A DNA stretch of 42,428 bases from Lentisphaeria bacterium (GCA_017456495.1 JAFTJI010000223.1:1-42428), one strand, 5' to 3'; shown: positions 1 to 42,428, numbered from the stretch's first letter. Program-made: numbers and translations. Notes: generated from the letters alone by a model not told the origin.

Positions 1-490
1 ATTTGATTTCTGCGGGGAGGGTCATCTTTATTTCGGTAACAGCAGGCATCTGATCAATGTTGGCATCAAAGACCCGTCTCTCATCTTGCCAATTTTCTAA
101 ATTATGAATTCCCAAGGTAAATGAGGAGAATTTGACATCGTCCCGCTTGTCGTAAAATCGGTTTCCAATCCATATATCTTGAAACACAATAGTATTTTCG
201 CAGATATCTTGTCCGCTCAACGTAAGACCTGAAAGGCGAGTGTGCCACGCATTAAAAAGTGTAACGCGATATGTTTTATTGTCCATCTGGCAATAACCGT
301 GTAGCACTTCATATTTTTGAAGTTCCCCCGGATACTTACCCTCCAAAAAGCCAATGATTTTAAGGTGCTGTTCCCCGGAAATATCAAAAGTCAGGGTCCC
401 GTAACAATGATGTTCGCTACCGGGAATCCACCATTTCCCAGTAAATGTTTTAACCTTGAAGGCTGATGCAGATGGTTTCTCTGAATTCAT
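1..490 (-). CDS. ApeA-like anti-phage protein, N-terminal part (runs off the window)
   Basis: The frame is open from the ATG at 490 to the window edge, giving 163 N-terminal residues. They match the pattern of the ApeA N-terminal domain 1. A GKWWIP motif lies near residue 18, followed by a YGTLTF strand, a KIIGFL strand, a second half with VTLFNAW, and an F-x-SFTLGIHNLENW segment near the end. In known members this beta-rich domain precedes a HEPN ribonuclease domain, and ApeA proteins act in abortive anti-phage defence; the HEPN part would lie outside this window, so the activity is inferred. The start codon overlaps the stop of the helicase gene in an ATGA, so the two are translationally coupled, with a GGAGG-like ribosome site (tggaggcaaa) just before it. 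The family call is from pattern recognition only. Confidence 0.72.
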   Translation of the reverse strand, partial: MNSEKPSASAFKVKTFTGKWWIPGSEHHCYGTLTFDISGEQHLKIIGFLEGKYPGELQKYEVLHGYCQMDNKTYRVTLFNAWHTRLSGLTLSGQDICENTIVFQDIWIGNRFYDKRDDVKFSSFTLGIHNLENWQDERRVFDANIDQMPAVTEIKMTLPAEIK

Positions 491-3400
491 TTTGCCTCCA
501 TCAATGCGACAAATGCCACGACTTCAAAGTCATCCACTCTGCGGTCAGCATCTCCGGCAAGGCGGATGCCGCCACGCTGGAATAAGGTCTGTACGCCCTG
601 TTCCTGCTGTTTGCCGACAACGGCTTCCACTGCCTTTTCCAGAAGCATCTGGTAGTGTTGCATATTTTTACCTGACTGCGTTTTCTTGTTAAACTGCGCC
701 ACAGCTGTGGATTGGGGCGAAGAATAGCCCAGGCACTCTTTTTTCAGAACATCCAGTATCTGTTTCGGTTGATTGAAGTTCAGCTGGATCGTGCCGTCAT
801 CACTTACAAACACCATATAATACGGAGCCAGAGAATAGCCCGGCTCAACAGAGGCTTTGCCGGTCATATCTTTCAGACAGAAGATCGCACCCGGCTGAAA
901 TTCCTGTTTCAAATATGCCAGATCCAATGCCGCCGAGGTTCGTGCTCCGAAAGGCGTACATTCCAGCACTGGCAGGTTATCCTTCATATATTCGGTCAGA
1001 TCCATGCGGAAGTCATTAAGCGTGAGGTCGGTAATAGAAATTCCGCCATTGATATCTTCCAGGTCCAAAACAGAGTCCTGCAACTGCTGGAGCTGCTTTC
1101 GACGATACTCAAGGTCGTTCATCTGCTTGTTGTTGCTTTCAATGACGTTTTCTTCACCAGTGGCAGAGATATCCAGCAGCACCATACGCCCGGCAACACG
1201 TGCTTCCAGATTGATATATTCATCCAGTTCCATATTGGGCCAGAAGTTTACCAGCTGAATATACTGATTGGTCGATCCGATACGGTCAATTCGTCCGAAA
1301 CGCTGAATGATCCGCACCGGGTTCCAGTGGATATCATAGTTGACCAGACAATCACAGTCCTGCAAGTTCTGACCTTCTGAGATACAGTCGGTAGCGAACA
1401 GGAGTTCGATCTCTTGCGTCTGCGCCGGGTACAGTTTTGCACGTTCTTTGGATCGCGGAGAGAAGTTTGTCAAGATCGTGTGCAAATCGGTACGGATACC
1501 CCGCATGGTAGTCTGATTACTGCCGGTTCCCTGAACCAATGCTGAATGAACGTTGAAGGTATCCAACGCCCACTCAGCAATCTGATTATACAGGTAGGTC
1601 GCAGTGTCTGCAAAGGCAGTGAATATGATAATTTTCTTATTGCCGGGATTCAGAGGAATCTGCAGTTTTTCAGAAATCAGAGATTTCATTGCCTGAAGTT
1701 TACGGTCACGTTCCGGAGTAATCTGTTCAGAAATATGCAGAAGTTTCACCAGATGATCCTGGTCTGCCTGCAGTTCCTGTTTCCAACGGATAATATCACA
1801 GTCCTGAATCAGAACTTTCACCTGATTGCCGATCAAAAGGTCAGACAGCACTTCGGAGTCAATCTCAATATCGTTGATATTCAGCTCATCAAACTCAAAA
1901 GTGCCGCTGTCGCGGGATTCTTCAAAGCGTTCTATCTTGGCAAGGATACTGTTCACCATCTCCAGCAGTTTGCGGACAGTAATTGCAAAGGAGAAGATGG
2001 AGCTTTCCATGCGCTTGAGTAAATTCACCCGCATCAAGTGGATCAAGCTCTCTTCACGGTCGAGCTGTTTGAAAATAGATCCGCCTTCGGTCTGAATGTC
2101 GTATTTGGCATTATATTCATCACGCTTTTCCGGCAAAACATACTTGATCGGAGAATAAGCTGCCAAGTGCAGTCGCTGAATGGTTTTGTTGACCTCCTTC
2201 AGCGGCGGGAAATGACCTTCAGTATCAATATCTTCTTTGATATTCACAGGCAGTTTGCGCTCCGGGAACTTGCCGATATCGCTAAGGTTGTAATATTTCT
2301 CAATATGCTTTCTGGATCGGGCAATCGTCAACAAGTCCAACAGCTTGAAATAGTCAAAGTTCATGGATTCCAGCAGATTTCTGGAATCCCGGCCATCGGT
2401 ATAGAGCCAACGATTAAAACAGGTTTGAGCCTTACGCAGAGTGTTTTCAATACTATTGATCCCGGAATCAGCCAAAGCAGAGTCATCACCGCTGGTGATA
2501 AAGGCAATCTGATTTTTCAAGTCGGTCATCTTACTGTTGACCGGGGTTGCCGAAAGCATCAGCACCTTTGTGTTGATACCAGCCTTAATGATGTCACGCA
2601 TCAGTTTGCGATAGCGGGACAAGCCCTTTTTCTTATTGGGCGCATTATTCCGGAAGTTGTGGGATTCATCAATGACAACGAGGTCATAGTTTTTCCAGTT
2701 CAGAGTTGCCAGATTGAGGTCGCCTGACATCCCCTGGGAACGGCTCAAGTCAGAATGATTCAGCACATCATAACGGAATGCATCATCACTAAAAATATTT
2801 CTTTCGTCATTCTGCTTATACAGAGTCCAGTTGTCCCGGAGCCGCTTGGGGCAGATCACCAGCACTTTGTCGTTGCGCAGTTCGTAATATTTGATGATCG
2901 CCAGAGCTTCAAAGGTTTTGCCCAGACCGACACTATCGGCAATAATACAGCCATTGTATTTTTCCAATTTCTGAATTGCCCCCAGCACGCCATCTTTCTG
3001 GAACTTGTAGAGCTTCTGCCAGATCAAATGTTCTTTAATTCCGGTCTTTGTTTTGATAATTTTTTCTTCATCCAGCTCACCGATGGTGTCGGTAAAAATA
3101 TGATACAGAATCAAGTAGTAAATAAAGTCCGGAGCCTTGTCGCCGCCGATCCATGCCAACTGATCCAGAAAGGACTTTTTGATATCCTGAATCTTCTGGC
3201 GATCTCCCCAGACTGATTCAAACCAAGCTGCCATGGATTCAATGGTCTCTTTTTCATCACATGCAGTATTCATTGACGCACGACCGGAATTTACAAACCC
3301 CAGGCCGGAGGCAGTGAGATCAGCGCCGCCCTGAATAGCAATATCGTTAGTAACCATGAGCTTCTGGTTGACGGATGTGTTCAGGGCGATTTCTGCATGA

Positions 3401-3681
3401 TCTAAAAGCCAATCCCGGCATTTTTTTGCAATGAACTGTTGAGTAAGTTGATTACGCAGTTTTCGTTCATCCGCATCGCCAATCAAAGCAAGTTTGTCAC
3501 TGATATCCAGCGGCTTGGAAAACAGCAGGCGCAATTTATTGATAAGCTGAATATTGTTTTCCAACATTGCAAACGCATAAATAGAAAATAGTTCTGTAAT
3601 AACAGACAGGCCCGTTTCGCGCGTGAGATGCTGCGTCAGTACCTCACCGACCTTTTCTCTTTTGTTATCTATAAATTGCAT
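487..3681 (-). CDS. SNF2/DEAD-type helicase with PLD-like N-terminal region, probable defence helicase
   Basis: This 1064-aa superfamily 2 ATPase shows Walker A ADSVGLGKT (248-256), a DESH Walker B box (338-341), SATP motif III (377-380), motif IV near IIIFTAF (684-690), motif V LLFATDCISEGQNLQ (760-774) and motif VI QRFGRIDRIGS (793-803). A long insertion (about 460-680) separates the two RecA lobes. The N-terminal 200 residues contain IQGGADLTASGLG (116-128), which resembles the GSANLT part of phospholipase-D-like nucleases, but no clear HxK motif is visible, so that domain may be degenerate. Helicases of this architecture are usually found in restriction or defence loci and are expected to move on double-stranded DNA. 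Here it sits between a small HTH gene and an ApeA-like gene. No methyltransferase gene is visible. The start is the first ATG of the frame, with AAGGAACAAAG upstream. Confidence 0.85.
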   Translation of the reverse strand: MQFIDNKREKVGEVLTQHLTRETGLSVITELFSIYAFAMLENNIQLINKLRLLFSKPLDISDKLALIGDADERKLRNQLTQQFIAKKCRDWLLDHAEIALNTSVNQKLMVTNDIAIQGGADLTASGLGFVNSGRASMNTACDEKETIESMAAWFESVWGDRQKIQDIKKSFLDQLAWIGGDKAPDFIYYLILYHIFTDTIGELDEEKIIKTKTGIKEHLIWQKLYKFQKDGVLGAIQKLEKYNGCIIADSVGLGKTFEALAIIKYYELRNDKVLVICPKRLRDNWTLYKQNDERNIFSDDAFRYDVLNHSDLSRSQGMSGDLNLATLNWKNYDLVVIDESHNFRNNAPNKKKGLSRYRKLMRDIIKAGINTKVLMLSATPVNSKMTDLKNQIAFITSGDDSALADSGINSIENTLRKAQTCFNRWLYTDGRDSRNLLESMNFDYFKLLDLLTIARSRKHIEKYYNLSDIGKFPERKLPVNIKEDIDTEGHFPPLKEVNKTIQRLHLAAYSPIKYVLPEKRDEYNAKYDIQTEGGSIFKQLDREESLIHLMRVNLLKRMESSIFSFAITVRKLLEMVNSILAKIERFEESRDSGTFEFDELNINDIEIDSEVLSDLLIGNQVKVLIQDCDIIRWKQELQADQDHLVKLLHISEQITPERDRKLQAMKSLISEKLQIPLNPGNKKIIIFTAFADTATYLYNQIAEWALDTFNVHSALVQGTGSNQTTMRGIRTDLHTILTNFSPRSKERAKLYPAQTQEIELLFATDCISEGQNLQDCDCLVNYDIHWNPVRIIQRFGRIDRIGSTNQYIQLVNFWPNMELDEYINLEARVAGRMVLLDISATGEENVIESNNKQMNDLEYRRKQLQQLQDSVLDLEDINGGISITDLTLNDFRMDLTEYMKDNLPVLECTPFGARTSAALDLAYLKQEFQPGAIFCLKDMTGKASVEPGYSLAPYYMVFVSDDGTIQLNFNQPKQILDVLKKECLGYSSPQSTAVAQFNKKTQSGKNMQHYQMLLEKAVEAVVGKQQEQGVQTLFQRGGIRLAGDADRRVDDFEVVAFVALMEAK

Positions 3682-3750
3682 CTTTGTTCCTTTTCTTAAT
3701 ATTCAGCACTTAATATAGTACCTGCAAGTGGACATTTTGCGTTCTCTCTA

Positions 3751-3948
3751 TTATTCCTGCACAACTTTTTTGCACTTTTTTTTCGGCCCGCCATCCTGAA
3801 GCCACTTTTCCACAAGATCGCGTTTGAACTTCCAACGATCTCCCATTTTCATTGCAGGCATATCCTTTGCAATCCAGCGGGAAATCGTATCATGGCTTAC
3901 TCCGAGATATTCACATATCTCTCTCATTGAAAGCCAGCGGTCATCCAT
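3751..3948 (-). CDS. Small excisionase-family helix-turn-helix DNA-binding protein
   Basis: This 65-aa protein is almost entirely one winged helix-turn-helix of the excisionase/MerR-like type. It has WLSMREICEYLGVSHDTISRWI for the HTH, PAMKMGDRWKFKRDLVEKWL for the wing and last helix, and a lysine-rich tail. Such proteins either act as recombination directionality factors or regulate the operon they head. It lies 69 bp upstream of the helicase gene on the same strand, so it could autoregulate the helicase/ApeA cassette. The start is preceded by AAAGAGGTTT. A promoter-like sequence and an inverted repeat lie directly upstream. Confidence 0.85.
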   Translation of the reverse strand: MDDRWLSMREICEYLGVSHDTISRWIAKDMPAMKMGDRWKFKRDLVEKWLQDGGPKKKCKKVVQE

Positions 3949-3988
3949 AATAAACCTCTTTCAGTTACTAATTTAACGACAAAAAGCC

Positions 3989-4017
3989 TACATATCATAA
4001 GATAGCATATATTTCAA
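3989..4017 (-). promoter_or_regulatory. Promoter of the HTH-helicase-ApeA cassette
   Basis: Read leftward, a TTGAAA -35 box (4012-4017) is followed after 17 bp by TATGTA (3989-3994). Transcription would begin near 3982, about 35 bp before the HTH start codon. The call rests on the consensus match alone. Confidence 0.45.
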
Positions 4018-4027
4018 ACATTACAAC

Positions 4028-4049
4028 CGTAAACCTACGCAAATTTACG
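4028..4049. promoter_or_regulatory. Candidate operator: CGTAAA inverted repeat
   Basis: CGTAAA (4028-4033) and TTTACG (4044-4049) form a 6-bp inverted repeat with a 10-bp gap, ending 11 bp upstream of the predicted -35 box of the HTH gene. The position suits autoregulation by the small HTH protein. This is inference. Confidence 0.3.
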
Positions 4050-4101
4050 CTTTTTTCTAAAATGCTATACCTGGCAGAAAATAAATCCGTACAAAAGAAA
4101 G

Positions 4102-4211
4102 GTGGGGACACAGCTTTTTTCCCCTTAAGGAAACCTAACCTATACCCTCTTTATATTCTTAAAATTAGGTTTCCTGTATAGGGTATGTAAAGTACTCCCC
4201 ATAGTCCCCAC
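4102..4211. repeat. Left copy of a long inverted repeat with internal hairpins
   Basis: This 110-bp sequence is found again at 9289-9406 in opposite orientation. Shared blocks include 31 bp identical (4181-4211 against 9289-9319) and 18 bp identical (4128-4145 against 9356-9373). Each copy is itself palindromic: an outer GTGGGGAC / GTCCCCAC pair (4102-4109, 4204-4211) encloses an 11-bp AGGAAACCTAA / TTAGGTTTCCT pair (4128-4138, 4165-4175). CCTATAC and GTATAGG lie beside these arms and could pair instead. Possible roles are a terminal repeat of a mobile unit, a replication or processing site, or a structured RNA. Confidence 0.85.
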
Positions 4212-4435
4212 AATAGAAAAGTTCTGCTATGTGGATGCTTGGCTTGTCCTATAATATTGAATACAGCCAGCTTGTTATAGCTTATGGGGAATCCTGAAAA
4301 GAATGCTACTCTGAACAGAGCAAAGAAAGGGCGACTGGAAGCGTGAAATCAGAGTTGGTGTTATATCAAGGAGACTAGCGTTCTATATTTCCTGTTGTCT
4401 TCTTTATCCCCCTTCTTTCCAAAACCCTCAAAAAC

Positions 4436-4454
4436 TTACAGCACTCTGCTGTAA
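4436..4454 (-). other. Short palindrome, possible leftward terminator
   Basis: TTACAGC and GCTGTAA form a 7-bp stem with a 5-base loop. Read leftward it is followed by a short T-rich run, so weak termination is possible, but no gene is known to end here. Confidence 0.25.
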
Positions 4455-4586
4455 AACTTCATAATCGCATTTGAAAAATTACTATTTCTTCGTTTTTATT
4501 TTGCTGTTGCTATATTTGTATTTTTTATAAATAATCAAAATTTCTACCATTTCAATATAAAAACCACTAAATTCTAGTCCTTTTTG

Positions 4587-4621
4587 TGGCATAATCTTTT
4601 GGTAAGCAATTACGCTTTACC
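4587..4621 (+). promoter_or_regulatory. Extended -10 promoter and palindrome before the six-gene operon
   Basis: TGGCATAAT (4587-4595) fits an extended -10 element; no good -35 box is seen at 16-18 bp. Just downstream, GGTAAGC (4601-4607) and GCTTTACC (4614-4621) form a bulged palindrome at the expected transcription start, a plausible operator. The first gene starts 22 bp later. Confidence 0.35.
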
Positions 4622-4643
4622 TAAACCACAGAAAGGACAAAAA

Positions 4644-5405
4644 ATGAAAGACAACACTCAAACAGGCTCTCCTCAAGAGAGTAAAAAACAACACAATGGC
4701 TGGAAATTCTTCTTCCTGATCTTGGCTGTTGTACTCGCCGCAGTTGGATGGTTCCAACTTGACTCCAAACCCAAAGTCTTCAAGCAACAAGAACGACGAA
4801 GTAGATTGGAAGAGCTTGACAGAAAAGCAGATCCCTATTTCAACCAAGCTAGAAAGGAAGTTCCAAAGATTGCTAAAACACTGAGCTCCAAAAAGGCTAT
4901 GATGAAGCTCTGCTGGTTGATAGCTAAGGATAAAGCTACTGGAAAGCACGAGGCAGAAGAGTATTTGGCAAAGCACATCAAGCCTGTTGTAAGCAACTGC
5001 GAACAGGCTGCTAAGATCTATGGGATTTCACTCAACAGCAGTGAGTTCGCAAAGGTCATGAAAGAGATTGGTGCTGACCACTTGAAAGCCTCTGTATATC
5101 CTCTGGGGAGCTTGGGGATTGAGGCTGTTATGATACGCTCTACATTGGCTTCTGTTTCCAGAATTTGCGGTAGTGTCATTGCAAGAATGTCAACGTGTGC
5201 TGTCGGTGGTGGAGCAGCGGCTGTCGCAGATGGTCCATTGCCAATCGGAGATATCTTTGCTGTGGTTCTCACTGTCGGTGGGACTGCTTGGAGTATTTAC
5301 GATCTGCATCAACTCTCAAAACAGCTTCCAAAGGACTTGGAGAACACACTGCTGAACTCCATTGATAACTGCCGCTATGTTTGCAGGGAGGTGTACATGA
5401 AATGA
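4644..5405 (+). CDS. Unknown membrane protein, first gene of the clamp operon
   Basis: This is a 253-aa protein of a family I do not recognise. I chose the ATG at 4644 over an upstream one because AGAAAGGAC sits 7 bases before it, the same ribosome-site context as the clamp gene. A polar N-terminus is followed by one transmembrane helix (about 20-40, KFFFLILAVVLAAVGWFQL), then a charged helical region (about 45-120). A glycine- and alanine-rich hydrophobic segment (about 150-220) contains DGPLPIGDIF and a second hydrophobic stretch, VVLTVGGTAWSIYDL. Most of the protein probably sits on one side of the membrane. The stop overlaps the next start (ATGA). Its place at the head of a replication-type operon is unusual. 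Confidence 0.75.
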   Translation: MKDNTQTGSPQESKKQHNGWKFFFLILAVVLAAVGWFQLDSKPKVFKQQERRSRLEELDRKADPYFNQARKEVPKIAKTLSSKKAMMKLCWLIAKDKATGKHEAEEYLAKHIKPVVSNCEQAAKIYGISLNSSEFAKVMKEIGADHLKASVYPLGSLGIEAVMIRSTLASVSRICGSVIARMSTCAVGGGAAAVADGPLPIGDIFAVVLTVGGTAWSIYDLHQLSKQLPKDLENTLLNSIDNCRYVCREVYMK

Positions 5406-5788
5406 AGAAACTTCTCCTCCTTCTCCTTGTTGCACTCGTCTTCTGCTGTGAAGCTCGACCTCACAGAAGAATCACTCCCAAGTCGCCCCCCAGAAAACCC
5501 ATCAAGGAATATGTCCAGAAAGTCAACTGGAAACACATTGCCGCTGGTGGTGCTGCAGCAGGTACTGTTGTTGCAGCCTACAAAATCAGTGATGGCGTAC
5601 AGGAAGGCATGGAAAGAGCTGCGAAAGAAGATCCCGAAACATTTCTGGATAACTTCTCGTCGTTCTTATCACCAGTGAAGTTCCTCTTCTATGGACTCGC
5701 TGCAATTCTTCTTGCATGGGTCTCAATCCCTATTATCAAAAAATACAAACGAAAGGACAAAAATGAAAGTCACGATCAACAAAAGTGA
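5402..5788 (+). CDS. Unknown small exported or membrane protein
   Basis: This 128-aa protein starts at 5402, overlapping the previous stop by four bases. It opens with a strong signal-like sequence (MKKLLLLLLVALVFCCEA); the double cysteine hints at a lipoprotein, but VFC is not a canonical lipobox. A basic, proline-rich segment follows (HRRITPKSPPRKP), then a glycine/alanine-rich helix (IAAGGAAAGTVVAAYKI) and a C-terminal transmembrane helix (about 95-118, FLFYGLAAILLAWVSIPII) ending in a lysine-rich tail. The gene runs 26 bp into the clamp gene. The layout could suit a pair of interacting membrane proteins with the gene upstream. No family is recognised. Confidence 0.72.
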   Translation: MKKLLLLLLVALVFCCEARPHRRITPKSPPRKPIKEYVQKVNWKHIAAGGAAAGTVVAAYKISDGVQEGMERAAKEDPETFLDNFSSFLSPVKFLFYGLAAILLAWVSIPIIKKYKRKDKNESHDQQK

Positions 5789-7124
5789 AATCGCAAGTGC
5801 CTTAATAGCACTCGGCAAAAATATCTGCAGAACATCTCCTGTAATTCTTCACAAATCGCTCCGTATTAGCACGATTGATGGAGAAATCAAACTTGCTACA
5901 TGCAAGGGCAATGAGGAAGTAACCTTTACTACCTGTGCAGAGACAGTTGGTACGATCAATGTAGTAGTACTGTTTGATGAGTTCAAAGAAGCTCTGAAAT
6001 CCTGTCGCGCTAAAACAGTGGAAATTGCATGGGAAAACAGGATGCTCAAAGTTGGAGAGTGCTACTTGGAGCTTCAAAACGAAAGCGAATGGCCTGTTAT
6101 CGAAATGAACGATTCTGCAACCAGTTGCGAACTGCCTGAAAATGTTGTTGCAATGTTTACAGATGCAGCTCCTATCGTTAAAAACAGGGAACCAAGACGC
6201 ATTCTGCATGGTATCAATATCAGTCGAAGCGGCTTGACTGTTACTAACGGTCGGGAACTTCTGAATTTTCCTCTGGAACTTGATTTTGAATCTACGACGG
6301 TGTTGTTACCGCTTGCTTTGATTCAGTCAAAAGCAACAGACTCAGGCAGAATTTACCGTTGGATTAATAACGGTAGCGTTTTCTTCAAAATTGATGTCGG
6401 AAAATGGTCTTGGAGAGGGAAAGCCTTAACAGGAGATTTCCCCAACTGGAAGCAGATCATTCCAAGTCAAACAGTGCTTTCCCATGAGTTCCGTTTAACA
6501 GAGGAACACGCTCAAAGAGCATTGACTTTTCTGAAATCTCTTCCTGAACTTCCCCCTCATAACGCTGTGGAAGTTTCACAGTGCGATGGGAAACTGAAAT
6601 TCGTTCAGGAGGAGCAGACATTATCCCTTACAGCAGAATTCACAGGAGATTGGAACTCTTACAGTTTCAGTATCAATCGTGACATGCTGCAGAGGATCTT
6701 TCAACTGGGGCATACGATTGTGAAGACCAGCGATCATCATGTACCTATTCAGGCAGAAGGAGGACGTGGAATATACATCACCATGCCGCTCTATCAGCGT
6801 AAACCAACAGAAGATCAAACAGTCAAAGAACCAGAAAACAAAGAAAATACAACCACGGAGGAACCCAAAATGGAAATGAATCACGGAATGAAAATTGTGT
6901 CTGCCCCTGTGCAGACAGTCGCCAAGAATCAGGAACCTGAAACAAGTCCTTTGGATGAGCTCAGCATCAGCATTGAGGCGTTCAAGCTGAAGATCAAGAC
7001 CATTGCAGATGAAGCGTCTCAGTTGGCTCGCAAAGTCAAGGAAGCCCAGATTGCTCAAAAGCAGAAAGAACGCGAGTTCGTTCAGGCTCGCAGGGCAATC
7101 GAACGAATCAGAATGGCGATTTAA
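5763..7124 (+). CDS. DNA polymerase III beta-clamp-like protein with C-terminal coiled coil
   Basis: The first 343 residues of this 453-aa protein follow the three-domain pattern of DnaN sliding clamps. Domain 1 has SPVILHKSLRIS (25-36), ATCKGNEEVTF (45-55), and a run of strands ending LKVGECYLELQNESEWPVI. Domain 2 ends in GDFPNWKQIIP (224-234), the usual FP-x-(3-5)-IP signature. Domain 3 closes with YITMPL (338-343), the equivalent of the clamp C-terminus. A disordered, E/T/P-rich linker (344-395) and a predicted coiled coil (396-453, LARKVKEAQIAQKQKEREF) are added, which chromosomal clamps lack. The ATG at 5763 is chosen for its GAAAGGAC ribosome site. It is probably the element's own processivity factor or a competitor of the host clamp. 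A terminator-like hairpin follows. Confidence 0.72.
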   Translation: MKVTINKSEIASALIALGKNICRTSPVILHKSLRISTIDGEIKLATCKGNEEVTFTTCAETVGTINVVVLFDEFKEALKSCRAKTVEIAWENRMLKVGECYLELQNESEWPVIEMNDSATSCELPENVVAMFTDAAPIVKNREPRRILHGINISRSGLTVTNGRELLNFPLELDFESTTVLLPLALIQSKATDSGRIYRWINNGSVFFKIDVGKWSWRGKALTGDFPNWKQIIPSQTVLSHEFRLTEEHAQRALTFLKSLPELPPHNAVEVSQCDGKLKFVQEEQTLSLTAEFTGDWNSYSFSINRDMLQRIFQLGHTIVKTSDHHVPIQAEGGRGIYITMPLYQRKPTEDQTVKEPENKENTTTEEPKMEMNHGMKIVSAPVQTVAKNQEPETSPLDELSISIEAFKLKIKTIADEASQLARKVKEAQIAQKQKEREFVQARRAIERIRMAI

Positions 7125-7150
7125 CTACAAAAGAAAGTACAACCAATGAA

Positions 7151-7186
7151 GTCCCAGAGGTCAGCTGCCTGCTGGGATTTCTTTTT
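7151..7186 (+). terminator. Intrinsic terminator or attenuator after the clamp gene
   Basis: TCCCAG (7151-7156) pairs with CTGGGA (7171-7176), with AGG/CCT inside, and a T-rich run follows. The next gene starts 15 bp later, so it would reduce rather than end transcription of the recombination genes. Confidence 0.6.
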
Positions 7187-7201
7187 TAAGGAGAAACGAC
7201 T

Positions 7202-7606
7202 ATGTTGAAACTCAATGCATCTTACAGCAAGAAAGTCCCTGCAGAGGGCGAATACTCTTCTCAGTCCTACCACGCAAGCATCGAAGTGGAACTCCCAGAT
7301 GGTTTGAATCAGGAACAGCTTCAGAACAGGATCCATGAAACCTTTGCAATGGTTCGTGAAAGTGTCGAAGCAGAACTTCATGGAAGAACTGCAAAAGCAG
7401 AACCCGCAAATCAGAACACCTCAAACCATCAGCCTCAGAATGGAACTCCTGCAAGTCCGAAACAGATCAAGTACCTGCTTGACCTGGGACGCAATCTTGG
7501 CTGGACACCTCAGCAGATCGCTGCAAAGTGTAACGTGGCAGATGTTCACAATCTGACCAGACGCCAGTGTTCTGATCTGATCAACGAATGGAAGGCGGTG
7601 GCATAA
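7202..7606 (+). CDS. Unknown 134-aa protein with C-terminal SPKQIKYLLDLG motif
   Basis: The start follows a good AAGGAG site. The N-terminal half is beta-rich and begins MLKLNASYSKKVPAEGEYSSQSYHAS; an amphipathic helix follows (LNQEQLQNRIHETFAMVRE), then a Q/N-rich linker. The C-terminal domain (about 88-134) has SPKQIKYLLDLGRNLG and LTRRQCSDLINEWK, a short helical domain also seen at the ends of phage recombination or DNA-binding proteins. The gene overlaps the nuclease gene by one base (TAATG). Position suggests a recombination or single-strand DNA accessory factor, but this is inference only. Confidence 0.65.
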   Translation: MLKLNASYSKKVPAEGEYSSQSYHASIEVELPDGLNQEQLQNRIHETFAMVRESVEAELHGRTAKAEPANQNTSNHQPQNGTPASPKQIKYLLDLGRNLGWTPQQIAAKCNVADVHNLTRRQCSDLINEWKAVA

Positions 7607-8400
7607 TGAACATCATGGATCTCAAAAGTACGCCGCACTGGTCTTATTCTGCGTTCCAGACTTATCTGCAGTGTCCCATGAAGTATTATCTGCGATACGT
7701 TGAACATGCTGAACCTGAACACACTTGTTCTGCTCTTCCCTTTGGTAGGGCTTTCCATGCGGTTCTCTCTGAGAGGGCACGCAAGGGTACAGCGTTCTCC
7801 ATTGACGATGCAAAGGATGATTTCTTTGTTTATTTCAAGGGTGAAACAGAAGTTTGCCAGAACCTCACCTATAAACAGGGAGAGGACTTTGAAAGTTGTC
7901 TTGTGAAAGGACAGGACATGCTGGAAGTTGCACTGGAAAACTGGCAGGACGACTATGTGGATGTTTCTGTTGCTGAAGCCTTTTCAGTGGAAGTACCGGG
8001 CTTGTCAAAGCCTCTGATCGGGGAGTTCGATCTCATTGTCAGGAACGATGCTGAAGAGACTGTCTGCGATTGGAAGACCAGCTCAAGCAAGTGGCAGACA
8101 GGGAAAGCAGACTGGGATCTTCAGGCAACAACCTTTTGCTATGCTTATCAGCAGCTTTATGGAAAGATCCCACTGTTCAGGTTCGATGTTTTCACCAAAG
8201 CGAAACAGCCGACTGCAAGCAGTTATTACACGGTCAGGACAGAAGACGACCTGCAGAAGTTCATCTTTCTGGCACAGCAGATAGAGAAGTCTATCCAGTC
8301 AGGCTTGTTCTACCCCAACGAGAATTGCATGAACTGCAGTGAGTGTCCTTACAAAAAGCAGTGCAAAAATGTTTGCCAGAAAGGAGGTTGCAATGAATAA
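7606..8400 (+). CDS. PD-(D/E)XK family nuclease, Cas4/AddB-like with Fe-S cysteines
   Basis: This 264-aa protein has the signatures of the RecB-type nuclease family. SYSAFQTYLQCPMKYYLRY (13-31) is the usual N-terminal helix with the first cysteine (C23). H51 lies in GRAFHAVL, GEFD (139-142) supplies the first acidic residue, D155-W-K157 is the catalytic DxK, and Q173 in DLQATTFCYAY is the QxxxY motif. Three further cysteines at 241, 247 and 253 (with C244 nearby) can complete a 4Fe-4S cluster with C23 as in Cas4 and AddB. The start at 7606 overlaps the previous stop. No cas genes are near, so a recombination exonuclease is likelier than CRISPR adaptation. Confidence 0.88.
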   Translation: MNIMDLKSTPHWSYSAFQTYLQCPMKYYLRYVEHAEPEHTCSALPFGRAFHAVLSERARKGTAFSIDDAKDDFFVYFKGETEVCQNLTYKQGEDFESCLVKGQDMLEVALENWQDDYVDVSVAEAFSVEVPGLSKPLIGEFDLIVRNDAEETVCDWKTSSSKWQTGKADWDLQATTFCYAYQQLYGKIPLFRFDVFTKAKQPTASSYYTVRTEDDLQKFIFLAQQIEKSIQSGLFYPNENCMNCSECPYKKQCKNVCQKGGCNE

Positions 8401-9127
8401 TCTCTGTATGGGTGGTGGCGGTCAGTTTGTCAGCCGTGATGAAGTCGCTTTGATTCAGACACCTCAATCCACAGCCAGTTGGAAGCCAGTTCCTCATATT
8501 GATGTGATCAACTCTGTAACCAAAGTGATCGAAGCTCACAAATGGCAGATCACAAAAGAGCAGTATGGTCTTGTAAGAGAGGGACAGAAGATGTTTGGCG
8601 TGATCGAGTTGAACAACAGCAGATCACCCGATCACAAGCGTGCGATTGGAATCCGGAACAGTCATGACAAGAGTTTCTCTGTTGGGTTGAGTGCCGGTAT
8701 CTGTGTCTGCGTTTGCAGTAACCTTGCCTTTGGTGGTTCGACTGTTATCAAGAAGCGGCACACCAGTGGTTTGGAACTGACAGAGCTTATTGATGTTGCT
8801 ATTGAAAGTCTTGAAAATGAGTTTCTTATCACAGAAACTGTTGTTGAAGACTTGAAGATCCTTTATCTGAAGAACGATGATGATGCCAGATGCAGAATTG
8901 TGAGAGCAGCAGAGATGGGCGTTATCAACAGCAGCGACATTGTTCCTGTATTCAAGGAGTTCAAGAATCCTCAGCATGAAGAGTTTCTGGAACCAACCAG
9001 ATACAGTCTGATGAATGCAATCACTGAGACAGTGAAGAAGTACACTCCTCAGAGGTTGGATCAGACTTATCTGAGCTTGAACAGAGCTTTTGGATTGGAT
9101 GGCAATCGTCCTGAACTATGGAAATAG
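8393..9127 (+). CDS. DUF932 domain protein (phage/plasmid type)
   Basis: A 244-aa protein starting at 8393 behind a near-perfect AAGGAGG ribosome site. It matches DUF932 in the GVIELNNS region, AIGIRNSHDKSFSVGLSAG (about 87-105) and the VCVCSNLAFGG motif, followed by a basic HTS segment. Members are frequent in phages, plasmids and integrative elements, commonly beside exonucleases or recombinases, but their biochemical role is not settled. Here it follows the nuclease gene with an 8-bp overlap and is the last gene of the operon; an intrinsic terminator lies 57 bp downstream. Confidence 0.85.
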   Translation: MNNLCMGGGGQFVSRDEVALIQTPQSTASWKPVPHIDVINSVTKVIEAHKWQITKEQYGLVREGQKMFGVIELNNSRSPDHKRAIGIRNSHDKSFSVGLSAGICVCVCSNLAFGGSTVIKKRHTSGLELTELIDVAIESLENEFLITETVVEDLKILYLKNDDDARCRIVRAAEMGVINSSDIVPVFKEFKNPQHEEFLEPTRYSLMNAITETVKKYTPQRLDQTYLSLNRAFGLDGNRPELWK

Positions 9128-9183
9128 ACCTCGAAGTTGCCATTCGTATGGAAAGTGATGCGCTCCATACAAAGACCAGCATC

Positions 9184-9214
9184 CGGGGGGACATAAAATC
9201 CCCCCGTTTTTTTT
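9184..9214 (+). terminator. Intrinsic terminator of the six-gene operon
   Basis: CGGGGGG (9184-9190) pairs with CCCCCCG (9200-9206) around a 9-base loop, followed by eight T residues (9207-9214). Confidence 0.88.
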
Positions 9215-9288
9215 AGATAGGAGTGAAGAATAACACCAAGTAAAAAAACAGTAAAAAATGTTGAAGAGAAAAGCAAGGTTCATAAGTA

Positions 9289-9406
9289 GTGGGGACTATG
9301 GGGAGTACTTTACATACCCAGTATAGGAAACCTAATTTTTTAGAATAAAAAGAGTGTATAGGTTAGGTTTCCTAAGGGGTAATAGAACCACCTCCCCATG
9401 GTCCCC
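9289..9406. repeat. Right copy of the long inverted repeat
   Basis: Inverted copy of 4102-4211. The outer arm next to the six-gene operon is the best conserved part: 9289-9319 equals the reverse complement of 4181-4211 over 31 bases. Inner arms AGGAAACCTAA (9325-9335) and TTAGGTTTCCT (9363-9373) are retained, whereas the distal flank (9374-9406) has drifted. About 5.1 kb lie between the copies. Confidence 0.85.
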
Positions 9407-9420
9407 AAAAAGAGTTCCCC

Positions 9421-9443
9421 CAGATAGTTGTTGAGGCTATCTG
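9421..9443 (-). terminator. Possible terminator of the primase-Pif1 operon
   Basis: CAGATAG (9421-9427) pairs with CTATCTG (9437-9443). Read leftward, the stem is followed by purine-rich sequence and only a five-T run, so it is weaker than the opposing terminator. The Pif1 stop is 18 bp upstream. Confidence 0.4.
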
Positions 9444-9460
9444 AGGAGACTCCATGATTT

Positions 9461-10861
9461 TTATCCTGCTATGGCAGGGCTTTCCAGACTTTCGTAAAAA
9501 TTCACGACATCTGGATCAATGATGATATCTTCCTTGACGATCTTTCTGTCCAGCACCAGCCCTTCCAGCGATCTGCAGCGAGAAAGAGCCGTGTAAAGCT
9601 GCCCACTGGCGAAGCAGCCATTTCCGAGAAAAAGTTTCGCACGGTCAAAGGTCTGTCCTTGGGACTTGTGGACTGTGACCGCCCACGCCAAACGTAATGG
9701 AATCTGCAAAAAAATCCCAGAGACTGTCCGCTCTACTTTCATTTTCCCTGACATCCTGTCATATACCAGTTTATACTCGTATGAGGGCCATTCATAAGCC
9801 CCAATGAGCGCAGAACGTCCATCATCAAATCTGACTGAAACATATCCGAGACCATCTTCGGTATGGCTGATTTCTTCAATGCACCCCATATCACCATTCA
9901 CGTACTCGTAGCTCCCATCAGGTAGCAGCTTGTTTGCCAAGGTCATGACACGTGCTCCTTTCTGCAAGTTGAGATTCGCTTCGGTGGGATATTCTGACTC
10001 AGGGAATGAGCCAGTTATCTTCGCCTTGAAAAGTTCTGCATCCGTGTTCAGTTTTGAACTTTGTCTGCCGTTAATTGCATCAGCTTGTTTGCGGGTTGTG
10101 CAAAGAGCGATTGCCTGGGGTGCTTTGGAGGCATTGTCCTTGCTATAACAGCATGTGTTGAGTGCATCGATCGCATCAACAGGTTCTTTCTTTCCCGACA
10201 ACACAATATTCTTCTCGTTGAGCTGTCCATGGCGGATGTTTTTCAAAATCTGATAAAACACACGGTCTCTACTCTGACGGTGCTGCTCTTTCAGCATTGC
10301 GACTTTGAATTTTGCCTTCTCCCAAATCTCAGTTTGAAAAGCAAAATTTCCTCCGAAGGTTTCCTTCAGGTAATCCTTTTCAACATCTGTAGTCACAACA
10401 GGCGGCAACTGGAAAAAGTCTCCACAGACAATGATCTGCTTTCCACCGAAAGGACGGTTCTGTTTTCTTCCTGATGCAACAGCACGAAGGCGATTATCAA
10501 CAGCCCACAAAATATCGGATCTGACCATGGAGATCTCGTCGATAACGATCGTGTCCACAGCCTCAAGAAGTGCTTGAAGACGAGGATTCGTTATTGCTTC
10601 GATGGTATCCTCCGTCTGCAAGCCAAGACCAAGCTTGCAGAAGCTGTGGATTGTTCGCCCCTTGATGTTGCAGGCGGTAATCCCAGTTGGAGCCAGAAAA
10701 ACAGTGTTCTTGTCATTGGATTTTTCGCAGAGTTTTTTCAGGAGAGCAGACTTCCCTGTTCCAGCTTCTCCGGTAAGAAATACATTCTTACCGGAGAGCA
10801 TAAGCTCCAGGGCTTTGTTCTGTTCAGCGGCCATTTCAGGAGCTTTTGCTGAGTTAGTCAT
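9461..10861 (-). CDS. Pif1/RecD-like superfamily 1B helicase
   Basis: A 466-aa protein with Walker A GEAGTGKS (31-38), the LAPTGITACNIKGRTIHSF motif Ia region (58-75), Walker B IVIDEISM (106-113), GDFFQLPPV motif III (about 147-155), and the C-terminal VTVHKSQGQTFDRA and LYTALSRCRSLEGL motifs. This is the full Pif1 pattern in a compact form with no extra domains. Such 5'-3' helicases clear structured DNA during replication and are carried by many mobile elements. Its ATG overlaps the primase stop by one base (TGATG), so the two are co-translated. Confidence 0.9.
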   Translation of the reverse strand: MTNSAKAPEMAAEQNKALELMLSGKNVFLTGEAGTGKSALLKKLCEKSNDKNTVFLAPTGITACNIKGRTIHSFCKLGLGLQTEDTIEAITNPRLQALLEAVDTIVIDEISMVRSDILWAVDNRLRAVASGRKQNRPFGGKQIIVCGDFFQLPPVVTTDVEKDYLKETFGGNFAFQTEIWEKAKFKVAMLKEQHRQSRDRVFYQILKNIRHGQLNEKNIVLSGKKEPVDAIDALNTCCYSKDNASKAPQAIALCTTRKQADAINGRQSSKLNTDAELFKAKITGSFPESEYPTEANLNLQKGARVMTLANKLLPDGSYEYVNGDMGCIEEISHTEDGLGYVSVRFDDGRSALIGAYEWPSYEYKLVYDRMSGKMKVERTVSGIFLQIPLRLAWAVTVHKSQGQTFDRAKLFLGNGCFASGQLYTALSRCRSLEGLVLDRKIVKEDIIIDPDVVNFYESLESPAIAG

Positions 10862-13296
10862 CAGGCATTTTCTCCTTCTGCTTCGTCTTCATTATTATTG
10901 AGCATGAGGGTACAATCTGCATAGGTTATACCTGCCCAGACTTCAAGGTCTCTTGGGGTGCGGATACGAGTTTCTTCGACATCAGGAAATCTGACTTTCA
11001 CTGCTGCATTGAATTTCCCTCTGCCTTTGGGACTGTAACCATTGTCGGTCGCCCAGATTTTGTAAGTTGAATACAGCTTTCCTCTGGAACAGTAACTTCC
11101 TGGAATTGCAATCACATTTTCAGCAAAGAATTCTGCCTCATGATCGCAAGCAAGCCGGTGATTTTGTAAGATTGCTCGAGATGTGGGGGGTAAAGGAAAT
11201 CGAGTGTGTTCCCTTAATTCTCTGGCACCTTCTACAGCCCACAAGAAAATTCCTGGTAATTCTTTCTCAAGATCTTTCTTCAGATTTGGTTTCTCATTGT
11301 CCGTGTCTCGAATACGGTTGGGGAAATGCAAAATAACCAGACGATCCCAGAGTCCGTTTGATCGATCAACAAAAGAAGGAAGCTCGTTAGTATTGAAGAC
11401 ACATCGGGCTATAGCAGGAGCCATTTTTGGATTTACAAATTTCGGCTCAATGGGAATCATGGCCCCATCTGTAACCATTTTGAACATTTTTTCGGCATCT
11501 GAAATATTTCGAATTTCACAGGAAACAGGAGTCTCTTCGACAAGATTCAACTTGTGTTCGGTCAGAAGATGAGTTGAATGTTTTTCTCCCAGATTCGCAA
11601 AAGGAAGACAGCAGGTTTGGCTCTCTCCGTAAAGTTTACCGAGAATATGCGTTGCAACACTCTTGCCATCACCGCCTCTTCCGTATTGAAAAAAGCCAAT
11701 ATTTTTATCAATTTTCCCAGATAAAATGTAGCCGAACATCATCTGTAACGCTTGACGGCTTTCTTCATCATTGAAGGTTGTCTGCAAATATTCGTGCCAC
11801 ATTGGACATTCGGCTTCAGGTAAATAATCGTATTCTACTTGGTGGGACCCAAAATAGCTTGGAGACAAGGGGCGTAAAGTCTGTTCTTCGCCTGCGATCA
11901 GCTTGTCTATCGACAGCATCCCATTGCGGAAGCAAATAATGTCTGAAGCATCTTCTCCACTCGGCAACCAGCAAGGCATTTTGCAATCAACCAAGCCACA
12001 TAACCCTTTGAGGTTTAGTTTTGTGTCGTTGATTACAGACGTACTGATTCGGCCTTCTTCGTGTACGGAATTTTGCTGCAAAAAATGTGTGATATTGATA
12101 TCAAGGTCATCTTCAGAGATTTCTTGCCATGTTCTTCCATTATATCCCCACCATGAACTGTTCACAAAACGTAGTGCTAACTCCCCTGAATTTGTATTTT
12201 CGTTAAGGAACGCTTTCGCATAATCGGTGACTGGCAAAAACGGGCGCCATCCCTTCTGCCCGTTTTCGGGAGAAGAGATTGCTCTGCGATCAGCCTTTGC
12301 CTTGTTTTTAAGGAAAAATTTTTCAAAATCATTCCAGGTCTTGGGTCCAAATTCCTGCGAGACGAGATACTGCATTTCATTGCCACGACGGAAACCGGGT
12401 ATGCGAGTGAGCCTGCTGGGATTCTTGTTTGCAGGGTCGACAGGGAAGTTTTGCTCTGCCAAATATCTATGAAGAGCCGCAACACGCTCACGATAAAGAT
12501 CGAAATCGTTCCCGGCATCGATCTTCACAATAGCATGAAGGCTCTTACCGCCAGACCAGACGACTGCCTTGATCGGGAGGTTCAATTCCTTGAGCAGTTT
12601 CCACTGTTCTTCCTTGGAAAGGTCGTCAGCTTCGATAAGTGCATGACGGTACTCGGTCACATCCGCATCTCCAGGAGCCTTCCCCTTAAAATCCTTTTTC
12701 ACGGGATTTAACGATACCCAGGCACCATCGAGACTCTGTGTTACGATCTCTTTGATTCTTGCAAGATTTTCTGCAGTAATCTCTGTAGATTCACGGCTTT
12801 GTATCTGACTTTGTGTTCGATCAGGGATAGTTTTCCCCTTTGCATCTGTTCTCACAGAAGAAACGAATTCATAGAACTCGCCCTCTTTGAAAAGCAGATC
12901 AATGAAGGTGCCGACCTGCAGCGCCTGTTCTTCGGGAGTTGTGGGAGCCGATAACATCTCTTGGGGGAGTGGGATGAATGCATCTTTATATTTATCGGCC
13001 AGATATTTAATCGTTTTTAAGGTCACTTCTGGCTTACCTTCTGCGCAAACATCCTCCCATACACGTTTTGCATCAGAGGCATCGTATTTATTTTCTATAG
13101 ATTTCTGACTCCACTGGTCAAACACGGAAAAATCCTTACCGATGTTTTTTAATCCTGCAGCAACTTGAATCCACTCGTTGCGTGGTACATCTGCAGGTAT
13201 ATTCATTAACAAAGCTTCCACATTGCTGGTGCAAACTTTATCGCTGATGTTGTTTTCAATGTTTAAACTTGCGGTGCTAGAAATTCTTTTATTCAT
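10861..13296 (-). CDS. Phage/plasmid primase-helicase (PriCT, AEP-like primase, D5/P4-type helicase)
   Basis: This 811-aa protein has a PriCT_2-like domain (about 26-105: NEWIQVAAGLKNIG, FDQWSQKS, KRVWEDVC). An archaeo-eukaryotic-type primase core follows, with acidic motif IEADD (221-225), SGGKSLHAIV (248-257), and SRLTRIPGFRRG (294-305). A D5_N-like region around 360-500 leads to a superfamily 3 helicase with Walker A GRGGDGKS (539-546), LNLVEET (583-589), and an FNTNELP sensor segment. It would make primers and unwind DNA at the element's origin. GAAAGGGCAC precedes the start. Its presence argues for autonomous or phage-satellite-like replication. Confidence 0.88.
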   Translation of the reverse strand: MNKRISSTASLNIENNISDKVCTSNVEALLMNIPADVPRNEWIQVAAGLKNIGKDFSVFDQWSQKSIENKYDASDAKRVWEDVCAEGKPEVTLKTIKYLADKYKDAFIPLPQEMLSAPTTPEEQALQVGTFIDLLFKEGEFYEFVSSVRTDAKGKTIPDRTQSQIQSRESTEITAENLARIKEIVTQSLDGAWVSLNPVKKDFKGKAPGDADVTEYRHALIEADDLSKEEQWKLLKELNLPIKAVVWSGGKSLHAIVKIDAGNDFDLYRERVAALHRYLAEQNFPVDPANKNPSRLTRIPGFRRGNEMQYLVSQEFGPKTWNDFEKFFLKNKAKADRRAISSPENGQKGWRPFLPVTDYAKAFLNENTNSGELALRFVNSSWWGYNGRTWQEISEDDLDINITHFLQQNSVHEEGRISTSVINDTKLNLKGLCGLVDCKMPCWLPSGEDASDIICFRNGMLSIDKLIAGEEQTLRPLSPSYFGSHQVEYDYLPEAECPMWHEYLQTTFNDEESRQALQMMFGYILSGKIDKNIGFFQYGRGGDGKSVATHILGKLYGESQTCCLPFANLGEKHSTHLLTEHKLNLVEETPVSCEIRNISDAEKMFKMVTDGAMIPIEPKFVNPKMAPAIARCVFNTNELPSFVDRSNGLWDRLVILHFPNRIRDTDNEKPNLKKDLEKELPGIFLWAVEGARELREHTRFPLPPTSRAILQNHRLACDHEAEFFAENVIAIPGSYCSRGKLYSTYKIWATDNGYSPKGRGKFNAAVKVRFPDVEETRIRTPRDLEVWAGITYADCTLMLNNNEDEAEGENA

Positions 13297-13329
13297 ATTA
13301 AGAATGTGCCCTTTCTGGGTTAAATTTTT

Positions 13330-13358
13330 AAATTATTTTTTTACGATTTAGAAATCAA
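13330..13358 (-). promoter_or_regulatory. Possible promoter of the primase-Pif1 operon
   Basis: Read leftward, TTGATT (13353-13358) is followed after 17 bp by TAATTT (13330-13335), with the primase start 34 bp further on. The surrounding DNA is so AT-rich that this match is weak evidence. Confidence 0.35.
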
Positions 13359-13922
13359 AACAAAAGAAATCATTCTGCAAAGAAAAAAATCTTATTTCTA
13401 TCTGCATCATTCTGTATTTCCCCTCCTTTCCTTCATATGAAAATGCAGCAGCTAATATTTTTTTCTCACCAAAAACTATCTCTTTGTAAAGATCTCCGAT
13501 TTTTTTTGTGTGTGTGCGAACCTTGCTTCCCTCTTCAACATTTTTATCTATTTTTCAAACAGCACCTTCCAGAGCGACTGGAATTACTGAGTAATGTAGC
13601 AAAAACCTTGCCAACTTTTTTTCAGATAGGGAAAAAAATCAAAGTGAGACATTTTGACACACTTTCGCTGTGCCCATAATTTTTGCGACAGGCTTATTTT
13701 GTCTCATCTATCAGAAGTTTTAAACTCTAAACTTTTGGGTCACCATATGAGTTCTGTGAAAAAGTTGAGAGATATGTTTTTTTTACTGCCAATCGCATGG
13801 CTCTAGGGATGCGATTGGAGGAGGCGCTCACTATAGAGGTTGAAATCAAGAGGAAGGCGAGTATAGTATCGTTGTTGGTGTGAATTTGTTGTTTTTTTGA
13901 ACAAGAAAACTGGATTTTTTGT

Positions 13923-13951
13923 TTCCACAAAAATTCCACAATTTTTCCACA
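13923..13951. repeat. Three TTCCACA repeats at 11-bp spacing
   Basis: TTCCACA begins at 13923, 13934 and 13945, exactly one helical turn apart. The last reads TTTTCCACA, close to a DnaA box. Phased short direct repeats in AT-rich DNA upstream of a primase gene are typical of iteron or DnaA-type origins. Function is inferred. Confidence 0.5.
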
Positions 13952-14017
13952 GTTGGTACTCAAAACGAAAATAAAGAGGGCAACCAAGAAAAACTCTGAA
14001 AAAAGGGCTCTTTGAGT

Positions 14018-14059
14018 AAAAAAAAGAAAGCTGTAAGTTCAAAACCAAGAACTTACAGC
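14018..14059 (-). terminator. Intrinsic terminator of tRNA-Phe
   Basis: A perfect 11-bp stem (14030-14040 with 14049-14059) has an 8-base loop and, read leftward, is followed by a T-rich run (complement of 14018-14029). It begins 20 bp after the tRNA 3' end. Confidence 0.9.
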
Positions 14060-14079
14060 ATAAATCAAGGCAAAAAAAA

Positions 14080-14155
<76 letters not shown>

Positions 14156-14220
14156 ACTTAGGGACATTTCCTTACAAAAGGAAATCTTATATGCTCTCTC
14201 TTAATCGAAAACATAATGTA

Positions 14221-14248
14221 AATATACATCAATTTTTCGTTTTGTCAA
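14221..14248 (-). promoter_or_regulatory. Promoter of tRNA-Phe
   Basis: Read leftward, a consensus TTGACA (14243-14248) and TATATT (14221-14226) are separated by 16 bp, about 65 bp upstream of the tRNA 5' end. It is the strongest -35 match in the window, as expected for a stable RNA. Confidence 0.75.
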
Positions 14249-14318
14249 GTAAAAAATATGTTTTTTTTAGAAAAATTTCGCGATTTTTTGAAAAAATTCA
14301 GCTTCAAGCGTTCCGGTT

Positions 14319-15140
14319 TCACTCTTTGTTGAGCAACATGTCTGTCAAATGACGGAATTGATCAACTGTGACACGTTCCGCACGGATATCTTCTTTCAAA
14401 CCAACCTGTTCATAAACTTCGGCGATTTTTTCCTTGCCAAACAGACCAGTCAGCTGCTTGATCATTTTCTTGCGCCGCTGTCCAAAGGCAAGACGGACAA
14501 GCTGCGAAAGCTTTTTCCGGTATTCTGCGGACGGAGGATTCACCAGACGTTTCAGACGGATCACACAGGAGTCGACTTCCGGGCGCGGATGGAACATTTC
14601 CGGAGGAGCAATCCGCAAGGGCGTTGCTTCATAAAGCACCTGAACACGCACAGATAATGCTCCATAATCGTGTGTTCCCGGCTTTGCAGCAAGGCGTAAA
14701 GCAACCTCTTTCTGAAGCATGATCACCATCTCCTCCGGCGGATTGGGGCTGTCAAGAAGATTGGCAACTACGATAGTTCCGGCGGAATAAGGAAGGTTGG
14801 AGATCATCTTGTAATCTCCGGGATAGATTTCATCCAGTTTGACTTTGCAGGCATCGCCTTCGACAAGGTTCAAACCTTTCGGACAGAGATTCTGACGGAG
14901 CCATTCCGCAATTCTGTGGTCAAATTCCACTGCCGTAACTGTTGCACCTTCTGCAAGCATCCGTTCCGTAAGGGCTCCGAATCCGGGACCTACTTCCAGA
15001 ATATTTGCTCCGGGCGCAGCTCCGGATTCCCGTACGATCCAGTCAAGAAAATTTGCATCGATCAGAAAGTTCTGCCCGAGTTTCTTATTGGGACGAACTC
15101 CGGCAGCCGTCAGGATCTGGTTCATTTCAGCGTTTTTCAT
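14319..15140 (-). CDS. rsmA: 16S rRNA (adenine1518/1519-N6) dimethyltransferase
   Basis: The 273-aa product methylates the two adjacent adenines near the 3' end of 16S rRNA during late 30S maturation. NKKLGQNFLID (about 18-28) is the family's N-terminal signature. The SAM-binding loop is LEVGPGFGALT, VEFDHRIAEWL contributes the ribose-binding acidic residue, and ISNLPYS is the catalytic NLPY motif. HPRPEVDS is the conserved C-terminal element. I place the start at 15140 because the longer frame runs back through the zinc-ribbon gene and the family normally begins shortly before KKLGQNF. The start overlaps the upstream stop by one base (TGATG). Confidence 0.95.
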   Translation of the reverse strand: MKNAEMNQILTAAGVRPNKKLGQNFLIDANFLDWIVRESGAAPGANILEVGPGFGALTERMLAEGATVTAVEFDHRIAEWLRQNLCPKGLNLVEGDACKVKLDEIYPGDYKMISNLPYSAGTIVVANLLDSPNPPEEMVIMLQKEVALRLAAKPGTHDYGALSVRVQVLYEATPLRIAPPEMFHPRPEVDSCVIRLKRLVNPPSAEYRKKLSQLVRLAFGQRRKKMIKQLTGLFGKEKIAEVYEQVGLKEDIRAERVTVDQFRHLTDMLLNKE

Positions 15141-15373
15141 CAGTGACCACCGCAGCAGCATCCGCCGCCATGGGCGCAGCCGCCCGAAGCGGAAGGACAG
15201 CTTCCCATTGCAGGACAGGAGTTGGAACTCGGGACGGAAGCGGCGAACGTGGAAAGTTTCTTTTTCACCTCTCCGCTGCCGCACTTTTCACAATGGACCT
15301 TTGAGTCCGCTTTGGGGACGAGCCGTTCAAACTCTTCCCCGCATTTTTCGCAGTGATATTCAAAAATAGGCAT
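15140..15373 (-). CDS. FmdB-family zinc-ribbon protein
   Basis: This 77-aa protein begins MPIFEYHCEKCGEEFE and has two CxxC pairs (CEKCG near 8-12 and 28-32), the standard FmdB/CxxC regulatory zinc ribbon. The C-terminal tail is unusually rich in glycine, cysteine and histidine (GGCAHGGGCCCGGH), which may bind extra metal. The role of these small proteins is poorly known. It lies between the 534-aa gene with CGHDH repeats and rsmA in one operon. Confidence 0.88.
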   Translation of the reverse strand: MPIFEYHCEKCGEEFERLVPKADSKVHCEKCGSGEVKKKLSTFAASVPSSNSCPAMGSCPSASGGCAHGGGCCCGGH

Positions 15374-15390
15374 GAAACAAACTCCTTTTC

Positions 15391-16995
15391 TTACAGATAA
15401 TCGTCGAGAGAATCTTCAATATCCCCGATTCGCAGATCAAGATCTTCAATGGCAGTTTCGTCGAGTTCCGCATCAGTGGAAAGCAATGCCAGAGTGGCGC
15501 GGATATCCTGACGGAGTTCGCCGAGTTTCCGGGCTGCTTTCTTGTCCGAAGCATTGTCTTTCTGAAGATCGGAACAGCGGCTGTTGATTTCCAGCAGACG
15601 CTGCCGCAGCGGAGCTTTCATTGCATCGACGTTGTGAGCATAGATCTCGGTCACATACTCCCAGATATCTTCCGCAAAGTTGAGATAAACAGCTTTCTGC
15701 GCCTCATCCTGGAACTTCAGTTCAAAGAAGGTTCCGTTGACGCGTTCAAACTCAGCAAAATCTTCCATTCCGGATGCCATGGCATCGAAGACAGCCGCGC
15801 GGTATTCCGCTTCCCGGAAGTCTGCACTCAGCTCTTTGCAGATCGCATCCATGGATTCCAGAGAACCGGCAGAGATCGTAAACTGATCCGGTGAAATATC
15901 CCCGGTATCTTCTTTGTGATCGTGTCCGCAGGTACATTCATGATCCTTGTGGTCGTGTCCGCAGGTACATTCATGATCTTTGTGATCGTGTCCGCAGGTA
16001 CATTCATGATCTTTGTGATCGTGTCCGCAACTGCAGGAGTGTTTTTCTTCCTGCTGATCGGGCAGAGAGAAGATATCGCTGTCGTCATCATTATCGGCTG
16101 AGGTCAGGAGCCAGTCCACGCCTTCGCGGCGGAACTCAATGTTCTGCATGAGCGTGTGGTAAGTGTCGATTGCCGGACCGCGCACCTTCCGGAGGTCTGT
16201 TCCATCATCTTCGCCGTAAATATAGGCGTAGAGCATCTGAACGGGAATATCGAAAGAGTCTTTGTAATCCCGGCAGACTTTCCCGAGGAATTTTTCGAAC
16301 TTTTTGATCCATTCCTGAGTATCTTTTGCGGACGGTGCATCCGGGCGGGGTTCGTGTTCCACGCGGAGCGTTCCGTTCATGTAGGAGTCGAGGGTGAACT
16401 TCAGGATATCGCCGTTCCGGACATTATGTTCCTTGTAGAACTGAGAGAAATCGAAAACGGTCTGGCTGAGGCGGAGGGAACCTCTCAAGCCGCCGGCAGC
16501 CATGATTGCCTCGGTGTTATCCTGTTTTTCGGCATAAAACATGTCGATCGTTCCGCCGGGTCCCAGGAGATAGTAAAGATCTTCCACTTTTTCGTAGGAA
16601 GCCTGATACTCTTTCATCGGAATCTTACCGCAGGAAGAGCTGATTTCCAGATCGTCCACAAAGAGTTCGGGGGAGTGAAACGGTTCGAACCGGGCACCGG
16701 GAACGAGGATCCCTTCTTCCAGTTCAAAGGGGCGTGGTTTACAGCGGAAGACCAGACCTTTCAGGTAGCGGTCGAGAACGTAGAAGGTATCGCCATAAAA
16801 GGTTCTGGCGAGTCCGTCATCGGCGCAATCCAGAACGTTCCGGAGCTTCTTTTCCGTCATTTCTTTTTCATCATTATCCTTGGCGGGAAACTTTTCAAAC
16901 AGAAAATCTGCCGCTTCGGAAAAATCGAAACGGTCGCCGCTGAAATTTTTCAGGAACTCGTTTGCTGTCTGTTCGATCTGCTGGAATGATAACAT
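15391..16995 (-). CDS. Unknown 534-aa protein with CGHDHKDHECT tandem repeats
   Basis: I recognise no family. The N-terminal 310 residues look like a soluble mixed alpha/beta domain (motifs GDTFYVLDRYLKGLVF, PFHSPELFVDDLEISSSCG). Residues about 315-365 contain four CGHDH units, three followed by KDHECT, giving alternating Cys/His metal ligands. The C-terminal part (about 370-534) is acidic and helical, ending in a probable coiled coil (LRQRLLEINSRCSDLQKD). There is no signal peptide, so it is probably cytoplasmic. CCGGAGATC precedes the start. It sits 17 bp upstream of the zinc-ribbon gene and 39 bp downstream of truB, which suggests a role near ribosome or RNA maturation or zinc handling; this is inference. 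Confidence 0.8.
   Translation of the reverse strand: MLSFQQIEQTANEFLKNFSGDRFDFSEAADFLFEKFPAKDNDEKEMTEKKLRNVLDCADDGLARTFYGDTFYVLDRYLKGLVFRCKPRPFELEEGILVPGARFEPFHSPELFVDDLEISSSCGKIPMKEYQASYEKVEDLYYLLGPGGTIDMFYAEKQDNTEAIMAAGGLRGSLRLSQTVFDFSQFYKEHNVRNGDILKFTLDSYMNGTLRVEHEPRPDAPSAKDTQEWIKKFEKFLGKVCRDYKDSFDIPVQMLYAYIYGEDDGTDLRKVRGPAIDTYHTLMQNIEFRREGVDWLLTSADNDDDSDIFSLPDQQEEKHSCSCGHDHKDHECTCGHDHKDHECTCGHDHKDHECTCGHDHKEDTGDISPDQFTISAGSLESMDAICKELSADFREAEYRAAVFDAMASGMEDFAEFERVNGTFFELKFQDEAQKAVYLNFAEDIWEYVTEIYAHNVDAMKAPLRQRLLEINSRCSDLQKDNASDKKAARKLGELRQDIRATLALLSTDAELDETAIEDLDLRIGDIEDSLDDYL
15912..16029. repeat. 33-bp tandem repeat encoding CGHDH units
   Basis: A 33-bp unit starts at 15912, 15945, 15978 and 16011; the last is partial. 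The units are nearly identical, with single-base changes between them, so the array has probably expanded recently by slippage or unequal recombination. Confidence 0.9.
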
Positions 16996-17034
16996 ATTTT
17001 TGATCTCCGGTAAAGTTACTGTTTTGCGAACGGA

Positions 17035-17802
17035 TCAGAAGTCGGAAAATTTCTGGATCTTCTGGATTCTGGTGTGGAGGTAGTGGTCCACATAATCGGC
17101 GAGCTGTGCCTGATCCCAGGTCTTCATCTCGTCAATGGTCACAGCCTCTGACAGTTCAAATTCACCGCTCTGGATTCTGTTCAAACGGCTGAGACATGCA
17201 CCGCAGCCCAGCAGTTCGCCCACGTCGGAACAAAGAGTTCTGATGTAAGTTCCCTTAGAACATTTGACCACAAAATCCGCATAAGGCAATTCGATGCGGG
17301 TAAGCTTGATGGATTCGATAGTGACCGGTTTTGCTTCCCGCTCCACTTCGATTCCTTCCCGTGCCAGCGCATAAAGACGTTTGCCGTCTTTTTTGACAGC
17401 GGAGACCATGGGCGGAACCTGTTCGATGTCGCCGAGAAAGTTCATGAACCCTTCCTCCAGTCGTTTGGGAGTGATGGCGGACCAGTCATTCTGCTGAATG
17501 ATCTCACCATCCAAATCCTGGGAATCTGTTACGGTTCCGAGGAGGATCGTTCCTTCGTAAGTCTTATCTTCCCCGCTGAATTTCTGGCTCAGTTTAGTGA
17601 ATTTTCCGATGACGACGACAAGGAGTCCGGTAGCCGCCGGGTCAAGGGTTCCGCAGTGTCCGGCTTTCGGTACATTGAACCGTGCGCGGATGAATGACAC
17701 TACATCGTGACTTGTCCAGTCGGCGGGTTTGTTGACCAGGATGATCCCGCTTTTTTCAAAGGGGGGAAGTCTGTGTTTTCTGGGATTATTTCTCATTTGC
17801 AT
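17035..17802 (-). CDS. truB: tRNA pseudouridine-55 synthase
   Basis: TruB converts U55 to pseudouridine in the T loop of tRNAs. The 255-aa product shows GIILVNKPADWTSHDVV at the N-terminus, the catalytic aspartate in GHCGTLDPAATGLL, the GKFTKLSQ strand, and CSKGTYIRTLCSDVGELLGC of the family core. The start is placed at 17802 because GGA lies five bases before it; the ATG two codons later is also possible. Either start overlaps the end of the DHH phosphoesterase gene (17 or 11 bp), indicating coupling in the nusA operon. The product is slightly short at the C-terminus, lacking a full PUA domain. Confidence 0.94.
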   Translation of the reverse strand: MQMRNNPRKHRLPPFEKSGIILVNKPADWTSHDVVSFIRARFNVPKAGHCGTLDPAATGLLVVVIGKFTKLSQKFSGEDKTYEGTILLGTVTDSQDLDGEIIQQNDWSAITPKRLEEGFMNFLGDIEQVPPMVSAVKKDGKRLYALAREGIEVEREAKPVTIESIKLTRIELPYADFVVKCSKGTYIRTLCSDVGELLGCGACLSRLNRIQSGEFELSEAVTIDEMKTWDQAQLADYVDHYLHTRIQKIQKFSDF

Positions 17803-18769
17803 CAAATTCCATTTGTATCTGTTTGGTGAGGATCTCACCTGCTTCATCGGCTGTTTTTGCCGGAATAAAACCGCCTGCAGCCATTTCATGACCGCCGCCG
17901 TTCAATCTGCGGGCGACTTTTCCTGCGGACCAGGGGGCGTTTTTTGTCCGAAGAGAGAGTTTGTAGCCGCCGGGTTCCTCCCGGAGAAGTGCTGCAAATT
18001 CAACACCGCGGATGTTCCGAACGGCATCAATCAGGTTTTCTGTATTGCGGACATCCACACCGTACTTGGCAAGAAGGGCTTTTGTCAGCACAAACCATGC
18101 TGCTTTTCCGTCAAATGCGGTATGCAGTCCGTTATTCAGAAGATCAGCTTCCAACCGGACCAGTCCGGCATCTCTGTTCAGAAACGCTTCCAGCACGATC
18201 GAATGACGGTCAGCACCCAGCCGGATCAATGCGGCTGCGGCTTCCAATGCTTCCGGAGAGGTGTTGTCAAAGCGGAAACAGCCGGAATCGGTCAGGATCC
18301 CAAGCAGCAGCCGGGTGGCATTTTCTTTGGTGATCGTAAAACCGCAATCGGTGAAGAGGTGATAAAGAGCTTCAGCTGTGGCGCAACATTCCGGACGGAC
18401 CAGTGAAAGATCCGCTTTCTGGGAGTTGTCCGGATGATGATCGATATTGATGACCGGACAAGCGGGAACAAAACCGTCAGCAGCGATCCGTTCCGGGTTG
18501 GAACAGTCCACGATCACAAAAAGTTCCGGCTGAACTCCGGCTGCGCTGCGGATGATATACTCTTCCGGAATAAAGGGGATACAGGCATCCGGCACAGGTT
18601 CAGGAAGAATCCCGACTGCATTATAACCGGCATCTCTGAGGATCCCCGCCGTTGCAGAAACGGAGGAAACGGCATCTCCATCCGGACGGCAATGTGCCGC
18701 AATCAGGATCAAGCCGTTTCCACGGTTTTTTGCACCATCCAAAGCATCACGGAACGCCTGGGGTGTCAT
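17786..18769 (-). CDS. nrnA: DHH/DHHA1 phosphoesterase, NrnA-like oligoribonuclease/pAp phosphatase
   Basis: The 327-aa enzyme carries AAHCRPDGDAVSS (about 24-36), IVDCSNPERI, the DHH box in INIDHHPDNS, and a C-terminal DHHA1 domain with GGGHEMAAGG. NrnA proteins degrade short RNA or DNA fragments and dephosphorylate 3'-phosphoadenosine 5'-phosphate with Mn2+. A place between rbfA and truB is the same as in many Gram-positive and other bacteria. Its start overlaps the rbfA stop (ATGA). The symbol follows family membership; substrate preference is not visible. Confidence 0.88.
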   Translation of the reverse strand: MTPQAFRDALDGAKNRGNGLILIAAHCRPDGDAVSSVSATAGILRDAGYNAVGILPEPVPDACIPFIPEEYIIRSAAGVQPELFVIVDCSNPERIAADGFVPACPVINIDHHPDNSQKADLSLVRPECCATAEALYHLFTDCGFTITKENATRLLLGILTDSGCFRFDNTSPEALEAAAALIRLGADRHSIVLEAFLNRDAGLVRLEADLLNNGLHTAFDGKAAWFVLTKALLAKYGVDVRNTENLIDAVRNIRGVEFAALLREEPGGYKLSLRTKNAPWSAGKVARRLNGGGHEMAAGGFIPAKTADEAGEILTKQIQMEFDANEK

Positions 18770-19140
18770 TTGTTGTTTTCTCCTTCTTCCAGTTCACGGA
18801 GAATGGCAAGAACGCGGTCACCTTCCGCAATATTGTGGTCGGCAACAAAGCGCAGGACGGGCGTATATTTCAGAATCACGTCTCTTGAGACGCAATTCTG
18901 AATGTCGATCCGGCGGCTTTCCAGCAGTTCCAGAGCTTTTTCTTCCAGATTTTCTGCCGCATTTTTGCCCCCGAAAACACTGACGTAAACGGTAGCGTTC
19001 CGCAGGGTGGAGGAGGTATTCACCTTCACCACGGAAATCAGTGCGCCCGGAAGCGAGATACATAATTTTTCCAGAGAGTCTGCGATCTCACGTTTGAGAA
19101 GCGCATTCACTCTTGCGATTCGATCAGGTGTAAAAGGCAT
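18766..19140 (-). CDS. rbfA: 30S ribosome-binding factor A
   Basis: A 124-aa protein with the RbfA outline: RIARVNALLKREIADSLEKL at the N-terminus, then VKVNTSSTLRNATVYVSVFG, and PVLRFVADHNIAEGDRV near the C-terminus (usually PEL-x-F-x-D). RbfA binds the pre-30S subunit and helps fold the 16S 5' region. GGAAGGAAGGGAAA precedes the start. The infB stop is 25 bp upstream and the nrnA start overlaps the stop by four bases. Confidence 0.92.
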   Translation of the reverse strand: MPFTPDRIARVNALLKREIADSLEKLCISLPGALISVVKVNTSSTLRNATVYVSVFGGKNAAENLEEKALELLESRRIDIQNCVSRDVILKYTPVLRFVADHNIAEGDRVLAILRELEEGENNK

Positions 19141-19165
19141 CGTTTCCCTTCCTTCCTGCAGTCAA

Positions 19166-21196
19166 TCAGAGAGTTGCTTTCTTCAGTTCCACATCGTAGA
19201 TCTGAATATGGTCACCGACTTCAAAGTCAAGGAAGTTGTCCAGCTTGATCCCGCATTCCAATCCCTGCTTCACTTCTTTCACATCATCGTGGAAACGACG
19301 CAGAGAACGGACTTCTCCGTTAAAGATCAGTTCGTTGTTACGGAACACACGCGCCTTCGCTCCAACCTTGACAGAACCTTTGTCCACCATACAGCCGCAG
19401 ATCTTGGGACCTTTGGAGAGTTCAAAGATCTGAAGAATACGGGCATCACCAAGGATCTTTTCCCGCTTTTCAGGTTCAAGACGTCCTGCAAGAGCATCCT
19501 GAATATCTTCCAGCAACTCGTAAATGATAGAGTAGAGACGGATCTCGACATTCTCTTTCTTTGCAAGCGCATTGACACCCGGGTTGACGCGGACGTGGAA
19601 CCCGACAACGATACCGCCGGAGGATTTTGCCAGCAGCACATCATTTTCCGTGATGGCACCCACACCGGAGTGGACAACATTCACTGCGATCTTATCGTTG
19701 GGCAGCTTGGTGAAGGATTCGCTGATGGCTTCCACAGAACCGCGGACATCGCCCTTCAGTACCACACAAAGCTGTTTCTTGGCATCTTCATCCATCTTGG
19801 AGAAGAGTTCTTCCAGAGTCGTTCCGCCGGTTGCTTTGGATGAGAGTTCTTCCTGACGTTTCGCATCGGCACGTTTGGCTGCCAGTTCTTTTGCAATGCC
19901 TTCATTTTCACAAACAACCATCCGGGAACCTGCTTCGGGGACACCGGAAAGACCGGCGATCTTCACAGGGGTTGCAGGTCCGGCAGATTTGATGCGCTGT
20001 CCATGAACGTCGATCAGGTTTTTGACCTTTCCGTAGTATTCGCCGCAGAGGATGGGATCGCCGAGTTTGATGGTTCCGCTCTTCACGATAATGTGAGCGG
20101 TGGGACCGAAGCCCTGTTCCAGCTGGGATTCCAGAACGTATGCAAAACCTGCCCGTTTCGGGTCGGCTTTGAGTTCCAGCATTTCGGCTTCCAGAAGAAT
20201 ACGTTCCAGAAGGTCCTCGATTCCTTCACCGGTCTTTGCAGAGACTTTGATGGCTGCGGTTTCACCGCCCCAGTCTTCGCAGGTCAGACCGTTCTGCTGC
20301 ATGTGAAGCAGAACTCTGTCGGGGTCGGCATCGGGGATATCGCACTTGTTGATTGCCACGATGATGGGCACTTTTGCCGCGAGAGCGTGGTTTAATGCTT
20401 CAATTGTCTGAGGCATGAAACCGTCATCGGCAGCCACAACGAGCACGACGATATCGGTGACGTTGGCACCGCGGGCGCGCATCTGGGTAAACGCTTCGTG
20501 TCCCGGGGTATCGACGAATGTAATGGTTTTTCCGTTGAGCTGCGCTACGGAAGCACCGATGTTCTGGGTGATCCCGCCTGCTTCGCCGCCTGCCACGTTT
20601 GTCTTACGGATCCGGTCCTGCAGAGAGGTTTTCCCGTGGTCAACGTGCCCCATGAAGGTAACGATAGGAGAACGGGGCTTGAGATCGTCGGGATTTCCGG
20701 GAGCGATTGCCGCATCTTCGGGGGCGATTTCTTCCGCATCAGCTTTTGCAGAAGCGGCTTCAGCCTTGGAACCGATGTGGAGCGTGATTCCGCATTTTTT
20801 AGCGAATTCCACAGCCACATCGGGATCGACGGACTGATTGATAGAAGCAAGCACGTTCATCATCATGAGTCCGGAAACGACTTCGTTGGGGCGTTTTCCG
20901 AGAGCTTCTGCCAATGCCTTGACGATGATCGGCGGAGCCATAGTGACTTCAGCGGGTGATGCGCCCTTGGAAGAAACGTTCTGTCCCTTGCCGGGTTTTC
21001 CTTTCTTTCCGCCTTTCATCTTTTCCTGAAATTCGGAAATAATAACTTCGACCAGCTCGATCTCGTCCTGGGGGATCGCGGAGGATGCACCGGTGATACT
21101 TTCATATCCCTGTTCCTGGAGTTCTTTTACGATATCTTTCGGGGACAAGCCGTATTTACCGGCGAGATCCTTTACTTTCAAAGTTTTTGCTGCCAT
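19166..21196 (-). CDS. infB: Translation initiation factor IF-2
   Basis: The 676-aa GTPase delivers fMet-tRNA to the 30S P site. An IF2_N domain (about 1-55, [18 protein letters not shown]) is followed by a short basic linker and a second IF2_N-like helix bundle (about 88-140). The G domain has GHVDHGKT (183-190), [20 protein letters not shown] and SAKTGEG. Domain II and the C-terminal IF2 domains follow, ending in [19 protein letters not shown]. The linker between the N-terminal domains and the G domain is much shorter than in E. coli (890 aa). It is flanked by nusA and rbfA in the classical order. Confidence 0.96.
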
Positions 21197-21220
21197 ATTT
21201 CATACTCCGATCTTCCTGCG

Positions 21221-22558
21221 TCAGGATTTTGACTGTGCAATTTTGTCGAGGATGACGGAAGCATCTTCACTGGAGAGACCTTTGATCGCTCTGAGATCTT
21301 CTTCGGGGAGTTCGCTCAGTCCTTCAAGGGAGAGGAATCCGTTGGAGACCAGCAGTTCAGCGGTTTCGACGGAAACCCCCAGAACGCTGGAAAGTTCTTC
21401 TGTTCTGCGCTGCTTTTCTTCGGCAAAATCATCGGCATTTTCATTGTTTTCATCCACCAGGATCAAATTGATCTTCCAATCACCGCCGATGAGTTTCTGT
21501 GCCAGACGGATGTTTTGAGCCTTCTTGCCGAATGCAAGACGGGAGTTTTCACTGTCGACATAGAAATGAATGGTTGCTGAGGAATAATCCACGTCGATCT
21601 TTTCTGCTTTTGCCGGATGGAGAGCGTTGGAAACATAACGTGCGAGATCATCGGAGAAGGGGATGATATCCACGCGTTCACCGTTGAGTTCATTTGTGAT
21701 GTTTTTAACACGCATACCGCGCATACCGACACATGCGCCGACGGGGTCGACTCTGGGATCATTGCTTCTGACAGCCAGTTTGGAGCGGCTGCCTGCATCA
21801 CGGGAGATAGAGACGATTTCCACGATCCCATCATGGATTTCGGAAACTTCCCGTTCAAAAAGCTTTCTGACAAATTCGCGGGAGGCTCTGGAGAGGATCA
21901 GACCGTCTTCCTTGTTTTCTCTGCCGCGTTCTTTGTTGTCTTTTTCTTTATTCGCGATTCTGAGCAGAAGCGCATTGATGCGGTCGCCGGGCATGTACTG
22001 TTCGCTGGGAACCTTTTCTCTTGCCGGGATCATTGCTTCTGCTTTCTGCAAATCCACAATGATGTTTCCATGCTCATACCGTCTGACGGTACCGCTGACG
22101 ATTTCGCCGACCTGATCCTTGAACTCATCTTCGATGGTCTGCTTTTCAGCTTTGCGGATCTCCTGAAGGATCGCCTGCTTTGCAGTCTGTGCAACGATTC
22201 GCCCGAAGTCTTTCGGAGTGATCTCCATTCTGAGTTGTTCGCCGACCTTTACGGAAGGATCGAACTGGACAGCTTCCTGGAGAGTAATCTGTTCATCAGC
22301 TTTGTCTTTTACCTTTTCCTTGCCTTCTCTGTCCTTTTCGACATAGGTATCAATGGCATCCACGACATCATAGATCGCAACGACACGGATGGAACCGTTG
22401 CTGCGGTTCAGCTTTGCTTCCACATTTTTTGCTCTGCGGTCCAAATTTTTCTGACAGGTTGCTGCAAGAGCTTTTTCCACAGCATTGACAAGCTGTTCCT
22501 TGCTGATGCCGCGTTCCTGCTCGATGTACTCGAGAACTGCTAAAAGTTCGTGATTCAT
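21221..22558 (-). CDS. nusA: Transcription termination/antitermination protein NusA
   Basis: The 445-aa product has a NusA N-terminal RNA-polymerase-binding domain (about 1-130), an S1 domain (VGEIVSGTVRRYEHGNIIVDL, about 150-165 on), and two KH domains. GACVGMRGMRVKNITNELNGERVDIIPF marks the first KH domain and the conserved NusA signature. One helix-hairpin-helix unit closes the protein (VSVETAELLVSNGFLSLEGL). GTGGAGGGTAAAAT precedes the start. It binds the polymerase and controls pausing, termination and rRNA antitermination. No rimP gene precedes it, unlike the usual operon. Confidence 0.96.
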   Translation of the reverse strand: MNHELLAVLEYIEQERGISKEQLVNAVEKALAATCQKNLDRRAKNVEAKLNRSNGSIRVVAIYDVVDAIDTYVEKDREGKEKVKDKADEQITLQEAVQFDPSVKVGEQLRMEITPKDFGRIVAQTAKQAILQEIRKAEKQTIEDEFKDQVGEIVSGTVRRYEHGNIIVDLQKAEAMIPAREKVPSEQYMPGDRINALLLRIANKEKDNKERGRENKEDGLILSRASREFVRKLFEREVSEIHDGIVEIVSISRDAGSRSKLAVRSNDPRVDPVGACVGMRGMRVKNITNELNGERVDIIPFSDDLARYVSNALHPAKAEKIDVDYSSATIHFYVDSENSRLAFGKKAQNIRLAQKLIGGDWKINLILVDENNENADDFAEEKQRRTEELSSVLGVSVETAELLVSNGFLSLEGLSELPEEDLRAIKGLSSEDASVILDKIAQSKS

Positions 22559-22599
22559 ATTTTACCCTCCACTTTTCCCTGTTGGATTATTTCCTGTTA

Positions 22600-22626
22600 A
22601 AACAATGACGGCGGGAGAACCCGCCG
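22600..22626 (-). terminator. Hairpin after rpsT
   Basis: CGGCGGG (22609-22615) pairs with CCCGCCG (22620-22626) around AGAA. Read leftward the stem is followed by GTCATTGTTTT, a weak T-run, so partial read-through into nusA is likely. Confidence 0.6.
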
Positions 22627-22703
22627 ACATAAACAACACCGTTTCCGGTATTGACAAGACTGTTGCCGGAAGTTCCCCTCCGGCGTTCATTGAGGAGAAC
22701 CTC

Positions 22704-22994
22704 TTATTCTGCAGCGACCGCTTTGCCGGCGGTTGCAACAAGAGCAGCAAGACGTGCTTTCTTACGGCTTGCGGTGTTCTTGTGAAGAGTTCCGTACTTG
22801 ACAGCTTTGTCAAGAATGGAGTACTGCTTCTGCAACAGTTCTGCAGCTGCTTCTTTGGTTCCTTCTGCAACAGCAGCTCTGAGCTTCTTCTCTGCTGTCC
22901 AGAGTGCACTGCGCACAGATTTATTTTTCAGTCTGACGCGTTCGCTCTGTTTGAACGTCTTGACAGCGGACTTTCTAACTTCCTTCTTAGGCAT
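22704..22994 (-). CDS. rpsT: 30S ribosomal protein S20
   Basis: A 96-aa, lysine- and arginine-rich, wholly helical protein that binds 16S rRNA in the body of the 30S subunit. SERVRLKNKSVRSALWTAEKK and VKYGTLHKNTASRKKARLA are the characteristic S20 segments. The start at 22994 gives the expected MPKKEVRKSA beginning and has GAAAGGATTC just upstream; a longer frame would add ten residues with no ribosome site. Its own promoter lies upstream. Confidence 0.95.
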   Translation of the reverse strand: MPKKEVRKSAVKTFKQSERVRLKNKSVRSALWTAEKKLRAAVAEGTKEAAAELLQKQYSILDKAVKYGTLHKNTASRKKARLAALVATAGKAVAAE

Positions 22995-23043
22995 TTTGAA
23001 TCCTTTCAATTTTAAAAAATGCAATTAGTCATGTTAAACATAT

Positions 23044-23072
23044 ACTATACATGCACTTTTCCAATTTTGCAA
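23044..23072 (-). promoter_or_regulatory. Promoter of rpsT
   Basis: Read leftward, TTGCAA (23067-23072) and TATAGT (23044-23049) are separated by 17 bp, about 50 bp before the S20 start codon. Confidence 0.6.
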
Positions 23073-23134
23073 ATCAGTTTTTAAACTATTTTTTTACCTT
23101 TTCCCGTGTAAACTGAAAAAAAATGCAAAATTTT

Positions 23135-23166
23135 ACTTCCGGAAAGACTTTTTCTCTCCGGAAAGT
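23135..23166 (-). terminator. Probable terminator of the 1254-aa glycosidase gene
   Basis: An imperfect stem centred on CCGGA / TCCGG (one bulge, one mismatch) lies 28 bp after the stop; read leftward it is followed by AAAATTTTGCATTTTTTTTC. Confidence 0.5.
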
Positions 23167-23193
23167 GCATGTCCTCTTCTTCTCAAAAAACGG

Positions 23194-26100
23194 TCACTCT
23201 CCAATCTGGATCAGGGAGAAGTTATATCCCCTGACCTTCCAGTTTTTCAGATCCTGTGCCGTCAATTTCTTTCCGGTGCGGATATCTTTTATCACCGCTC
23301 CGGCAGGGATACCGAGTGCTTCGTAATTCACGCCCAGTTGTACCGTCTGCTCCTTTTTATTCTTATTCACAATCACTGCCATGGCGCGTTTGCCAATGGT
23401 ATAAACACTGATATAGATATTTTTCCCGGTAGATCCCACCATGAACTGTTTCCGGTAAGAGTGGAACTTCAGCGCAGGATCCTGCCAGCCGAACGCATCC
23501 AGTTTCTTGTACAGATTGTTCACATAAGTCATATCCATCCAGAGGTTCCAGATAAGAGAGTCATGCAGCAGGGCAAGCGCAAGAACCTGATCGTTGTAAT
23601 CTTTGTTCAGACGGTGTTCTTTCGGACCGGTTCTGCCCAGATTCGGAAGAAGCATCGGAACAACCCCGGAACTGTGCAGATAGTAGATCTGATACGCATC
23701 CATACCGTAATGTTCCAGATAGTTGCTGTTGCCGATCAGCTCGGTTTCCAGCTCTTCGCCGGAACACTGGAAGTCCACAAAAGCGTTGATCGGTGCGCTG
23801 GTTCTTGCTGACATGTGCGCCCAGAGATAGTTCTTTTTCTGGTCTCTGCCCTGTGCGTGAAGCAGCGTGTAAAGACGCTTCATGTAATTTCTCATGGCGC
23901 GGATCGGGAAGGTGAGTTTCTGATTCCCCTGTTCGTCAATATAACCGCAGCCGTGAAGTTCATTGGCACAGTTGTAGGCTCCAAGACTGTCAACATACAC
24001 GCACTGCAGACTGCCGTGTTTGATATGATCGTCGATCTGCCATACGATATAATCTGTAAAGCTGGATGCCGGACACTGGGGGTAAACATTGTAGGGGTTC
24101 CGCCACTCTTTCCGGAAAATCTTGTATTCAGTCGCTTCGGGGCTGACAAGGAAGGGATTCAGATAGAGAGAAAGTTCAGCCCCTCTGTCACGGAACCGCT
24201 TGACTTCTTTCCGGAACGCTTCCATAGAGGTATGTTCCGGAGTAAAGAACCCGCCGCTGCCGGGATATTTCTTTATTTTGGGATCAATGGTCCACGGGTG
24301 CGCGATTGTAAAGGGATCAAAGAACCAGACTCTCCAGGTACGGAACTGGGGCGGTGTGGGCTTTACCGGGTTGGCTTCGATCCCGAACTCCAACAGGAAC
24401 TTCTTGCCGGAAAGTTTTGTCGGCTTGTCAACAAAACGAACCTGCCAGAGAACATTTTTACCTTTTCTCTGAATACGGAATGCCGCTTTGGTGTCTTTGT
24501 TCCGCCAATACTGGAAGGATTCTGTCACGAATGTGAGACCGATATCCATATTTCCGAGCCAGACAGACGGAATCTGTTTGAGTGTCAGGCTTTCTCCGAG
24601 TTTTCCGACATAATTTTCGCGGGAGAAGAAGTGCGCATTGTAAAAGTCCGCAACAGAAGCGGGCATTTCCATTTCGAGGAAAAGTTCTTCCAGTGTACCG
24701 GAATTTTTGCTGAGATCCAGCGTGTACCAGAGGAAACCGTCATACTCCAGCGTAACAGTTCCGCTGAGAGAGACTCCCCCGGAAGAAGCTGTGAAGTTCA
24801 TAATCGTCTGTTCGCCGTTCTCTTTGACTTTCTTGAACTTGAAGTTGCGGAAAACGATATTTTTGCCGTTCATTTTTGCACGGAAAACCGGCTTTGCGGC
24901 AAACAGCGGAACGTTCTGTGAAGTGATCTGTTCCGGAAGAAGTGCGGACCCGAAAACATGATTTCTGCCAATGACGGAAAGGGTGTTTCCATTCCGTTTG
25001 ATCGGGGTGTACGGATAAGGGATCCCGGTCATACCCGGCTTTTCTTTCAACCATTTCGGGGTGCCGATGTGCTTGTATTTTTCAGAGACTTTCATCAACT
25101 CTTTTCCGGCGGCATCCCGGAAGATAAATTCCAGAACACAATCCCCGGCAGGGAACTGCTTCAGATCAAAACTGCCTGCAACCATGTCTTTTGCTTTGAT
25201 GACAGTGCTGATCTGCTTGCCGGAAACATGGCGCAGTGTCACCGTCGTTGCAGCAGTTTTTGCAAGGGCAAAATGACTCTTCAAGTCGGCAGTATAAATG
25301 AGTTTGGATTCAGAAAGGTTCGTTTCTGTTGTGATCTTGACGTCATCCTTGAACACCAGCGGGAGATCCTGACGGTAAATCAGATTTCCGGCGGCATCGG
25401 TCATGGTCACGCGGACGACTCCGGAACGGAATCCGGAAAGCGGGTCGGTATGATTTACAACTGCCGAAGCTCCGGCTGGAATTGTTTTGACATAGGAACG
25501 AACCGTACCTTTTTTGCCGTCGTTCGGGAGATTTTCGATTCTGACAGTAACGTTCTGAGCCTTTACGGAACGGTTGAAAATTTCCGCTTTCAGGTCAAGT
25601 TTCCGTTCAAAAAGCTGGGCATAATCCACGGAGAGCCGCGCGAAACAGCCTTTCCCGGTCATGCGGAACTTTCCGAAATAGGCACTGAACGGCATTGCGG
25701 AGGGAGAGACGGAGGAGAAAAGAATATCCGGTTCCACCTGGCGGTCACGGCAGAAGTTGAAGTCCCACATCTTTCCTTCTCTGAAAGAACTTTCAAAATC
25801 GGAAATGGGGATCGTCAATTCACAGATCCACTGTCCTTCATAGAGACCGTTGCGGACTTTCCAGTTTCCGTTCCACTCTTTTCTGGAGTTGCGGGCATCA
25901 TAGATCGCACCGTTGTAGTTGACGATCGTCTGGTAATTTCCCTGTTTCATTTCCGGCGGACGGAGAAAGAATTCAAAGGCATCATCCATATAAACGGCAC
26001 CGTCGCGGTCTTTGATTTTATTGACCAGCTGAGTTGCGCCGGGGATTTTTGCCACTACGCAGAAGTAGAAGTTTTTTGCATCCATACCGGCATAGACTTC

Positions 26101-26958
26101 GCCGGAGAGATCCGTTTCCAGACGGGGCTTGGAAAGCGTAATAAAACCGGGCAGTCTGGCGGCATCGCCCCATTCAGATTCCACAAAATTACCGTCGATC
26201 TTCGGAGCAGTTTTCATCATCGGAAGAGAGAAAACAGTTTTCTGAACCTTTTCCATTGGGATATCCAGCGGGGGTGTGGATTCCTCCCGGAAATTTGCGC
26301 TGACCTCTTTTTCTGTCAGGGCACGGGGATAGAATTTCACCAGATCGAATGCTGTTTCCAGTTTTCTGTTTGCGGGGCGGAACGGGGGGGCATTGAGGAT
26401 GAAATCGCCGAACTTCTTGAAGAACAAGCCGCTTTTTCCTCTTCCGCTGCATGCCAGTTGTCCGTTATGGTACAGGGCAAAAAGGTTTGCTTTTTTGCTC
26501 CATGTAATGGTCAGGAAGGTCCATTTTCCTTTTTCCAGTTTATGATTGGTGGTATTGGTATAACCGTTGCCCTGACCTTTTTTCGCTGTGGGATTTCCCA
26601 TCCAGAACATCAAGCCAAGCCCTTTTGGTTCGCGGTATTTATAAACGATGATACGTCCATTTTTCTCCGGACTGTTGTTCTGGAGCAGGAAGATGAATTC
26701 TGTTACAGAGCTGTCCCAATTCAGAGGTTTCACCCAGAAAGAGATGGAACCTTCGTTCGGGTTGATTTTTGCCGGGCATGGGATTTTTACTGTTCCGTCG
26801 GAAAGAGCGATTGCCTTTCCTCTGATGCCGTCCACATAACGGAACTTCCCTGCAGCTTTTGCGTTCCCGGCAGAGCCGTCGAAATCATATTGCATGACAG
26901 GTTTCGCCATAACAGATGTGCACAACAATGCTGTCAAACCGAATAATAAATTCTTCAT
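23194..26958 (-). CDS. Secreted LamG / CBM9-like / glycosidase-like protein, paralogue 1
   Basis: This 1254-aa protein starts with a signal peptide (MKNLLFGLTALLCTSVMA). A concanavalin-like LamG domain follows (about 20-235: GSISFWVKPLNWDSS, GKWTFLTITWSKKANLFALY). Next is a CBM9-like domain (about 245-435) opening with TAPKIDGNFVESEW. Beta-sandwich segments lead to a region with PYPYTPIKRNGNTLSVIGR (about 655), reminiscent of DUF6067/GH123-like proteins, and a C-terminal TIM-barrel-like part (about 880-1180). The last has VYVDSLGAYNCAN and DFQCSGEELE, whose acidic residues are candidate catalytic groups. It probably acts on a host or dietary glycan outside the cell or in the periplasm. AAGGA precedes the start. 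A paralogue lies at 35822-39601. The substrate cannot be read from the sequence. Confidence 0.85.
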   Translation of the reverse strand: MKNLLFGLTALLCTSVMAKPVMQYDFDGSAGNAKAAGKFRYVDGIRGKAIALSDGTVKIPCPAKINPNEGSISFWVKPLNWDSSVTEFIFLLQNNSPEKNGRIIVYKYREPKGLGLMFWMGNPTAKKGQGNGYTNTTNHKLEKGKWTFLTITWSKKANLFALYHNGQLACSGRGKSGLFFKKFGDFILNAPPFRPANRKLETAFDLVKFYPRALTEKEVSANFREESTPPLDIPMEKVQKTVFSLPMMKTAPKIDGNFVESEWGDAARLPGFITLSKPRLETDLSGEVYAGMDAKNFYFCVVAKIPGATQLVNKIKDRDGAVYMDDAFEFFLRPPEMKQGNYQTIVNYNGAIYDARNSRKEWNGNWKVRNGLYEGQWICELTIPISDFESSFREGKMWDFNFCRDRQVEPDILFSSVSPSAMPFSAYFGKFRMTGKGCFARLSVDYAQLFERKLDLKAEIFNRSVKAQNVTVRIENLPNDGKKGTVRSYVKTIPAGASAVVNHTDPLSGFRSGVVRVTMTDAAGNLIYRQDLPLVFKDDVKITTETNLSESKLIYTADLKSHFALAKTAATTVTLRHVSGKQISTVIKAKDMVAGSFDLKQFPAGDCVLEFIFRDAAGKELMKVSEKYKHIGTPKWLKEKPGMTGIPYPYTPIKRNGNTLSVIGRNHVFGSALLPEQITSQNVPLFAAKPVFRAKMNGKNIVFRNFKFKKVKENGEQTIMNFTASSGGVSLSGTVTLEYDGFLWYTLDLSKNSGTLEELFLEMEMPASVADFYNAHFFSRENYVGKLGESLTLKQIPSVWLGNMDIGLTFVTESFQYWRNKDTKAAFRIQRKGKNVLWQVRFVDKPTKLSGKKFLLEFGIEANPVKPTPPQFRTWRVWFFDPFTIAHPWTIDPKIKKYPGSGGFFTPEHTSMEAFRKEVKRFRDRGAELSLYLNPFLVSPEATEYKIFRKEWRNPYNVYPQCPASSFTDYIVWQIDDHIKHGSLQCVYVDSLGAYNCANELHGCGYIDEQGNQKLTFPIRAMRNYMKRLYTLLHAQGRDQKKNYLWAHMSARTSAPINAFVDFQCSGEELETELIGNSNYLEHYGMDAYQIYYLHSSGVVPMLLPNLGRTGPKEHRLNKDYNDQVLALALLHDSLIWNLWMDMTYVNNLYKKLDAFGWQDPALKFHSYRKQFMVGSTGKNIYISVYTIGKRAMAVIVNKNKKEQTVQLGVNYEALGIPAGAVIKDIRTGKKLTAQDLKNWKVRGYNFSLIQIGE

Positions 26959-26990
26959 AAAAAAAATCCTTATGTTTTGTTTTTCAGTGT

Positions 26991-27018
26991 AATATAATCT
27001 TTAAAATTTATTTTTCAA
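26991..27018 (-). promoter_or_regulatory. Promoter of glycosidase paralogue 1
   Basis: Read leftward, TTGAAA (27013-27018) and TATATT (26991-26996) are 16 bp apart, 33 bp before the start codon. Confidence 0.6.
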
Positions 27019-27021
27019 GCC

Positions 27022-27057
27022 AAAAAAAGCGGAGAGACCGTTTTGCGATCTCCCCGC
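27022..27057 (-). terminator. Intrinsic terminator of the symporter gene
   Basis: GCGGAGAGA (27029-27037) pairs with TCTCCCCGC (27049-27057) with one mismatch; read leftward a seven-T run follows (complement of 27022-27028). Confidence 0.82.
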
Positions 27058-27083
27058 GGGGGGCAACATAAAAGAAAACAGGT

Positions 27084-28613
27084 TTATTCTGTCTTTTTGT
27101 TTGCGTTGTCGAAAAGTTCCTGAACTTCAGCTTCGGGAGCCTTTGTGATCAGCGTAACGATCACGGCAACGATGAGACCTGCAAGGAATCCGGGAACGAT
27201 TTCATAGACGCCGGTAGCTGAACTGAGTTTGAGATACCAGACGATATCGACAGCGAACCCTGCGATAATACCAGCCAGTGCGCCGTTATAGTTGAAGCGT
27301 TTCCAGAAGAGTGCCAGCAGGATCACGGGGCCGAATGCGGCACCGAAAGCACCCCATGCACAGGAAACCAGAGCCATAATACCGCCGCAGTCAGGGCTTG
27401 ATGCAATCACAAATGCAACAACCGCGATAAGAACCATGATAAGGCGGCCAGCCCACATCATTTCTCTGTCACCGGCATTCTTGCGGATGAAAGGACGGTA
27501 GATGTCAGAGACGAATGCGGAAGAGGATGCCAGAAGCTGGGAGTCAGCTGTACTCATGGATGCTGCAAGGATCGCAGAGAGCAGAACACCTGCAAGGAAA
27601 ACGAAAAGCGTAACCAATCCGGTGTTGCTGCCAATCCAGGCAAAAACATCGCGGATCATCTGAATGAAAACAAGGTCCTGTTTTCCAGTCGTCTGAAGCA
27701 TCGTTCCGAAAAATTTCCGTCCGAGCAGACCGACAATGGAAGCAGCGGAAAGGATGATGAAGATCCAGGTGCAGCCGATGACCCGGGACTTGTTCATTTC
27801 CTTTTCGTTACGGACAGAGAAATAACGGATCAGGATGTGGGGCATACCGAAGTAACCGAGTCCCCAGCCGAGACCGGAGATGATATCGCGCCAGCTGTTC
27901 CAGTCGCTCTTTCCGGAAGAGTAGACATTGAAGAAGTTTGCGGGAATCGGATCAGCAGGAGCTGTGAATACGGAAGACTTCATCATAGCAAGAGCCAGGA
28001 TCGGAGCCAGCATCAGAGCAATAAGCATGATCAAACCCTGGAAGAAGTCAGTCCAGCAGACAGCGTTGTAACCGCCGAGGAAGGTGTAAATCACGATAAC
28101 GACCGTAGCAATGACCATAGCGATCATGGGATCCATACCGAGAACAGTGTTGAAGAGAGTTCCGCAGGCGGAGATACTGGAAGCTGCGTAGATGCAGTAT
28201 GCAACCATGAAGACGATTGCGGATGCAAGCAGGATTCCTTTCCGTTTGGTTTTGAAACGGTTGGTCAGAAACTGGGGAACGGTGATGGAATCTTCTGCAG
28301 CAATAGAGAACCGGCGCAGTCTGGGCGCAACGAAAACCCATGCAAGAATGGTTCCGATCAGCAGACCGACAGCGATCCAGACCTGTCCGATACCGGAAAG
28401 ATAGATTGCTCCGGGCAGACCCATCAGCACCCATGCGCTCATATCGGATGCACCGGCAGAGAATGCGGACACCCAGCCGTTCATGTTTCTGTCGCCGAGG
28501 AAGTAAGTCTTTTCACCGCCTCCGGCTTTTCTGTCCTTGAAGTAGAAGGAAATACCAATTGCGAGCAGCACTACGAAATAGAGGAGCAGTGCGACCAGTT
28601 CGGGGATCTTCAT
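27084..28613 (-). CDS. putP: Sodium:solute symporter, PutP type
   Basis: This 509-aa integral membrane protein has about 12-13 hydrophobic helices of the SSS family. It closely follows the sodium/proline symporter pattern: an N-terminal helix, YFLGDRNMNGWVSAFSAGASDMSAWVLMGLPG (family residues around S57/D55 of PutP), FLGGYNAVCWTDFFQG, and SMSTADSQLLASSSAFVSDIY. It imports a small substrate, probably proline, with sodium. It is downstream of its own promoter and upstream of the large glycosidase gene in the same orientation, but a terminator separates them. The substrate is inferred from the family. Confidence 0.9.
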   Translation of the reverse strand: MKIPELVALLLYFVVLLAIGISFYFKDRKAGGGEKTYFLGDRNMNGWVSAFSAGASDMSAWVLMGLPGAIYLSGIGQVWIAVGLLIGTILAWVFVAPRLRRFSIAAEDSITVPQFLTNRFKTKRKGILLASAIVFMVAYCIYAASSISACGTLFNTVLGMDPMIAMVIATVVIVIYTFLGGYNAVCWTDFFQGLIMLIALMLAPILALAMMKSSVFTAPADPIPANFFNVYSSGKSDWNSWRDIISGLGWGLGYFGMPHILIRYFSVRNEKEMNKSRVIGCTWIFIILSAASIVGLLGRKFFGTMLQTTGKQDLVFIQMIRDVFAWIGSNTGLVTLFVFLAGVLLSAILAASMSTADSQLLASSSAFVSDIYRPFIRKNAGDREMMWAGRLIMVLIAVVAFVIASSPDCGGIMALVSCAWGAFGAAFGPVILLALFWKRFNYNGALAGIIAGFAVDIVWYLKLSSATGVYEIVPGFLAGLIVAVIVTLITKAPEAEVQELFDNANKKTE

Positions 28614-28674
28614 GTTTGTTTTCTCCGTAAGTTGTTTTCTTTTGTTTAAGCCAATTTTAAAACATAATCCCTTA

Positions 28675-28702
28675 AATATAATCCACTTTTCCGATTTTTC
28701 AA
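28675..28702 (-). promoter_or_regulatory. Promoter of the symporter gene
   Basis: Read leftward, TTGAAA (28697-28702) and TATATT (28675-28680) are 16 bp apart. The start codon lies 62 bp downstream. Confidence 0.6.
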
Positions 28703-28712
28703 ACTTTTACAT

Positions 28713-28740
28713 TTGATTATTCTAATTTTTGAGATATATT
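28713..28740 (+). promoter_or_regulatory. Promoter of recQ
   Basis: TTGATT (28713-28718) and TATATT (28735-28740) are 16 bp apart, 34 bp before the recQ start and back to back with the symporter promoter. Confidence 0.55.
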
Positions 28741-28774
28741 CCTGTGTATTTTTTTATTTTCGGAGGTTTACGGC

Positions 28775-31093
28775 ATGAAAGACAAGTTATTATCATCTTT
28801 GAAACGCTGGTTCGGATATGATTCCTTTCTGGATCATCAGCTTCCGGTGATGGAAGCGGTGCTTTCCGGAAAGGATCTTTGTGTTGTCATGCCCACCGGA
28901 GCGGGAAAATCTCTTTGTTATCAGCTGCCTCTGCTCATGAAAGAACGGTACAGCATCATCGTTTCCCCTCTGATCTCTCTCATGAAAGACCAGGTGGATG
29001 CTCTTGTGGAACGGAATATTCCAGCCGCATTTATCAATACCACTGTTCCCCCGGCGGCGCAATATGCCATCCTCCGGGAGGTGGAGCGGGGCGAATTGAA
29101 ACTGCTGTATGTCGCACCGGAACGGTTTCAGGCTCCGGGATTCCGGGAGTTTCTCCGGGAGAACCCGCCTGAGGTGCTTGTCGTCGATGAAGCCCACTGT
29201 ATCAGCCAATGGGGACACGATTTCCGTCCCTCATACATGCGGCTGGGGGATGTTGCCGGGGAAATGGGGATCCGTCAGGTCTGTGCGTTTACGGCAACCG
29301 CCACAAAAACTGTTCAGAAAGATATCGTTCATCAGCTGCGCCGTCCGGAAATGGAGATGATGGTGGCAGGGTTCAAACGCCCCAACCTTGCATTTTCCGT
29401 AATGGAAGCTCACGACAATGCCTCGAAAGATCACATCATTGCCAGATTGCTGGACAAAAAAGTACCGACGATCATCTACGCTTCCACCCGGAAAGCTGTG
29501 GAGAGCCTGCAGGCTGATTTCAACTGTATCGCGTATCACGGCGGAATGTCCGATCAGGAACGGACCCGTGCCCAGGAACTTTTTATGTCGGAGCCGACAC
29601 CCATCCTTGCCGCAACGAATGCCTTCGGTATGGGGATCGACCGTTCCGATGTCAGGCGCGTGATACATTATAACATACCCGGCTCCATTGAGGCTTATTA
29701 TCAGGAAGCAGGGCGTGCCGGACGGGATGGCGAACCCGCTGAGTGTGTGCTTCTTTTCGGGAACAGGGATAAATTCATTCATCAATTCCTGATCGACATG
29801 AACAATCCCGAGCCGGAACTGGTCAACTCTCTTTATCTCTATCTGCAGGTTCAATGGAAAAAGAGCGGAGGTCTTCCTTTGGAGTTGACCCTTGCCGAAA
29901 TCGCGGAACAGATCCCCGGCGCAAAAAGCGATTCCCAGATCGGAGCGGCATTTGCCATCCTGGAAGAACACGGCTACGTCTCCCGTTCCTATTCCCGGGA
30001 CAACACCGTTCAGTTCCGGATCGCAGGAGATATAAAAAAACTGGAAGAGGAAAATGCCGCTGAAAAAACGCAGCGTGCAAGATTTCTGCACCGGGTCATT
30101 CAGAATTACGGCGCAGCTGCGGCAAAGATGAAAAAATATTCTCTGCCGGAACTTTCCGAACTCTGTGCTCTGCCGCCGGAAAATATCAAACGGGTTCTTT
30201 CTGCTCTGGATGGAATCGCGCTGGACGTGGAAAAAGAGACGTTCCGCGGTGCTGTTACAACCCTGCTGAAACCGGAAGAAAAACGGCTGAATATTGATTT
30301 TGAACAGTACGAACAGAAACGGGAACTGGAGATGAACCGTCTGGAAGATATGCTCTCTTATGCCCGTGCCAAGGGATGCCGTCAGGGATATCTTATCTCC
30401 TATTTCGGAGAAAATTCCGATGATTGGGAGTGCGGTGTTTGCGATCATTGTGCTTCTCCGGCACACTCTGCCGACCGGGATCTTGACCCCGCAGAACTGG
30501 CAACTGTCCACACGATCCTCTCTTCTGTCCGGATCTTCAACGGCAGGATCGGGCGCGGCAGACTCAGCCAGATCCTTGCCGGTGTCATGAACGCAGATAC
30601 CGTCAACACAAGATATACCGACAGCGTTTGCTTCGGGATCCTGAAGCCCATGAAGCAGAATCTTATCATGCAATACCTTCGGGAGCTGGAAGACAAAGGC
30701 TATCTGGAACGCTGCGGAAATCCCGAATATCCCTGTCTGGGACTTTCCCGTGAAGGACGGCTTCAGATCGAAACCCGCAGCAGGATCCGTCTGAACCTGC
30801 CCGTTCCCAAGAAGAAAACTCCCATCAAAATATCATTGGAAGAACCGTCAGAAGGGGACGAGCTTGATACAGAACTGCTTGCGCGGCTGAAAGCTCTCCG
30901 GGCGAAACTTGCGGCAAAACGCGGTGTGCCGACTTATGTTGTATTCGGTGATAAAACATTGCAGGAATTTGCCCGGCGCAAACCGACAGCTGCCGCCGAA
31001 GCAGAAGGGATCACCGGTGTCGGACCGGCAAAAATGGCAACCTATGTTCCGATTTTTGTCAAAGAGATCACGACATATCTGGAAGAGAAGTGA
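28775..31093 (+). CDS. recQ: ATP-dependent DNA helicase RecQ
   Basis: The 772-aa 3'-5' helicase shows [14 protein letters not shown] (motif I), [19 protein letters not shown] (motif II with the RecQ aromatic loop), AFTATAT (III), and [23 protein letters not shown] (V-VI). The zinc-binding subdomain has cysteines in KGCRQGYL and ECGVCDHC. A winged-helix RQC domain and a C-terminal HRDC domain follow (about 690-772, [19 protein letters not shown]). It is longer than E. coli RecQ (609 aa) because of extra sequence between the ATPase core, the zinc region and the HRDC domain. It acts in recombination repair and fork restart. GGAGG precedes the ATG. Confidence 0.95.
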
Positions 31094-31118
31094 ACGGAAA
31101 TAACAGGAGTAATAAAAA

Positions 31119-31814
31119 ATGCGGCTTGATAAATATCTTTCAGAATCGACTCCGTACAGCCGGAAGGAGATCAAGATCCTCGCCGGAAAAGGAGCAATTT
31201 GTGTTAATGGAACCATCGTTAAGAAAAGCGATGTCCAAGTGACAGAACAGGATGAAATCACTGTCAACGGCGAAAAAATCTTTTACCGGAAATTTATTTA
31301 TCTGATGATGAATAAGCCTGCCGGATATCTCAGCGCGACGTGGGACGATAAAGACCCCGTGGTCGTTGATCTGCTCTCAGAAGAGTACAAACATTTTGAA
31401 CCGTTCCCGGCTGGGCGGCTGGATAAGGATACCGAAGGATTGCTGCTGCTGACCAATGACGGACAGTTTGATCACGCGGTGACCTCTCCCCGGAAAAATG
31501 TGGTCAAACGCTACTTTGCACGTCTTGATGCTCCGGCTGAGTTCAATGATATAGCCGCATTCCGTGCCGGTATGGATCTGGGGGATTTCATCGCAAAACC
31601 GGCAGACTTGGAAATTACAGAAAAACCCTGCGAAGTTTTCGTGGAAGTCTCGGAAGGAAAGTTTCATCAGGTCAAACGCATGTGCGAAAAAGTCGGAAAA
31701 AATGTACTTTACCTGAAACGGCTCTCTATCGGGGAGCTTGTTCTTGATCCGGCATTGGAACCGGGAAAAGTCCGGGAACTCACGCCGGAAGAGATCGAAG
31801 CTTTCATGAAGTGA
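31119..31814 (+). CDS. RsuA/RluB-family rRNA pseudouridine synthase
   Basis: A 231-aa enzyme with an N-terminal S4 RNA-binding domain (MRLDKYLSESTPYSRKEIK, about 1-55) and the catalytic core AGRLDKDTEGLLLLTNDG, whose aspartate is the nucleophile. YLMMNKPAGYLSA and EGKFHQVKRM complete the family pattern. The one-piece S4 plus short core and the KSDVQV linker resemble RsuA, which modifies 16S U516, but RluB, RluE and RluF share these motifs, so no symbol is given. AGGAG lies upstream; recQ ends 25 bp before. Confidence 0.9.
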   Translation: MRLDKYLSESTPYSRKEIKILAGKGAICVNGTIVKKSDVQVTEQDEITVNGEKIFYRKFIYLMMNKPAGYLSATWDDKDPVVVDLLSEEYKHFEPFPAGRLDKDTEGLLLLTNDGQFDHAVTSPRKNVVKRYFARLDAPAEFNDIAAFRAGMDLGDFIAKPADLEITEKPCEVFVEVSEGKFHQVKRMCEKVGKNVLYLKRLSIGELVLDPALEPGKVRELTPEEIEAFMK

Positions 31815-31817
31815 AAA

Positions 31818-32228
31818 ATGCCTTCGTCCGCAGAAAATCAATCTGATTGGGAACAGCTGAAAGAACGCCTCTCCAAATCAAAATTCCGGTCAAGATTCCG
31901 TTTGAAAGAACCGGAGCTGAAAATCATTGCCGAACGGGGAATGGATGAAGTCGCTTTCCAGTGCCGTCAATTTCTCCAAACCCGTCTGGCTCCTGCATTT
32001 CCGCCGAACGACGGCAAGCAGACTCCCATGCGCGGACACCCCTGTTTTATCGCCCAGCATGCCACCGGGATCTGCTGCCGGGGCTGTTTGCAGAAGTGGC
32101 ACGGCATCCCCTCCGGACGGGAACTTACTGAGGAAGAATTGGACACTTTGACAAATATTCTGATGTGCTGGATCAGAGAACACTCTTCCGGTGCAGAAAA
32201 CATTCCCCATACCCCGAATCTGTTTTGA
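31818..32228 (+). CDS. DUF4186 family protein
   Basis: This 136-aa protein matches DUF4186 through KFRSRFRLKEPELKIIAERG (about 18-37), RLAPAFPPNDGKQTPMRGHP and FIAQHATGICCRGCLQKWHGI. The conserved histidines and the CCRGC cysteines suggest metal binding, but the function is unknown. It begins three bases after the pseudouridine synthase stop and ends the recQ operon. Confidence 0.9.
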   Translation: MPSSAENQSDWEQLKERLSKSKFRSRFRLKEPELKIIAERGMDEVAFQCRQFLQTRLAPAFPPNDGKQTPMRGHPCFIAQHATGICCRGCLQKWHGIPSGRELTEEELDTLTNILMCWIREHSSGAENIPHTPNLF

Positions 32229-32236
32229 AACGAAAG

Positions 32237-32274
32237 AAAACAGCAAAAAAGTTTTCGATTTTCTCTTTTTTTTC
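32237..32274 (+). terminator. Weak terminator-like hairpin after the recQ operon
   Basis: GAAAAC and GTTTTC form a 6-bp stem with an A-rich loop, followed by a T-rich run that runs into the next promoter. Confidence 0.35.
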
Positions 32275-32303
32275 TTGCAATTTCAATGTTAAGGGTCTAT
32301 ATT
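32275..32303 (+). promoter_or_regulatory. Promoter of the GntR-led glycan operon
   Basis: TTGCAA (32275-32280) and TATATT (32298-32303) are 17 bp apart. The start codon is 51 bp downstream. It probably drives all seven genes to 42.1 kb, since no other clear promoter is seen inside. Confidence 0.65.
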
Positions 32304-32354
32304 GAGACAGAATATAAACATTGAACACTTGGACAGTTAAAGAAGAGCTTTCCA

Positions 32355-33428
32355 ATGGTAAAGATAAAAGATGTGATCCGCCGGGATATTTCCACGGGAA
32401 AATATGCGGAAAACGGGCGTTTGCCCGGAGTCCGCGAGCTTGCGCTGCGCTATGATTGCAGCCGCGGCACGATCTCCAATGCCCTGAAAGAGCTTTCGGA
32501 GCAGGGATTTGTCCGCACGGAACACGGCAGGGGAACCTTTCTTGCGGAAGGCGGAAATTTTCTCAAACGCCGTTCCACCCGCATGGTCGGAGCCGCTTTA
32601 TTGCGCCACAGCTGGATGGAACACATGGAGTCCCTGCGGGATGAATATCTCCGTGACGGCTGGTTCATCTCTCTTTACTGTTCCTCTGATGACATGCAGA
32701 ATCCGGAAGCGGAACGGCATTTTCTGGAACTCGCACTGGCACAGGATTTTGCGGGAGTGATCCTCACCGGAACTCCCCTGATACCGTTGAACAGTGATCT
32801 TTATCTTTCCCTGCGGCAAGCCGGAATGAAAATCGTTCACCTCACCCATTACAAAGAAGATATGTCCGGAGAAGCAACGATCCTGCCTGATTACCGGATG
32901 GCTGGCGCAATCGCCTGTTCTGCAGCCGCAGCACGATATAAAAAACGGTTCGCAGTCGTCCGTGTTGATGGCTGCTGCCCGCCAAGTACAACGCTCCGTA
33001 TGGAGGGAGTCAGAACCATGAACCGGGCTTTAGGAATGGAACAGCTGCCCGATCTGATTTTGTTTGACGGAGACCGGATCACCCCGGAAAATGAAGCGCA
33101 GCTCGTTCAATTTTTTGAAACCGCCGGTCCATTATCAGAAATGGCTCTGCTGGCAGATGACTGCGCTACGCTCCGGGATCTTCAGCTCTGGATGGAAAAA
33201 CGCGGCATTCCGGCAGACCTGCCTTTCATGATTTCCATGTCCGATACCCATTGGAGCAAGAAAGAGATGAACTATATCGGGTTCGATTACAGACAAAGCC
33301 TCCGTCTTGCTATGGATTATATCACCGATGAAAAGATCAAGCCCCTTGATCCTTTCCACCGGGTTCTGGATCCGGAACTTCATTTGATCAAAGAAACAAT
33401 TCAAATAAATAAAGGAAAACAAAAATGA
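32355..33428 (+). CDS. GntR-type transcriptional regulator with LacI-like ligand domain
   Basis: The 357-aa protein has a GntR winged helix (about 1-65: GRLPGVRELALRYDCSRGT, EQGFVRTEHGRGTFL). A periplasmic-binding-protein-like effector domain follows (about 75-350), with MVGAALLRHS, FAGVILTG and AVVRVDGCCPPS strands typical of the LacI/GalR fold. GntR-LacI hybrids usually sense sugars. It heads the operon and overlaps the next start (ATGA), so local regulation is likely. The operator was not identified. Confidence 0.88.
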   Translation: MVKIKDVIRRDISTGKYAENGRLPGVRELALRYDCSRGTISNALKELSEQGFVRTEHGRGTFLAEGGNFLKRRSTRMVGAALLRHSWMEHMESLRDEYLRDGWFISLYCSSDDMQNPEAERHFLELALAQDFAGVILTGTPLIPLNSDLYLSLRQAGMKIVHLTHYKEDMSGEATILPDYRMAGAIACSAAAARYKKRFAVVRVDGCCPPSTTLRMEGVRTMNRALGMEQLPDLILFDGDRITPENEAQLVQFFETAGPLSEMALLADDCATLRDLQLWMEKRGIPADLPFMISMSDTHWSKKEMNYIGFDYRQSLRLAMDYITDEKIKPLDPFHRVLDPELHLIKETIQINKGKQK

Positions 33429-34372
33429 GCAAACTGAAATTTACTGCATTCTCTGACCTGCACCACCATCCGGCATGGTACAAATCCGATGCCCCGGAAC
33501 GGTTGGCGGCAATTCAGAAACGTGCGCTGGAAAGCGGTTCCGAGTTTCTGCTGCACATGGGCGACTTCTCCCATAAACCCTCTGCATGTCCGGAACTGAT
33601 CAAACAGTACAAAGAGTTTCAGCTCCCCGGTTACTTCGTTCTCGGAAATCATGAGTTCGATATCGACTCTTACGAAACGGTTCTGAAGACCATGGGGCTG
33701 GAAAACGGTTATTACTTTTTCGATCACGGCGGATTCCGTTTCGTGATCATGGATGAAAACTGGTTCAGCGATTTTCCGGGAATCTATTTCCACTACTCTG
33801 AACGGAACTACTTTGACCATCCCGGTTTCCGCGACTGGATGCCCCCCGAACAAATCGAATGGGTCCGGGAAACCGTCATGAACTCTCCCTATCCCTGTAT
33901 TCTTGCAAGTCATGCACCTGTCAGCTACGGTCCCAATCCCCGAGCCGGAATAAAACCGGCATGCAAGGAAGCTGTCGAACAGATCATCAGCGATTCCCAG
34001 GGAAAACCCGGACAGGTCATCCTGTGCTTGAACGGTCATTATCACCGCAGCGGTATGGATATCATCAACGGCGTACCCCGTCTGGATGTGAACTCCGCAA
34101 CTTTCAACTGGGTTCCGAACCCCCACGATCTCTACCCTGAAAAAGAGTGGTATCAGCAGTACGAATGTATCGGAAACATGGTGATTTACGAAAAGCCTGT
34201 CAGTGCAGAGATCATCATTGACACCGATGAACAAACCATCGAAGTGATCGGTTGTGAAGGGAACTTCCTCCACGGCGTTTCCACTGAAGACAGCGGAAAC
34301 TCTTCCGGAGCCCGTCTCGATACCCCCGATATGCTCTCAACAAAAGTCAAATACGGAATTGAAAACAACTGA
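33425..34372 (+). CDS. Calcineurin-like metallophosphoesterase
   Basis: The 315-aa enzyme has the five metallophosphoesterase motifs: DLHHH (D-x-H), [24 protein letters not shown] and LNGHYHRSG. The LNGHYH box is the two-metal site. No signal peptide is seen, so it is probably cytoplasmic. It could hydrolyse a phosphodiester or phosphomonoester released from the glycan that the operon degrades. AAAGGAAAAC precedes the start, which overlaps the regulator stop. Confidence 0.88.
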
Positions 34373-34383
34373 GGAGATTTTCA

Positions 34384-35100
34384 ATGAAGCATTACAAGAG
34401 TTTTACCCTGATCGAATTGCTGGTGGTCATTGCCATTATTGCAATCCTCGCCGGAATGTTATTGCCCGCACTGAACAGCTCCAGAGAAAAGGCCAGGTCT
34501 GTCAACTGTACTTCCAACCAGAAACAGATCATGCAATCCTATCTGATGTATCCGACAGATTCAGACGGCTGGCTGCTGCCTGCTTACATGAATCCCGGCG
34601 GAAACTGGGGAGACCGTATGATCGAAGCAAAATATCTCGGGAATAAATCTCTTCTGATCTGTCCCACCGGGAAAAGCAAAAGTCAGAATGCCTCATCCGG
34701 CGGAAACTACGGGATCGGACTCAATTACAGAAGTTTCGGTTTGAGCTGCAAAATTGCCGATGAAGGAAAAACCGCATTCGTCATGGTGAAAGAAGCGTCC
34801 ATCAACCGATTCAACAACAACTCCAATCTCGTTACGTTCATTGATACCCCGATGCAGGGCGAAGCAAAGAACTGTAACAGCTACTATGGGCATGTCGGAC
34901 AGGGGATCTTTGAAGTCACCAGCAATAAAGAGGCATATCACATGATGAGCATCCGCCACAATATGTCAGCCAACGCTGCATTCTTTGACGGTCATGTCGG
35001 CAATATGAAAGAAGTGGAAGTCCGTCAGAAGATCCACTGGTACCCCCAGCATGATTCCGCTACCAATGAATATACAATGGTTACAACAGGAAAATATTGA
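34384..35100 (+). CDS. Type II secretion/type IV pilin-like protein with H-x9-DG motif
   Basis: A 238-aa protein with an N-terminal prepilin methylation signature: [26 protein letters not shown], in which F-T-L-I-E gives the expected phenylalanine and glutamate. The C-terminal [14 protein letters not shown] has nine residues between H and DG, the H-x9-DG pattern common in Lentisphaerota and Planctomycetota. The protein would be inserted in the membrane and cleaved by a prepilin peptidase. GAGGAG precedes the start. Lying upstream of two LamG genes, it may help display or export the secreted enzymes. Confidence 0.9.
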
Positions 35101-35102
35101 TT

Positions 35103-35804
35103 ATGAAGCGTACTTTTTTTGCAATTTTCACATTGGCGGCAACGGCTGTTTTTGCTGCTGAACCCGCAGTGACTTATGACTTTGAAGGCACTACCGGACT
35201 TCCGGCAACAGCTCTCAAGGGAAAAGGAAAAATCGAATTCGTCGACGGCGTCAAAGGAAAAGCCATCAAGATGGCTGACAATACCCTGAATCTTCCCTGT
35301 CCGGAAGGTGTCACCGGAGAAGCCGGAAGTGTCGCACTCTGGATCAAGCCCCTCAACTGGGATCACTCCTCCAAAGAATTCGTCTCTTTCCTGTTCAATC
35401 AGAACAAATCTGTCACCGGACGGATGCACATTTATAAATACCGTGAACCCGATGGCCTGGGCATTACATTCTGGTACGGCAGCACAAAAAATGACAAGTT
35501 GAAGACTGTTACCGCTTACCGTAAAGCAAATTATAAAAAAGGGGAATGGTTTTTCTTTGTCATGACCTGGGACAAAAAGAGCAATCTGACAAGTCTTTAC
35601 TATAACGGCGTGCGCGTCACCGGCAGCAGACCCGGCAGAGCAGTCTTTTACAAAGAGTTCGGTGATTTCATCCTGAACGCCGTTCCTTTCAATCCCGGTA
35701 ACCGCGCCAATGCAACAGTTTATGACCTTGTACGCTTCTACAAAGAACCGCTGAGTGCTTCTGAAGTCGCCAAAATGTATAAGGCAGAAAAGCCTGCGAA
35801 ATAA
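35103..35804 (+). CDS. Secreted stand-alone LamG domain protein
   Basis: This 233-aa protein has a signal peptide (MKRTFFAIFTLAATAVFAAE) followed by one concanavalin-like LamG domain that closely mirrors the N-terminal domain of the two giant proteins: VTYDFEGTTGLPATALKG, SVALWIKPLNWDHSS, MHIYKYREPDGLGITFWYG and FGDFILNAVPFNPGNRA. It has nothing after the LamG fold, so it should bind glycans without cutting them or help retain them at the surface. I use the ATG at 35103, just after the pilin stop. Confidence 0.85.
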   Translation: MKRTFFAIFTLAATAVFAAEPAVTYDFEGTTGLPATALKGKGKIEFVDGVKGKAIKMADNTLNLPCPEGVTGEAGSVALWIKPLNWDHSSKEFVSFLFNQNKSVTGRMHIYKYREPDGLGITFWYGSTKNDKLKTVTAYRKANYKKGEWFFFVMTWDKKSNLTSLYYNGVRVTGSRPGRAVFYKEFGDFILNAVPFNPGNRANATVYDLVRFYKEPLSASEVAKMYKAEKPAK

Positions 35805-35821
35805 GAACGGAGTTTCAGCAG

Positions 35822-38800
35822 ATGAGAAAATTATTACTGCCTCTTCTTCTGGCAGGCGCGGGAACGCTTTTTGCCGCAAAACCTGTTGTGCAATATGATT
35901 TTAACGGGAAAACCGGACTGCCTGCAAAGGCTCTGAAAGGAAAAGCGGAGTTCGTGCAGGGGATCCGCGGTCAGGCTTTGAAACTGGCTGATTCCACCCT
36001 CACGATCCCGTGTCCGAAGAAAGTCACCCCGGCGGAAGGAACCGTTGCGTTCTGGATGAAACCGGTCAACTGGGACAGTACCAAAGATGAATTTCTCTTT
36101 TTCCTCCGCAGCGACAGCAAGCAGAAAAACGGACGGTTCATTCTTTACAAATACTCCGGAAAGACCGGGCTCGGAACGACATTCTATTTCGGAAACCCCA
36201 GTGGAAAACATGGTACAAGTTACTGCTATGCCGCCACCCGCCGCAAAGATGATATGAAGCAGGGCGAATGGATTTTTGTTGCCGCAACATGGAGCAGAAA
36301 AGCCAATCTCATTCGTGTTTACCTCAACGGAAAAGAAGTTTCCAGCTATGAATGCAAACCTCAGATGTTCGCCTGGAACTTCGGTGATTTTACCGTAAAT
36401 CCCCGTCCGTTCGGAAAGCCGAACCGTTCTTATGAAACAGCATTCGATCTTCTCCGGTTCTATTCAACTGCTCTTTCTGAAAAAGATCTGAAAAAGATTT
36501 ATGAAGAAGAATCCAAGCCTGTTCTGGAAATCCCCATCGAAGCCAGCAAACCCACATTTCTGACGGTTCCGGTCATGAAGACTGCGCCGAAGATCGACGG
36601 TAATTTTGTTGATTCCGAATGGCTTTCCGCTGCAAAAATGGGCGGCTTCATCGAACTCCGCAACCCAAGACTTCAAATCGATCCCGATACCGAAGCCTAC
36701 ATGGGAACCGATAAGAAAAATCTCTACTTCTGCTTTGTCGGAAAAATCCCCGGCGCAACCACTCTGAAAAACATTCAGACGAAGCGCGACAGCGATGTTT
36801 ATACCGATGATGCGTATGAAATCTATCTGAGACCGCCGCACATGACGATGGGATTCTATCAGGGGATCTTCAACTATGGCGGTGCGATCTTTGATACCTG
36901 CAACTCCCGCAAGGAGTGGAACGGAAAATGGACCATCAAGAACGGGATCTATGAAGGACACTGGATCTGTGAAATCGCTATTCCTCTTTCCGAACTGAAG
37001 TCACCGTTCCGGGAAAACGCTGTCTGGAAGTTCAATATCTGCCGCGACAGACAACTTGAACCGGATATCATCTTCTCCTCCATCTCTCCCTCAGGTATGC
37101 CTTACCGGGCATGGTTCGCAGATTTCCGTCTCAGCGAACAGGGCGCGTTCGGACGGCTCACGCTGAACTATGAACGGCTCTTTGAACGGAAACTGGACTT
37201 TGATCTTGAGATCATGAACCAGTCCGGCAAACAGAAAAATGTAACGATTGACATCCGTTTCATTGATCCGGACGGAAAGGAAACTGCTGCGAAAAAATTG
37301 AAAGCTGCTGTTCCGGGAAAAAAGGCTCATACCTTCAAAGTGTCCGATCCTCTTTCCGGATTCCGGGCAGGGATCATCCGGGTCAATGCAACAGCCGATA
37401 ACGGAGAACGGATCTTTGCCCAGGATATCCCGCTTGTCTTCAAAGATGAAGTCGCAACGGTCATGGAAACGGATCTTGCCAAAGGAAAACTCACCTTTGA
37501 AGTGGATCTGAAGAGCCATTACAAACTCGCCGGAACCAATCAGGTTCAAGTCACCATCAAGGCGAAAGACGGAAAATCTCTGACCGTTACCGCCAAGGGC
37601 CGCCCCGTGGCAAAAGGGGCGTTCGATTTGAACCAACTCCCCCCCGGCGACTGCACCGTAACATTCCGCTTCCTGAACAAAAACGGACAGGAACTTCTTT
37701 CTGTTGACCAGTATTACAATCACATCGGACAGCCCAAATGGCTGAAAGAAAAACCGGGGAAAAATGCCGGCGTGATCTATCCTTACACGCCCATCAAACG
37801 GAACGGAAATATCCTTTCTGTCATTGGAAGAGATCACTCGTTCGGCAAGACGCTTCTGCCGGAACAGATCACCTCTCAGGGAGTGAAACTCTTCGCAAAA
37901 GCTCCTGTGCTGAGAGGGAAAATCAACGGAAAGCCTGTTATTTTCAATAACTTCAAGTTCAAGACAGTGAAAGCTGCCGATGATGCTGTGACCATGGAGT
38001 TCACCGCTTCCGCAGGCGGTCTGGAACTCAAAGGAACCATGTACATGGAGTTCGACGGGTTCCTGTGGTACACCGTGAAAGCTGATAAAAAAGCGATCCG
38101 GCTGGATGAACTTTTCCTTGAAATGGAAATGCCTTCTTCCGTTGCGGAGTTCTATAACGGACACTTCTTTTCCCGGGAAAACTATGTCGGCAAGATCAAA
38201 ACACCGCTGTCGGTCCGCCAGATCCCGTCCCTCTGGGTCGGAAACATTGATGTCGGTTTGACATTCGTTGCAGAATCTTTTGAATACTGGAACAATGCCG
38301 ATACTCTGACCGCGAACCGTTATTTCAAGCGTGGAAACAATACGGTCTGGCAGATCCGTTTTATTGACAAGCCGGTAAATCTTGCGAAAAAAGGACTGGC
38401 GTTGGAGTTCGGGATCGAAGCGAACCCGGTGAAACCCATTCCGAAGGATTTCCGTTTCTGGCGCGTTCATGCCCATAACCCGGCAAACATCTGCCATCCG
38501 TCGCAGGTCTCAAGAGAGATCCGGAAATATCCCGGTTACAACGGCGGATTCACCCCGGAATTCAAATCTCTGGAAGCCTTCAAACAGGAGGTGAAACGGT
38601 TCCGGGACAAAGGCGTGGAGATGTCTCTTTACATCAACCCGACTCTGACCAGCCCCGATACGACAGAGTACAAGATTTTCCGTCAGCAGTGGCGGAACCC
38701 CTACAATGTCTATCCCCAGTGTCCGGCATCCACCCTTGCAGATCTGACCATCTGGCAGATCGACTATCTGATCCGGGAAGGCGGCTTGAAGGTCGTTTAT

Positions 38801-39601
38801 ATCGACAGTCTCGGAGCTGTGAATTGTGCCAATCCGCTTCACGGCTGCGGTTATATTGATGAGTCCGGAGCCCAGAAGCTCACCTTCCCGATCCGGGCAA
38901 CACGGGAATATGTGAAACGGCTTTATGCTTTGATCCATGCTCCCGGCACGAACCCGAAGACAAACTTCCTTTGGGGACACATGTCAGCCCGTACCAGCGC
39001 ACCGATCAATGCGTTCATGGACTTCCAGTGTTCCGGCGAAGAGCTGGAAACCGTGATCGCAGAAAATCAGAACTATCTGGAACTGTACGGTCTGGACGAG
39101 TTCCAGTGCTACTATCTGAACAGCTCCGGAGTCATGCCTATGCTGCTGCCCAACCTGGGGCGCGTCGGCTCCAAAGAAGCCCGCTGGATGCCCAAGTACA
39201 ACGATCAGCTTCTGTCTCTTGTGCTGCTTCACGATACCATGCTCTGGGTCTGCTGGTGCGACACCAACTACATCCTGAAACACTATAAGATCCTTGATGA
39301 TTTCGGGCTGAAAGATGAACGGATCCAGTTCCTTTCCTACCGGAAACAGAAAGCGGTCGTTTCACCGGATAAAGATATCTTTGTCAGTGTCTACAAGCTG
39401 AACAACAAGGCAATGGCTGTTGTTGTGAACAAGCAGAATACGGAACGCACGGTGAAAGTAAATATCGACTGGAAGAAACTTGGGATCAAGCCGGGTGCGG
39501 CATTGAAAGATATGCGTACCGGCAAAGCTCTGCCCAAAGGCGGCAGTGTAACGGTCAGGATCCCCGGTTATAACTTTGCATTGATTCAAATTGGAGAATA
39601 A
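35822..39601 (+). CDS. Secreted LamG / CBM9-like / glycosidase-like protein, paralogue 2
   Basis: The 1259-aa protein has the same architecture as the gene at 23194-26958: signal peptide (MRKLLLPLLLAGAGTLFAA), LamG (about 20-235), CBM9-like TAPKIDGNFVDSEW, then PYTPIKRNGNILSVIGR and a TIM-barrel-like part with VYIDSLGAVNCAN and DFQCSGEELET. The barrel region is very similar, the LamG and sandwich parts less so. It follows the LamG protein by 17 bp in the regulated operon. Two copies under different promoters suggest separate substrates or conditions. Catalytic residues are inferred only. Confidence 0.85.
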   Translation: MRKLLLPLLLAGAGTLFAAKPVVQYDFNGKTGLPAKALKGKAEFVQGIRGQALKLADSTLTIPCPKKVTPAEGTVAFWMKPVNWDSTKDEFLFFLRSDSKQKNGRFILYKYSGKTGLGTTFYFGNPSGKHGTSYCYAATRRKDDMKQGEWIFVAATWSRKANLIRVYLNGKEVSSYECKPQMFAWNFGDFTVNPRPFGKPNRSYETAFDLLRFYSTALSEKDLKKIYEEESKPVLEIPIEASKPTFLTVPVMKTAPKIDGNFVDSEWLSAAKMGGFIELRNPRLQIDPDTEAYMGTDKKNLYFCFVGKIPGATTLKNIQTKRDSDVYTDDAYEIYLRPPHMTMGFYQGIFNYGGAIFDTCNSRKEWNGKWTIKNGIYEGHWICEIAIPLSELKSPFRENAVWKFNICRDRQLEPDIIFSSISPSGMPYRAWFADFRLSEQGAFGRLTLNYERLFERKLDFDLEIMNQSGKQKNVTIDIRFIDPDGKETAAKKLKAAVPGKKAHTFKVSDPLSGFRAGIIRVNATADNGERIFAQDIPLVFKDEVATVMETDLAKGKLTFEVDLKSHYKLAGTNQVQVTIKAKDGKSLTVTAKGRPVAKGAFDLNQLPPGDCTVTFRFLNKNGQELLSVDQYYNHIGQPKWLKEKPGKNAGVIYPYTPIKRNGNILSVIGRDHSFGKTLLPEQITSQGVKLFAKAPVLRGKINGKPVIFNNFKFKTVKAADDAVTMEFTASAGGLELKGTMYMEFDGFLWYTVKADKKAIRLDELFLEMEMPSSVAEFYNGHFFSRENYVGKIKTPLSVRQIPSLWVGNIDVGLTFVAESFEYWNNADTLTANRYFKRGNNTVWQIRFIDKPVNLAKKGLALEFGIEANPVKPIPKDFRFWRVHAHNPANICHPSQVSREIRKYPGYNGGFTPEFKSLEAFKQEVKRFRDKGVEMSLYINPTLTSPDTTEYKIFRQQWRNPYNVYPQCPASTLADLTIWQIDYLIREGGLKVVYIDSLGAVNCANPLHGCGYIDESGAQKLTFPIRATREYVKRLYALIHAPGTNPKTNFLWGHMSARTSAPINAFMDFQCSGEELETVIAENQNYLELYGLDEFQCYYLNSSGVMPMLLPNLGRVGSKEARWMPKYNDQLLSLVLLHDTMLWVCWCDTNYILKHYKILDDFGLKDERIQFLSYRKQKAVVSPDKDIFVSVYKLNNKAMAVVVNKQNTERTVKVNIDWKKLGIKPGAALKDMRTGKALPKGGSVTVRIPGYNFALIQIGE

Positions 39602-39605
39602 CAGA

Positions 39606-40391
39606 ATGAGAGTAATGAGCTGCAATATCCGTTTTGCCTCGTCGGGGAACGATCGCGGTCCCCGTCAGTGGGTCAACCGGAAAGATCTCTGTATCAACAC
39701 GATCCTGAAACGGAATCCGGATATCATCTGTCTTCAGGAGTGTCATAACGACCAGTTGGCAGATTTTATTGCGGAGATCGGGGATCGTTACGATAACTAT
39801 TACGGCATTTCCTATCCCGGGAACTACTTTCCGGAGAATGTGATTTTCTACCGGAAAGGGAAATTCCGCAGTCTGGGAACAGGAGCATGGCACTTATCCG
39901 AAAAGCCCCATGTCTGCGGCACAAAAGGCTGGAACAGCGAGTGTGTCCGTTTTGTGAACTGGGTTCTTCTTGACGGACCTTTCGGGCGGGTGCGGGTGAT
40001 CAATACCCACTTTGACCATGCCTCCCAGCTTGCCCGGGAAAAGGCTGCGGAAATGATCAACGAAGATATGGAAGTCTGGGGCGCAGATTATCCCCAGATC
40101 CTGACCGGTGATTTGAATTGTGATCCTGCCAACAAAGCGATTCAGATCCTGGAAAGTGCCGGCTGGGTGGATTCCATGCCGGAAAAGGATCGTTTCACGC
40201 TTACCTGTCATGAGTTTCAGGGATACCGCGGAAGTTTCGACTTCGGGATCTGCGGACAGGGACGCATGGATTATGTATTCACCCACGGAAATTTGAAAGC
40301 ACGCGACGGAGAGATCATATATGATGCGGAAGGGGATATGTTCCCCAGCGATCATTATTTTGTTTTCGCCGATATAGATTACGTTTTCTAA
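39606..40391 (+). CDS. Endonuclease/exonuclease/phosphatase-family enzyme
   Basis: This 261-aa EEP-fold enzyme shows SCNIRF (about 5-10), ICLQEC (metal-binding E), INTHFDH, LTGDLNCDPAN (D and N), and PSDHYFVFADI (catalytic DH). Family members cut phosphodiesters in DNA, lipids or sugars. No signal peptide is seen. In this operon, phosphodiesterase action on a glycan or lipid fragment is likelier than DNA repair. The ATG at 39606 has GGAGAA upstream and follows the glycosidase stop by four bases. Confidence 0.88.
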   Translation: MRVMSCNIRFASSGNDRGPRQWVNRKDLCINTILKRNPDIICLQECHNDQLADFIAEIGDRYDNYYGISYPGNYFPENVIFYRKGKFRSLGTGAWHLSEKPHVCGTKGWNSECVRFVNWVLLDGPFGRVRVINTHFDHASQLAREKAAEMINEDMEVWGADYPQILTGDLNCDPANKAIQILESAGWVDSMPEKDRFTLTCHEFQGYRGSFDFGICGQGRMDYVFTHGNLKARDGEIIYDAEGDMFPSDHYFVFADIDYVF

Positions 40392-40421
40392 CCAAACAAA
40401 CTGCATAAAGGAGATAAAAGT

Positions 40422-42152
40422 ATGCGTTTCGGTTATTTCAAACATTGGCACCAGCCTGAATTCCCCTGTCAGGAATTTATGAAGGAACAGGGATTCGATG
40501 TCAAACAGATCGACTATTCACAGCCGAAGTATCTGGAAGATTTTGACGTTGCGATCGTGGAACAGAACGGTTTCAACGACTACATCGAAAACGATGAAGA
40601 GTACATTGCCGGCTGGGTCAAGCGCGGCGGTATCCTGCTTTTCATGCACCAGGATTATCAGCGTTGGGCACCCTATTTTCTGCCTAACGAAGTCGGCTAC
40701 ACCCAGCTGATCCACCGTCATATCCCCACAATCGGCGATGCAACCAAGAATGGTGATGAACCTTACTACATCTACATGATGCCGTGGATCGAAAAAGAAG
40801 GAAAGGGCCTCTTCAACGTTCCGGAAAAAATCACCCCGGACGAAATGATCGGCTGGAGAGTCTGCTCCAATACCTTCCGTATCATCAGACAGTACACGAC
40901 TCCCGCAGAAATGCTGAGAACTGCTGCTCAGTCCTGCTATCTTGCCAACCCCAACTGGGATATCCTCGGTTCCTACATGGATCCCGGTGTCCGCGACGGT
41001 GCCCTGATCCTCCGCGCCAAGTACGGCAAAGGTATGTTCTTCCTGAACCAGCTTCTTTTCCCTGAACAGAGACCCGCAGACGATGACCGCTGTCTGGCAT
41101 TCTGGAAGAAGTATCTGAAGAACCTCGAAGCTTACTTTGAACGCTTCAAGAAGGGCGAACCTGAACCCGTGATCGAAGAACCCAAAGGGCTGCCCATCAA
41201 GAAGAACTACAAACTCAATATCCACATGCACTCTCTTGACTGGTACGGCTGCGACTCCGCTCCCGGAACCATCAATGCAATGATGCGGTATATGAACTTC
41301 GATATCTGCGGTCTGGCTGTCAAAGATGTTGGCCCCTATGCTGGAAAACTCGACCCCGCAAAGTATTCCGATGATAAGGTCCTCTTCCTTGACGGACAGG
41401 AATATCACCCCTTCAACTGGCAGACCTGCACCGATCATATCGGTCACAACAACTACCACATGCTGCCCATCGGTATCGATCCCGATGCCTACACCCCGGA
41501 ATTCACCCGCAGTCTTTACGGCGACGATGAAGTGGATGCTTATGTCAAAAAAGCAATCAACTATGTCCATGAAAAACATGGTGCGGTCTGCGCAACCCAC
41601 CCCGTCAAAGTGGATTACTGGACCAAGTACGACTATGATGCAGTGGATGAAGAGCCTCTGATCCCCATGTCCGGAACGATCATTGAAAAGTTCTGGCTGG
41701 ACGGCGGACGGATCGCCCTGATGAACTCTGTTGACCTCTTCGGTTTCCGCCGTATTCTGGATAACCCTGCAGTCAACTTTGTTTATCTGAACGGCGAAAA
41801 GCCCTGCCGCGACAGTGTTGTGAAAGCGATCCGCAATCATCACACCATCGCAGCCGCATGGTTCAATGAAGCAGATGTCACCCTCAACGGTCATCTCCCT
41901 GGTGATGTCATCACCAAAGAAGAAGCTGAAAACGGCGTTGTCTCCATCTCCGCAGAGATTTCCACAGGTGTGATAAAAGAAGTCCGTGTCTACTCCGGCG
42001 CAGATGTGATCTTCAAAGCCACCCCCGGAACAAAGACCATCAACATGGAAGTTCCGCTGAAGGGCTTGAAGCTGGATAAATATATCCGTGTCGAAGCAGA
42101 AGGTGAAAAGAATCGCTACATCATGGCATCCACACCGTTCTTCTTTGAATAA
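40422..42152 (+). CDS. Putative ThuA-like / PHP-type metallohydrolase fusion
   Basis: The 576-aa protein has two parts. The first (about 1-230) resembles a ThuA-like or class I glutamine-amidotransferase-like fold (FDVAIVEQNGFND, GGILLFMHQD). The second (about 265-460) resembles CehA/McbA PHP metallohydrolases. It opens NIHMHSLDWYGCDSAPGTI and has DGQEYHPFN and AVCATHPVK, giving His/Asp/Glu metal ligands. A C-terminal beta domain follows (VSISAEISTGVIKEVRVY). No signal peptide is seen. GGAGATAAAAGT precedes the start. It is the last gene of the operon and may finish intracellular breakdown of the imported substrate. The reaction is unknown. Confidence 0.75.
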   Translation: MRFGYFKHWHQPEFPCQEFMKEQGFDVKQIDYSQPKYLEDFDVAIVEQNGFNDYIENDEEYIAGWVKRGGILLFMHQDYQRWAPYFLPNEVGYTQLIHRHIPTIGDATKNGDEPYYIYMMPWIEKEGKGLFNVPEKITPDEMIGWRVCSNTFRIIRQYTTPAEMLRTAAQSCYLANPNWDILGSYMDPGVRDGALILRAKYGKGMFFLNQLLFPEQRPADDDRCLAFWKKYLKNLEAYFERFKKGEPEPVIEEPKGLPIKKNYKLNIHMHSLDWYGCDSAPGTINAMMRYMNFDICGLAVKDVGPYAGKLDPAKYSDDKVLFLDGQEYHPFNWQTCTDHIGHNNYHMLPIGIDPDAYTPEFTRSLYGDDEVDAYVKKAINYVHEKHGAVCATHPVKVDYWTKYDYDAVDEEPLIPMSGTIIEKFWLDGGRIALMNSVDLFGFRRILDNPAVNFVYLNGEKPCRDSVVKAIRNHHTIAAAWFNEADVTLNGHLPGDVITKEEAENGVVSISAEISTGVIKEVRVYSGADVIFKATPGTKTINMEVPLKGLKLDKYIRVEAEGEKNRYIMASTPFFFE

Positions 42153-42172
42153 GCAGTTTTTTCTGTATCACG

Positions 42173-42208
42173 ACCGGGAAAGGGTTATCCTCTCCCGGTT
42201 TTTTTTGT
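42173..42208 (+). terminator. Intrinsic terminator of the GntR-led operon
   Basis: ACCGGGA (42173-42179) pairs with TCCCGGT (42193-42199), with AGG/CCT inside and a run of T residues after. Confidence 0.85.
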
Positions 42209-42329
42209 CCATTTCTTGCGGAAATTTCAAAAAAAGCAGATCATAATGAGGTAATTTCAAAAGTCCGGCAAAATTTGGCTGAAAAAGGATTGTTGATGAG
42301 CTGAAAATGGTAGGTTGAGCGTGGCTGCC

Positions 42330-42357
42330 ATCCTCCTTCGCTGAAGCTATGGAGGAT
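42330..42357. repeat. Nested palindrome, possible REP-like element
   Basis: ATCCTCC (42330-42336) and GGAGGAT (42351-42357) enclose TTC-GCT-GAA, giving a hairpin within a hairpin. It lies in non-coding DNA after the terminator. No second copy is visible in this window. Confidence 0.35.
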
Positions 42358-42428
42358 AAACCGAAAACGCCCCATTTTACAGATCGCAACAAGAATTTTC
42401 TGACATTTTTGAAGACTTTTGAAATTAC

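Follow-up and report, generated by a model that had tools for sequence, protein, structure and literature searches.

The two inverted repeats, R_L and R_R, that flank a six-gene operon in the analysed window (the whole 42,428-nt stretch JAFTJI010000223.1 of a Lentisphaeria bacterium) are predicted to be origin-type sites of an integrative element that replicates by its own P4-family primase-helicase (probability about 0.82). This reading draws on the architecture of the repeats, their placement, their restriction to one family of elements, the family of the candidate initiator and the match to the architecture of a validated origin. In kind, R is ordinary and belongs to a known class of origins. 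What is unusual and new is that two or three complete dyads occur per element, that they lie at module borders, and that synteny breaks or half-sites are found in or near them. The features of the element visible in the window are as follows:

487–3681, minus strand: cargo, SNF2 helicase, candidate defence system (padloc HKD+Snf2, E = 1e-133)
3751–3948, minus strand: excisionase-type or Mad1-like HTH protein, first gene past R_L (TIGR01764 above cutoff; padloc mad1)
4102–4212, minus strand: R_L, origin-like iteron dyad, left copy, at the border of operon and defence-like cargo
4103–4108, plus strand: outer arm of R_L, single TGGGGA iteron
4196–4201 and 4205–4210, minus strand: operon-facing arm of R_L, two TGGGGA iterons
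4644–5405, plus strand: operon gene 1, putative membrane protein, 253 aa (no match in Pfam or PHROG; homologues in related elements)
5402–5788, plus strand: operon gene 2, putative membrane protein, 128 aa
5763–7124, plus strand: operon gene 3, sliding-clamp-like processivity factor (phrog_947, E = 1.7e-12; dnaN weak, below cutoff)
7202–7606, plus strand: operon gene 4, conserved, 134 aa
7606–8400, plus strand: operon gene 5, PD-(D/E)XK or Cas4-like exonuclease (PF12705, E = 4.5e-25)
8393–9127, plus strand: operon gene 6, DUF932 (PF06067, E = 7e-11)
9289–9407, plus strand: R_R, complete dyad 3′ of the primase-PIF1 operon
9290 and 9299, plus strand, and 9393–9398 and 9402–9407, minus strand: TGGGGA iterons of R_R
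9324–9374, no strand: inner dyad of R_R, TAGGAAACCTAA at 9324–9335 and TTAGGTTTCCTA at 9363–9374 with an AT-rich core between
9461–10861, minus strand: PIF1/Dda-like helicase, directly after the primase
10861–13296, minus strand: P4-family primase-helicase (PriCT_2, D5_N, DUF5906; TIGR01613, Pfam), probable initiator
14075–14131, minus strand: attachment core of 57 bp, 3′ part of tRNA-Phe
14080–14155, minus strand: tRNA-Phe
within the R repeats: paired-TGGGGA stretch, putative initiator-binding duplex, TGGGGACTATGGGGAGTA

R_L and R_R form an inverted pair with 84.5% identity across 110 bp. A shorter alignment had 90.5% identity across 95 bp and scored 124 bits, whereas by chance the inverted repeats of 20 first-order Markov windows reached 47.3 bits at most. 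Perfect blocks of 31 bp (GTGGGGACTATGGGGAGTACTTTACATACCC) and 18 bp (GTATAGGTTAGGTTTCCT) are common to both copies, and the operon-facing arm is the best-conserved part of each. These results confirmed the description in the initial annotation, namely repeats of about 115 bp in opposite orientation with perfect blocks of 31 and 18 bp and with the strongest identity near the operon. The absence of a transposase or recombinase from the intervening operon was also borne out, as six ORFs and neither enzyme lie between the copies. What had been overlooked is that R_L and R_R are each quasi-palindromic (DNA fold z = −6.6 for R_R and −2.2 for R_L). Their arms hold TGGGGA motifs at 9-bp spacing, which face each other around an AT-rich core with the TAGGAAACCTAA dyad. 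All four iterons, two by two, are present in R_R; the outer arm of R_L reads GTGGGGACACAGC, and this copy has three of the four. The inner part of R_R is 68% AT and its iteron arms are 36% AT, compared with 52% for the window; across the R copies the values are 66–68% in the inner part versus 36–47% in the outer arms. Thus, R_R shows the two iteron sets around an AT-rich region that are expected of a P4-family replicon, while R_L has only three iterons. Compensatory changes were seen at only 1 of 24 pairs when RNA covariation was examined in R; therefore, no claim of RNA structure is made. An Rfam search of the window matched the tRNA alone.

The window element sits at tRNA-Phe, and the contig stops inside it. 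A complete element is visible in the close relative G010, whose primase is 98% identical to that of the window: it lies in tRNA-Phe, is bounded by a 57-bp direct repeat and carries a tyrosine integrase at the far end. The 57-bp attachment core of the window is 100% identical to the direct repeat at that far end. A search for the missing integrase in the genome of the window gave nothing closer than a 31% relative, and no orthologous integrase was found. G010 is arranged as primase, PIF1, R, operon, R, cargo, R, integrase. Through the second R, the left part of this order is shared by the window, and the cargo beyond it differs. PICIs and P4-like satellites are defined by induction by a helper phage and by packaging genes; no packaging genes were recognised in the window element.

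The related genomes contained the repeat pair that the initial annotation had proposed to look for. A covariance-model search of 36 genomes of the family gave strong matches confined to this element family, in two genera; other matches were half-sites (G011:C90, G010:C33) or weak (G006, E about 0.4). In its own draft genome, R occurs in these two copies only. At least two R sites per element were found in the window, G010, G016:C17 and G018:C223. In genus g8, one R lies upstream of the operon and a second between the clamp gene and P134; only three genes separate the copies, and the g8 primases of G015 and G018 contain internal stops. The clamp, P134, nuclease and DUF932 genes are kept without R in many relatives. 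Therefore, R and the operon are not one unit; operons that persist without the repeats were the refuting condition named in the initial annotation.

The window primase matches TIGR01613, the P4 family, with 131.8 bits against a cutoff of 108.7. Residues 360–800 were modelled at about 90 pLDDT, and the model was poor for the N-terminal third. The modelled chain ends in a winged-helix-like fold after the SF3 part (C-terminal domain, about residues 700–811), and the nearest solved structure, by fold as well as by sequence, is the SaPI5 primase-helicase 7ola. The above-cutoff family match, the model and the top structural match thus agree with an initiator of the P4 family, which combines SF3 with a C-terminal winged helix. 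The primase probably reads the TGGGGA iterons as the initiator.

The same architecture was found with other iteron sequences. An order-wide search of 137 genomes returned divergent matches in G062, G126, G039, G060 and G061, all of which adjoin P4/D5-family primases 30–50% identical to the window primase; in G062 and G126 the dyad site overlaps the primase 3′ end. In three of these five sites the iterons are TGTGCAGGG TGTGCAGGG ... CCCTGCACA CCCTGCACA, that is, all four motif copies of the TGTGCAGGG-type sites have been replaced in concert, and the inner CCTAA/TTAGG dyad is kept. A strict scan looked for 6-mers that are exactly doubled at a set period and accompanied by the inverse pair. In loci totalling about 880 kb it gave 11 records for period 9, with one G010 site counted twice owing to overlapping stretches, and shuffled sequences gave no record. 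In the same set, a single record came from period 11 and no record from periods 7, 8, 10 or 12. New finds of the scan were a site with TGGACA iterons plus a half copy (G029:C1) and a dyad that, like R_L, lies on the upstream side of the same membrane-clamp operon, close to it (G026:C76). Six stretches outside element cores (111 kb) gave none, and some R half-sites that lie there are invisible to the scan.

The association with primases extends to viruses. Viral set (a) comprised contigs picked by TGTGCAGGG doubles. The motif occurred on both strands in 32 of the 80 loci listed, and DUF5906 was present in 25 of 28 proteins whose 3′ end faces the dyad, many of them with Toprim, and in none of 30 neighbours on its other side. 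For set (b), the stricter pattern of TGGGGAC plus TAGGAAACCTA had no matches in viral contigs; relaxed to the window iteron TGGGGA as inverted pairs, the search gave 23 IMG/VR contigs. Here, most sites adjoined or overlapped the 3′ end of a long ORF, and all nine ORFs tested encode Toprim/DUF7146, DnaG-like or D5_N/DUF5906 primases. A search of viral contigs with a single primase protein found no relatives. Set (c) was unbiased and consisted of 80 viral loci (69 distinct) chosen by alignment-based similarity of the primase protein alone. A dyad was located at −60 to +600 bp of the primase stop in 24 of the 69 loci, against four sites in the remaining 94% of the sequence and none in shuffles (p about 1e-25). 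Period 9 was the commonest (11 loci), followed by 10 and 8; thus, it is typical and not universal. The blastn search of one viral dyad against annotated phages had no match, so no annotated origin can be read from it.

Comparison with known origins points in the same direction. The 9-bp scan of pRN1 found a match at 5087–5180, in which TGTCCA pairs with 9-bp spacing and the inverse pairs surround an AT-rich loop. This corresponds to the stem-loop of about 100 bp that deletion and relocation experiments showed to be required for replication and that functions when displaced; its authors described the stem-loop and did not see the iterons (PMC4234260). Like R, it is a palindrome of about 100 bp located 3′ of a P4-family primase gene, with inverted 9-bp pairs and an AT-rich centre. 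Unlike the window element, pRN1 has one copy and no second site. The origins of SaPI, PICI and SCCmec elements are also found on the 3′ side of a D5 or DUF927 helicase gene and contain iterons (PMC6092414, PMC7581432); PICI origins always have two iteron sets around an AT-rich region (PMC6092414), and SCCmec Cch2 binds its repeats with the C-terminal domain (PMC7581432). The window resembles SaPI, PICI and SCCmec cch2 loci in the succession of a D5-type helicase gene and iterons, and SaPI5 provides the closest structure. However, in those elements a single origin directly follows the gene, whereas a PIF1 gene intervenes in the window, so that R_R is one gene away from the primase, and the window's element family has two or three complete copies.

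Phage P4 is a two-site replicon, in which ori and crr are separated cis sites of one initiator and both are needed. In NC_001609, the annotated crr is directly 3′ of alpha, its type-1 iterons are 9 bp apart and its inverted ones 18 bp apart, and ori is about 4.7 kb from crr, across the alpha operon. The strict scan misses crr, with its 18-bp inverted iterons; crr shares the form of R, less perfectly. P4 resembles the window in having a P4-family primase, a crr 3′ of alpha with 9-bp paired iterons and a distant second cis site. The P4 sites differ from the R pair: crr is built of two 120-bp repeats in tandem, and its sequence does not recur at ori. P4 also has the alpha operon itself between its sites, where the window has the clamp-nuclease-DUF932 operon.

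On the origin reading, we infer iteron binding, core melting, replication and a division of labour between the copies. In each arm, the TGGGGA iterons with their 9-bp phasing would be bound by the C-terminal winged helix of the primase. A pair of helicase assemblies, loaded so as to face each other, would melt the AT-rich core between the TAGGAAACCTAA and TTAGGTTTCCTA arms, and unwinding and priming by the primase-helicase would follow. With its location 3′ of the primase-PIF1 operon, R_R would occupy the position canonical for an origin. At a distance of 5.1 kb and with three of four iterons, R_L would be either a second initiator-binding site, as with ori and crr of P4, or a duplicate origin; it may be needed as in P4, a spare, or a relic of module exchange.

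Several observations count against the origin reading. R_L is one iteron short and is not 3′ of the primase, and neither is the second copy in genus g8. Under the strict rule, 45 of the 69 loci of set (c) lack a dyad within 600 bp, and the strict scan found none in several relatives with clamp/DUF932 operons. Moreover, G016:C17 has two R copies, yet its D5 helicase belongs to a different clade, and a strict tie of R to one primase clade was rejected on this ground. The internal stops in the g8 primases, and the fact that the window comes from a draft MAG whose contig cuts the element short of any integrase, also weigh against the reading.

R-type sites recur at the borders of modules. In the elements read so far, R_L-type copies divide the operon from the cargo, which consists of defence-like genes in the window, glycan-related enzymes in G010, glycosyltransferases in G016:C17, and a glycosyltransferase and a sulfatase in G018. 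R lies at the operon/cargo border in the window and G010, at the cargo/integrase border in G010 and at the clamp/P134 border in g8. R_R is 97% identical to its G010 counterpart; R_L is 93% identical to its own in the inner half and 71% in the outer half, and the synteny of the two elements stops inside it, at 4119 in the window and 27140 in G010. Half-sites broken in or near the core were found in G011:C90, G010:C33, G016:C37 and G029:C1. This pattern in the sequences suggests that the origins may serve as exchange joints. We tentatively put forward, as a possibility with the odds against it, that two to three complete initiator-bound origins double as such joints and that inverted iterons phased at about 9 bp are a general signature of P4-family primase origins. 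Breakage at origin cores during replication would then lead to the swapping of cargo modules at origins, and the placement of origins would consequently shape the modular layout.

The border positions, the synteny break and the broken half-sites would equally be expected if the R copies were recombination joints, site-specific or homologous, for cargo swaps, with an origin function that is secondary or absent. However, no recombinase partner was identified, the tyrosine integrase acts at tRNA-Phe, and the placement of dyads beside primase 3′ ends in unrelated phages would be left unexplained; we regard this explanation as improbable. A similarly poor prospect, if anything a little poorer, is that R acts as a regulatory operator or bidirectional terminator, with a protein or hairpin at the site setting the transcription of both the operon and the convergent primase operon. 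The location of R_R between convergent operons, the strength of its hairpin and the location of R_L upstream of the operon fit such a role. Neither function, however, needs inverted 9-bp double iterons and an AT-rich core, a g8 copy is inside the operon, and pRN1 has a proven origin of this very arrangement.

Of the four explanations offered by the initial annotation, the evidence supports one, and its interpretation as a whole is partly supported. Ends of a non-autonomous mobile unit, or MITE- or REP-like insertions, would account for an inverted pair of palindromic units enclosing a gene block. This is nevertheless very improbable, as the ends of the element are the tRNA-Phe attachment sites with the 57-bp repeat seen in G010, convincing copies are confined to this element family apart from two half-sites, the second copy is placed differently between genera (inside the operon in g8), and the operon is found without R. 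Flanks compared by eye had no target duplication, and a composite transposon or MITE, as a multi-site unit with target duplications, was rejected. REP families are abundant in these genomes and unrelated to R; the abundant 140-bp palindromic repeats were likewise rejected as its source. An invertible segment has scarcely any credibility: the arms do face each other, with the same orientation of the operon-flanking copies in the window, G010, G016:C17, G018:C223 and G016:C37 (one half-site), cases in two genera that are not independent because the elements are related, but the window and G010 have the repeats in equal orientation, the g8 copies enclose three genes only, and no dedicated recombinase was found, none lying between the copies; a site-specific inversion system with inverted alleles and a linked recombinase was rejected. 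Transcripts with a shared structure are unlikely because the architecture recurs beside P4-family primases with entirely different arms. Paired origins, the option that is left, is the reading supported by the P4-family primase, the association of dyads with primases and the architecture of pRN1.

The origin reading provides a testable origin and initiator for a family of integrative elements with defence and surface-sugar cargo in uncultured Lentisphaerae-type bacteria. The rule of inverted 6-mer pairs every 8–10 bp just after a primase gives candidate origins in about one third of distinct, blindly chosen viral P4-family primase loci, and by the same rule the proven pRN1 stem-loop can be re-read as iterons. 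If the reading is confirmed, it would allow origins to be predicted for many phages and islands, and a connection of origin copies with module exchange could then be tested. If the more tentative proposal of a general signature were also true, that signature would span phages, bacterial elements and archaeal plasmids and would unite "stem-loop" and "iteron" origins.

The region beyond R_L, the left copy of the iteron dyad R (4102-4212, minus strand), is occupied by variable cargo genes (1-3948), and this cargo looks like a defence system. It comprises the following features:

Within 1-3948: Mad1-like HTH
Within 1-3948: SNF2 helicase of the HKD+Snf2 type
Within 1-3948: PDC-S58-like protein, interrupted by the contig end

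At locus L062 (G029:C1), where the iterons read TGGACA, one complete dyad and one half copy lie on either side of a small cargo block (2134-5645); a gene for a type I restriction subunit is situated immediately outside.

Several other repeats were observed. Two paralogues of ~1255 aa each lie on opposite strands (23194-26958 and 35822-39601), and this pair accounts for most of the long inverted repeats that were reported in the window. The primase-PIF1 operon is flanked by a 38-bp inverted repeat (9244-9281 and 13518-13555), also present in the close relative G010; the score of this repeat is no higher than expected by chance in a single window. Positions 42245-42428 represent one copy of a very abundant palindromic repeat family with a 130–140-bp unit, present in at least 40 copies in each of the genomes G000, G010, and G011; a distinct abundant family occurs in G018, and neither is related to R.

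The interval between the clamp gene (5763-7124, plus strand) and the gene of the 134-aa protein P134 (7202-7606, plus strand) is a second cargo hotspot: it is longer by ~510 bp in G010 than in the window (L041 13632-14143), the opposite strand of the additional segment bearing two small ORFs, and other relatives carry 600–1100 bp there.
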